Assembly: GCA_000310025.1 (NCBI GenBank)
Contig: FN649746.1
Location: 34,400-98,399 of the forward strand
Length of the DNA stretch: 64,000 nt
Direction of reading: 5' to 3'
From: Ectocarpus siliculosus
Lineage: Eukaryota; Sar; Phaeophyceae; Ectocarpales; Ectocarpaceae
A program made the translations under genes and the position numbers. Numbering within the stretch: position 1 is the stretch's first letter; each line of letters opens with the position of its first letter. Below the pieces are notes generated by a model that saw only the letters and a list, made by a program, of their open reading frames with translations, was not told where the DNA came from and searched no databases. Positions 1 through 64,000 of the stretch are shown here, in pieces.

Positions 1-242
1 ACCACGGGCCGAGTCTTTGCTAGATTTTGGGATTAGCAACTGACACGAGTTTAATGTGAAGAAAAACAACAACAACAACAACAACAACACGAAACAGGGC
101 CCGCGGGCATCTTGTTGATATGAATCGGTTTTGCACTTCGAAGTAAATACCAGGTACAGCACGAAGATTTTCTGACTTTCATTATGTACAACACGATATG
201 GGGCACTCCCCTACCCATCCATCAAGCCATATAGCTGGTCGC

Positions 243-470
243 CCCGGTGGTCTAGTGGTATCCTCGTAAACCGCTAGTCGCAGAGGTCGTGAGTTCGAAT
301 CCCCATGTGGTGAAAAATTTACATAACTTGCGGGTGAAAGCGAAATATAGCTGAAAAGCTCTCGTGAGCACCAAACTTCGACGTTAGCACCGTTGACGAG
401 GGAAAGGGACGGCTGGACCCTCCTCGCGATAAAAATAAAATTAACCACGCACCGCAGGAGGAATGAGGGG
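243..470 (+). repeat. tRNA-derived SINE, copy 1
   Basis: The first 70 bases look like a tRNA gene: an A-box-like GGTGGTCTAGTGGTA followed by a B-box GAGTTCGAATCCC. The acceptor and T stems do not pair properly, so this is unlikely to be a working tRNA. The same head plus about 150 bases of the following body recur, diverged, on the minus strand at 40045-39818. Shared head and body in two unrelated places is the signature of a SINE transcribed from an internal RNA polymerase III promoter. The 3' end here is A-rich (about 471-500). The exact end is uncertain. Confidence 0.65.
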
Positions 471-1015
471 CATGAAAATAAATAAAAAGAAGAAAAAAGC
501 CCTGGTGTTTACCCCCTCCTGTATGACCCTGAATGTTTGTAGTTGTACGAAAAAATACACTAAAAAGTGTAGTACTCTACATACGCTGAAAAGTGTAGTA
601 CACATCTCACTCACCACGATGAAAGGGGGTTAACCCCATTCGACGGGATCGACATGGTATACACACCAAAGTTCGATTGTTGGCGCGTGGGGCGTAGAGA
701 GGGGAAAATGTGTAGAAAGCCTGCGTGAGGCAAGTTATGCCGTGCATATATGTCACAACCCAGAGATACTGAGGTAAGAATGCAGAGTTCGTGTTTTGCT
801 CAAGAAATTTGGATTAGAAAAAGCGAGAAAAATCAGAAACGCCGGACACAAGAAATATCAAAACCATAATGCAACCTATGAACCGAGCCATTGACTTCCT
901 CTCGGACTCAATAATAGGAAGCATCACTTATCGGGCCAACCCGACATCTATGTCCAGGTCATATCCCATTGCTCGGCCCGATGTTCGGCGCTCTTGTCCA
1001 CGCTATTTCCTCCCT
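471..1015. other. non-coding, no gene seen
   Basis: No open frame with coding character is visible. It begins with an A-rich stretch that may be the SINE tail. A short element ending AAAAGTGTAGTAC is repeated around 555-602. The right end adjoins the 3' end of the DIRS-like recombinase remnant. Confidence 0.5.
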
Positions 1016-2207
1016 TCAATTAGACGCTAGTGCGCGCGATAAATAATTTGCGCCCTCGCCTCCGGCCCTAACGTACGTCATCATGAAGGCTCATGACTTC
1101 CACCTCCCTGCCCTCTGAATCTGAAACAACCGATGCACTCTGCTTTGCTAGTTGCGTCGCACCACCTATCCTCCCTGAATGCAGCGCGAAGTGCGTTGGG
1201 ATTTCTCCTACTCTTCTCGCCATGTCTCTCAGCGCTGTTGTTGCTTCCGACCTCGACACTACTGCCCACCGTCCCTGCTTGACCGACTTCATGAGCGGCG
1301 CGCTACTTCCTAACTCTGGGTGCACGTCAAGCAGATTCAGCAAAATCTCTAGCGCCCCGATCTTCTCGGCCATCAGTTCCTCTTCCTCGTCCCGCAGTAC
1401 TCTCTCTCTCGACACTACCGCACCTCGGCTATTTTGGTCCGCTTTCAATGCGCGAAAGGGCACTTCTACTCCGTCTGCCCGCCTTCTTTCGTCCTACTCT
1501 AGCCGACACACTCCCTCGAAGAATACGAGGTCCCCTCTCGTGAGACAACAACCGGGGTGTACTTAGCCATTGTGGTAAGCCCACAGCTCAGACGCTCGGC
1601 ACAGCAAGAAATACGAGAGAGCGATCCCCATCCACGTCACTAGTCTGAAAGCATCCGTCTGCGCTCTTTCTGCCCCCCCTATAATCATCGGCACGGTGAG
1701 CGGTTGCCTTACCAACGGTTTCGTCTCTGCCCTCGCATGCAGTCTGTCTATTGCGTTACCAACAGCTACCACTCTGAAGGGCGATGTGGGCAGCTCCTAG
1801 CCTGCGTACAGTTTATGGAAGTATTTGATCGTCGCGAGGTACCCCTTCACCGCTTGGCTCTGGTTCGTGTACGCTAAACACCTCGACCCCATAAACACAG
1901 TCAGCTTTCTTACTGTCCTATCCACACTGTCCTCCTCATACAACCATGGACTCAAATTTGCTTTAGCTCTTTCAGCTGTCCACGTGTCCCACTTGCTGCG
2001 GTATCCTTTCAGCGTGCTCGCGTTCAGGGAGCCGTGCTCCATGATTTTTAGGAGCTTTTCGCCTCCATCGCTCGTTCCTTTCGTCACGTGTTCGCTTCCT
2101 GTTCTTGAACACGTTAAGGTCACGACACCTTCTTTAGTTCTTTCGCTCAGCATTCTCTTCTTTCTCTTATCACTTCTTCTCTTTACACGCTTGACATGCG
2201 GCTCCAT
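1016..2207 (-). pseudogene. tyrosine recombinase of DIRS-like element, broken
   Basis: The minus strand encodes an N-terminal SAM-like core (around 2060-1800), then a catalytic domain. The catalytic Arg lies in LCRASELWAY (about 1600). The H-x-x-R pair lies in HFALHSGRIGG (about 1180). The tyrosine nucleophile lies in TYVRAGGEGA, with the Tyr codon at 1073-1075. These are the R-H-R-Y residues of tyrosine recombinases. The frame is interrupted by in-frame stops at 1797-1799 and 1563-1565, another about 65 bases further on, a frameshift near 1130, and a TGA just before the active-site helix. The stops at 1797 and 1563 fall in one continuous frame, which shows point mutation and not misjoined exons. 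Confidence 0.85.
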
Positions 2208-2263
2208 GCGAGGCCATCCATTCTTTGGTTCGGGAGTTTCTCTTGTAGTGTCATTTCAATTAG

Positions 2264-4190
2264 TTATCTTCCGGTGTCTCCGATGTCTTGCATTCGCCAG
2301 TTATTATCATGCGTGAGTCTTTCCACGTTGACTTCTACGTCCTCTGACTTCCATCTAGATATCCCGTCCGCGAGGGTGTGCTCGCGTCCCGGGATGTGTT
2401 TCGCCACGTGACACCATCCGTTTTCGATTTCCGTACGACCAAGCAGTCTCATGAACGGTCCGCTCACCTGTCTCTCGAGCCCCCGCATCTGTTCACCCAT
2501 GATAGCGCTGACACATTGTCTCCTCTCATCATGATAGCTTATCCGGGTTGCGTCGGCTTTTCTCCCACGACCATTTGGACCACCCAGCATGTTTTTATCA
2601 TTCCGAGCAATTCTAGCATGTTGCTCGTGATTGCGCTGGTTCTTTGGCTTCTCTTTCCTTTTCAGCTCAGCGATGAACGCGGGTTTAAATCGATACCGCC
2701 AGAGCACTTTTAGTTCGGGACAGTGTCCGCCTACTGCGTCGAAGCTAGCACCCAATAGGTAGTGACGGAAAGGCGTGCGTCGGACGTGGTTAAAGAAAAA
2801 CGCGCTAAGTGACTCTCCTTTCTCCGCGAGTTTAACTTCCAGCGCCCATCTCCAGAAGTCTAGGTCTCCGTGGAACTCCCAACCGAGACGTACCTGCCGC
2901 TTCTGTCTCGACTGTCTGTTAGTCTTGTCGTGTAGGCCGGTGAGGCGTAAGAGGTTCAACACGAAATATTTCCTGCTCTCGTGACGTGCGCCACGTTCGA
3001 GAGTTTTCCTGCCATACTCAGGACCTCTTGCACACTGGCGGATTCTCTGGTCTTTGGCCAATCGTTCTCTAGCGCGGTTCTGATCGCATCGATCCTGTCG
3101 CGTGTTGTCGCGATCGTCATTTTATGGGTATCTATCGTGTGTCCGAGAAAGTCCACTTTCGTATTCCAGTCTGTGCTTTCGTTCGGAGCGAGAATGGGCG
3201 TTCGGCCCGCCTCTGCTGGCGCGAAGAGTCTCACACAGTCAGACGCTATTGACGCGGAGGCTACCAGCGCTGACGCGTCGTCTGGCGCATGTTGTACTTT
3301 CTGTAAAGCGAAATCGTCTACGTACACCCCGCACGAGAAATCATCGTGCGGTCCGCCTCCGTCATGCGGTTTCACGTTGACATCTCGGGGCACTCGGGCG
3401 GGTGGTCCGTCTTCCCACGACTCGAGTTTTCTTACGTGTGACATCATTTCGATCCCTTCGTCTTCTAGTTGTACGTTGTGCACGTTGGTGTTGCGGTGTG
3501 AATGTTCAGCAGCGGACGCCATGACTTCCCAAAAACCGGGCGAACCTGCCCAGCCAACGTCAGTCTGAAGTCGGCGACTAGTACGTCTCCTATCACATAG
3601 CAGATTTTTTGTGCATCGTCTGGCGCGACTCTCACGTTTCGGTAAGCGTTGTTCACGTCAGCCGTGGACGCTAGTGTCCTCTTGTCAGGCCATATGACTC
3701 TCAAGCGTGTTATTTCAGAAAGGAAAGCAGGTAGAGTCTCTCCGCACAAACAGTCGGGTACTTCTTCTGTTACCGTATCCACGTTGACTCCTCCCTTCTG
3801 CCCGCGCAGTAGTTTGGGGTCAAAAGAAAAGTCATTGATGATTCTGATTTTTTAGCCTACCACAGCTCCTAGCGGCGATACACGAACGCCTTTCATGCGA
3901 GCTGCGTCCGCTACGTTAAATACGAGGCATCTGTTCTGTTCGACGTCGTCTATCAGCTTCTTCCACACCAGTTCCGTGTGGGCGTCTATCGTACTGTGAT
4001 TTCCGTATCGGAGAGCGCTCTCGAGGTTAGGCGAGTTGTCGTGCGTTTCGCTGGCACACCGTTGTCTACGATGTCGATGAGATTCGAAGTCTGGGAAGTG
4101 TTTTTTGGTTCCGAAGTGTTGTTCGAGGTCGCTCAGGTTTAGCGGAGGTGACACCAAGGTGCCGCCGATTGCCCTCGTGACGTCTCCCAA
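2264..4190 (-). pseudogene. reverse transcriptase-RNase H of DIRS-like element, broken
   Basis: The minus strand shows an ordered RT: KIRIINDFSF (about 3850-3820), the first catalytic Asp in DVNNAYRNV (about 3660), GWAGSPGFWEV (about 3530), the YVDDF box (about 3330) and FLGHTID (about 3150). An RNase H-like part follows, ending in AKHIPGREHTLADGISRW (about 2390), which is typical of LTR and DIRS retroelements. It is inactivated by an in-frame TAA at 3852-3854 directly before KIRIIND, a one-base loss near 3550 and another near 2970. In each case the conserved sequence resumes at once in the next frame. A further upstream frame (4339-4139) suggests the N-terminus is shifted too. Confidence 0.88.
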
Positions 4191-4412
4191 CTTTCCGTCG
4201 TTCGTTTCAGAAGCATGCTACCAGTCTTCGCAAGTTCGTGAGAGATTTCCTGTTTTTCATCAAGTCGTGTACCACGTGCTAGGCATTCCGTTTGTTCTCG
4301 CCACATTTCAGCCAGTAGCTTCCCATAAGGAGGTGGCAAGGCTGCCGACCCGTCACTATCCGTGTCTGTTTCCCTCTTGCTGTATTGTAGGGGTCTTTGT
4401 CTCCAATAGATG

Positions 4413-4780
4413 TATTGGGTCTAGCACTCTTGCGATCTTCTCCCTGGTGCGAGGGGTCTGCTTCTCCCGTATTACGGGGGTCTTCTCCAGTTTTTCCGCA
4501 CTGGATATTTCTCTGTCTTTGTCTCCAATGCACGTATTGGGTTTAGCACTCTTGCGATCTTCTCCCTGGTGCGAGGGGTCTGCTTCTCCCTTATCACGGG
4601 GGCCTTCTCTAGAGTTCACACTAGGTCTTTCTCTGTCTTTGTCTCCTATGTATGTATTGGGTCTAGCACTCTTGCGACCTTGTCCCTGGTGCGAGGGGTC
4701 TGCTTCTCTCTTATCACGGGGGTCATCTCCAGAGTTCACACTGGGTCTATTACCTTCTCCCGTGTTACGGGGGTCTTTTT
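4413..4780 (-). repeat. about 120-bp tandem repeat in the retroelement
   Basis: Three to four copies of a unit of about 120 bases begin near 4413, 4534 and 4654. Each contains the plus-strand string CTAGCACTCTTGCGA, or a close variant, and a CTGGTGCGAGGGGTCTGC core. The period is a multiple of three, and on the minus strand each unit reads as about 40 residues with a recurring DPSHQG and GDKD, so it probably arose inside a coding spacer of the retroelement. Confidence 0.8.
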
Positions 4781-4808
4781 CTCTCACTCGTTCGAGTCTG
4801 TAGCAAAC

Positions 4809-5140
4809 GGTTATTCTTCTCCTTTGTTACAGGGGTCCATTAGCGCTGGTTCTGCAGTAATTTAGTGTTCATCGCACTGGTGCTTGATTTACCCTGGCTG
4901 GCACTTCTACGAGTAAGCGGTTGTTCTACTCCTTGGTTAGAGGGGTCCATTGGCGCTGGTTCTGCAGAAATTTGACGTTCATCGCCGTTGGTGTTTGAAT
5001 TACTCGGGCTCGTACTTCTTCGAGCACACGGTTGTTCTGCTCCTTGGTTAGAGGGTTCTATCAGCACTGGTTCTGCATTAATGTCATGTTCGTCACTATT
5101 GGTATTTGATGTTACTCGGGCGGGTACTTCTTCTCTCACC
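4809..5140 (-). repeat. about 110-bp tandem repeat in the retroelement
   Basis: Three copies begin near 4809, 4919 and 5030, each starting GGTTNTTCT and carrying the GCTGGTTCTGCA core. The minus strand reads as recurring SNQGxEQP and NTNxDE segments. This array lies directly beside the 120-base array but is unrelated to it in sequence. Confidence 0.78.
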
Positions 5141-5797
5141 GTAAACCCGTTTCAGTGCCACCAACCCGGGAAGAGGCGCTTCAGTTAGCGCCATGGTCCT
5201 GCTCCTGTCTACAAAAGCTGCTACCGGGTGTCATCCGCCCTCCTCTGCCGCGTTGGCCCCACCTCTTGATGGGGCCCGTATTGTCAGGAGTTGGTTCCTG
5301 CTGCTCCGGGTGGCCTGTAGTTGCTGCTGTAACGGGGGACCGCGGGGCGTGATAAGGCGGGGGCGGGGGCGAGGGCGGGAGCGGGGCCGAGGGCGGGCGC
5401 GGGGGCGGGGGCACGGACTGGCACTGTAGGCGGCGGTCCGGGCGGCGGACCGGGGGGGGCGACGCTGAGGTGAACCTGTACGTGAATGAGGGTGCGGTGC
5501 TGACGGGTGCACTGTTGCCCTTTGCAGAGGGCGTGACACGCGCGGTGGGGGGTGCCCCAGGTGAGGAGGTCCTGCTGGAACGGGGTCAGCGTCGCCAACG
5601 CGTGTTGGTTGGCGACGGGTGCTGCGGTTATCCATGGGCGGGATGCCGATGTCCGCTCGTGGCGTTGCTCGCTGACGCTTTCCTCTTCTGTGGCTGCGGG
5701 AGCCCGGCCAGGCCGTTGTTCAGCTTTCCAACGATGGCGTTGGCGCTGCCTTCCGCGGTGAGACCGCGCAGCCGCGAAAACGCGGGGGGGGGGCGGG

Positions 5798-6265
5798 TTA
5801 CACGTCGTCAGCTGCCGGCGGTGAGATGTCGTGGTCGGCGCGGGTCGTGGCGCCGAGGTCCGAGATGTTACCGAGATACTCGTTGATGTCGATGTTGGTG
5901 TCGGTGATCAGGCGCGTCTTCACCGCTGCTTCGTGACCCGTGATCTCCGCAGAATGAAGGCTGACGTAGTCCCGGGCATTGGACACAATGAGGCTGACCT
6001 TTGCTTTCAGTTGTTGCCTGCGACGGGTTGATGGTTCACCTGCGGCGTGTGTGCCATGGTCCAGCACGGCGAAGAATGCTTTCACGAACGTCTCGAGATG
6101 AACGATGAAGTCGCGTGGCTGCGGGGTCCACCCCGTAGGGAGGGGTGGGGAGAACTTGGCAATGTCGACGTTGGTGAGGGTCATCAGCGAATCGATTATT
6201 TCGGCATCGGGGTAGGCCACTACGTAGTTCGTGAAAGCATTCTTCGCCGTGCTGGACCACGGCAC
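5798..6265 (-). CDS. gag-like open frame of the DIRS-like element
   Basis: This is an open minus-strand frame of about 155 codons lying upstream of the RT part of the element. It has no motif that I recognise. Its position, its composition and the absence of a better explanation suggest the capsid-like (gag) part. There is no clear ATG; the first candidate start is a GTG at 6265. It contains both arms of the inverted repeat at 6047-6269, so part of the frame encodes the reverse complement of another part. It may be a fragment and not a full product. Confidence 0.35.
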   Translation of the reverse strand: MPWSSTAKNAFTNYVVAYPDAEIIDSLMTLTNVDIAKFSPPLPTGWTPQPRDFIVHLETFVKAFFAVLDHGTHAAGEPSTRRRQQLKAKVSLIVSNARDYVSLHSAEITGHEAAVKTRLITDTNIDINEYLGNISDLGATTRADHDISPPAADDV

Positions 6266-6269
6266 ACAC
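6047..6269. repeat. 43-bp near-perfect inverted repeat
   Basis: The arms 6047-6089 and 6227-6269 are reverse complements over 43 bases with a single mismatch (CCATGG against CCACGG). They are separated by 137 bases. Either arm pairs through the sequence that codes for FVKAFFAVLDHG on the minus strand. Confidence 0.9.
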
Positions 6270-6363
6270 GTCGCCAGGGGCTGTAGCGCGAGCTAGCCAC
6301 CTAAAGGGAGATCGATGGGCTGGGGCTGGTCTTGCTGCTGGATGCCGCCAGGAGGGAAGTGGC

Positions 6364-6684
6364 CTAGCTGCTGTTGCTGCTGATGATGCTGCTGCTGGTG
6401 CTGGTACTGCTGGTGCTGGTGCTGGTGCTGGTGCTGCATCCTGAGCTCCAGGTTGCTGAGTCGTTCGCTTGATCTTTTAGCAGTACAGAGGACTGGTTGA
6501 GGGGGGGAGGTGGGCCTCCCAACCCGGCTGGCGCGGCTCCGCCCGCGTTCTGGCCTCCTCCTGCTGGGGGGGCCGCGTTGTTGTTTCCCCCCGCCTGTTG
6601 GTTTCCCGGCGCTCCTGCTGGCTGGTTCCGCTGCTGCTGCCTGTCCGCCACCATGGCCTGTCCGCCACCATGGGGGGCTGCCAC
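6364..6684 (-). CDS. Gln/Ala/Gly-rich gag-like frame
   Basis: A minus-strand frame is rich in Gln, Asn, Ala, Gly and Pro in its first two thirds and ends in a Ser/Thr run read from a (CAG/CTG)-like microsatellite at about 6368-6435. Low-complexity regions of this sort are common in gag-like proteins of retroelements, and it sits at the expected 5' side of the element. The composition could equally be repeat-driven chance, so it is a weak call. Confidence 0.25.
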   Translation of the reverse strand: MAAPHGGGQAMVADRQQQRNQPAGAPGNQQAGGNNNAAPPAGGGQNAGGAAPAGLGGPPPPLNQSSVLLKDQANDSATWSSGCSTSTSTSTSSTSTSSSIISSNSS

Positions 6685-6829
6685 TGCTTCTCTTCCTCCG
6701 CCGCCGCTGATCTGTTGTTGGTTAGCTGCGGGCGGTGGTCGGTCGGGAGGCGGCGGTGGTGGCGGTGGCGGTGGCGATTCACGGTTATACCGAATCCTTC
6801 GTTTCTGATTGGACGAAACTAATCTCTGT

Positions 6830-9800
6830 CCCGTACAGTCCCGCTTGTTGTACAGTCCCGTCTTGAATCACTGTACGGCCCTTTGGCACCACCGAGGGCT
6901 ATTCGCCCACCTTGCGGTATAAACGTCATTCACGCAATACCTCCACTCTACTTCACGAGAGCGCGCGCTGTCTAAACAGGTCTGAGATGCTTTGACATGG
7001 CCCGTTCATGAAAATCACGCAGCCTTTCATGAACTTCAAGCAGCTTCAAAGTTGTGCCCATGACGACACGCGGCGGCTCGGAAGATTCATCTCTTCGGCT
7101 TCGCGCATCCCTGGGGATACATGGCCGAAGTGCAGCACACAGAGCAGTACCCACCGTAACACGTGGAAGTCTGGGAAACCGTTTGGGTTCGCTAATGGTT
7201 GACGGGAGGCTGTCGACAGTACCAACACAAAAGACGAGGGGCTTCACCTTTCACAGGCCCAGGGCAACATCTGCTTCTGGACCAGCTCTCGCCAAGGACT
7301 ACTACCATGTCGAGGGTAACTCAGACACGGATGATGACACGATGGCACCACCTGATTTGACAACAGAACCTGGTGCTGGGACTGCTGGGGTGTCTTTGAA
7401 GGCTAGACCACGTCGTGCAAGGCCGGCGACCACCCCAATGAGAAGGTACGACGTTACCCGGCACTGGCGTTGGACGAACTTGATCGAACTCGTAGACAAA
7501 CGCAACGACGCAACTAATTCCAGACCCAATAGCGGAGACACGTGCAGAACAAGCCGCTTGAGAAAATGGGCGTATTCCACGTGCACACGTGCAGAACAAG
7601 CCGCTTGAGAAAATGGGCATATTTGGTCTCTCCTCGTAGGCAAAGGACATTCCAGTAGTTCCATGGCCATAGACTACTCTAAGCTGATACTAGCTATGGG
7701 GGGGTAATGAGCCGCGTGGTGCGACTCAATACCTTGCAGTAGTCTTATCTGCGATGCTGATGGTGCACGAATCCCGACACACACTAGCGTGAATCGTTTG
7801 TCGTGCAGCAGTGTGCACCACAGAGGGGCAGCAGGCGAGCGACGGGAGCGAAGATGATGGTATGTGCGGCCACCGTTCAAAATTTTGCACTTTACATGCG
7901 GTTGCTCCTTTCCGTTTTGATGCACATGCACGAAGAAACAAAATGTGAAGTCTTCCCGCTGTGTGGACGCAAACACGCACATCTGGGCATCTGGAAGAAG
8001 CACACATACATGCGGCACCCCCCTGGCGGCGAGCGTGTAACACATCACACCGTCGAGGAACACGACCAGCAGCGTAGAGATAGAATGGTGACACGACAGA
8101 TGGCAAATATTGCGTCAGGCTCACAACTTGCCCGCCACATTCGTCCTAAGCCTTTCGAGTTTCCCGCCCAAGTGAAAGCAAGCAGTCCAGCATGAACCAA
8201 AAACAACTAAAGCCATTGATGGTCATGTGACGTCATGACTTTGATGCGAGAGGCCGAGAGGCCCTGCTGCAGCCCTACAGCAGCAACAACAGCATGCAGG
8301 GCACGGCTTTCTTTGCGAAGACAGTCAGTAGCGCGGCGCAAGTACGCAATCTGAACCGATCCCGCGGGGAACCATCCTGATAACGAACAGCAGCAGCAGT
8401 AGTAGACCCTCACGCCCTCGACGGATCCTCTCGATGATGGTCGGTGTGATCTGGACCTGGGAAGGTGTGTTATTTGTGTGATAATCGGTCTGCTCTTTTT
8501 GAAGCAGTTGGTTGGACCCACTCAACATCAATAAATACCCGCCAGGTTTACACATGGCGCATGCCTACAGTATACCCACGGTGCACAGGTCGTATAGGCC
8601 CGGCCCCTCCTGGTTTTCATAGCTGGTCTCAGACCAGCGTCTCAGCGGTGATGCGTTTGTTGGTGGTGTTCTTGCGTCTCTGTCGGTGTTTCTTGTCCGG
8701 GTCTGAATCGCGCGCGCGATCTCCGCTTTTGTGCACGCCTTTTCGCGTAGAAACCCTGGGGTTGGGGAGCAAAATCTCCTACGAATATAGGCTACACATG
8801 CCGGTGAAGCACGGCCATCTGCTCTCGGAGCACGACGAAACCGGTTTGGAGAAGAGCGCGCTATTTTCCTTCTTCCTCAGAAGCGAGCAGATCGTCAATC
8901 GGTGCCCTATAGATCTCCTTCTGGTCCCAAAGGTGTGCTAAATAGGCTTCTCGGAAACCAAGTTTTGGGGGCCCTGTATCGCGCGGCGCAACTTTGGCCG
9001 ATATATGGAGCCTTTTTTTACCCTCCTGGGGACGAAGGGAAAAAATGTCGATCGCTTCGCTCGCTCCGCGGCTCATTAAAAACAATGAACACAAAAATCC
9101 AAACGCCCTGCATCAAAGCACGAAATTTTGCTTCAAAAACTGAAACTCGGCCCGGAACAAACGCAAACGGAGAAAGTTGAAAATCTTACAGAAAAAGAAG
9201 AACCTTGAGCTTGTTGCCGAGAATCGGAAGCTGAGCCAATACGCGAAAATATTTCCTCAGTAGTACCTGTGCAAGTAAAAAAAGACCTGAAGAAAAGTAT
9301 CCTGTCAATCCCTACGAAGACCTGGGCGTATCAGGCTCCCCAAGCCAAACTGGAGGCACGCGCGTCGATTGTTGGATGACTAGCTGTGTCCGAGCGTTAT
9401 CTGCGCGCACCCCTGCTTTGCCGGGTCATTTTGTGAACACCCCTCTATACACGCAGGATGAGGCGTCTAGTAGATAGAAAGCACAAACGCCCCCTAGAAT
9501 ATTGTGACTGCGTTTACACAACACCGCTCCGAACGCTGTGTAGATTGTAGGGCCTCTACTGCTGGTAGTTAATGTAGCGTGCGTACACAAGTAGTACGAT
9601 GCGATGATCTTTCCCTATTCTGACGGGGGGCCAAAACCACGCTCTAACCGCGAAGCGCGCATACAATGTTTGGACTATGTATGTGTGAAATGCACGCAGT
9701 TAATGGAATCTCCCCACAAACTGTGTATCGCAGGAGGGTCGACCCGCTGGGCCTTGTGGCCAGGCCTGGTGTTCTACCTACTGAACAGCTCCAGCCCAGC

Positions 9801-10720
9801 CGCAGTGAACTCGCTCGGGTTTTATCCCGCTCGCTCAGATCCAATCCTTCTGGTGAGGGCTCCTTCCACCAACGTTAGCTCCAATGTCCACCCCACCCCG
9901 CCTCCCGCGCTCCGCTCCACGTTAGCCTGTACACGAACAATCGATTAAACAGTTGTTTTATGCAAGGAGAAAGGCGAAAGGAGGCGGTCCTTTCTCATTC
10001 TCCACCGACGATTTCCGTGCCATTTACAGCGTTGCTTGCTTTCTCGAAGGCAACTCCTATCCCTCTAACATCGCTTTGCCGGCACGTCCGCGTGCTTTCC
10101 GGCTGAAAAAACTCCAGCAATGATGCAAGCGTTCTACGCCCGACAGCATATTAGGGTACACGGGCATAACCGAAGGCCATGGTCGAGCCTGTACATGGAC
10201 AGAAGAACCAAAAACGTGAGTTTGACCCTTCCGTAAACTAGTACCCATGGGAATTTTCCCTCGCCTCGCTTTCAACATATGTCAGAAGCGTCGATAGTAC
10301 AAAGGCGCAGCATCTGGAGGGAAAAACTGCCGATACTTTTTGCGTGCGCGAAGAGAAGGTGAAGGGACGAGTGATGAATCCCTCGTGAAAAGTCTCACCG
10401 ACGGGGAAACATGCGAAACATAAATATTTTGCAGGGCTTGGGGAAATGTCCTCAACTCCCGCTCACTCGGGAGCAAGCAGTGGCAGCTCAAACGCGAAGT
10501 GCGTGGCTCCCAGCCCCAGGTACCGGCCCCCCTAAAAAACGTGTAGACCATCCGGGGGTTATAGGGTCAAGCGGTTCACAAGAATGCACAAGTTGTCTCG
10601 CCAAAACAAGATCCATCCGTCAGCATGGTGTTGTTGTGGACGGGATGATGCCAATGGTGTGTCTGGCCCGACGTTGACAGAGCTTGACGATATGCCCACT
10701 GCTGTGCTGTGCACGTGCAG
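6830..10720. other. intergenic, no supported gene
   Basis: Several open frames exist here (for example 7054-7608 and 7803-8195 on the plus strand) but none shows a recognisable domain or convincing exon boundaries. A perfect direct duplication of about 30 bases (GCAGAACAAGCCGCTTGAG and beyond) occurs at 7543 and 7590. The stretch may include unrecognised 5' exons of the zinc-finger/PH gene, for example a Cys-rich frame at about 10584-10720. Confidence 0.4.
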
Positions 10721-13700
10721 ATCTCTTTGGAATCTGACGAACCTCAGAGGGGTACTTCCGCGGCGAACCCGATGTACCTTCGGCGGATGAGAATGATGAT
10801 GAAGGCCAGCGAGCCTCCAAAGCCAAGGGAAGAGAAAATCTACCCGTTTCGGCCCTGGCAGGTAAGCGGGGACAGGATAATGTCGTCGCTACATTTCTGG
10901 TTGAAAGCGTCTCAAGACTAAATACTGCCGTAAGGCATGTGAATGGCAGGTTTAGTTTTGGTAGCCTCCGCTCTACGCCTCTGGTCAGCATTTTTGGCGC
11001 GTTTGCTCTGCGAGGGAATCTGTTACCACCTTTGCATCTACTCACGGTACTCGCGCAATTTTTTTCACCACCGTCATAACCTGGCGTTCGTGGCTTCATA
11101 ACCAGATGCCACTCTCCCCGACTCCACTCCCACACCAATGGTTGTCCCCATCCGTTGTGTTTCACGGCTCACCCTGGCTAATTTCGGTCCCTGTTGAACA
11201 CGACTGCGGGCCGCCGTGCACACTAACGGCGCAAGCCTCACATCTGGGAGCGCATGTTCAGGTGCGACTTCTGTCTGCGAGTGGTCTCTTCGGGGATAAC
11301 TCGCGTACCGTGCATCGTCTGCGACATCGTCGCTCACATTGGCTGCCTTCACAACGCCGTCCTGGAGGCCGAAGGCGGAACGCGCTCTCCCGCCGAATGC
11401 GGAACGGGTATTGGGAACGATCTTCGGGCCGTTCTCGGACAAAATCCTCAGAGAACGGCCTTCGACGACGACGATAGTGGTGTATTGGGCGGAAGCAGTG
11501 ATGGTGCCAGCGATACCAGCGGTTCTGAAGCCGGACATGAGCCTCGAGTATGGGTGTGCGGACACTGCACAAAGGAGCACCTGTTGCAAATGGAAGAAAA
11601 GGGCGAGTGGTAGCTCTGCCCGATGGATGAACGAGGAAGCGTGGGCGTTTACGGGTGGTCCGGATTGTGCCTGACGTTAGATTTCAACACACCATGGCTG
11701 TCATACACTCAGGATGGTGTAAACCTTAACTTTCACCACTCTCTGGGCCTGTCAATAAGAATCGTGATGAGGGGGCATGCAAGGTACCCCACCCCTCCGG
11801 GATACCTCCAGGAATATAGAATGCCAAGGTTCTGACGAAACGCCTGGACGGCATAACCCCTGGCCGTACGCAGTCTGTCAGATGATGCGTGTGCTGTGGT
11901 GTCGGCCAAGTTGTCCCCCAGGAAAAAAGCTTTGAAGCAACAAACGTGCGAAGCTAGATTGCCCTGCCTCATACTTCACAACGCCTTCGACAGTGATCTG
12001 TACGTGTTGTTGAGGGCCTGTGGGTAAGAGGGTTGCTACTACACTCCAATGAGACCAAAACCAGATCCAAAAAATACTATTCTCAGTTAGATTACTGGCA
12101 AAACGCGACGAGTAGATGGGTCGGGTTGGCTTGGGGCGTGAAAAACTCAACAAATCTTGCCCCTCCCCATTGCTGTTGTTTTTTTGAATGCCTGAAATCC
12201 AACAAACCAGCGGCGGTGATGGCGGCGGCCTGTGATACGAGTGATCAATCGCGTCTCCGTAACTGGAAGGGTGGTTTCTCGGGGGGCTTAGACGATGACG
12301 AGGAGGTAGGTTTGTACTGTTATGAGGCCTTCCTTCGCCGAGTCGAGTCAGGTGTGCTGGTGCTGGTATGGATTTTGGTCCGAAAGGCCTTTTTATCTTT
12401 TGACGCTGCTACTCTTCGCGTAGATCCCGTGCTCATTGACTCCACCGGACGCCTTTCGCACGGAGAACACCAACACCCTCGGGGTACTCGTAGGCGGTGA
12501 GGAATGGTTATGTGTTTGTCCCTTCTTCCCACGGTATCGAGAACGTCCTGTTTCTAATTTTGGGTGTACTCACTGCCTCTGCTCGTGCTGTGTACTGTGC
12601 TTCTCCCCGGCGCTCAATAGTATGACCCACAACAACGCACAGTGCTAGACGGCATAACGTTCGTTCAAGCTAGGTGGAGAGGAACACGGGCGAGACGCAA
12701 GCAGGACGCGCTCAAACACGTGAGAGTGCCGCTGCCGCATGCCTTTACCATGCTTGGGTCCACGTTAACATTTTTTTTTCACACCCTCATTCCATATACC
12801 ACGTGCAGTGTTTCGTTCGTCGAGATGTTTGAGCGAAACAATAGTGCTAGGTGGCGTACATGGGATGGATATCATGTGGTACATCCGTTTGGTGTGCTTG
12901 CACTGCTTTCCGACGACACTCGATGCGACCGTAACGTGGCCTTGACCATCACGCTTCTTTTCCATCTCTTAATACTGCTTTCGAGGTACTACATACACCG
13001 TAAACATGACCACGCTGGATGTGGTTCCAACATAGGCCAGTCCTTGAAACCCATTCCTGTCGCCCACCCCAGTCACACTTCAGAGCTTGGACGTTGGAGG
13101 TGGTGGGTGTCGACGGTCTTACGATCGCCTCAAGAACTGTCCGCAATGTAAGTAAACACTGGCAATGCAACCAACCAATCACAGCGCGAATAAAGTCCGA
13201 GAGAAACAGGGGCGATAGTGAGCGAACGTTTCACGCGAACGCCCAGGAATCCGGTGCAATTTGGGCGACATGACTAAAACCGGTAAAACTATAGTCTACG
13301 TGACGCGAAACACACCTGTGACGAAAGTAGAACTTGAGGCAGTAGGGAGAAGCTCCCCCTGGAGCATTGTCTGTACTCTTCGTCTTCTTTCGGTGACTTC
13401 CTTGTGTGATTGGAGATCTCCACGGCTTTTCTGAGCGTCGTCTTGAGTGCTCGCTTTGGCCCCTCCCCCACCGTCATTTACCCACAAGCCTCAAGCACTC
13501 AGCACTGGCAACAACGGCAAGACCTCTTCCGCTTCAGATACGACATGGCACCCGTGTTTGCACCAGTACCAGTACCGGGTCGTGGTCACCGTCATCCAGG
13601 ACATGGCCCCTGTAGGAATCGAGAGCTCCGCCCCGCCCGTGCAGCTCTTTCGCTTCGACACACCAGCCTTGTCTGCCGCTACCACTGCTACGGCCGATGA

Positions 13701-16700
13701 TGTCGAGGCGGCTGGGGCTGCGGCTGCGGCTGGGATTCCTGCCGCGATGAACAAGGGTGGAGCACGGCCTCTCACCCCCCGGTCGATGATCGGGGGATCG
13801 GCAACCGAGCAAGCCAGCGTGAAGTTCAGCAGCGAAGTAGGTCAAGTGCTGTTTTTTTTGTGGTCGTGGTGCTGTCTGCTGTTGTTGCTGGTAAGGTTGT
13901 AGTTTCAGGCATGTTGGCTCATGTTGTCAAAAATCGCGGCTTGGCCTTTCTTGCAAACTCCGCCGTCAAGGACAGCAGGGTAGCGCTAGCCGTTGCGGAT
14001 AACTAGCAATTGTATATGGTTTTAGATTAGACTATAGCTGCGTGCTTCACGTCGTGCCTCCCGCCCTCTCTTGCTTCCCGCACGGCATGTACCATGATTC
14101 CGGGCGCCCCCACTCGTTCAGCTACTCTGTGTGTTTGTTTCTAACGTCCTCCATGACCTCCGTCGGCGTCTCGTCCTGTCGTATCGCCCTGGAAAAGATA
14201 TTCGTTCCTGGAACCAAGCCTTGGGTTACAGCAGTCTTCACCGTTGTGCGTCAGGTGAAAACAATCTCGAGGTTGCCTTGAAGTTAGCAACTTTCCGAAA
14301 ACCAAAACACGAGGTTGCTGAACGTAAGGCAGGCGAGAGCTCAGCTGCAATATTTTCTCTTGATTAAATCGCTGCTGTTGTGGCGATGAGCACGTACTGA
14401 ACCCTGTGACCATGAAATAACTACCGTATTACCGACTGCATATATAGACCACCCCAAATATTCTTCTGTATCAAGATATTCTAAAGTTGATCGCGGTACC
14501 CTTGCTTCCTTTCTCTTCACCCCCCCTCTTTCAGCTTGTCTCATATGCCAGTACCCCTCAGCCTGTAATCCAGCATGTGCTTGGTTGGAGCCAAGAGGTC
14601 ACGCCATCGGGGCTTCTCTCTTGGACCAACCGCCCCTGCCTCCCTTCTAGTTTGTAGCTGTGGTGACACATGACTGAGCAACTCTGAGCGTGCTCCGAGC
14701 TCATGCGCCCGAGAGACTACAGCAACAGAGAAACAGAAACGGCCACCATTGCAACACGGTTCACTCGCGCTGCTCTCGCCATTCCCCTCTTGCTCCACCG
14801 TGTTTTCCGCTGCGTTGCCGATACTCGGCGTGAGCAACCCCCTGTACGTTCCCTGAGCAGAGTATCCCGCACGAGACTAAGGAAAAGGCGTCGCCAACGA
14901 AAGGAAAGCGAGGGAGAGCGGCGGCGGCAGCGGCGGCAGCGGCAAAAGTTGCAGCGGCGGCGGCGGCGGCGGCGGCGGCGGCAGCGGCGCCACCGGTTTT
15001 GGTTGGCCAAGCGCACGCCCATCTCAACAAGGACCTATGTAGAGGGACTAGCCGGTACTTTTCTCTCCCGCTCAGTTCCCAATACTTCCCGGTGGACACT
15101 TTGCAAGTGAGGCCTCCGCCGTGCTCCATGGCGCTCGTAACTCAGCGTAGGGAACCGTTTATACCGATGTCAGGATAGTTTTCACGTGTACACCCTAGGT
15201 TTGTCTATGCGACAAATATCATTGTCAACGAAAGGCGGTTTTGTTTTCCTTCGCAGGCAGTCCGAACCTCAGTCGATATGTTGTAAAGTGGAAAATGGCG
15301 CTATCTTCATTGCCGTGGTACTACCACCAGATGCGTGCCCGCCCATCACCGCCCTGTCAAACTCGGTCTTCGCTGTTGCTTAGATGGCAACTCCGGACCA
15401 CTTGCCCAAAGGAGTGACGATTCGCGCGAGAATCGGGCCCTTCAGCGACGTTGCCTCGAAATGCGGGTACATTCATGTACGTGGTGCTTGCCAGCAGGAA
15501 GAGCGGCCTTTGGGCTCTGACATCTAGGTAGCCGCAGTCGAACGTCCGGCCAGAATTCGACGTACCGTCTTTTCACCCGACTGAAGAGAGGGTGGGGTAG
15601 AGCAAGAGACTCTGCGGCCTAAAATAGAGCTGGGCCCGACCACATTCACGTATCTTGACCCGTGCTCCTGTCTCTGCTGGCGGTATCCTCGACAATCGGT
15701 ACGCCCGATAAAACTAGTATGTGTCAGTTCTTGGTGAAAATTCCACGCGTTCCGTCGCTTTTGCAACATTGGTGGGTGGAAACGTGGTTGATACCGCTCG
15801 ACGGCATGGATCAACAGAGTGTAGATGCTTCAACTATAGAGTTTACCCGCAACGTATTCACTGATGTCCTTGTCAGGTGACGTTCTCCTCGGGCCGCTTC
15901 AACGCGCCGACCGAGCGGCCATCGAGGTACTTCGGGGTCCTCGCGAGCGGCGTCCTGTGTCTGTACAGCAAAGCCTACTCTCAGAAGCCTCCGGTGAAGT
16001 AAAACCTAGAGGTCCAGAGAGGTTTGCTCTCGAGCTTGATCGCTGGATCATTGTTGATCACGCGAAGGAAATAAAGGCGCTGCACATCTTTGTTCCTTTC
16101 GGATATCATATTTCGAAGTAAATCCTGTCGACAGAAGATGCGCACAACTATGTCGTCGGACAACAAAGGCAACGTATGAGAACAACGAAAAAGGATGCAG
16201 TCATGACTGGAGACCACTAATTGCGAGACCTTCCGAACCCAACGCAGAGGGCGAGGCTGACGCTACAGGGGGCGAGCGTATGGGCGAAGAAGGCTGCACT
16301 ACTGGTATTTGCGTCTCTACGTACGCCAGACGATGCCGGCCGGACGAACTTTCAGGTGCAGTGCACATGTTGCTCTACTGTTTTCCCTCCCTTTTGTTTT
16401 CCTATACTCGCAGAGTCCACCTACACTACGGCCTTGCCTCTATATCGCTACGAAAACCTTCGGCCCGGGGTGGCAAAAAAGACAATCCCGCGGTGCTGGC
16501 CCAAAACTTACCGGGAGGAATGTCCAGCCGCCCTGCCGGCAAGCATGCTCACGAACACGCGTTGACTACTAGGTACGATGTGCGATTTACGCTTGTTCAT
16601 CCCATCGATTGCCATCGCTTGTAGCATGTAGTTTACATAACCTGCGGTTTTGTCTATTTCCACTGAAGAGCTCCTATTTCGGGTATCACAGGAGAATCGC

Positions 16701-17737
16701 TCTAACCCGTACCCTTGCAATGTTTGAGACTGCCCTCGAGAAATATTGTGGGCACCTCGTCGTACTGTTTCCTCGCTTCTTTAGACTGTTGCGTTCATGC
16801 TGGCGAGAGTGACAGGGATGTCCAGCGACGTGAACGAAGACGTCAGCGGAACTCTACCTTGTATCTTCGCTGACGTGTTTTTTTTTCTCCGCCCACTTAT
16901 TGTGTTTCGCGTAGAATAATTTCGTCCAAATAGGTTTAGGGTTGGCGGTGACAGTAGTCTTCTTTGTACGACAAGGGAAGATGCCGGCGGTTAGGAAGTT
17001 AATTTTTAGTGGTAACGGCAGAAATAGTATGTAGAAGTGGTAACATCGACAAGGACCCTCAATGGGGCCGTAACGAGCATGCAGGGTTGTTGAACGTTCT
17101 TGTTTCTATTTTCGTCTTTGTGATGCAATGTGAAGGATAGGTTCTCACCCCCACGAAAACCCTGTTCGAGGCTCTTCTGTTGATTTCACCATGAGCCTAC
17201 CGAAATATACAACAAGCATTGCAGGCGTTGAGTACCCTTTCAACGACGACTGAGATGTGCATCACATTCTTTACAGAGCCACATAGGGCATACGTAGACT
17301 GTGTGTCGTGGAATGGGTCGTGAGGGATGACAGTACCCTTGTTTGAAGCACACCGCTCGACAACTCTACTGCTCGTCTCTATTCAATCGTTCTGCACCTC
17401 TGCTTCTTCTCTCATGTCGCTATTATTTTCTATCCCCCGGTCCTTTCGCCTCTATGTCCCGTTCCCTCTCACACGTGCGTCGGCACCGACTAAATAGTTT
17501 CGCAACTGATATTTCTTGATGTAAGTGAGAGCCAAACGAGCAACTTTTCTTAAACACTGATAGAGATGTACACAGACAGAAAAAGAGCTAGAGAGAGAGA
17601 GTGAGCTATCGTCAGCGAAGCCAGACAGAATTCAAACACATCATGAACGGGTGTCGAACATGCTTCAGGTCCACGCGAGCACTCTGGATGAAGTCAACGC
17701 GTGGAGGAGTCGCCTGCACTCGGCCTCCGTTGCTTGA
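10721..17737 (+). CDS. PHD-like zinc finger / IQ / PH domain protein
   Basis: A phase-consistent model joins exons 10721-10861, 11251-11609, 11874-11992, 12211-12305, 12621-12719, 13600-13836, 15877-15993, 16248-16355 and 17669-17737 (TGA), giving 447 codons with an incomplete 5' end. Exon 2 has a C-x2-C, C-x2-C-x4-H-x2-C, C-x2-C array (CDFC, CIVCDIVAHIGC, WVCGHC) like a PHD finger with an acidic insert of about 80 residues. Exon 5 carries an IQ-type calmodulin-binding motif, VQARWRGTRARRK. The last three exons form a PH domain: RYFGVLASGVLCLYSK, ARLTLQGASV, then VHASTLDEVNAWRSRL with the invariant Trp. PH domains bind phosphoinositides or proteins, so a calcium- and lipid-linked signalling or nuclear adaptor is possible. 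The first exon and the donor at 11993 (GTGATC) are the least certain parts. Confidence 0.55.
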
Positions 17738-18301
17738 AAGCCCAGAAAGCGCTGAGGTGAGAATAGAACAATGGTTGAAGTTTTGCTTTGCTTGTTCATC
17801 TTTGGAAGGAACGCAGTCAGTTAGGAAGGTTATCTGTGTGAGAGAGAACGGTTACCATGATGCGTTTTCCCGACATTCCCGAGAAATCGTGATTGACCAG
17901 AGTTTCCATCTACTACGAAATGCCTGTGTGGGCCAGTTGAAACCTGGCGTACAGAGGCACCTCTCGTACCCCCCCCCCTCTTGATTCCTGCTGTCGTGGT
18001 TACAGGGCCTTTGTGTTTGCTTTGGCCCTGACCTCTGTTATTCCAGAGCTCCCCATGGCCACAATAAGGCACGAGAAGAAAAGAAATGGTCCCAAAGAGA
18101 GCCCAACCATTCGCGATGAAACACAGTTTCCGACGATGAGGTTTCAAGAAAGATGGAAGGCATGGACGTTACCCTTGGTTTAAGAAGGCCGCATCCCCAT
18201 TTTTGCTGTCGATAGGCGATACTGGCGCTCACGTTGTAGGTAGACGTCGAGAGCTGAACCCCGCCAAGCCGGTACCATCATCGTGACAATCCGTCGCCCG
18301 G

Positions 18302-18346
<45 letters not shown>

Positions 18347-18358
18347 GCTGCTGCTGCT
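18302..18358 (+). repeat. (CTG)n microsatellite
   Basis: An almost pure CTG triplet run of about 18 units, broken by one CCG. No exon is visible around it. Confidence 0.95.
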
Positions 18359-18689
18359 CATGCCGGTCCTCGCGCGGTCACGGCCTGGTCATTGGTTGTG
18401 GGTGTGCTTCTTCAACAAAATAGAATATAATCGAACGCGCTAACCGGGCTATGGAAGAGAGGAAAGTCTTGAAACGGAACAAGAAACGCAAGCACGCGTT
18501 CTAATCCGCAGGTTCTCCAGGGCAGAGGAGATTGAACCACAAGCGCCAGCCTCCGTGTATTTTTCTGCAGATAGCATCGACCGCGCTAGGCAGCCGAAAA
18601 ATATAAGGACGTCAGACTTATTGCGGGAAGACCAAATACTGCGAGCACTCTTTCTAGTCTGCGGGTTCCGCCGAGAGGGGGGGCGTCGA

Positions 18690-19020
18690 GGTGGTTGGAC
18701 GTTGGACGACAGCGCACAGCTTCCGGATTCGAAGCACAAGAAGAAGACTCAACACCACCACGTAGCATTGCCGCTGTGTTATCTGCTCCTCTGGTTCTAG
18801 CATCGTTACCCTGAACTGGGTTTAACTCCCTATCCGATTGTTTTTTGCCCCCATTGGGCTAGCCACGATTATTAATACTTCAGCATTCGCTCCTGCAATT
18901 CGTTCGGGATCTCTCCAAGGCCGCTGGAAGATTCATATTTCCTGCATTTTGTCGTTGTCGACGGACGTATGGAAGACCTGATGGGTTGAAGTCCTTGTTC
19001 TCTTCCACACCATTCCCTTT
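18690..19020 (+). repeat. dispersed repeat family R, copy 1
   Basis: This stretch aligns along its length with 36430-36815 on the same strand. Shared blocks include TTCCGGATTCGA, GTAGCATTGCC, CTCCCTATCCGA and TTTTGTCGTTGTCGA, in the same order and with similar spacing. It contains no open frame. It is probably a non-autonomous element or the remains of one, and is clearly diverged from its partner. Confidence 0.7.
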
Positions 19021-22000
19021 CCTTTCGTCTCTCAATTCTACTCCTGTATTAGAAGAATTGTCTCCATCGTTGAGTTCATCCTCGCTAAATCACTCATCAC
19101 AGGGTTAGACGAGTCCAGCGTATACCCAGAGGTTTTGCCAAGTGGTTCTCTCAACGAGGGCGCATCCCGATTCTTTACGCGCATTGTGGATGCATCCATC
19201 TGCAGCAGGATATGACGACAGAAACCGAGAAGAATAAAAGTTGTGGAGAGATTTGGAGAGATCCTCATCTTGTCAATCATGGTTGAACTCCATTACTTGT
19301 TCCTGGCCTCTGCACAGCGGACGGCCGCAACGTTATCCCCGGCCATCTGATTGTAATATGTGGCAGAGGATGAAGCTGGCCTGTTTGGTCTGGTTACGTT
19401 GTCTAAAACCGCGTTCTGGGCACTAAGGACTTGGCCATCATTGTTGTCGTAGGGTCAAAATGGCTGGCAGCCACAATCCTCATCCTCTCCGTCAGTCTCC
19501 TCTGCTCCACTTTGAGTGGATGTATATTTTTTCTAATGGTTTCTTCCTGCTACCCTCAGAAGATTCCCTTCTTGCCGTGTCGGGGAGAGCTTGTGCAATG
19601 GAGATAATTAGGTTCATCCAGATGTGCCCAAAGCTTTTGTCGATGCCACCCCATTTTTGTATGCCGAAGTACGGTGCACGAGCAGCACGTTCCTTCCAAG
19701 GCCACAAACACTAGGGAAAACAGTCTGTCGTCGGCAATACCGGCGAAACTTGGGGAGCTCATTTTCCAAAGATTCAAAGGCGGAACAAGACAGACGAACC
19801 TTGTGGGGGGACTCTCTTCCCAAGAACTCAGAGGGAAAAAGCAAAATAATCTACCAGCAACAACTTCGTAACTCAAGCAAAACGAAATGAATGGCTGTGG
19901 TCGAGTTGACTAGGAAAAAACTTAAGTATGGTAAGGCCGCGATAAAAGACTTCCAGTGAGGTATCGACCGCGGTTGCCGACGGTGTGGAAAACTGGCGGC
20001 GGCAGTAACGAGCCCGACACACGCTGCTCGCCGAACCACACACAATTAGGCACGCCGTAGACCTTCGATTCTGGGCGCATCGTTGGGAGTGGCAGTACAT
20101 CCCTGTGTGCAGCGCGGGAGCTCCCCATGCGAAGGATAACCACGCGTAATGCGGATGGTGTCCCTTTTTCTTGGCGACCCGCTCACCCGCTCACACTGTT
20201 GTCGCTCCAGCTGCAGAAAACTCAACGGAGACCCATTCAAGAACCGTTTTGCCCGTTCTCTTGTTTACAACCTCTTGTCTGTCTCGCGCCTTTTGCTGTC
20301 TCCTCTTGCTCTTCATCGATGCTTGTTTGTGCAATCAAATTGATGCATACAACCGATTATTTGTAAACACTTCGAATAACTTGTGCTATCTTTGAAGGTC
20401 TCCTTCATTGTTATTTTCGAAGTTTCCGCGTGCGCCGTGCGGTCTTGGCTCGTCAACTCGAAAGAACCCATCAACTCCCTTAAAGGATTAGGACGCCTCG
20501 AAGGTGATTTATCGCGATCTACGCCCCCCCCCCGCCGCCCTCGTTTAGAAGGGGACAAATGCCAGACGGGTGGGGATGAAGAACGCAGGTGAGACCATCA
20601 CCCCGGTGCAATATTGGTTGGGGGGGGGGTGGTGCGCGCGTGCTCCGTCGAACCGCGCTGTGGGGATTTGTTGTCTGTGTTGCCGTTTTGGTTTGTCACT
20701 TTCACAAAACAAACGTGGAAGCTTCTCGAGATCGCCAAGAAGCCGGTGACGGTGACACACCCGAGCAGACTTAGCGTTGAACCAAGCAACTCAAGGGAAT
20801 TGTGTTTTTTTTTCTGTTCTGATCCAAGTTGTGTTTCCTGAAAAGCTGCCTCCAGCGGAGGTGCGTCCCTGCAATCAACGCTAGCTGTTTCCACCAAGTC
20901 CAAGGCCGGCAAAATAAAAGGCCGGGGCTCTCTGAACGCGGTTTCGATTTTATTCGGAATCAAGCGCGTTACAAAAAGACGTCAAAAATTGTACACTCTC
21001 GCGGGAGCCAAGAACATATCAGTAGGAAATAACGGTGTTTAAGAAATCAACATTTCCCGACATATGTATGTCCCAGAAAAATAGCTACATCCATCTACCA
21101 ACCAACGAGACTTGATGGAATGAACTACATAAACGTCGCGGCTGACACCATCATCATGTCTCCATGAACAAAGCAACGGCGCTCTCATTCCAATTCACCA
21201 CCATTGCGTACGTACTCGGACACCGGTGAATCACCAGTCAAACAGCTAAGTTGCTCTATCCAGAACACAGAGGGATACCGGCCCGCCACACCTTTACGCA
21301 AGCAACAAGACTTTTATCCAGGCGTGCATTCTCCGTCGCTCGTGAAAAATAAAAAGGTCCCGTAGTTCGGGCACCACATAACTTAATCCTGTCCGCCTTT
21401 CGACATGATCACGTAGTCCAAGCTGAGCCTTCATCGTAGGATACGCCTGTATTCGGGAACGAAGCAGGGAAAGGCAACCAAATGGGAGGGAAAATGAACG
21501 AAAGAGAGAGAGAGGCAACCAAATGGGAGGGAAAAACAAAGTCGGTAACACAAGCCGATGGCGTGGGGGCCTTTGTCCTCCGGTTTGCGGTAGGGGAAAA
21601 CCATTAAATGTAGATGGCGAGACCGCACATCAAGGGGCACCTTTAATGGCTCTGTGGCACAGTTTATGTACAGTCAGTCCAATGCATGAAGCATTGCCTT
21701 GTTCATACAGCATGCAAGCTGCCGCAGAGAACACGAGAAAGAGCTTTTTGGTCAAGAAAGTTGAAGTTTCGTCAGCCTGAATTTATGTGGCAGAACCTTG
21801 CACGGAAACAAACTCGAAGAGGATGGAAAAGACGGTTGATGTCGAAAGTTGTATCAACTCCATCCAGCTAAAGGCCAGGGCCAATAGGCCAGGGCCGAAA
21901 AATCATTAATACTGCTGCACATGTAATTCAAAACATACATGGGCGGGGAGGATTCTTCGTCGTTATTCTGCATCTGCTCTCCATATTTTACTCTCGTTCC

Positions 22001-22974
22001 TCTCGCTGTTGCTCCGCAAACGTGCTGCCTGTAAGCATGCGAGATTCCGAGGAGCAATTGTTGCCCCCTGTTCGTTGGCACTGACCTGCCCACAGTACAG
22101 CGCACAGCCCTCAAATTTCAGATTTGCTCCGCAAAACAGTACGGGGTCGTCAACCATGTGTGCATCGAGGTCCGCAGACAACCCGCCGCACCAGATTTCG
22201 TTGTAGGCACGGAAACATCAAACACATTTACGTACGCACAGCAATCAATCCTCCCAGTTGACGCCACCCGTGGGTTATTTGCAAAAAGGCGCCATCACCC
22301 GTCAGGTGTGTGTAGTTTACTCTGTCTCTCTCTCTCTCGCACCCCGTGTAGACCAATCCCGGTGGCGGGGGGGGGGGATTTCGGCGGAAACCATATAAAC
22401 CTGTGGAAATTCCACACACAAACATAGGTATGCATAGATCTGCATTACCACTCGTGTTTGAAGCTCCAAACGTTTGTCTAGATTTTACTTGGGGACAGAA
22501 AAACAATATCGTCAGAATTGGGTCGCGTTGCTACGCTTCGGCCTCACGCGTTGACTCCGATCCCGCGGCAAGGAAATCGAGCTGGGAGGACTTTTTCGTT
22601 TGCGCCGCGAAACGGGGAAAGCGAGGTAGGGTTCCTGGGCCCGCGTTGTGAAAGACCAACGCAAAATATCTTCATCTATGAAAACCCAAGCCACCTCGGT
22701 TGCACGTGAGTGCTCCGTAAACCAATATGGTGCAACAACCAACAAGGCCAACCAACAAGGCGGAGGGGCGGCTACCCTAAAGCGTGGGAGATCTCTGAGA
22801 CAGGCCAACTCCCAGTAACAACGAGCAAATGCCGACAAACTCAAGCCAAAAATCGAGTGTCCCGGACAAGATAGGATTTGATGGATGGGAAGATGAGGCA
22901 GAGCATCGAGTATTCCCCGAAACCAATAAACTCACCATCGCGCCTCGTATGCACCTTCCAGGGACACGCGGTCC
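19021..22974. other. intergenic, no supported gene
   Basis: No frame on either strand shows recognisable domains or good splice-bounded coding sequence. Poly-C at 20523-20533 and poly-G at 20622-20632 lie about 100 bases apart. A direct duplication of a 20-odd base unit (GAGGCAACCAAATGGGAGGG-like) lies at 21472 and 21512. The right end is the 3' flank of the phytochrome gene. Confidence 0.4.
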
Positions 22975-25935
22975 TCAGACCCCTGCAACCCCGCTCTGGT
23001 GGTCATCGTCCAAAGCTTTAGCCACCATGACATTGCAGGCGCGTTCCACCTGGCCCGGGCGCCAAGGCTTCAGGATGACTTCGTCCCCCCCCGCGTCTTG
23101 GAACGAACTTCGTACACCTTCTGTAACATCGGCGGTGCAGCCGCATATGGTGACCCTAGGCCAACCGTTGGCGGCCTCGAGCACCCTGATCCTCCTTGTG
23201 CACTCGATCCCGTCAAGGTTTGGCAGGTGAAAGTCCATGAAAATTCCCGCAAGAACTAGGCCCCCCGATCCACCGACACGGACGTGTCGTGCCGCCGTTT
23301 GCACGTCCAAGGCCATCAAGCCGTCGGTGGCGGACAAAACCTGCACATCGGCGCCGCTGCCCCTGAAATGCCGCCGAATCTTGTGTTCAATGAGCTTCAC
23401 GTTCACTGTGTGATCGTCTACAACAATCAGTGCAATCTTGCGGGATCCGATGTTGTGGCAAAAGGGGGTCGATGTTGCTTTGGTCACAGCCTTTTCAGTG
23501 TCCTCACCAGCATTAGAACCGGCATCGACGACCGCTCCTGCCTCTTCCACAGAGCACAGGGGTAGTATCACGGCAAACAGCGTTCCCCCACTTGTGCTTT
23601 CCTCGGCAAACGTGGAAGCGATCCCGAGAGCACCGAACATCGCCTCCACATGCGCTTTACAGATGTGGAGGCCCAACCCAGTGCCAGCGTACGACTTTTG
23701 AACGCCATGCGATACCTGCTTGTACGCTGCTACAAGATGCGGGAGGTCCGCCGGCAGAACACCAACCCCGGAATCTTCTACACAGTAGACATGCCACCTT
23801 GCATCCTGAGATGCTACGGCCGTCATGTCGCCTGTGGGGCTCCCTATCCACGTGCTGGCCTCGAAACGATTAGTCTCCTTGGTCCACCAATCAGTGGCGT
23901 CTTGCAGGGAATCGAGAACGCGATGGGATGCCGCCACCTTTCCTCCCCTGGGGGTGAACTTGATGGCGTTGTTCACCAGATTTTGCACAACAGTCTTGAT
24001 GCGCCGCATGTCCCCGACTACCTCAAACGTATCGTCCGGTGGTCCGGTCTCCGCTGTGAGCTCAACCGACTCGGTGATGGCGAATGGTTTCATGGCATCC
24101 ACCGCCAGAAGGATTGGGCTGGACGCGGCGAAACGGCGGCGAGCCACCTCCGTGTTGTTGCGATTTTTCGCGATGTCGAGAATATCATCGAGCGTGGATA
24201 GCATCGACTTTCCGCAACGTACAGCAGAGTGAATGGTTCCCAGCTGTTCTTCCGCTTCCATGGTTCCGTGGCCCTCCTCCAGCATCTCGAGCGACCCCAT
24301 CACGCCATGGAACGGGGTGCGAAGTTCATGAGAGACGTGCGCAAAAGTTTCTTGCTGGGCGGCGGGCAGAGCATCCGCGTATATCTTCGAGGAGAATCCG
24401 CGGCGCACCATGTTGAGGAGGTCCGTTGTCGCCGGCGACCACAACTTGAACGGCACCGCTGGTGTTCCCATGAACTGTTGGAAGGATGCTCTGGGTCGCA
24501 CAACCTCCCCGTCATGCATTATCGCCTCAGGGTTGCCCGCCCACTTGATCTGGTCGGCGATGTTCTCCCGAAGGAAAACGATCAGGAAGGTGTTTACAGA
24601 GAAAAAGGCGACGCCTTTTGCCTCCAGTGATCGAAAGCACAAGGTTTCGCCAGGCCCATCCCCGTTGAGAAGCTCAATGCACTCACTCAGGGTCAGGGAG
24701 ATGTCCTTCTTCCCATAGACGGTGGCGGATCGGGAGTGCTCGTACAGGACAATGGTGTCGACCTCCAGGATATCTCGCAGTGCCTGATGCTCACTAGAAA
24801 GGAAATCATTTACCCTGGGGTAGTCCTTGAGCCTTCCAAGCATGCGCGACAAGGCGAGAGCAGTCGTCGCGATCTCCTGCCGCTCGTAGTGCATGATGAG
24901 CGCACCAGTTAACGTCACCGTAGTTTCCGCCAGTATACGCTCTTCGCATGACGGATGTACGGCCCTTGTGTAGGCGTGAAAATTGATGTTCCCCCACAGC
25001 TCGCCTCCTACCGTGATGGCCACGGCCATCGAAGCCCTCACTCCCATGTTGCGGAGAAATTGCTCGTGGCATGGCGACGGAGCCCTTAAAGCACTCCTGG
25101 ATAGATCGAGAGGGGTCGAGGATCGCTCGGGAATGGACCTTATGGCCACCCTCTGTCCGGAGGTGTCCGCGATGAAACTAACGCCCTTTAGCATGAGCAA
25201 CTTCCGCGCGATGGGAGGAATATCCGAAGCTGGGAAATGACAGCCCAAAAATGAGGATTCAACTTCACAACCCGGCTTGATGCATTCATGAATGACCTCG
25301 CCGTGGCCGTCTGGGGCGAAACGGTACACTACAACCCTTTCGTACGCAGGCATATTTTCCGCGAGCGCGTCACACAGGGCCGCCGTCGATACCAAAGAGT
25401 TTGACCCGACGGGAATACACCCCATGAGATCGGTCATCTGCAGCAACCCGGGCGTATGCTGGGCTCGGGCGCTGTGAGGCCCATGCTTCCGCTCCACTTC
25501 CACCAGATATACCCCCGGGTTGCTGCCTGTCAGCGTGAAGGTGAACACTGCTTTGGTCGGATCATCTTCCTCTCCTGGCACGAGCCCGGCGTGTGCGGCT
25601 GCTGGGCACGAGTAGATGTCGGCCGTGGTCCTGTTGACCTTTGGGGAGATGCGGTCATTGCGGGGTTGGCTGGCTTGCGTGTAGCGCGTGACAAGAGCCC
25701 GCACGGTTTGCACGCATTCTTCGCGCAACATGTCGCCTAGATCTTTGCCTAGAATGTCGGACTCGGAGCTGGCTTGGACCCATGGGGCCTCCATGATGTT
25801 TTGGCTTACGGTCACAATGCGCAGCCCCGAAGGGTAGCCCGTGGTGGTTTCTTGGACTGCAAACAGGTAGCCACAGCCCTGGATGTGCCCAATCTGGGCG
25901 AGTCTCTCGGGATCCCCACTACAGCTGTGGCTCAT
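22975..25935 (-). CDS. PHY: phytochrome hybrid histidine kinase
   Basis: A single uninterrupted frame of 986 residues from the ATG at 25935. An N-terminal PAS is followed by a GAF with PASDIP (Asp238) and the bilin-ligating region SPCHEQFLRNMG (Cys289-His290). The PHY tongue has WAGNP and PRASF (465-485). An H-box VSHELRTP follows with phospho-accepting His536. The N-box, DSGVG and GTGLGL (about 650-755) form the ATPase. A C-terminal receiver has Asp840-Asp841, phospho-accepting Asp901, Thr934 and Lys956. All catalytic positions are present, so it should sense light through a linear tetrapyrrole and pass phosphate from His536 to Asp901. A Cys at residue 5, before the IQGCGYL PAS start, sits where bacterial phytochromes attach biliverdin. 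The frame stays open upstream to 26268, but this ATG opens the recognisable PAS segment. There are no introns, unlike the neighbouring genes. Confidence 0.95.
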   Translation of the reverse strand: MSHSCSGDPERLAQIGHIQGCGYLFAVQETTTGYPSGLRIVTVSQNIMEAPWVQASSESDILGKDLGDMLREECVQTVRALVTRYTQASQPRNDRISPKVNRTTADIYSCPAAAHAGLVPGEEDDPTKAVFTFTLTGSNPGVYLVEVERKHGPHSARAQHTPGLLQMTDLMGCIPVGSNSLVSTAALCDALAENMPAYERVVVYRFAPDGHGEVIHECIKPGCEVESSFLGCHFPASDIPPIARKLLMLKGVSFIADTSGQRVAIRSIPERSSTPLDLSRSALRAPSPCHEQFLRNMGVRASMAVAITVGGELWGNINFHAYTRAVHPSCEERILAETTVTLTGALIMHYERQEIATTALALSRMLGRLKDYPRVNDFLSSEHQALRDILEVDTIVLYEHSRSATVYGKKDISLTLSECIELLNGDGPGETLCFRSLEAKGVAFFSVNTFLIVFLRENIADQIKWAGNPEAIMHDGEVVRPRASFQQFMGTPAVPFKLWSPATTDLLNMVRRGFSSKIYADALPAAQQETFAHVSHELRTPFHGVMGSLEMLEEGHGTMEAEEQLGTIHSAVRCGKSMLSTLDDILDIAKNRNNTEVARRRFAASSPILLAVDAMKPFAITESVELTAETGPPDDTFEVVGDMRRIKTVVQNLVNNAIKFTPRGGKVAASHRVLDSLQDATDWWTKETNRFEASTWIGSPTGDMTAVASQDARWHVYCVEDSGVGVLPADLPHLVAAYKQVSHGVQKSYAGTGLGLHICKAHVEAMFGALGIASTFAEESTSGGTLFAVILPLCSVEEAGAVVDAGSNAGEDTEKAVTKATSTPFCHNIGSRKIALIVVDDHTVNVKLIEHKIRRHFRGSGADVQVLSATDGLMALDVQTAARHVRVGGSGGLVLAGIFMDFHLPNLDGIECTRRIRVLEAANGWPRVTICGCTADVTEGVRSSFQDAGGDEVILKPWRPGQVERACNVMVAKALDDDHQSGVAGV

Positions 25936-26348
25936 GTTTGAGGTTCGTTGTGGTTGGGTGGATGTGTATGTGACAACTAGACGGAGAACGGAGAAGCGTG
26001 CGACGAAAGCTACCAAGCCGAGGTACGCCGCACCTACCTCCGGAACCACATACGTACGTTCGAACTTCTCGAATGCCTCCAGAACTTGCCAGCAGATGAG
26101 TTCTACGTAGATTCTTAGAACCGCATACAGCACTACAAGTACATGATGCTTCCAGCGTTCAAGCGGAGCGGAGCGAGAGGCGAGCATAGCGAGACAGGCG
26201 GAACGCCCAGAGGCGCCCGGCCGGACGCCGGAGAGGGCGACAGCTCGGCCCACGGGGGTGAGGTCCACAAGCCTGAAACTCTTGGATTCTGCTGGCTATG
26301 CGGTAGGTGAGGAGACTACATGTACACCGTAGATACCTGAAGAACATC

Positions 26349-26450
26349 GGGTGGCTTCTTGGACTGCAAACAGGTAGCCACAGCCCTTGGATGTGCCCGA
26401 TCTGGGTGAGTCTCTCGGGACCCCACCGCAGCTGTAGCTCGTCTTGGGTT
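26349..26450 (-). pseudogene. decayed duplicate of the phytochrome 5' end
   Basis: About 100 bases align with codons 1 to about 34 of the phytochrome at 25935-25835, including the strings GGCTACCTGTTTGCAGTCC and CCCGAGAGACTC. The ATG has become ACG, one base is lost near codon 8 and one is gained near codon 20, so it cannot encode the protein. Similarity weakens upstream and stops abruptly downstream. It is a tandem duplication remnant of the gene's start or the leftover of a second phytochrome gene. Confidence 0.8.
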
Positions 26451-26688
26451 GGTGGTACGTAGTGATGTGTGGTTCTATCCGTCGTCAGCGTGCGCTCTCG
26501 GTTGTAGGTTCGGTAGTAGACGGATGGTCTGGTGTAACGAAAAAAAGACGAGCTGCTCGCATTTGCTGGATTTTTTTTTTTTTTTCTTAATATGACACAG
26601 CGAAACCATCTCTATCATAGAAAAGAGTCTGAGACAGATTAGCAATGGATTCATAGCGTCAGAAAGTGTGGGTGAACTTGACCTGTGA

Positions 26689-27924
26689 GGCCGAGTCTTC
26701 TTACGTCGTGATTATTTCGGGATTTTTATTGGGGGGGGGGATTATTTGAGCGTCTTACTACGCGGAGGGATTTGGCCAATTCCAAACGCCCAAATTCCAA
26801 ATCGCCGAATATTTCCTGGGATCCCAGCTGCCGCGTTGGAAAATAGGCCCATTTTCCAAACCGGATCGGCTGATAATTTCCAGTTTGGAATTGGGGGGGG
26901 GTACCCCCTAGGCACACCCCGATCGTGCCAGAACGAGGAACTACACCGTCTGCTGGCCAAACAGAGGCCAGTATCATTAGGCCATGCACAAACCCTCTGC
27001 AGGTATCAAAATTTCAGGGCGTTCTGCGTCGTGTTGGCCGCACACGAGCCGATAACGTCAACCCTGCCACATTGCTCTGCTGACGTTCTTGTCTTTGGGC
27101 CGAAAAGAGCCGTTGTTGTGCCTGCTACATGTGTGACCAGTCAAAACACACGCCAGAGAGAGGCCTTACGCCGTCGACATCTACAAACTGCAGCGAGTGG
27201 CGTGTGATCATATGCATACCCTCTGCTCGCGTCCCAGAAACAGATCATATTGTCCAGTTTTGATTGCACACGGCCTGTAAACGTGAACCGAAGTGCGTTG
27301 CGGCGTTGATTTTTTTTACTTTTTTCTTGTTCCGCCGCGTGTTTGCTCCGTGTGTCACCCGCTACTAGTCCACAACACATACCAGAGAGAGGCTTTCGGC
27401 CGCTGGCATCCACAAACTACTGCCAATGGAGTGTGATCATACACAATCGCTCTGCTCGCGTCCCGGAAGCAGAGTGTATTGTCCAGTTTTGATTGCACAC
27501 GGCCTCTAACGTGAACCGAAGTGTGTTGCGATGTTGACTTTTTTGAACGTTGCCTCTTCTTTTCTGGTTGCTACGAGCGTGAGTGATCAATCCACAACGC
27601 ATGCCCGAGAGAGGCCTTTGGCCGACGACATCCACAAACTGCAGTCATTGGCGTGCGATTATATACATGCCCTCTGAAGGCGACCCAAAAACAGGGCACT
27701 CGGTGTCTTGTTGGTCGCACACGAGCCAAAACCGTGAACTGAAGCATGCTGTGACCCACAAAGACTTGAATCGGCCCTTTTTTTCCCCTGACTGAGAAAA
27801 AATCTGTCTCGAGGAACCGTAAGAAGGTCGTTTGGATCCAGATCATTTTTCCCTTGCAGACCACCCCCCCCCCCAACCGAGAGAAAAAAAAATCTCCGAA
27901 ATAATCACAACGTAAGACTCGGCC
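26689..27924. mobile_element. TIR-bounded non-autonomous DNA element
   Basis: The left end begins GGCCGAGTCTTCTTACG and continues to GTGATTATTTCGG. The right end, read on the minus strand, begins GGCCGAGTCTTACG and continues to GTGATTATTTCGG. Each arm then runs into a G-rich tract (poly-G at about 26731-26740 and poly-C at about 27866-27875). A TGA triplet flanks both ends (26686-26688 and 27925-27927) and could be a 3-bp target duplication. The 1.24-kb interior has no open frame with coding character and is filled with tandem repeats. The superfamily cannot be assigned from this alone. Confidence 0.7.
26960..27780. repeat. about 225-bp tandem repeats inside the TIR element
   Basis: Diverged copies share a GAGAGAGGC core at about 27156, 27381 and 27607, each followed by CATC(T/C)ACAAACT, a TGTGATCAT-like block and GTCCAGTTTTGATTGCACAC or a variant. 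A weaker fourth copy starts near 26960. The period is about 222-228 bases. Confidence 0.8.
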
Positions 27925-29971
27925 TGAACGTTGTGTTTTGTGTTTTTGAAAACGAAAAAATAAAATAAAACTTTGCAGTTACGAAAATTGAGAAAAAGTC
28001 ATACGTAGTCGAGCCCAATTAATTTTAATTCTCTGGACTATTATACACTAACAACATATATATTTAGGTAGTCCTGTATTTTTATGTATATTTCCTAGGG
28101 TCAATTTGTAGGGTGAACTGCTGTAGGACCTCAGAACCCCAGCCTCGGCCAAACCTATAGCGGCCTTAAGCGCGAATGCTATCTGCTGTATATTCATGGG
28201 CGGGGAGAATCCTAATTCCGCAACGTTCGTTGTGCAGGGACTGCTCATCATGTACTTAGTTTTTGCTGCGGTAGACTGCTTCGAAAGAATGTGCGGCGCA
28301 ATCGTTGCTGCTTCGGGTTTGGGTAGGCAGTTCCACCGCGAGCCACGTACTCGTTCTCGTGACCGTTTGGATGCCGGATGCCCATGTCGCTAGTTGTCGG
28401 CATTGAAGTGTTGGTAAATGTAAGTTTACAGTAGTCAATGAAAACTCCGGAGGACTGTGGCTTTTCTTGCTTGGCTGCGGGCCCGTTCTGTCCGAAGGTC
28501 GCAAACGCTCACTGGCTCGGTATGTGTTTCTCGGTGATTACTCCAAGTTTTGTACAATGCATTATTTGTTTTCTCTTACAAAAGCATACAGAACTCTTTC
28601 ACAGATAACAGTGATGACTTAATATTTATTTCGTTCATACGTGGTAACCCCCGAGGGTGTAGAATACATTGCAAATCTATCGCGGGCTCTTCTTATCTGT
28701 GGAAGAGATGAATTTGTTGAGTTTTCGTTGTTGTTTTCTTCACATTGAAAACCGTTCCGATCTCTCTACCCAGTACCTCCATCTGTCCGCACTGATCAAA
28801 CACTTGACCAAAACATACAAAAAAAATGCCAACCGCTTGGATTTCAAGCTGCTTGCCACACCCGCTAAAATCGGACATGCCTTCATTGCGTACTCCTCTA
28901 CAGCCACCTACGGATCGCTTGACGATGCAAGCCACAGTTTGGCATGAAGCTGGTGGTATCCAACAGAGCATAGCATCCTTTCGTTGAGCGAGATCTGTGC
29001 TCTCAATTATTGGGGAGGGTCACCGACATGTAATTCGTTGTCAACGGCCCGGTACAGTATTGGCTTTCCTACGCCAGGTCGGGGCATCCGATCACATACT
29101 TCTCCTTGAGTTCGCAGCGTATCGATGCGAGACCGAGATCTCCCTACCCACTTGATCATGGCCGAAACCCGAAACTATCGTTCGCTGTCTGGGATGCCCT
29201 GTGGCTCCGATGGTAATCGTTTGAGTCATTGCAATGGGCATTTTCCGGTGATTTTCACACCTCTGTTGTTTTCGCCCTATTTCGATTTTCGATGCAACCC
29301 CACCTGCAATGTTACAGCCAACTCGATTTTGGTTTTTGATTCGAACTTCCCGTTGACAAGGGTGGCCCTAAACCAATCTCGCGACGAAACAAACTTAGTC
29401 AACCACCTGTGACCCCGGCTGACGGGTCAAACATATACACCGGGAGTGTAGCGCCAGAACAGACGGAACAAACTCACACACAGCAAACTACGCTCTCCGT
29501 TTGGTCAACGGTCAGCAACTCGGCCCCGCCTTAGTAGCTCCCAGCCTCGCGAGCGATATCAATGTCGGCCTTACTTCTGACAAACATAAAAACCAATCCC
29601 GCGTTGCTTGTACTTCCCATGAGCCATTGTCGAGGTGCACTGATAACGGTAAACGTCAAATGGTGAATACCTTGGTAGTCGGACCCTTCTTAACATTCAC
29701 CACCCTCAAATATTTTCTCTCAGGGGCAGGACCCAATTGGGACCCGGCCGGATAGTCCGATGTTACTCCGATGCTTGGTCCGGTCTCCCTGAGTTTATGG
29801 CTAAGGAATAAAAGAGGGCCAAGGGGAGAACTCGGTAGACAATTAAGTCACAGCAGACACAACATCTATTCACCATGCAAGCTCACCCACAGGGGGTGTC
29901 GAATAATTGAACCACGTTAATTCAAACAAACTTCTACACCCAGATTCTAAGCTGTATTTTTCAACTTTTCC
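27925..29971. other. intergenic between phytochrome and bilin reductase sides
   Basis: AT-rich in its first part, with no gene that I can support. It forms the 3' flank of the bilin reductase (stop at 29972). Confidence 0.45.
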
Positions 29972-32900
29972 TTACTCGCGTGGAAACTGCTTGTCGAAAT
30001 CGAAAAGGATCCCCGCGATCGCGGCCTCAGTCCACTCTGCGCCATAGAAACGGGTCAGCATCCCTCTTGCAGGGTCGTTTTCTCGCCTGGACAAATCATT
30101 GGGGTCGGGGGGCACGAGGATTAGCTGGAGATACCAAACTCATTTCGTGCTTGCCTTTTAGAGGGGTCACCGTCTGCAAACCACTCCCTACATCGTCCCC
30201 ACCGTTGACAGCCAAACGTCAATCATCTGGGGAGCCGACCTTCGTCATAGAGGCGGTCGTTCGGTGCCTCCACCGTGTGCATGTGCTCCAAAAGTTATCC
30301 GTGGTAGGTGCAGTGACGCCGTGTGGCACAAAGGGTTGCATCTAGACGTGTCGGTGGTATCTCATCCAACACACATGGCGAGGCATGCATACAGAGAACG
30401 TGCACAGTACATCACAAGAGGAATACAAAACGTTAACACGGCCTTTTCGAACCCAGGAAACCGGGCAGGGCGATTTGGGGCAGAAATTATGCGAGGGACA
30501 TCACATAAAAAAAATAGTGCGACACAGCCAATAGTGTTGACCGACCTGTACTTGCTGTACTCGGCGTGGCCCGAGGATATTTCCGCTAGCGGGCCGTCCC
30601 CCTCCACCGGCTCAGCGTCCTCAACAAGACGGAGGTACTCTCGAAGATAGTCCATCATAGCGTCCAGGGCTTTCTGCTCCACCGCCTGGCAGTGGCATTC
30701 GTAGTTGTGGAAAAGAGTCATGCACAGTAAAAATTCTGGCGTCCTTGGCTGTGGCAGCTGCTGTGGGGTAGCGGGCAGTTGCGATAGCGGGGCCCACCGG
30801 TGCTACAGTAGCAGTTGTGCTACCGAGGACGTTTAGAGGAGTAACGTCGGGTGCGGTATTTGGGGGCACAGTCACCGTACAGGGACTACTATGCGGATAC
30901 CTGGGTTTAACGATGATTTCGGGAAGGCGTTGGGTGTGGACAACAACACATGAAACGACCTTTTCTCGTCGTGGGGGTCAAGAGCAGCGGCAAAAACACT
31001 AGCCTGCTGGCCCGGCATGGAGGGCAACGCAGGCATAGGCGTTAGAGTAACGAGCGTTTCCATTATTATGCACACCCGATACCCGATACAGCAGTGTGAA
31101 AAAAGGTCGTGTGGACAGCGGCGAAAGGGCGGTTCATCGCACGTTGCTCGTGTGCGCCTACTTCACAGTCAAACGCTTGCAACCAACTCGTTCGAACGTG
31201 CAGATTTCATCTGCGAGACCCACGGCACGACACCTATCGAGACAATTGTCCCACCAGCGCAGCACGTCTGTCGAGCAAATCGAAGCGGCAATATCTCGAC
31301 GAGGGTTTCTTTGTTGAACAGAATCAAGATATCCTCGGCGACACACCAAAATAAGCCGCACGGTGGCAGAGCGAGACCCACGTGCTGAATATAGCAGTCA
31401 TATACAAAACAACATTCGATGTTAACCTAAGTTCGGAGTTTGTCGCGGATGCGAAGTATGTAGCGCCTCGTTGCCTTAGGGTCGTGCCATCTCCCCAGTA
31501 CAACGAATCCTCCGACTATTCCTTGTCCGGAGTTTCAACCGGTGTCGTTGCTCTGCGGTGGGTACTTGTTCTACAATGTCCCAACCCCACCTACATGCCG
31601 TTCGTTGCCTACAAGAGCGCTTTGACAGCTCCGGTGGTGCTGCAAACGACACCAAGAGAACCGCATCCCAATGTTCACTTGGCAACGCCAGGCTGGGACG
31701 AGGCACTCTCTCCTTGATACTGGAACAACGTCTTTAATTTCCTACACCACGTGGTCTTCAGCGAGGAACAATGTCGGAATCTGTTCTTCACGTGGTAGGC
31801 ATATTTCATCTAACCACACTGCCGCTGTATTTTCACATGGTAGGCATACTTTCATACCGTTGTGTTTTGATGTATTGCTGCCCCATCACTGACAAAAACA
31901 GAAAGAAAACCGCAGCCTTCGGTGACTCAAGATGCCTCACCCGAGGTGATAGGCTTTGTACGATGCTGTATAATTGCGTCCAAAACTCAAGCACGCACTC
32001 GCAGATCAAGAAACGGGGCGGCAAAAGCTACTCCACACCTTCCAGATAACTTCACCTCGTAAAAGGGTTTCTCGGCGCTCTCATGCTAGCACTGGGGTGG
32101 CATCAAGCGACACCTTCGGTACATAGGTGCAAACGCTACCGTCGACTTTCAAAGCTCGATTGCTCCCACGACGAAGAGGAATAGGAGTCAAACGATACGT
32201 TTTCCGGACAGCTCTCGACGAGATGGTTCCAAATCCGCCATTTTCGGCATCGCCACTCCTGCTGTGGAGGAATCGTGCGTTGACAATGGCCCCAGAGGGT
32301 AGAATAGCTTATTCAACCACCGCCGGTGTCTCACCTCCTTCGGATCCAGCTTCGCCCAGAGGCAGTGCGGAGAGAAGAACTTTTGCGCCGCTTCGGGAAG
32401 GTCACCCCCCCAAGGCAACGCCTCCACATGCCGCCTGAGCACCAAAAACACATCACGCCGAAACAAACACCGACACGCAAGAAAAACTCGTAGTTAACAG
32501 CAACGTGAAGACGGGAAAACGCCTGAGAATACAAGAACGCCCCCTACGTGAGCATTCAAAAAGGCCACCTTAATATTATAATAATTCTCGACAAGCATTG
32601 TGTCGGCATCGACGATGGGACGTTTCTGCGGGACTGACAGCTGTTGATGTGAAACGCGGAATCCAGGGGAAACATTGCTTGTGCGCGAGGGGGGGCGGGT
32701 CGCAGGGTACGGAGGACAAAAGAGGCTGGACGTTCAGACGAAGCACACAAGGACAAATTGCTCCCACACTTGGGCTTGAGTGGTTCTCACAAAGCAGGGC
32801 AAACGCCAAAAGCACGAGGCAGCAAAACAAAAGGAATAGACGAGGGCAGCGAAAAACTAAAAAAAATACGACAGGAGGGATATGGTGTGTTCCTTCGGAT

Positions 32901-35211
32901 GGGTTTGTGTGGAAACGGGGGGACTGGAAACAGGCCAGTGGCTTATGCGCAGTAAACGTGAAGGCGAACAACAACCACAAAAACAAAAGCAACCCCAGGC
33001 AAGCAAAGTCACTCAGGCTCTCACTTGTAGGCTTCGTGCATGGCTTCATCGGCCTTCGCGTCTAGTTGCTGAGCCGGGTGTGCAGGCTGCAGGTCTATGC
33101 AGATCAGATGCACCCCCGGAAGTGTCACGAGGTCCGCTCCGAAGATGGGCAAGTCGTAGCTGTCCAACGTGAATCGCGCGACATGATTGATGCCGTCACG
33201 TAACGGGTTGAAGAACTAGTGATATTGACGCTGGCTCTATTTTCATATTTAAATCCAATATAAAGAAAGAAAACAACCTTTCCGCCGGAGGAACCTGGTG
33301 CGTTCTACTGTCATCAGTAGAGAACACTATGAAGAGGCATCGTGCGTGCCGGCACGTTCAGGTGTGCTACTGGAGCTGAAATATCGAAGGTCGCAACAGC
33401 CTCTGAAAACAATCCGAAATCTGCGCCGGAACCAAGCGGAATCCAACCTTTGTCATAGCCTTGCTCACCGCCACGGGCCGTAAATCCCTGAACGGAGGGT
33501 TGTCAGCAGTAGCTAGTGGCATCAGCTACTGCTGAAAACCCGCACTTCAGGAGATTGGGGTCGGTGGTGGCGAGCACAAGCAGTACAACACGCTGGGTGT
33601 CGGTCTAATTTGCGGAGAGTTACGGAGATTGTAGACCACTACTACGACCCTTGATATGATATCACCACCGCAGAAGCAGATTTGAGCGCACAACACACAC
33701 ACCCCGCTGGTATAGGGTGCCCTCTAGTGATATTAGTACAACGCACCAGGTTCACAGCAACACCGACCTTGTTTGAGCACCTGCCGTTTTGGCTCTTTTG
33801 ACTTGAATTTAGAACGATGTGAATTTTTGTTTGCTTTCAAAGCAGGTGTGTGGAGGTAGACGCGTGAAATGTATGTCTTGAGCAGCCTCTACTGCCGCCC
33901 TGTCCGAGAATCAACGATTTCTGTTTTTCGCAATGCCTTCCGACTGGTCTTGGGTGTCTGCTATGCAGATTCTGGTGCTCTTGTGTTTGTTTTCAAAGTT
34001 GGTCTACATAAAATTATTTGTCTTCAACCCTTTTAGTAATCTAGTGTTGCAACACCTCAGCCGCACGTTGACTCGTATTAGAGTATGGGATCAACGAGGT
34101 CTCTCTGCTGCGATCAGCCAGAGGCTCTCACCCATATCAACGACTAGCACTTTCGCGTCGATTCATCTTCAAAACATCTTCGTCCTTGCCGCAGAGCGTA
34201 ACCTCGTGGGCAACCAATAAACGCTATGACACAACCTGAAGGAAAAAAAATGGTTTCGCCGTCGTCGGTGTCTAACGAGGGGCGAGATGGGCTATTTTCC
34301 TCGACCCCTCGTGTATTCCCGTGTCGTTGGCGGTCAGTTGAGAAGAAACTTACCTTGTCTCTCTCCTCCTTCAGTGTGCTTACACGCTTACACAGAGGTT
34401 TTCCCCGCCCCGGGGACGACTTTCTTGTGTCCCCGGTGTCGGATCCAAGAACAGTTCGAGCGGTGATGTCACCCACGTCGTACCGACAGGTTTTGCGGTC
34501 AAAAGCAAAACATTTCTAAACGTCGTGTATACATAGCTCTGCTAAGCCGACACTACACTCGCCCTATGTTGCAGACCTGTCCGTCGTGTACGTTGATTCG
34601 CACCATATACTGTAGCTTATAACTTGTGCAGGCGGTACAGTAAGCCATTGGACGAGGCGCGTATGTATCTGATCTGCACGAAAATGAGGGGCACGTCACA
34701 CGAACCTGGGGCTCGGGAACATGACGAGGTTTAGCACTTGGGTAGCGTGGTCCGTCTCCACCAAGGCTGCCCGAACCTGTCGGAACTTTTTTGACCGGAA
34801 CGCTGTGATGCTTGTCTCCACGGTCTTGGTTCGGGGAACGACGATACACACACAGCCACGAGATCAGGAAAAAACATGCAGACTTACGCATATGCCCAAC
34901 CAGAGAAAAAAAGCGCAAACACCCAAACTAGAGGGGGCACCGGGAAGCAGACACGCACGACTACCGGCTTGGTTCTAAACATCCACATGTCAACAGAAAG
35001 GGCACCAGTGTACACAACGGGACAGCACTAACGATAACAGGCTGCACACGGCTTGCTGTACACCTGATCTCTATACCCCCACGCACCTGCAAATTGCGCC
35101 CCTTTCCTACCACGGCACAGTTCCCCTCCAAGCCTTCCGGGATCGGGTAGGGTTCGAGCCCGATCTCGCTCTCGAGCAAGCCCATGGCCGCGTCGTACAG
35201 CCGGCGATACG

Positions 35212-35245
<34 letters not shown>

Positions 35246-35512
35246 CTCTACCGCTGCCGCAGCCTCCGGGACACCAGCCTTAACGGAGGTTGCTTCCACT
35301 ACGGTAGCTGCGGCCGGTGTTGTTGCCTCGTTGTGCCTCGCGCTGACACCGTCCTCTTGAGCCGTGGAAACGCCCTCGCTAGACGCAGCGGCCGCCGCGG
35401 GGCGCCGTGATCGGGAGCGGCGGTTGTTGACGATGACGCTTCGTGTGGTGGTGGTTGGTGCGGTGGAATGGAAGCGCTGCCTCGCCGGCGGAGAGGGGAT
35501 AAACGCTGACGC
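29972..35512 (-). CDS. ferredoxin-dependent bilin reductase, plastid-targeted (PebA/PebB/HY2 family)
   Basis: Six minus-strand exons join with matching phases: 35512-35087, 34824-34706, 33159-33025, 32434-32335, 30685-30546 and 30086-29972 (TAA), 344 residues from the ASAF motif. The enzyme family reduces biliverdin to phycobilins or phytochromobilin using ferredoxin. Family landmarks in order are [51 protein letters not shown] with the catalytic Asp of [20 protein letters not shown], and [13 protein letters not shown] with the second conserved Asp. The Ala-Ser-Ala-Phe at the start of exon 1 matches the heterokont plastid-import motif. The signal peptide that should precede it must be on a further upstream exon I could not find. 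A GC triplet repeat encodes a Pro run at about 35215-35245. Product specificity (PebA, PebB, PcyA or HY2-like) cannot be fixed from motifs. Confidence 0.9.
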
Positions 35513-37493
35513 CTGTCGTTGCGGATATTGAAGGTCGATGTCATCAATAGCAGGACCCAAACGTTGACTTCTCTTCCACATGCTATCCAACCGACCTGGA
35601 CCACAAGCGTACCCACGGTAATCTATTTAGGTATGCAAACGAGATACCCGTAGTGCTTTTGACTGGACACGGGCCACGGAGGGTGGCGTACAGGGGCTAT
35701 GGTAGAAAGACACAGCGACAGGGCACACCCTACGAGAAGTGGCGGACATCGGAACCTGCCAAGGTCACTTCACATGTTTCCATGCGCACGCACCGTGTTC
35801 GGCCACGGGGTCATGTCTTGGACGGGCGGAGGCGGCATACTCCGCTCTCTACATTGCGGCGCTATGATTCAATATTGTATTATAGTAGTTGTTAGGACGG
35901 CGCCGATGTTTGCAAATTTGTGCTGAACTGCGGACGGCTTGTTGCCGGACGTTCCCCATGTGAGGTCCTGGGTGCGGCTTTGCTATTAGTGTCCACCGCA
36001 CCAACCGGCTGACAAGGGAAACATGCATCCGTCGCACTGCGGCTAAAAACGGAAAAGGCTTCTGGAGGCCATGTACGTGTGTGTTCTTTACTAGACATAG
36101 ACCACGCACATCGGCTGACCTATGAAAAGACGTCAGTCTTAGGCCCAGTATTTAACGATGTTAATCAGTAGAAAACTAAAAATAAAACACGACCTCTGAT
36201 TGGTCGAAGACAACCAAAAGACAAGCTGTTGGAGTTTTTCTGGATTACAAATCTGGATTACAAGTCAGGGAATCAAAATTTGAAATCAATTTTTTCCCGC
36301 CACAGAGCCAAATTTGATGCTGTGTCTTAAAACGCCGCTATACACTAGCTTAGTAGCGGGATAAGAAACGCGAGCTCGCTTGCGTATCAAGGCTCTCCCG
36401 GTAAGGCAGGAGGGGGCGCGGAGGAGGCTGGACGATGCTCAAAGGTCCTGCTTTCCGGATTCGAGAGAGAAGACTCAGCACACCACCACAATAAGCTACT
36501 GGTACTCCGTAGTAGCATTGCCACTGCATTATCTGGCCCTCCTGTGTTAATGCAAAGGATCGTTGCCCTGCACTGGACTCCCTATCCGACTTCTCTCCAG
36601 TGGGCTCTGCTCTGCATAGCTTCAGCACGCCTTCGATTCTGCCCCTGGATTCTGTACCACAAGCAGTACGGTATTTACATGTACACCATCCTTCGGAGGT
36701 CCGTGCCATCACTGCTGTATTTTGTTCCTCCAATTTTGTCGTTGTCGATGGAGGTGTACGATGGAAGATCTGGTGGATCGAAGCCCAAACTTTCTTCCAC
36801 GCCTCCCCCTCTGTGTGTATGTGTCGCCCTTCACATGTTGTGTGTTGTGTTCACACAACAGCAGCAGCAGCGTGTTCCGCCCACCATCCTGCTAAAATGT
36901 AGTGCTTCACCGAACACGGCCATCTTGTTGCGGAGGTTGGATTCGGAGCACGTGTACATGTAACCAAAGGTCGTGAAAGATCCGAGGAAGGGATGTGTCT
37001 TCCGCTGGACCTCCTACTGCAGTAGCGGGTTCAAAGCTCCGCTGGCATCTTCTCGACAAAGAGGCAAGCCTCCCGCCGGGGAGGCTAAATCTTCAGCAGT
37101 AATACCACCGCAACAACCAAAGTGACTCTCCTCTTGGCTGCTGCTGCTGCTGCTGCTGCTGCTGCACGTTGCAACGAGTGGTAGAGATAGATCATCACCT
37201 GTCTTGCAGCGCAAGATAGAAGCACCGAGCACAAAATTAGCGCGTACCCGCATCGACCGCCGCGCGGTGTGGCTTCCATGTCGATCGGGATAGAGAGGAG
37301 CGCGGCAAGTCGAGCAGTTGGTGTGCAACAATCACAATCACATGCACATGGCCGAACACACAGCACAGAGGGGAGGAATGCGGGGGGGCACAAATATGTC
37401 AAGCATATCGCGGAGCCTCCGATCATTGCCGCGTATCTCTCCCCTGCCTGTCCCACCCCGTTCCACTGCACACACGTTCCTGACGGCTTTGGT
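35513..37493. other. region between divergent genes; holds dispersed repeat
   Basis: This separates the bilin reductase (minus) from the phosphofructokinase start (plus). It should contain the missing signal-peptide exon of the reductase and both promoters. Candidate CCAAT-type boxes (GATTGGTC at about 36197) are visible but not decisive. The 36430-36815 part is a dispersed repeat. A GCT/CTG microsatellite sits at about 37137-37165. Confidence 0.45.
36430..36815 (+). repeat. dispersed repeat family R, copy 2
   Basis: Partner of 18690-19020: shared ordered blocks include TTCCGGATTCGA, GTAGCATTGCC, ACTCCCTATCCGA, TTTTGTCGTTGTCGA and GGAAGA(C/T)CTG. This copy is longer by a few insertions. It occupies the interval between two divergently transcribed genes. 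Confidence 0.7.
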
Positions 37494-40400
37494 ATGGTTG
37501 CTACGGCTCTCCTGGCTGTATCAGCCGTTGCTTCCGCCGCCGCTGCTTCCAATGCTGGTGAGTGGAGGGAAAGATTTGGGGTCGGTGGCGATCAGCCCGG
37601 CTTTGTCATGATGTTGCCCTGTGCGGCCCTGCAGAGAGGTATTACAATATGTGCAAAAGAAGGTCGGAGTCTGCACTCGTTTTCATCCTAGAAAAGAACA
37701 TCAAGTGAAGTGCTCGATTACTGCAATACTTTCGGTTCCTCTGTCACCGCTCCCAGTGGACAGACTCCGGGCACAGCGAGATTGGTGGGTGGTTGAGGTG
37801 TAGAGTATCCAGGAATGGATTGCAGCGGTGTGGGCATGGTAGTGCGCAAGACGACGTCTTCTCTGCTGTGCAGAAGCTTCATACCAAACTAAAAAGGTGA
37901 TTCCACCGGTGCCAGTGCAACGGTGCATTTCCAACCATGGCTTATGCGTGTCCGCGTGGCAGGCAGATGCCCCCCCCACCACACATATGAGATCGTCCCA
38001 CATATTCCCACAGCCATGGTGTCGAGACGAAGCCTGTGTGTAAGGTTTTGTAGCGCGAGACGTACATACATGCGCAGTATTGGCCGTTCCTCTGTTGTGC
38101 TCCTGTAGTGGAAAGCGGCAAGTTCAACACGCGCATCACAAGACACAATTTTTTCAAAAAAGAAGATGCGGTACAAACTGCAGCTGTGGCAGTCATGCTG
38201 AATGGACTACACCCGCAAGCAGAGGGGCAACAGCAGTTCGCTTTGGTGCCGCTGCTGCTGCTTGTCGCGTTGTTTTCTTCCGTGGACCACCATTGCTTTC
38301 CTTTTTTTGTTACTGTACAGGCTGCTGCTGTTGTGATCAATTAGCACCGCCACGCTCTGTCGAAGAATTTACAGCGGTGACTGCGGCCGGCTGTCAGGAG
38401 GAATGTTGCTGCTTCTAGAAGTTGGACGGAAACAGCACAAGAAGCGTTTCGCCGTGGAACATGCACTACTCACGTACCATACCATACCATACCCACGAAG
38501 GCTATAGTCCCGTTTGGCCCCCAGGTGGTACGTCCAGAACAAACGCGTAATGTGCCGCCGACTCGCGGATCATGTCACATATATCCAGGGCATGGAAAGA
38601 GTTTGATGCTCCTACAGTATGCATGATAGAAACTGCTGTACCACGTACCCACATGTTGATATGCATACGATGTAGGATGCCCCTTGGGTAAAGTAGATCG
38701 ATGCAGCGGACCCCCTTCTTACATGTGTACTCATATCTTCCTCCGGAAGTTCTGAATGACATTCTCTGTGTGAAAGTGCATTCTACGGCAGTGCACTGCG
38801 GTATATAGATACCTCGTCAACGAGCGCAGACAGCGAGCGGGCCTGGACGGTTTTAAATGCCGCCCTCCTCCATTGTACACGCGACCTCCACATCGCATTC
38901 CATGCATTGTACCGGCACGACGCTTTACCCGTCATTACAGCATGTGTGCAACGTAGACTATGCAACGAACAACAACAATAATAATGTTGCACGGGAACCA
39001 AAGTACTGCGTGTATGCATACTAACAGGGGAAAGAGAACATCAACGGGGGGAGAAAGAACACAGCAGTAATTTGTGCAACGCAGACTAGAAATTAGCGAA
39101 CACGAACGGCAGTTTATATCTCTCTTCCAACAGACGTAGATTGCTGCAAAACGGGCCGGGCCCACAAGTTCACGAAAAATATGGAAACACGGTGAAGCAA
39201 TCAGCGGTGGATACTAAACTCTATTATACCACAACCTGTGCTGGACAGCAGTGGCGATGAAAGTAAGAAACTGAGCCTCGACCTCATTTTGACGTTTCTT
39301 ATCTCAGGGCCTGTACACTGTACACTGTCGCTTTGACTTATCGTTTAACTACACCTGCTGTTGTACTGCTGTGCGGCAGGAGGCGTTGTGGCAGGGGCGG
39401 GTTTGCCTGCGTTTGCGTCCCCCCCCACGGTCGACGGCGGCCGTGCCCTAGGCAGTTGGGCAACAGCAGCAGCAGCAGGGGCTGCTGGTCGGAAGACTAC
39501 CTGGCGTCATGCGGAGGTATGTGCTGCGATTTTATACACCGATATTGTTAAGCTTTCCCCCCTATTACGGGATTTCATCAATTTCCAGAGCGCATCAAGC
39601 CATTGCTTTGCATGTTAGCAGGGCTGGCCAGAAGTTTGAGCATTGACGCCCTTGTACGTGACAAGTTGAGGAGGGCAGGCAGGGCAGCGGTCGCTTCGGG
39701 ACCGATTTCCAAAGCTCGATTGTACGATTTTTTTTTTTTTTGTCTCCGCTTCAAATCAGCCCTCACAGCCCTAGAGGCCGTTTACACCAACTCGTGGTCA
39801 CACAGAAGGGCCCCTCTCTACCCTCCCCTCCTGCGGTCCGTTGCCTTCGGTTTTTAATGCGAGAAGAGTTCAGCACTCTCTTCCCTCTGTGTACACACGA
39901 CCTAGCGCTATCCACTAGGCCAGGAGCGGAAGCGAGAGAAAAACTTACTTTGCAAGAAAAGCTCGCTTACGCCGGGATTCGAACCCCTGGCCTGACCTCT
40001 AGAAGGTTTCGAGGATACCAACTAGACCACCGTGGCGACCGGCTCGATACCAGCACCGAAAGTGGTGGTGTTAGAAACTTGTCGAGGGCTTTCCGTACAT
40101 GTATCAGGCTCTTTCCGCACCCACTTGAGTGTGGAGAAATCGAGCCTTGAAAGTCGCTCTAGGGGGGTGGCCACCTCTCCGCCTGTTGCAGGTAGTCTAT
40201 ATTACTGGCTGTTTTGTGCTTCTACGTTGATGCTTTTTCTATTTGGGCGATCTTGTCTTGGACAGCGGTTTGTTCAAGGCACAGGCGAGCGCTAGTTTAG
40301 TCGACAAATCCCTGCTTTATCCTTAGGAACGCCTTTCGCGAGGATATTAAGCGTTACAGCAATGTATGTATTCATAGAGAGGGGTTCCAAAACCGTACAT

Positions 40401-43400
40401 GTAACCTCCAGATCCACCCCATACCCTCGTGCAAAAACAAAGCTTAGTATGCTCGCAAGGCTACTGTTTCCTAATATATTTCGTTTGAAAACCAACGTTA
40501 ATGTTTTCGGAAAGCTACTGCTGCTGTATCCTTACGGTGTGGTTTTATGTCGTTTGAAAATGAAGCTTCATATCCTGGCAAGGCAACTGCTGCTGCTGCT
40601 GCATCCTTACCGTACGTCGTTTGCGCCTTCCTTGCTTCCTTTCTATTCCGGAAGGACCTCTCCCGGGAGGTTATTCGACGGCGGTGGGGGTCTAAGGGAA
40701 AACAGCAGCAGCAGCAGCAGCAGCACGGAGAGGCTGCGGTGTGGGGTGGCCGACGCTCCTTGCGTCTAAAGGTTCGGAAAAGAGCTGTGGTTGTGGTTAT
40801 CCTGGCGGCGAATTTGGTTTTCGATTTTGGTTCCACGAAGCCGGCTCTTTGGCTCTTGAAGCGGGTTCTTGTTCTCGTTGCTGTTGCTGCTTCCGCGATG
40901 TATGCCCTTGCTAATTTGTGCTGTCTTCGTTTTGTAGGGTACAATACAGTAGGACGTCTCGACGAGTTTGGCCATGGTGGCAAGCCAGGGAGTACAGGGA
41001 CGTCCGAAGGGCGTATAGTGGCGGGATTTCGGCGTGGACAGCTCTTAAGGTTTGGCGTAATGTTGAAATCGTCTCTTTACATCGACGCATGAAGGGAAGG
41101 AAGGTATGGTCTAGAGCATCTCTTTCATGGCGGTGCGATCGTTTCAACGCATGTGTTTTCTTCGTTTTCCACAAAATAAAACAAGTGAAACGTTTCTGTC
41201 GAGGCTTGTGTGTCCGAGTATAACAAACGGTTCATAAAACATCGTACGCTAGGCCAAGCGATGCAAGGCATATTTCAAACAATCTTCGAAAAACAAACGA
41301 ACGGTTGCATGTGCTAAATGCGAAAAATTCCAGAATTAACAGGAAGAAAGAACAAAATTTAAAGAAAGCACCCAACAAAAAACAATTACGTATGTAGAAA
41401 GTTGTTGCGCCTCTGCAAGAACGAAGCAAAGAAAGACAAGGACTGCTTACGCATGAAAGCAACGTTGTTTTACGTTGTGAAGACCAGGCAGGGGACACGC
41501 AGACTCTAACCCTAACCCGGACGTCTACTCTTTATCCAGTATGTTTGCTCACATGAAGAAACCTGCGTAGTGTTGAGTAGCGGGTGCTTTGCGTCAGAGG
41601 CTGCGGGGTTGAGGTTGACTCAAGACCTTGATATTCGAGTGCGCAGGGCATACTTGCCCATGCACGCAGAAAGGGGTTCTCCCTTCTACTAACACATACC
41701 AACATGATACACGAAACCCCCCTACATCTCCGTAGATCCGTACCTACTGCTGAGTACACCTAAGACTACTACTGCAAAGACCAATTACCACTCCAACAAA
41801 AAAGCGTTTCACACACTGGTGTTGTGCTCCCACCCTACCTCAGGCGGAGGCGACAGGTGTGGCGTTCGGTGGCGAGGGTCGAGCGATGGACCGAGCGTCA
41901 CAGGCTGAATCCAAGTACAGAGAGGCTTTGGAGGAGGCGTTGCGGGCGGCCAGGGAGCACGGGGACTCGTCGCCTCAGGCGGTGGCCGCTTGGGACGTTG
42001 TCGACGAGATCGAGGTGAACTGCCCATGTGAATGGTTATGGTTGGAAGCTTTGCTTCGTTGTTGACTTCGTTTTGTTTAGTAGCCTTCGTGAGGATAGTA
42101 AGCTTGGCCTTGGTTTGAGCAGGGGGTTAGGGATAGGGATACGAAACCGCCCTCTCTATGTCATGGGTTAATTATTAAATACTCCCGAAAGGGGGGAGGG
42201 GTGGGTAGAGGGCATCGGGGAGAGGAAACCTTCTGTGTGACCACGGGTTGGAGTAAACGGCACAACTGCTGTGAGCACTGATTTGAAGTCAAGACAAAAA
42301 AAAAAGAACAGAAAAAAAAAAGGATGTGGAGACCTCAGGTGAGCTACAGTTATTCCCTCCCCCGTGCCTGTGATGCCGTGGGTCGTTCAGCTGTGGCGGT
42401 GTCATTTGACGCTATTGAAGAGCAAGTCGGCTCCCCTTTGACAATGATGTGTCTCGTTGTCTGGGTGCTTGTCGCCGCAAACAGCACGTGTCCTTTGCAC
42501 GCGCATTAGTTGACCGGTTCGTTTGCGGCATGACGTTGCCCCTCGAATGCTTCCGGCAGCTTCTTCTCCGCTACAAGCGTTCTCTACTGCAACAGTGCTG
42601 ACGTTATTCGCACAACAACTGCAGAGTTGTTCCAGCGCATGATATCGGAATGGTTTCTCCCTCTCTGGCAACCCCCCGTGATCGCTATCCTTGCCAACCC
42701 TTGCCTTTGTGGAAATCCCTATGCATATGCATATGATACGACACCCGAAAGGCGTTGTACGAAAGCCGAATTCCCCACAACGAAGCCTTTCTTCATCAAC
42801 CCCGTGCTACCCCTACCCACGCGTGTTTGGTGTTTTTTGTTATCGTATCTCACGCTTGCCTTCTGGATCGCATCCCCGCTCGGAAGGCGTCGAATAACTC
42901 GATCGCGTGGAGGCCGGCCCTGGACCAGGCCTGCTCTGTAGCTGGGGAAGGGGGTGAGCCAAGAATATCCTCGAATACGGCTACGCGGGCATTGTCTTCA
43001 TTTATTTCTATATTTCTTTACTCCATTAGTATTTGTTTACCAATATTCTTTATTATTTTCTTTCTTTCTGTATTTCTGTATTTATGTACTTATTTATTCC
43101 TTCCTTTCTTTCTGTATTTATTTATTTATTTCGTACTTACGTTCTTGCTTGCTCTTACAATATATTTATGTATTCCTTCCTTTCTCTCTTCCATGCTTCC
43201 TTTCCTTTCCATCATTCCCTTGTTGCGGTGAGCGTGTCACGACGGAGCTTCTGGTGTGGTTCGGTTGGATTACCACTAAAAATTGGCCTCGATGTCGGCT
43301 CTTGCTGGTCTCAATCCACCTCTACCTTCCCTCCGAGCGTGGCTGTACTGCTGTAGTAATTCAGGATACCTAAACATGTCTTCAGCGACACGTCCAGTAA

Positions 43401-46400
43401 CTTGGTCATGGCTGCTTGTTAACCCAGACCCAACCTTTGTGTGCACAACGGACACGCCCAAGGACACCATAGAGAGAGTTGTTTGAACCTTCATCTTTCT
43501 TGTCTATCCTCTTCGAGGAGAATCCCTTCAACAAAGTGCACCTTCTCTTTTGCTGCTGTCTTCCGTCCGTACCGTGCCTTTACATGTGTGCTTGCCTGCG
43601 TTCCTGAAATATGTGCTCCACAACGAACGCTTCATCTTGCCGACAAAGATGACATGGAGCTGTGCATGGAGTACAACAAGGACTTGGATCGCCTTAAGGA
43701 AATTTTGCAGCCATCCGACACGGCTGAGGAGGAAGAGCGGGAGAGGTATGTATGCATATGATCTACAACAGCAGTATCTAGGGTATTAGTTTCGAGCGTT
43801 GGTGTTGTTCTTTGTTGTTCCTTCGTTGCTGTTGGTGGTGGTGGTGGTGGTGGTGGCCATGGTGATTGTTTGCTGCTGCTGCTGTCCTTGCTGGTGGTGG
43901 TGATGGTGCTGCTATTGTCATTGTCACCATTGCCCTTGCCATCGCGATTACCGATATCCATGCACGTTCCGACCAAAGACGAAGAGATAAATACGATGGG
44001 ACATGAATGGCATAGGTCTATGTACAGCCGGGTGTGATCTTATCGAAGATTAAGATTTCGAATCCCGATTTTAGCTCCACTTTTAAGAAAGGAAGCGCCC
44101 GATCTGTACAAATCTGAATGCAAATGACCCAATCTGTTGTAGCAACAGACGTGCAAAAGTCGGAAGAGAAATCATTCAAGCTGACCACATCAAATACACA
44201 CACAACAGGCCGGCAGGCCAGAAAACCCCATCTCTTGATCTCGATCGATACTGACGTGAGTCTTGCCCTTTGTCGCAGTCGATGCTGGTCTGATCAATTA
44301 AACACGCGCGCGCACAAACACATGCGAACGGCCAGGTTTACGATCGAAGAGATCGTGCCGGTTCCGGTGCCGAACCTGAAAACCAAATTCAAGCCTTCAG
44401 GGGTTGCCAACCTGGATATCGCGTCGGACAGCCTTGGGAGCGTTACCCACTACACCAAGCTCATAGGGGAGCAAGACATCGTCTTATACGGTGATGATGC
44501 GTGACATTCCTTGACGGTTGACATTTGTGATGGTATCTATCCGCTTCGACAATGATGCGTGTATACTGATTTCTCGATTATGATCTGCTTTGACTTGTTT
44601 TCACGGTTGAGAGTTGTAATGATATGCCTTGATTTGTTGTCACGGTTGGAATTTGTGATGGTATCCACTTTAGTTATTACACGGTTCACTCACTTTTGTT
44701 TTTTGTCGGTGGTAACGTCGTGGTATGTGCATTGGTATTTTTTTATGATGCCATGATTCCATCTTAGCAAAGATCAGTGAGATTTCGGTCAATTGCCATC
44801 TCGTTTCGATTGTGTGGACACGATGGCGTATCCTCCATGCAAGAGTGCCATCGCGTTTTGGTGGAACATGACGAAAAAGCTCTACGATGGACGATGAATA
44901 TAGCATTCGGCGTGCGTGTTATTTCAAGAGCTATTTCATGCTGCTGTGCTGATGACAACGACAATGAATGTGCTGGCGACGTCGGTGTTACCGTACCGTA
45001 TTCCGTACCGTACCGTTGCAGAGCACGTTCGAGGCCCCGGGAGGATGCCGGCTGCGAAGGGCTTTCTCCGAGCAGGTGTGCATGCGAAGAGAGAGGGATT
45101 AATGTTTCAAACCAAGCTCGGTCACACAACCAAACCCTGGGTAGTGGTTCAGCTGATGCTCTAACCTCGTGTAGAACATTGAATTTCTGTCTCGAGCTCG
45201 GGAATTCGAGTTTTTAATACGGAGTAGAATTATGTACTCCCAATTTTGAAGCGATTACCGCATCGTCGTGAGTGCACACAACAGAGAGATGGTTGGGGCT
45301 GCTGAACCCTCCTCGCGTCTTATGGCCAGCGCCGCAGGGGGGAGTTGGAGAATCCCTCCTGTCTGTGTGGCCCCCGCTGGTGCTTGAAGCACACCCGCCA
45401 TTAGGTGTACACTGGCGCCCAGAATATAGGTGCGACGGGAAAAAAAGTAACAAGCCCCGAGCGCCGCCTTTCGTCTTGCGTTTTTCACCTTTCCACGCGC
45501 GCTGCGGAAAGCTGTACCTGCTATACAAGCAATGTGGTGACCAACAACGATCGCACTCCATTTTTAGGCGCTTCTTGCTGTTAGTGCCGACGGTGTCTTG
45601 TCTGGATTTGAGGCGTCGGATCATTGTCAGCACTGTGCATAGCCCATCTCTTGCGGTGGTTACAGAACAACTGATAAGAATAACATCGAAGTCAGGTCCT
45701 TGCAACTGATACTGTACATGGCTGTACTAGTTACGTGAGCAGCTGTTTTATCATGACAGGGGCGCATGCGGGTTGTTTAAAGCGACTGAGCTTCTGTCGA
45801 GCTCTTGGAAAGCGTGTGATGATTGTTGTGAGTGATGCACGGCTCATGTCGCCATCTTCCTTTGCAAGCGTGCACATCTCTCGAACGCAAGCTGTAGACG
45901 TTTTTTCCGTGCCACAGAACTGACAAATCGAGCACGCCTCCATCGCGTTTTGCTCCCCCCTTATCAATACCCAGCTTTTCTTACCTTTTTCATGTCCGTG
46001 CGTTCATGGCTTTGGCGGCCCCAACCATCGCATGACCTTGTGTTGAAGCCCCAGTGGGGTTGTGTGAGAACATTGGGTCCAACGGAGGTGCACCCAGCCA
46101 ACCTCTCTTGCATTCCGAAGCCAAACCCAGTCCCCCACACCAGCATTGACAAAACAAAGTATTGACAGTCCTATATATATCTTAAATGTGTTCTGTGTCC
46201 TTTTAGGGCCACGGGCATCGCTTCATTTCAAGCCTACGGAAGTCCGCGCCGCCGTGGTGACGTGCGGGGGACTGTGCCCGGGATTGAACAGCGTCATCCA
46301 CCACCTCGTGCTCACGCTCTTCAACATCTACGACGCCGAAAAGGTATGTATTATGAATGAGACTTCGCCAGAAATGGATGAATGAGACTGGCCAACAAGA

Positions 46401-49400
46401 GGTGGATGAGATTGCTCGAAGATAGAGGAAGAGAGACTAACCGAAAAGGGATGCATGTTATTGGTCAACAGGGGATGGATGTGAATGTCCCTGCCCGAAA
46501 GGGATGGTTGAGTTAGCCGAAAAGGACGAAAATGATTGGTCGAAAAGGGATATTGAGACTAGCCGAAAAAGGACGAAAATTATTGGTCGAAAAGGGATGA
46601 TTGAGACTAGCCGAAAAAGGACGAAAATTATTGGTCGAAAAGGAATGATTGAGACTAGCCGAAAAGGACGAAAATTATTGGTCGAAAAGGAATGATTGAG
46701 ACTAGCCGAAAAAGGACGAAAAATATTGGTCGAAAAGGAATGATTGAGACTAGCCGAAAAAGGACGAAAATTATTGATCGAAAAGGGATGATTGAGACTA
46801 CATGTATAGCCGAAAAAGGACCAAAATTATTGGTCGAAAAGGGATGAGACCGCCCGTGCCCGTGCTCAAGAGGGCTCGCCCTTCGACATCTACAACTACA
46901 GCGCTGGATGGGGTTGTCAAAAGTGTAACAAGAATGTGCACCAGGTTGTGCAGCTTGACGGCTCTTTGAGGCTACGGTAAGATCGGTGAACCGCCCGAAT
47001 GCTGTCGACGCGTCGTTTCCAAAACCTGTTGATTTTCTTCATGGAGTAAGGACTGATCGTTTCATCATTTTTCCGAACACCCTATTCCACGCCCGCCGCC
47101 CAAATGCTGACCTAAGGTGTTCGGCATTGTCGGAGGATTCGCGGGATTCTGGGACGAGAACCATCCCCCTAGAGAGATGTCGGTGAAAGACGTTGAGCTC
47201 GTCCAGCACGAGGGTGGATCGATTCTCGGGTAAGCGACCAATCCTACCTCAATAGCACGCCCCAACCAAAGGCATAGGTGCCGCCACGCCTCTTCGCTGA
47301 GCGAGCGGGGCCGACTTCGCGAGGATATTTTGATGTTTTTATTTGTCTATGAATTGGCTTAGTTGCCTGTGAGACAGGGACGCCGTTGTTCTGTGCGGTA
47401 CTGCTGGACCACGGTATCGACCGCCTCGCCTAAAAGAGCGCTGCGTATGCATGTCACAGCCGTATACATCTGCGGGTACCCCGGTATCGACCGCATATTT
47501 AGCCTAAGAGAGCGCTGTGCATGCACGTCACAGCCGACGTATACATCTGCGGGGACTCCCCCCCTCCGGACTCGTTATCGACAATCACATCCAGCAGTAG
47601 TACACGTTCCCCTTGCGGGTCGGCCTTACTCCTCTTTCGAAACCCATGTGTCCCAGGTCTGCGCGTGGCGGCTTCGATTTGGATAAGATCATCGACTTCA
47701 TCAACGATAACCAGGTGACTCGTTTAGTATAGGCAGGGTGATGACGGCGATGAAGCCTAGAAGAGGAGCCAGAGTCGGGTGGCGTGGGATGTTGGTGGGA
47801 ATTGTTTGTGATTTTTCGTGGTGAAAAACACACGCATTTTTTTTTTTGCGAATGTGCTTGCCTTTTCATCTGTGAAGCAGAGATCAGCCACGACCTCAAG
47901 TAAAACCATACGGCAGCAGCGCTCCCCCATCATAAGTCGCTGTCTCATCGGCGTAGCTTGTCGGTCTCAACTGCTTCGTACCGTTGTATTGTATGTGTGT
48001 ATTGTATGTAGTGTGGTAGTGTATGGATGGATGGATGGATGGATGTATTTATTATCCCAAGAGGATTACGTGCTCCCTAAGTTTGGGGTGATGTCTTTGG
48101 CTCTAAACTGTCCCAAAGGTGATAAGGTGTTAAACTGCGTAAGTGCCAGAACTGCCCAAGTACTGGACTGCTCATGTAATTGCAGCAAATTTCACTGGTT
48201 TGGTTTGGGACCGTATTAGTTGCCGGTTGACCTAGGATTCAACCCCTTCCAGTTGCCGCTTATGCTTCTGACGGAAGAAGAATGTGCCTCGAACCGCGTC
48301 GCGTGTTTCTTTTCCTTTCTTGTCTCACATGCGTTGCCCCCTCCCCCCCCCCTCCTCCTCCTAACCCAGATTAATCAATTGTATATCATTGGGGGAGACG
48401 GGACTCACCGCGGAGCAGTAAGGATAGCGACGGAGTGCATGGCAAGGGTAAGAGCAAAAACGAAACAAATTAATGCACACGCCTCTTGGACTGTTTTTTG
48501 TTTTCGGTCGGGAGAGCTGCTTCTTGGATCGATTTTCGGTAGTACTTCGCGGGGAACCCCCAATTTCACGGAGAACTGCAGAGTCACGGAATTTTGACGC
48601 CTTGTTGATGGTACGGAACGGACAACCGCCTTTGAGGATGCACACTCGTCTATCTCGCCTGGGAAACACCGTGGGATTTTGTTTTTAGAAGAAAAAAAGC
48701 CTGTTACATGGGAGGAGGTGGTATGTGACAAGCAACCTCGGGCGTGTTTGTTCGGAGGTAAATCGGTCACCCCCGTGTATGAACCCTATACTACCTATGT
48801 TGCGTTGCCGAAGGCTCGTACGTGCTTGCTTCCGTTTTGTGTCATGCATCACTTGCGGGTGCTGCACTTGAGAGATGAGGACTTGCTCCTGTGCGAATTG
48901 CTGTTTCTACTTTGAGCAGTTCCACTTTAACAATTGCTCAACTTGACGGAGTGTTCTGTATCACTTGTGGAGCACGAAAATCAGATTAATTAATTTATGA
49001 TACGAAAGTTATCTATCTGTACGTGAAGGCTGACAAAGGGATAAAACCACACCTACTATAATAGTATGGTATACAGTTGTAAAGCATGGTGTATGCTTAA
49101 GATGGTAAGTACTACAATAGTGCTAAATCTGCTCAAACGAGGTGATGCGTCTTGAACCGTAGCAAGCCCCGCTTCTTCTCCCTCCCGCGGACATTCATCC
49201 ACAGCCTCTATTTACTTGTCTCCGGGCTTTGAATTATTTTTCGCGACGAATGGAAGGAAGTCTCTTGTTGTTTCACTGTGTACCTTATTTTGGTTCAGCC
49301 CGCGGCCACGAAGGTTTATTTCCTAGCCTTAACGTGCGGGAGAGGGGGTGCTGGATAGGGGGCAGAATGGCATTGGTACATTGGTACATTGTTACATCAT

Positions 49401-49501
49401 TGGCACTCGATTGTGACGAGGGCAGCAACCCTTGTCTTGTCTTATTCTGCCGTACCCATGTTCCTCTCTTGACTCTTGTTCGTTTGGTGTCGTCAGAGTC
49501 T

Positions 49502-49553
<52 letters not shown>

Positions 49554-52500
49554 CAATCTCTCTCTCCCCAATCTCTCTCTCCCCCCAATCTCTCTCGTGC
49601 ACCGCGTGGCTGCCTCTCTCATGACGTACCATGCGCCTCGTAGCATCACCCCGCGCCCTGTCGTTTGCTGCTGTTATCGTTCCATCCCGAACAAAGGATA
49701 TGAACGTGGCGGTAGCAGGCGTGCCGAAGACCATCGACAACGATGTCGACATCATCGATCGCTCCTTCGGGTTCCAGACGTCAGTCGAGGTACACGCACA
49801 TTTTTTTTTTTGCATCAACCATCAACTTTTTTTTCTCTATGCGTGTCGTAAATAGTTCAATTTTGATGAAAGTCGTACCAATACACACCATGCGCATTTT
49901 GTTTTCGTCAAGATGCTCGTGTTTAGGTGAAATCGTGGTATCACCTTCCGCTGAGTTTGGTGAACCCACACTGTTGGGAGTAGAAAAATCGCAGTGAGAG
50001 TTTCCTGAACTTTGTGATGTAGCACCTCCTAGTTCTTGAGCAGCACTGGGAACTGGTGTGATGATGGTGCTCGTTGTGACCGGGCGGGGCATGACAGGCC
50101 ATTTCCATGGTCTCCTGTACCACGATGCATGTTGGCTTCACGATTCCCTATCCTGGCACCATGGAAGAATGACTAGCTTCGTCGCCCCCCCCTCAACAGT
50201 TGCTCTTGTATCCTTCCTGCTTGGCGTGCCGTGTTTGTGATCTTATCTTGCGGCGTGTTAGGCTGCTCAGCATGCCATCGAATCCGCTACCACAGAGGCA
50301 AGGTGTGCGATACCCAACGGGGTCGGCGTGGTGAAGGTAAGAGGGTCACCCACACGCGGTGCAATTTTAGAGAGAGAATCACAAATAGCAACGGCAGAGA
50401 CCGAGAAACAGAAATAGCAACAAGAGAGAGACAGAAAAAAGAAATAGAAACGAAGGAGAAACAAAAACAAAAGGAGAAATAAAGGAGACAGAGAACCAGA
50501 AATAGAAACCAAAGAGAGCGAAACAGAATCATGCAGGTGCGACGCTGGTCCGAGACAGACAGTTGTGTTGGAGAGTCTGGCGCGAGCAATGGGGTGAAAC
50601 CGGGCAGTTAGAGCGACGGACGACCCCCCCACACACACACCCCATCACTGTCAACGAGAAGGTTTCGAAAATACGCGGTACAACAACAAGAAAGAGGCAC
50701 TGGGAGAGCGGGGGGCGATGTTGTGACAGTCGAATACGCAGTAGATTTATTGCGTTGTGACACGTTTTTGTGCGGACCGCAGATGCGGCAGGCCCCGTGG
50801 ATGTCATGTGATGGTTGTTGTGGCGGGGACGTCGAGGGTGGAAATTCGGTATCTTTTTTTGCACATGTGTGGTCGATCGACACAGTGATCCTGGACATCG
50901 CGGTGCAGCAAATGGGCACGGAATAAGCCGAAGTGTATATTGTATGAGGGAGAACCTCTAGGGAGTATACGATACGATACGATACGATAGGTGAACAGCG
51001 AGCAAGGCCAAGTACTTACGGACTGAGGGCTGTTTTGAGAGCAAGAGATAAGAAATGAACGAACAGCAGATAGCGGCAAGCGTGCGTTCACCATACCTTT
51101 TGGCCAAAGAATAGGTGCTTTTCAGCGCCTGCACTCTAACGTAAACTGGCTGCTGTCTGTCGCGTGAATGCGTGCCTGTGCCGCTGCGTGGTTTTGCGGA
51201 CCCTCCTCCCTTGCTTGGACAACACGGCTGTACCACTAACGAAACCACCTAACAAATGTGGTATTGTTGGACCTGCGACTACTTCTGGGCTCATGCATCG
51301 ACCAATCACCAAACGCGGGACTGTTGTTGGTCGATCAACGGCGAATTTAAGCTAATGGGTCGATCATCGGGCTTCATCGCAGCAATGGGTAAGGGCTGAA
51401 AGTGATTTGCTTGTGGAGACACTGCCAGCCTCGTGGGAGGGATTGAACAACTTTCCTTGCCGTCTTTCATGATCGAGGGTATTCAGGGGCAGACCCTTAG
51501 TGACGATAGCGTCGGTGGAGCTAGATTACCAAGTTCGGACGCCAGCACGAACAGATGAAGAATAGTACACAATCCAGGCGATGAAAACCTCAAGCCCAAA
51601 TTCCTTTCCCTCCCCCCTGGATTTGGACTCTGTTATTTATTGTTTCAGCTACCCTCGCTTCTGGGGACGTGGACCTGTGCCTTGTGCCGGAGTCTGACAT
51701 TGTGCTTGACGGGCCCCGTGGCTGCTTGCCGCACATCATGAAGAGGGTAAGGGACGGTCGCGGAACTCGTGTCAGCAAGCACAGCGCTGCTGATAAGGGT
51801 GTATCGTCGTTCGGTGCCCTTTCGTACGGACAAGGCTGTACTCTTGTCGCACTCTTGCTGGTGATGATCATATCATGCTACTATGTCAAGTTGGCTGTTC
51901 GCTGCGAAGGTTGGCAGTGGCAGCTACAACAAAAGCTGCCTGTATTTTTTATTTTTTTTTAGGAAAATCGCGACGAAGTGCGACATTTATAGCACTACTA
52001 AGGCAGGTTGTGTTGTGGGTGACGCCAGCGGCAATATATGGGAGTTGAAATGTGTCACCAAAGGATAAATGATTTGCCACAGCAGGGGGTACATGACGAC
52101 GACGATGTAATTTGTTGTGTGTATTGTGTGCATTGCCCTTTTCCGGCAATATCGTGCGCCCGATGTTCGTAGTTGCTTATTGACTTGGCGTGGCTTGGTA
52201 TATGTTCATTAAATTTGCCTCGAGGTTCCCTTGCGTGCAGGCAGAGAGACGAGAAACAAACTAACGAAAGCGACGAGTGTGAGTGCCACAGCCCCGAGTC
52301 CACTGTAGGCAGAGACGAGATACAAACTAACGACAGTGACGTGTGTGAATGCCATAGCCCGAGTCCACTCTAGGCAGAGAGACGAAAGCCAAAAGTAGCG
52401 AAGGTGGCGTACGTGTGTGCCACAGCCCGAGTCCACTGGTGGTGCGCGCTCAACGGACGAGAAACAAAGGTTACTGCATAGCAACCAAAGGGCGGTCTCG

Positions 52501-55500
52501 GGTTCGAATCACGCGTAGCCCGTGTTTTTTCTACCCGGAACATAAATGCGGCGGGCCCGCCGCCCGCGGGATTAATTAGAAACCTTCCCCAAAAAACTGA
52601 AGTAAAAAAATTGTGCGGAATCCCCGCCTTGAGATGACATGGGTTTACCCCCCTCGGGCATGATTCAATTCAATTTTGTCGATTTCCGCACCGGGGCCGA
52701 TGTTGTCGCACCGGGTGCGATAGATAACATCGGGCATGTTGTAACAAAAGATTGTGCCCTGGCCCGCACAGCGGTACTTGCACGGATGGCACGTACCAGC
52801 AAGGGGCTGTGCAAGGATGTACTTCGGGAAGTAGATGAGTGGCAGGCTCTCCGATTGGGATGAGTCCCTACTGGTGTGGTCTATATTGTGAATATAGACC
52901 AGACCAGTAGGGACCAATCCTCCCAATCGGAGAGCTTGCCACTCATCTACTCCCCCAAGTGCATATTTTTACAGCCCCTTGATGGTACATGCCATCCGTG
53001 CAACTGCTGTCGGGCCAGGGCAACAACCGTTAAATAGTTACAATATGCCCTTGGTGATACGCCGGCGCTATCGTACCCGGTGCGACAACATCGACCCAGG
53101 TGATCCCTACAACTGAAAACTAAAAAAACACCCCCCAAAAACCACACACACCATCTCATGCGTTTCGATGACGGGATGATGAAAGGAAACAGGCCTTCCT
53201 TGAGACATGGAGACCGCGGCGTTTTTTTTGCCCGTCAGGTGAAGGAGAAGGGCTATGCCGTCGTGGTGGTGGCAGAAGGTGCCGGAGAAGAAATTCTGGG
53301 AGAGACCGGCGAGACGGATGCAACCGGGTGGGTCACAAATGCTCGGAGAACGCTAACGGAAAATCTCGACTGACCTCTGTTACGGGAAACGCTAAACTGC
53401 GTGGAGAAGCGGGGCGTGTGAGCGTTTTCACTTCTGCAGTGTAGCAAGCCTTTTTTCGTTAGTGTTCCATTCCATCACTGTCGTTCCACGGACTCGCGGG
53501 TTTGGAACGAAGATCCAAAGGTGAGAGCAATTGATGAATAAAAGCAATGCAAGAGTTGGTTCGATATGTTGGGCGTGTTTTCCGTTGATACTCCTCAGCG
53601 GTTTCGCTCCTGTTGAATCCCAACCGAACCTGCTCAATTCCAACCGTAGCTTGTTCAATCCCAACGGTAACCTGTCCAATTCCAACCGAAACCCTCACCC
53701 CTTGACTCTCACCCTCGCTGTGGCAGTCACAAGAAGTTCCCCGAGATCGGGCCGTTCATGAAGACGCGCATCGAAGAGTACTTCAATGACCAAGGAGAAG
53801 TGTGCAACGTGAAGTACGTCGACCCGTCCTACATGATTCGGTAAGACCCTGCCCCCCTTTCTCATGACTTTTGAGTACTTCCCCGTCCCCCTTCGAAGTC
53901 TTCCAAGATGGAGACATCGACCCTGTTCTCATTTACTCTTGAATGCTTCCCGCCCCCCTTTGAATCTTGCAACATGGAGTGCATCGACTCCCTTTTCATG
54001 ACTTTTGAATGCTTCCCTTCCCGCGTCTTGCAACATGGAGTTCGTCGACCCGTTCTACACGATTCGGTGGTCCATGGTCTAACGACTACGGCATGCACGA
54101 CTATGAGTACACCCCCCCCCCCCTCATATATTTTTCTTCTTCTAGTGTCGCGGTGCGTTCCTCTCTTCTGCCCTTCTGTTTCTCTCCTCCTCCTCGGCTG
54201 CGTTTAGTCCGGGCGAAACAGGCGTACCAAAGGCAAGGGTCGGTGCTATTCTGCACAGATAAATGCGACGTATTTACGATTTCTGTCGACGAATTTTCCA
54301 CGTCTGTCCTTGCCCTCCAAATCCTTCGATCCCGCTAACCGCCCGACCACTAGGACAGTGTATTTTTATTCTGCCATCGTCGATTCCCAGAGCTGGCTGC
54401 CCAAGGCAGCGGCGAGTCACCCGCCGGGCAAAAAAAAGCGGCGCATTAATTGGTGCCTCAATCGTGTTTGGTCGTTTTTTGCCGTGTGTGTTTCAGGTCG
54501 GTCGCAGCTAACTCGTACGACCAGATCTACTGCATGCAGCTGGCTCAAAACGCCGTTCACGGCGCGATGGCGGGCTACACGGCGTTCAGCGTAGGGATGG
54601 TGAACGACCGCACGGTGAGCTTTCAGATGTCAACGCTTACCGTCCTTTCGACTACGATATTCCACCCAGGGTCCCAATTGACCCTCCTTTCGACTACCTT
54701 ATTCTACCCGGGGTCCCAATTTGCGTTGACGCCCCCACTCCGGCCATAGAGTCCTGACAAACGCCCGCTTCACCTTGCCTTCGATTATCTAGAGCGAGTT
54801 GCTGGCCTTCCGCACGCGCGTCCACCATGGCTATTGTGCGGTACATACCGTAGTGCCCTCGTGTTGTAGGCTATAGTGCGGTACATACCGCAGTGCCCTC
54901 GTGTTGTATGGCTATAGTGCGGTACATATCGCAGTGCCCTCGTGTTGTTTGACGAGGCTCTTCCGCACTCACTATGTCGTCCGTTTGTCCCGTCCTAGGA
55001 CCGCTAGAGAAACCATGTTTTTTTAAGGGAAAACGACACAACAGGGTATACCCTGGTCGAAAAGCGACACACCTGGGCACACAGTCATTAACAGCAGTAA
55101 ATGCATTCATATGATTGGTCAGCGCCCAATTTCACCCCGGTACGTCCGAAAAGGCGCAGGGTATACCCTGCTGTGTCTACTTTTCTCACCAACTGTACCC
55201 TGTTTTCGGAAGTGTACCCTGACCTGACGGGAAATAAGACCCATTCATCAATCATTTCCCCCGCAGGAATCTTCCCAACTCCTTTTCCCCTCCAACCATG
55301 GGGTACCAAACGGCGAATCTTCCCACCCAATAACAACCATGGCAACGCGGCAGGAATCAGTTTCCGCCCCTGCCAAACAACACCAACCATCAAGTCTTCC
55401 GCTCTAAATCAACAATGGCCGGGCACGACCCCAGCACAGCAGTTGTTCCGTTTGGAAACATGCACACACGTGTACAATACCCCGTGCACCACTGCTTGCT

Positions 55501-57197
55501 GCAGTCTATCTATATGCGACATGCACGGGTCACGCTACGAAAGCGAGACCGATCCAGCATGGTTGACATGCATATATATGCATGTACAAATATGTGCCCA
55601 TCCATCCATTATGTGTGGCGCTGCGCTGAGCGGGCGGAGGAGAGAGGCAGCAACACCACACACAGACACGCCCTTGACATCAATCATGGAAGGAGGAGCG
55701 AGTGCTAACAACTCTAGCAGCAGGACTGTGTCGTCCAACTCAATCACCCTCCCTGTGCTCGCGGTGTATTTCATCGGCTCATCCCGCTGAAGCCTGACGT
55801 CTTCTTACTACATACATTGATTGGTTGGTCGGCTTGGTCGGCTGGTAAGCGCGACCGCTGCTGTTACAGCAGTAGTAGTAGTAGTACTTCAAGCAAGAAA
55901 CACATCGATCGCAATTGAGACACAACAGACAACACACCCACGCACACACGGCACAGGCAGGAGGGAGTGGTGGCGCCCAACGTTACCGTTGTAGTGCTGT
56001 GTCCATACATGCATATATATATATGCATGTCAACCATGCTGGATCGGTCTCGCTTTCGTAGCGTGACCCGTGCATGTCGCATATAGATAGACTGCAGCAA
56101 GCAGTGGTGCACGGGGTATTGTACACGTGTGTGCATGTTTCCAAACGGAACAACTGCTGTGCTGGGGTCGTGCCCGGCCATTGTTGATTTAGAGCGGAAG
56201 ACTTGATGGTTGGTGTTGTTTGGCAGGGGCGGAAACTGATTCCTGCCGCGTTGCCATGGTTGTTATTGGGTGGGAAGGTACCCCATGGTTGGAGGGGAAA
56301 AGGAGTTGGGAAGATTCCTGCGGGGGAAATGATTGATGAATGGGTCTTATTTCCCGTCAGGTCAGGGTACACTTCCGAAAACAGGGTACAGTTGGTGAGA
56401 AAAGTAGACACAGCAGGGTATACCCTGCGCCTTTTCGGACGTACCGGGGTGAAATTGGGCGCTGACCAATCATATGAATGCATTTACTGCTGTTAATGAC
56501 TGTGTACCCAGGTGTGTCGCTTTTCGACCAGGGTATACCCTGTTGTGTCGTTTTCCCTTTTTTTAATTCCTTATCTACTTCTTGGCACGTGCGTCAGGCG
56601 GTGTTGTATCCTCTGGATTTTGACATGTCATATTTGCAAGTCAGCGATTTCTTCGCGAGATTAGTCGCGCGAAAGAACTATAATACACACGAGTTCATGT
56701 GAGAACAGCTAAGCTAATGAGGACAGAGTTGGTGTCGCCTCCTCTTCCAACTAAAGTCTTGGGACCATCAGACACATTTCTATTGGTCGGTTCGTTCATG
56801 CTCACAACGTCGCCTTTCTTCAAGGCACATGCATGCCTCTCTTCCTCTCTTCGCCAAGCCCCGAAAGAAACAAATGCAGATTAACAGGGAAACCGCCGGG
56901 TGGTCTTGTGTTTGGTTTTGTCTCGTGCTTGCGTGCCTTAGAAATTTTGCCGGTCCGCACGGGCGTTATTTTATCTGGGAGGCCTCGACTGTCTGTGCTT
57001 CCTACCTTTTCTTGGAGAATAAAACAACAATATCATCATCAACAACAACAACAACATTAATGTTACAGGTGTATCTGCCAATGGAGGAGCTCGTGGCACA
57101 CTCTCCCCGCATCGTAAACCCCCTGGGTCGCACCTGGGAGAATGTTCTCACCGTTACCAGACAGCCAAGCACCCTGGGCAGCAGAGCGACCGGCTAA
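37494..57197 (+). CDS. PFK: plant-type ATP-phosphofructokinase with plastid presequence and CP12-like module
   Basis: Model exons: 37494-37557, 39380-39516, 41844-42014, 42323-42338 (weak), 43649-43745, 44336-44490, 46207-46343, 47117-47229, 47657-47714, 48370-48447, 49697-49789, 50262-50336, 51352-51388, 51649-51746, 53239-53327, 53727-53840, 54497-54614 and 57069-57197 (TAA), 592 residues with every phase agreeing. The enzyme phosphorylates fructose 6-phosphate, the committed step of glycolysis. Motifs in order: [57 protein letters not shown] and YVDPSYMIR. The Gly of GGDG is the residue expected in ATP-dependent and not pyrophosphate-dependent enzymes. The catalytic part resembles the plant/stramenopile clade. 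The last intron (2.45 kb) and several others are enlarged by repeats. Exons from 43649 on are firm; the first four are less so. Confidence 0.88.
39730..40045 (-). repeat. tRNA-derived SINE, copy 2 (full length)
   Basis: On the minus strand from 40045 there is a tRNA-like head (GGTGGTCTAGTTGGTATCC and GGGGTTCGAATCCC), a body shared with 243-470, and a tail GTGTGACCACGAGTTGG to CTGATTTGAAG ending in poly-A (plus-strand T run at 39730-39741). It lies in PFK intron 2. T-stem and acceptor pairing is poor, arguing against a functional tRNA. Confidence 0.72.
40447..40630 (+). repeat. about 60-75 bp degenerate tandem repeat
   Basis: Three diverged units each contain (C/G)CAAGGC or GAAAGCTACTG followed by a CTTACGGT- or CCTAATAT-like block and TCGTTTGAAAA. 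It lies in PFK intron 2. CTG triplets have expanded in the second and third units. Confidence 0.55.
42185..42322 (+). repeat. 5'-truncated SINE, copy 3
   Basis: Matches the 3' half of SINE copy 2: GGGTAGAG, CCTTCTGTGTGACCACG, GTTGGAGTAAACGGC and CTGATTTGAAG followed by an A-rich tail. It has no tRNA head. It lies in a PFK intron, and its A-tail directly abuts the possible 16-base exon at 42323. Confidence 0.7.
42995..43215 (+). repeat. pyrimidine-rich low-complexity tract
   Basis: Dominated by TTTCTTTC and TATTTATTTATTT motifs within a PFK intron. It produces long hydrophobic open frames on the plus strand that are artefacts of composition. Confidence 0.85.
46503..46850 (+). repeat. 47-48 bp minisatellite in PFK intron
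   Basis: About seven units, each with GAGACTAGCCGAAAA, GGACGAAAATTATTGGTCGA and AAAAGG(G/A)ATG. Spacing between GAGACT blocks is 48, 48, 47 and 47 bases. Degenerate units extend leftwards to about 46350. Strand asymmetry is strong, with almost all purines on the plus strand. Confidence 0.92.
49503..49552 (+). repeat. (CT)n microsatellite
   Basis: About 25 pure CT units followed by three CCCCAATCTCTCTC units. It lies in the PFK intron between exons 48370-48447 and 49697-49789. Confidence 0.95.
52239..52440 (+). repeat. about 67-bp tandem repeat
   Basis: Three units start AGGCAGAGA at about 52239, 52306 and 52372 and end with CCGAGTCCACT. It lies in a PFK intron. Confidence 0.85.
52631..53158. 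repeat. foldback (hairpin) element in PFK intron
   Basis: Two diverged arms of about 220-260 bases are inverted around the perfect palindromic centre GGTCTATATT-GTG-AATATAGACC at 52878-52900. Matching blocks include GATGTTGTCGCACCGGGT, TTGCACGGATGGCA, AAGGGGCTGT, GTAGATGAGTGGCA and GCTCTCCGATTGGGA. The outer ends are uncertain, and no target duplication was found. Confidence 0.8.
54831..54950 (+). repeat. 40-bp triplet tandem repeat
   Basis: Three near-identical units begin CTAT(A/T)GTGCGGTACATA at 54831, 54871 and 54912 and end GCCCTCGTGTTGT. It lies at the start of the last PFK intron, just left of the 55027-56557 element. Confidence 0.92.
55027..56557. mobile_element. long-TIR foldback element with 9-bp target duplication
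   Basis: Left arm 55027-55586 and right arm 56006-56557 are almost perfect inverted repeats of 560 and 552 bases. They differ by a 12-base indel, a 4-base AT indel and very few substitutions. The ends begin GGGAAAACGACACAACAGGG and are flanked on both sides by TTTTTTTAA (55018-55026 and 56558-56566), a 9-base direct repeat. Long TIRs plus a 9-base duplication are typical of Mutator-like elements. The 419-base centre has no transposase, so the element is non-autonomous. It sits inside the last intron of the PFK gene. The open frames of 229 and 166 codons seen on opposite strands are the two arms read alike and are not genes. Confidence 0.88.
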
Positions 57198-60100
57198 AAG
57201 AAATAGAAGTGTCTTCTATTGGTTCAACCGAGAGGCAAGCTTCGAGACTCACGGCTTCTCAAGGGCAGATGCAACAGACCCTGTGCAAACAAGGTTAAGG
57301 GCGATGATTGGCGGTGGCAAGGTTTGGCCGGGCGATTGAAGACAGGACAGGGACGGGGCACGGACGGCGGGACAAGCGAGACTCACCAAGTTGAAGGCAT
57401 CCCGTCAAGAGTTGTATTGGAAGGACCCTCGTCATGTGCTTACTTTCGAGAGCCGTTTCTTTTTTTTTTTCGTGTTTTTGGAAGCACGGGCGGTGCGGAG
57501 CGTGAAAGCTCTTCTTTCTGAACCACCCCTGCACAATCGTTCAAAACAAGGATGGCAAACGCGCGCGGGCTACACTCTACCGCATGTACGCGGCACGTTG
57601 GTTCACTGCGCTGTTCCCCATTGTTTCCTAGCGGTGAGGATGAATAATCTCACAGGTTTGGCGCGGGCATTTGCAGGCCGGGTGTTGGGTGTCGGTCGGT
57701 AGCGTACGGGTGCCGTTTCGTGTGCCGGCCAAGTGCTAGAACTGGTTTGCATTTACGATCACACCCGAGGTGAGCGGTCGCTAGATGGACACTTGGTTTT
57801 CCCCTCTTGCGTCGATCTCCGGTTCTTTTTTTTTCGAGTTCCTTTTTTTTCGCATCGGCTGGTTTCTGCGAATCGCTTTCATACGAGGGCGACAGGGCTG
57901 GTCATCTTATTGCGTGCCTGAAGTACGTGTAGTCGCTGGACCGAGATAACCAGCCGCGGCAACAATCGGGCACCTGGCCGATTAACGTCACAAGTGCAAC
58001 ATTGGTAGTGGTGGCGCGTGCTGACAGCAAACATAGGACGCAATCAGCGTTACATGTATTTATGTCTTTTGGTGCTCGTCTCTTTTTTGGGAGTAAGGCC
58101 AAAAGTACATTCAAGGTCTGACTCGCATGTTAGTTGCGGGTTTGTTGGAAACATGGACACGTCCAATCATGGTGTACCGAGCACCGGTCGAATCGCTGCA
58201 GCGGTAGCAGTATCCTTCAAGCCCAGGGGGGAGCGATACAGAACGTAGTCATAGCGTGTCTGAAAGTAGGTAAAATAGCCCCGATGATGGGTTCTCTGCC
58301 AAGCAAGGCCGCGTAGAAAGGGCAGACCGCACTGCGTAGAGCGCGGAACTAATAGACGGGGTACGCGAGGTTGAGCGGCGCGAGTCCAAGAGTCGAAATG
58401 GCCAGCAAGCTGGCGGTCATCAAGGTTCTCTCGTGTCAATTCCTGCCCACCAACCTTGTCTACCGAAGTTGACGCTAAGGAGAAGTCTTACGATGGCCGA
58501 GTTTGTGGTTCGAAGTAGGAGAATTTTGGGCAAGGGACACTGGTAGAAGATGTTATTTTGGGACTTGTTTAATGTGAAGACAGAGTCCTTGCGACATGTC
58601 TCCACGGGGTCATCCCCTGCCACGTTGATATTGTACGTAGATTGTGAGTCAAAAACTGGTACATACTTACACGCCGGAGACATCCGGGTCACTGAATGAG
58701 CATCCTCTGCGTTACCCGTGCGTCGGAAACAGGTGAAAGGGGTAGCGTTATTGCAAGAGATTGCCGGAAAGGATTGCCAAATTTGTACAGAGACAGTCAG
58801 GCAAGTGCGTGTTCCCAGACGACGGGCGGGGCGGGAAGCTTGTCCTTTCCCGCGGAGTCTCTCGCTTTCAAGGCAAGGGAACCGTTCATGAATAACGATC
58901 GACATCGAACGGCGTTCGAGCTACAAACCGAAGGTGGTATGCTACGCACGTTGCGCTCAAGGCTTGCAACTTTTGGTGCATCTCTGCGAGCATGCAGGCT
59001 GTCACGACACGGCGTGATCAGTAGCCAGTAGCTTTGTTTCTGTGAGGTATTCTTGAGTCTACGAGACCTCAACACTAGCTACTTGATCGTTGTGTGTCAT
59101 TGACACCACCACACACAACGATGCCATCTTGTCTTGGTGAAGTATCCGTGCGCGCTTGGTGGGTTCTTTAGTAGCATCTACGGGGGGTAAGGGGTGGACA
59201 CCAGAGCCGTCGTGTGACATGTAGAGGTATATACAGCAGAAGTAGGCCTGTCATCAAAAGCCCTCGTCACACCGACTGGGCATCGATTGGCCGTGGGCTT
59301 TTCTGACATCATCGGTGATGGGCGGCGATGGATTCAGAGTTTACTCCGTCGAGCACCCTTGTCGGTGTATGTTTTGAGCCTTCGGGGAATATTGGACGCT
59401 GGTGTTGTTGCAAAAGTCAAGCCTCTTCTTCAACACCACACTCACAAACATTGCGAAGAGCGTTTGTTTGCCCTCCACGACGCTAAAGCTCAATCAATCT
59501 ACGCGGTAACAACTAAATCAGAATGGAGACAGCAGTCGGCTACGAAAAAAGAACAAAACTGAAAAAATGTGCATCATCTACGCGTGCTTCTTGTAGCGTT
59601 CCCTTTTTGGTAGTAGATGGACGAAGCGCTGAGATTGGGGTCGCCAACAACAGTCGATCGATGCTATTTACTTCCGAATCATGTACTATTTACAATCGTC
59701 TCACACCCGGACAGCACAAATATTTTTCACGAAGAAGGTGAAGCACCCAGGGATGAACAAGTAGGCCCATAGGCAGTATAAAATACTTTAGCGGTCAGAC
59801 CGGATGGATCCAAACTTTTGGAACAACTTTTGAACCACGGATGGATGTATTTCGTCGAACGCCTGGGGCTTTTGTACGCTAATAAACAGGCTTCTGCCCC
59901 TTTCGCTCCGCGAACTGCTACATGCCACATTACAACAAATAGGGGGCACAGACTGATTCACCAAACAAAATGATTCTGTACCTAGTGCAGGTACTACCCA
60001 ACTGACTGGCAGTACATTCGCATACAGCAGAACGTGGTAGTGATCAGCCTTTTGATGAGAAAATTCTTTGAGACACCAGAAGACCAGGTGTTCTCGGCGC

Positions 60101-60516
60101 GGGGTGACATTGATGCACACACAATTAGACCGGGGTGATACCAGACGAGAACTCCTCTTCCTTCCTGGCCCGGCGCAGGACGTGACCAAACCAACTCATA
60201 ATATTGCAGTTACGATATTTGTACTTTAACAGTGGGCGGGTTCCGCGGTCAAGACGAATTGGGTCTCCCGCGGCGAAAAAAACTTTTTTCAAAAAAACGC
60301 TTTTGGTTCTAAGTCTAAAACGACGTTTCAGCGCATAGAAAAAAGAGAAATAAAAAAAAATCAGTTCGGATCATGCCGAACTTTTTTTTTCGGCGCATTC
60401 CCGATCTCGCCGCCTCCATTTCTCCTCGGCAATCGACTCCGCTTGGCCGATTTAGGGGGGGTAGAGCCACTCAGAAAGTTGGTCTGACCAAAAGTGGCCG
60501 CGGGAGGGGGCCATAT
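57198..60516. other. 3' flank of PFK; no supported gene
   Basis: Short open frames only, with no domain and no splice-bounded coding run. A poly-T tract at 57463-57472 could belong to the downstream flank. An inverted pair around 59070-59125 (ACTAGCTACTTGATCG... and CACACAACGATG) is short and of unknown meaning. Confidence 0.4.
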
Positions 60517-63500
60517 ATGAGTGGGGCTGGGGCTGGAGCTGGCATCCCAGCGGGCAACTGCATCCGCATCGTACCGCTGGGAGACAAGCAGTGGAAAGTA
60601 ACGCACCAATGGGTTCCACACGACCCAGCCTCAAGCTCACCACCAAGCTGATGGACCAGCGGAAGGATACCCGCGTTGTCGTACAGCTTGTGGCCTACCC
60701 CAAGGATGACGAGGATGCCTTATGCTCGAAAGCTAGGGAAAAGGCCGAGGAAATCTTGAAGACGAGAAGGGACAGATACGAAAAAACACTGCAGCCTAGC
60801 AGCGGCGTGCGAAGATGCGGCAACACCGGCAGGAGGGCAGACAGCGAGATGAGCTGTCCAGTGAGAGCGGCGTTGCCGCGGAAGACTCGTGCTGGCGTTA
60901 CAAGGCCGACTGCTCCCGATCGCCCCCCTGAGGAAGAGGTAAGAATCTGCTGCTGCTGGGTGCTGCTGGGTCTGTCTGCTGTCTTTCTCTCGCTATCCCC
61001 TCTTGAACCCCTCTCCTCTTCTGTTGTACTAGATGAAAAAACAACAACCTTGAGGGTACTGCTGTATGGGAAAACAAAACTGAAAGGTTGCCTGCATGTA
61101 CTGGTACCACCTTTGGTTGTAGACTGCTGTCTGCTCTCTTTACCGTAGATGCCTGCCGACTGCTGAAGGTAACAACGAGTGTTCGCTGTGATGCGAGACT
61201 TCTTCTCTACCTCCAGAGTTGTGGATTGCTCTCGCTCGATGCGTTGTATGCCACCACTGGCGCAACTTCCGATTGCTGTCTACGGCGAGTGTACATTTGG
61301 TATTCGCATCGAAGTAAAAAATTGAATCACAGGCTTTCATTCTTGATTTCTTCTGCTGCTACCCCAGCGCTGACGTTTCCAAATGCCCCCACTGCTGTAC
61401 GTTGCACTTGACCCACCCTGCCGCTCAAACCTTCCAGCCACCAGAGCAATTCGAGTGGAGTGACACCTCGCCAGCATTCGTGGCGGCCATGAGAGCGATG
61501 ACCACAACAGAGTTGTTGCGGTGTCTGGCAGAGCTCAAGGTGCCCGCCGCTGACAAGCTTCGAGAGCAGCTGGAGGAAGCGAGGGAGCTCCAATCGGCAT
61601 GTCGTAGAGCCTTAAAGGATGCCGCAATCCAAGGGCGAACCAAAGAGGGAAGGAGAACGTTCCAGACGTTGCTCACGGCTGTTGCGTACGATGGAGACGG
61701 GCCTTCGAAGGTGACAGCCAAGCGCAAGTCCGAGATCTTTGGCGTTCACCCAGAGCACCTCGTCGTCGCCCGACGGCGGGTGACAGCGCTGAGGCCTGAG
61801 CTCCCTCCACTTCAGGCAATCGACGAGAAGGCGTACTACTTCCACTCCCGGACCAAGAGGAGCGACGCAACCCCTCCAGAAATGCTGGAGCTCATGGGAA
61901 CATTCTGGCACACCGACGAGGTATCTCGTGCATCGGGGAACTCCAAGGACATCTGGCGGGAATCCAAGTCGCCCAGTGCGAAAGGACACCCTCGTCGGCA
62001 GCTCATCGTGGAGGGACAGGGTGAGGCAGTCTACGAAAAGTTCTTGGTGTGGCCAGGTTGGATCAACTTCAAGAGGGTCTGGAAGGAGGAGAACGGCGAG
62101 GTCCTGGCGGACCCCGGCCGCACTCTGTTCCTCTCGACGCGGTGCAGGTGCTTGACTTCCCCGAAGACAGACCAGTGCGCGTGCAAGATCCACACGCAGC
62201 AAACTTATTACCTGGCTGCGCTTCGTGAGGTTGACGTGCAGGGGCGTGACGCGTGCAACTGTCGGTGGTGCAGCGTGGAGAATGGAGGCTCCGAGTGGAA
62301 GAAGATGTGGTCGAACCTTGGGTCTTTCTCGGAAGCCATCGCGTGCCCAAAGGTTGACCTGCGAGCTGGGGACCCCGACGCCACGGGTGAGTTCATGGGG
62401 CGGAAGCCGGAATGCGGTTCTTCGGACTGTGAGGTCTGTGGGTTCGGGCGGGAGGGGGGCATTCCCACGTGCAAGGCACTGGAGGAGTCTCAGCAGCTGG
62501 TGGAGTGGACGCGCTACGAAGATCTAGACAGGGAGGGGAAGAAACCGCTGCCGAACCAACTAGTGACCAAGGAGGGCAAGCTCTGCGATCTTTGGAGGGA
62601 TTTCAAGCAGCACAGCAAGGTGTACATGGATCACCACACGAAGGCCATGTGGGGGAGGAACTGCCACAGGGAGGACATGTACACGTTCCCAAACGGCGAC
62701 CTGGTTATTGAGGTGGACTTCATCGAGAAGTTCGAACATGTCCCTCCATCCGTTCTGACGTGTGCGAGACACGAATCGACCACCCTCATGGTCGCAGTGG
62801 TACACTTCAGCCCGCAAGTGTTGGAAGGCGGCGGGCAGGGTGCACCTCACCGAGACATGGATCTTTGCTTCCGAAGACCCTCGCCACGACTTTCGACTTC
62901 CACCTCCATGGGATGCGTCAAATCGCCGATCACTACCTTGACGGAGACGGAAGCGCAGCAACTGCGGCCGCTCGAGAGGAGAAGCGGACGCCCCGCATGC
63001 ACATTTTCACGGACGGCTGCGCCAAGCAATACAAGGGCAAGCGGAACTTTCGGTTTCTGTCAAACAGCGTGCGGCAGCTCGGCTACATCGTCGAGCACCA
63101 TTTCGCGGTTACGTCTCACTTCAAAGGCAGCCACGACGGCATCGGCGCCATAGCCAAGGGTGCCATGAAGAGAGAGATGCTCAGGCCAGGGGGTAAGCTC
63201 ATCACCGGCGCGGCCGGCGTGGTGAACTTCTTGGCCGAGTACTTCAAGAGCATCGGAGACAGGACGCTAGCTGACTTCTTCGCCTCGTGGACGCCGTATC
63301 GCATTCGACGTGTGTATGTGAAGCTCGTCGGACCAACGGAGATCTATCGGCCGGAGCCGGTCCTGAAGGGGATTAAAGGTACGCGGGACACTTACGTCTT
63401 CATCGGGGCGAACACGGCGAGAGACGCTTCCACTACCACCGGGCTCAGCGGAAACTCACGCATTCCAGACGTCATGAAGAAGGATTGGGAGTTGGCGAGG

Positions 63501-64000
63501 GGAACGGAGACGGGGAAGGTGGCGGGAACGGAAATGGTTGTGCTCACGGCGAGGAAGGTTGGGGAGGAGGAAGAGGGCAGCGTGCCCGAAGAGGGAGGGG
63601 CGGGGGGTGCAGGGGGCGGGGCGGGCGGCACCAGGAAGGGTAAGAGGAAGCGTTCAGGGAGGCAAGGCGCCCTCCGTGGCGAGCAAGAAGAGGAGGGGCG
63701 GGCGGCAGAGGCGGGGGGCGGTTCTGACGGCATCAGGAGGAGCAAGAGGACGACCGCAGTGAGTGTGAGGCATATCGCCCTCCTTGGCGGGAACTTGAAG
63801 GGCGGGGGGCGGGGGGGCTAGAGCGAGCAGCGAGGAAGAGTCGTCGGAGGAGTCCGAAGAGGAAGAAAGTTCCGAGAATGAGGAGGACGACGAGGACGAC
63901 AAGGACGACGAGCACGACGAGGGGGAGGGGGAGGGGGAGGGGGAGGGGGAGGAAGAGGAGGGCGGGGAGGAGGGGGGGGAGGAAGGTCCGACTCTGGCGA
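60517..64000 (+). pseudogene. transposon-derived gene, frameshifted, running off the window
   Basis: A 583-codon frame from 61402 has Cys-rich clusters (CRC, CACKIH, CNCRWC, CEVCGFG) and VIEVDFIEKFEHVPP. It is cut by two single-base shifts near 62835 and 62895. The second frame then gives FHLHGMRQIADHYLDG, FTDGCAKQYKGKRNF and SHFKGSHDGIGAIAK to 63821. An acidic Ser/Glu tail continues in another frame after a G-run slip near 63815 to the window end. The pattern of spaced Asp residues (VDF, FTDG, HDG) resembles DDE-type transposase proteins, but I cannot name the superfamily. A candidate first exon (60517-60938, coiled-coil-like AREKAEEILKTRRDRYEKTL, donor GTAAGA) is also frameshifted. Confidence 0.6.

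What the first reader, a model, noticed from the sequence alone, without database searches (positions are those of the whole stretch)
22975..35512. Phytochrome and bilin reductase genes side by side in a eukaryote
A complete phytochrome kinase and a plastid-targeted ferredoxin-dependent bilin reductase lie on the same strand, about 4 kb apart, with only a small transposon-like element between. Bilin reductases make the chromophores phytochromes need. Such pairing is familiar in bacteria (heme oxygenase next to bacteriophytochrome) but not expected in an intron-rich eukaryotic nucleus. It may be a chromophore-photoreceptor gene neighbourhood, or chance.
Basis: partly seen in the sequence, partly recalled or inferred. 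Interest (0 to 1): 0.85.

Follow-up and report, generated by a model that had tools for sequence, protein, structure and literature searches.

The report
Phytochrome gene beside bilin reductase gene
In what looks like a brown alga's nuclear genome, a light-sensor gene sits next to a gene for an enzyme of the kind that makes light-sensor pigments; both genes are real, but the closeness is most likely chance, and the enzyme's type raises a testable question about which pigment these algae use.

Summary
On the minus strand lie an intronless hybrid-kinase phytochrome (25935-22975, 986 aa) and, 4,036 bp upstream of its ATG, the end of a seven-exon, apparently plastid-targeted bilin reductase (modelled 37279-29972, 371 aa). 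A high-copy 1.2-kb inverted-repeat element lies between. The reductase is nearest PebB/PEBB, not PcyA or HY2 by residues, and is below NCBIfam's PEBB cut-off; it keeps the three key residues of Guillardia PEBB. PEBB's textbook product, phycoerythrobilin, gave photoinactive phytochrome in published work, so 'it makes the neighbour's chromophore' needs biliverdin as substrate (as HY2) or a PEB-to-PCB isomerase (as Galdieria). For a pathway link: three kindred phytochrome copies carry the GAF cysteine that takes A-ring-reduced bilins; a fourth, in an apparent provirus, does not. Against a selected cluster: head-to-tail genes, no shared promoter, a transposon between; the other FDBR and the four other phytochrome loci are unlinked; the 4e-4 chance figure is post hoc. 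Gene order in other brown algae could not be tested. Verdict: two genes of known kinds, probably of one pathway, adjacent probably by chance.

The parts
22975..25935 (-). Phytochrome hybrid histidine kinase gene, intronless, 986 aa from the ATG at 25935 (PAS-GAF-PHY-HisKA-HATPase-REC); the open frame extends to 26295 upstream of the ATG
   Evidence: motifs FPASDIP, LRAPSPCH, PRASF, SHELRTP
29972..37279 (-). Ferredoxin-dependent bilin reductase gene, PebB/HY2 lineage (PEBB-like), 7 exons by my model, 371 aa
37199..37279 (-). FDBR exon 1 (signal peptide; least certain exon)
   Evidence: hydrophobic stretch ALILCSVLLSCAA joined to [14 protein letters not shown]
35087..35512 (-). FDBR exon 2 (ASAF-type plastid targeting motif, linker, start of the reductase)
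34706..34824 (-). FDBR exon 3
33025..33159 (-). FDBR exon 4 (carries the Asp equivalent to Asp-99 of GtPEBB)
32335..32434 (-). FDBR exon 5
30546..30685 (-). FDBR exon 6
29972..30086 (-). FDBR exon 7 with stop (carries the Asp-219 equivalent; the Arg-215 codon spans the exon 6/7 junction in my model)
26699..27917 (.). DNA-transposon-like element with terminal inverted repeats, high copy number, lying between the two genes
26350..26424 (-). Partial duplicate of the phytochrome 5' end (38 and 40 nt blocks 97% and 90% identical to 25843-25880 and 25877-25916, about 507 bp apart)

Best explanation
Two independent nuclear genes happen to be neighbours. One encodes a phytochrome hybrid histidine kinase. 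The other encodes a bilin reductase of the PebB/HY2 lineage with a plastid-type presequence, which should reduce the A-ring of a heme-derived bilin. They are probably parts of one pathway: the reductase makes an A-ring-reduced (ethylidene) bilin in the plastid, the bilin leaves the plastid, and the GAF cysteine of the apophytochrome binds it. Each gene has its own promoter, and the adjacency itself is most likely coincidence. Shown: both genes, their arrangement, the transposon, the catalytic residues and the chromophore cysteines. Inferred: splice sites, targeting, product of the enzyme, chromophore of the phytochrome, and that position is chance.
For: Head-to-tail arrangement with a 4,036-bp gap and a mobile element between: no shared promoter, no operon. 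PHY is one open frame, FDBR has seven exons. Unlinked counterparts: the other FDBR (C10) shares no contig with a PHY match, and of five PHY loci (C21, C434, C70, C16, C12) only C21 shares a contig with an FDBR match. By blastn the fetched stretches of C434 (9,000 of 12,324 bases) and C70 (9,501 of 224,582) align to the window only over the PHY coding region, plus one 71-bp and one 31-bp piece for C434. Pathway link: the FDBR has the Asp-99, Asp-219 and Arg-215 equivalents of GtPEBB, which that paper found essential (the two Asp) and critical (Arg) (PMC6755814 abstract and sections 8, 10, 13, 14). The three kindred PHYs carry the GAF Cys and the provirus copy Ile; GAF Cys binds ethylidene bilins and the N-terminal Cys binds biliverdin (PMC11879098 section 3).
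Against: The expected number of such pairs by chance at this distance is about 4e-4 if tested alone. PebB-type enzymes use 15,16-dihydrobiliverdin and give PEB, photoinactive on Cph1, and wild-type GtPEBB, which has the same Arg-215, only degrades biliverdin unspecifically, so the pathway link may fail. The phytochrome also keeps an N-terminal Cys and could bind biliverdin directly. No heme oxygenase was found, though these searches cannot show absence.
Confidence: 0.65

Rival explanations
1. A selected chromophore-photoreceptor neighbourhood: the two genes stay together because shared chromatin or co-inheritance keeps apoprotein and chromophore synthesis in step.
For: Naive chance of this proximity is about 4e-4; same strand; both genes look intact and the FDBR keeps its active-site residues; GAF Cys matches an A-ring-reduced bilin.
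Against: No common promoter; mobile element and a partial duplicate in the gap; the other FDBR and the other four PHY loci are unlinked; post hoc choice of the pair. Among the papers listed (10 of 24 listed; 10 of 15 listed), no title or abstract start describes such a neighbourhood in a eukaryote, which is weak either way.
Confidence: 0.12
2. The reductase serves something else: with the second FDBR it makes PEB or another bilin for a plastid role (regulation of chlorophyll synthesis, bilin signalling), while the phytochrome binds biliverdin through its N-terminal Cys like diatom, fungal and bacterial phytochromes. (Not exclusive with chance adjacency.)
For: Closest to PEBB; wild-type GtPEBB does not reduce biliverdin productively (PMC6755814 section 14); the PEB adduct of Cph1 is photoinactive (PMC10151467 passages); N-terminal Cys kept in C21, C434 and C16, the three copies whose N-terminus is in hand; ochrophyte PHY is said to be related to fungal PHY, and diatom and fungal PHY bind biliverdin (PMC13150293 passages).
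Against: GAF Cys is kept in all three kindred copies and absent in the provirus copy. The second FDBR has Ser and Glu at the two catalytic Asp positions, so a DHBV supply for PEB synthesis is doubtful. Recombinant Ectocarpus phytochrome is reported to photoconvert between red and green (PMC11774855 passages citing Rockwell 2014); from recall, that work used PCB.
Confidence: 0.3
3. The phytochrome is of viral origin and landed beside the reductase by insertion of a phaeovirus-like element.
For: PHY is a single open frame beside a gene of seven exons, and the same genome holds a phytochrome among long uninterrupted ribonucleotide reductase, replication factor C and lipase frames, about 100 kb from a capsid gene.
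Against: C21 PHY is only 26-30% identical to the provirus copy but 62% to C434 and 52% to C70; only one PF16903 capsid match was found, on C16; of the 30 window frames scanned only three had a Pfam match (two phosphofructokinase, one weak CP12), none viral. Li et al. 2015 found the EsV-1 phytochrome outside the brown algal group, though without bootstrap support (PMC4525182 passage).
Confidence: 0.05

Closest known systems
PEBB of the cryptophyte Guillardia theta (PDB 6qwq; PMC6755814) and bacterial PebB
   Same: Best solved-structure match (E 3.4e-61); 46-48% identity to the PebB-type proteins of four cyanobacterial records and one record labelled Alphaproteobacteria; Asp-99, Asp-219 and Arg-215 equivalents present
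   Different: 262.5 bits against the NF009723 cut-off of 327; no phycobiliproteins known in brown algae (recalled); the candidate PEBA partner lacks the Asp pair
HY2, phytochromobilin synthase of land plants (tomato, PDB 6kmd)
   Same: Same A-ring-reducing lineage as PebB (PMC11879098 passages; PMC13193486 section 7); Arg-215 and the second Asp shared
   Different: HY2 has Asp and Asn at the two positions where this protein has Asn and Asp; far lower score (E 1.1e-23)
Ectocarpus phytochrome EsilPHL1 (Rockwell et al. 2014)
   Same: Brown algal phytochrome; the window protein is probably of this group (inference)
   Different: Its sequence and paper were not available here, so orthology is untested
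Bacterial bacteriophytochrome-heme oxygenase operons and bacterial pebA-pebB pairs
   Same: Functionally related bilin genes side by side; pebA-pebB adjacency is visible in 5 of 5 bacterial genomes
   Different: Here separate transcription units in a nuclear genome, 4 kb and a transposon apart; the heme oxygenase pairing is recalled, not tested
Galdieria sulphuraria PEBA/PEBB plus PEB:PCB isomerase activity (PMC13193486)
   Same: Organism with PEBA- and PEBB-lineage reductases and a need for PCB
   Different: Red alga with phycobilisomes and active PEBA and PEBB; the isomerase gene is not identified there

Membership tests
Phytochrome (hybrid histidine kinase type) | GAF and PHY domains with DIP and PRxSF motifs | tested here: met
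   PF01590 37.7 bits and PF00360 28.0 bits, both over cut-off; FPASDIP and PRASF (motif names recalled)
Phytochrome (hybrid histidine kinase type) | N-terminal PAS domain | tested here: inconclusive
   PF08446 18.2 bits, below the 21.4 cut-off, but in the right place
Phytochrome (hybrid histidine kinase type) | HisKA, HATPase and receiver domains with phospho-acceptor His and Asp | tested here: met
   SHELRTP; MDFHLP in the receiver
GAF-Cys phytochrome (PCB/phytochromobilin type) | Cys-His in the GAF chromophore motif | tested here: met
   LRAPSPCH in C21, ECH and SCH in C434 and C70, PIH in the provirus copy; bacterial relatives have SPIH at the aligned place
Biliverdin-binding phytochrome (bacterial/fungal type) | N-terminal Cys before the PAS domain | tested here: met
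   Cys 14 residues before the IQ glutamine in C21, 12 in C434 and C16; spacing in known bacteriophytochromes is recalled
PEBB (15,16-DHBV to PEB) | NCBIfam equivalog cut-off (NF009723) | tested here: not met
   262.5 bits against 327, though it is the best of the six FDBR models matched
PEBB (15,16-DHBV to PEB) | Asp-99, Asp-219 and Arg-215 equivalents | tested here: met
PEBB (15,16-DHBV to PEB) | DHBV as substrate, PEB as product | not testable with these tools
   needs the enzyme assay
HY2 (biliverdin to phytochromobilin or PCB) | HY2-like residues Asp/Asn at the PcyA His-88/Asp-105 positions | tested here: not met
   Asn/Asp instead; compared with one HY2 only
PcyA (biliverdin to PCB) | Glu-76 and His-88 | tested here: not met
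   Ala and Asn; NF002760 97.3 bits against 206
Secondary-plastid targeted protein | Signal peptide followed by an ASAF-type motif | tested here: met
   [24 protein letters not shown] in the spliced model, seen by eye; no targeting predictor was run, exon 1 is uncertain and the motif rule is recalled
Chromophore-photoreceptor gene cluster | Shared promoter or operon-like spacing | tested here: not met
   head-to-tail, 4,036-bp gap with a mobile element; transcripts not tested, no RNA data
Chromophore-photoreceptor gene cluster | Conserved gene order in relatives | not testable with these tools
   no other brown algal genome is held; the own genome has no relatives here

The most novel reading that the evidence does not exclude
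In brown algae a PebB-lineage enzyme has become the phytochrome chromophore synthase: it reduces biliverdin itself at the A-ring to phytochromobilin (an HY2 function reached independently of plants), because the PEBA-like partner has lost its catalytic aspartates. The gene stays beside the phytochrome that uses the product, and the phytochromes switched to the GAF cysteine accordingly, while the phytochrome of a resident phaeovirus-like provirus kept biliverdin attachment at the N-terminal cysteine.
Probability: 0.15. Interest if true: 0.7.

Novelty: new member of a known kind. Interest (0 to 1): 0.35.

Why it matters
Which bilin brown algal phytochromes carry in the living alga is not settled in any paper text I could read here. 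This genome gives a concrete candidate enzyme (a PEBB-like A-ring reductase), a doubtful PEBA partner, and a contrast in chromophore cysteine between the kindred and the provirus phytochromes. Together these make the question testable by one co-expression experiment. If PEBB became an HY2-like enzyme here, plants and brown algae would have reached the same solution separately. The neighbourhood itself would matter only if gene order proves conserved.

Tried and rejected
Viral insertion as the source of the window phytochrome: rejected as unlikely. Only one capsid match in the genome, on C16, and the window copy is far from the provirus copy.

Typing the FDBR by tree: not relied on. A 21-row tree put the window protein with the five PcyA rows (96/93) inside an unresolved 13-row group that also holds the PebB rows, GtPEBB and HY2; the PcyA stem is 5.1 long and the program warns of long branches. 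This result speaks against PEBB typing; it conflicts with pairwise identity (46-48% to five PebB-type proteins, 26-31% to four PcyA) and with the profile scores, which I follow.

Heme oxygenase in the genome: no match with PF01126 or with one cyanobacterial heme oxygenase at E up to 1. The family rings in 3 of 14 control genomes, but an intron-split gene can be missed, so nothing follows.

More FDBR loci: PF05996 gave 4 exon matches at two loci; a cyanobacterial PebA query gave one match, C10.

Rows dropped before counting phytochrome loci: of the nine rows, C25:987913 and C16:4534368 match only the kinase or receiver part and were not counted; two rows of C70 and two of C12 were each counted as one locus.

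Viral relatives: one scan of viral contigs with the phytochrome alignment gave two contigs at 24-26% identity from 47 candidate stretches; not followed.

Gene order in other brown algae: no way found with these collections.

Papers sought but not held: PMC3956157, PMC5388591, PMC4826011, Frascogna 2023, PMC5603387.
Full report
WHERE. The window is G000:C21:34400-98399 of a 189.5-Mb, 492-contig assembly.

THE PHYTOCHROME. The minus-strand frame 22975-26295 is open over 1,106 codons. Its likely ATG is at 25935; the C434 copy aligns from the third residue after it. Pfam finds GAF, PHY, HisKA, HATPase_c and Response_reg over cut-off and PAS_2 just below. The best solved-structure relatives are bacterial phytochrome kinases. 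I count five phytochrome loci in the genome: C21 (this one); C434 (62% identical, 12.3-kb contig); C70 (52%, one in-frame TAG, and its last part displaced by about 700 bp); C16 (30%); and a C12 match with six stops (C12 is not among the PF00360 matches). C16 lies among uninterrupted ribonucleotide reductase, replication factor C and class-3 lipase frames, about 100 kb from the only PF16903 capsid match found, so I read it as a phaeovirus-like provirus. The kindred copies C21, C434 and C70 have Cys-His at the GAF chromophore site; C16 has Ile-His, as have the bacteriophytochromes aligned. C21, C434 and C16 have an N-terminal Cys before the PAS domain; C70's N-terminus is missing from its frame. 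According to PMC11879098 (section 3 read), the GAF Cys takes phytochromobilin or phycocyanobilin (A-ring ethylidene) and the N-terminal Cys takes biliverdin (A-ring vinyl).

THE REDUCTASE. PF05996 matches three exons here and one exon of a second gene on C10. A manual splice model gives seven exons, GT..AG throughout, 371 aa, with a hydrophobic N-terminus running into [14 protein letters not shown], the pattern of a protein targeted to a secondary plastid (motif rule recalled; no predictor run; no RNA). By NCBIfam the scores are NF009723 (PEB:ferredoxin oxidoreductase) 262.5 bits, NF009722 (same name) 195.3, NF009721 (same name) 97.5, NF002760 (PcyA) 97.3, NF009720 and NF009719 (PebA) 92.6 and 47.4; none is over its cut-off. 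The best structure match is Guillardia PEBB 6qwq, E 3.4e-61. It is 46-48% identical to the five bacterial PebB-type proteins recovered and 26-31% to the PebA (five) and PcyA (four) proteins of the same genomes. It has the equivalents of GtPEBB Asp-99, Asp-219 and Arg-215, which Sommerkamp et al. found essential or critical (PMC6755814 abstract and sections 8, 10, 13, 14). It lacks PcyA's Glu-76/His-88 and the residues seen in tomato HY2. A 21-row tree did not settle its place and, taken at face value, joins it to PcyA on a very long branch (see Tried and rejected).

THE SECOND REDUCTASE. C10 is nearest PebA (NF009720, 107.7 bits, cut-off 263). A signal-peptide exon with an ASFLSP motif lies upstream on the same strand (its splicing to the core is unverified). 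It has Ser and Glu where the catalytic aspartates should be. If PEB were made in this alga, C10 would be the expected DHBV source; its activity is doubtful.

WHAT FOLLOWS FOR FUNCTION. Wild-type GtPEBB binds biliverdin but only degrades it unspecifically (PMC6755814 section 14). The PEB adduct of the phytochrome Cph1 is photoinactive (PMC10151467 passages). So a textbook PEBB could not by itself feed the neighbouring photoreceptor. Two known routes would rescue the link. Galdieria turns PEB into PCB with an isomerase activity (PMC13193486, passages and section 7 part 1). HY2, which makes phytochromobilin from biliverdin, is said to derive from the PebB subfamily (PMC11879098 passages). The GAF cysteine in the three kindred copies, against its absence from the provirus copy, argues that an A-ring-reduced bilin is used. 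I therefore think a common pathway likely but unproven. A Petalonia paper cites red/green photoconversion of the recombinant Ectocarpus protein (PMC11774855 passages).

WHAT FOLLOWS FOR THE NEIGHBOURHOOD. The genes are head-to-tail, 4,036 bp from FDBR stop to PHY ATG, 2,817 bp without the element 26699-27917. That element belongs to a family with 46 other matches of 633 bits or more (81-93% identity) among the 73 rows. The gap also holds a partial duplicate of the phytochrome's 5' end. Ten further open frames tested at 27.6-30.3 kb had no Pfam match. With two FDBR and five PHY loci placed at random, 4e-4 pairs this close are expected; with an assumed 17,000 genes, strict adjacency gives 1.2e-3. 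These numbers ignore that the pair was picked because it looked meaningful: if one random neighbour pair in a thousand would look related, a genome of that size holds about 17 such pairs (an assumption, not a measurement). Within this genome the pairing is not repeated: the C10 FDBR has no phytochrome match on its contig, and the other four PHY loci have no FDBR match on theirs, though C434 lies on only 12.3 kb. By blastn the fetched C434 and C70 stretches resemble the window only over the phytochrome, apart from one 71-bp and one 31-bp piece in C434.

LITERATURE. In the held library I searched phytochrome with brown alga and bilin reductase (3 papers), Ectocarpus and biliverdin, bilin reductase with brown algae, heme oxygenase and gene cluster (10 of 24 listed) and PEBA/PEBB with Ectocarpus (10 of 15 listed). 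No listed title or abstract start describes this neighbourhood in a eukaryote. Key papers of 2014, 2016 and 2017 are not held, so the FDBR content of brown algae may well be in print. Multiple phytochrome genes in brown macroalgae and phytochromes in their viruses are already described (PMC13150293 passages; PMC4525182 passages).

VERDICT. Observation confirmed. The genes are of known kinds. The closeness is most likely chance, and the question that could overturn this, conserved gene order in other brown algae, is easily answered elsewhere.

Noticed in passing
L003 (G000:C16:4535500-4545000): Phytochrome hybrid kinase frame (938 aa) without the GAF cysteine, among uninterrupted ribonucleotide reductase, replication factor C and lipase frames, about 100 kb from the only PF16903 capsid match found: an apparent phaeovirus-like provirus carrying a light receptor.
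   Followed up: partly
L004 (G000:C10:3207500-3217000): Second bilin reductase, PEBA-like, with a signal-peptide exon upstream, but Ser and Glu at the two positions of the catalytic Asp pair: possibly inactive or changed in function.
   Followed up: partly
L002 (G000:C70:124500-134000) and G000:C12:3245334-3246368: Two further phytochrome copies that look decayed: an in-frame TAG and a displaced 3' part on C70 (an intron there is not excluded); six stops in the C12 match.
   Followed up: no
window 26699-27917: High-copy transposon-like element with 32-nt terminal inverted repeats (84% complementary) and internal direct repeats; 81-93% identity to 46 other matches of 633 bits or more.
   Followed up: partly
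window 41754-54746: Plus-strand exons of a phosphofructokinase (49625-49852 over the Pfam cut-off, 46068-46382 below it), preceded at 41754-42062 by a weak, below-cut-off CP12-domain match: a separate CP12-like gene or a CP12-PFK fusion.
   Followed up: no
window 55101-55787 (+) and 55986-56483 (-): Frames on opposite strands that begin with the same 60 amino acids as printed ([20 protein letters not shown]...), so an inverted repeat.
   Followed up: no
window 61318-63150 and 62712-63818: Long plus-strand open frames (611 and 369 aa) with no Pfam match; mobile-element remnant or unknown gene.
   Followed up: no
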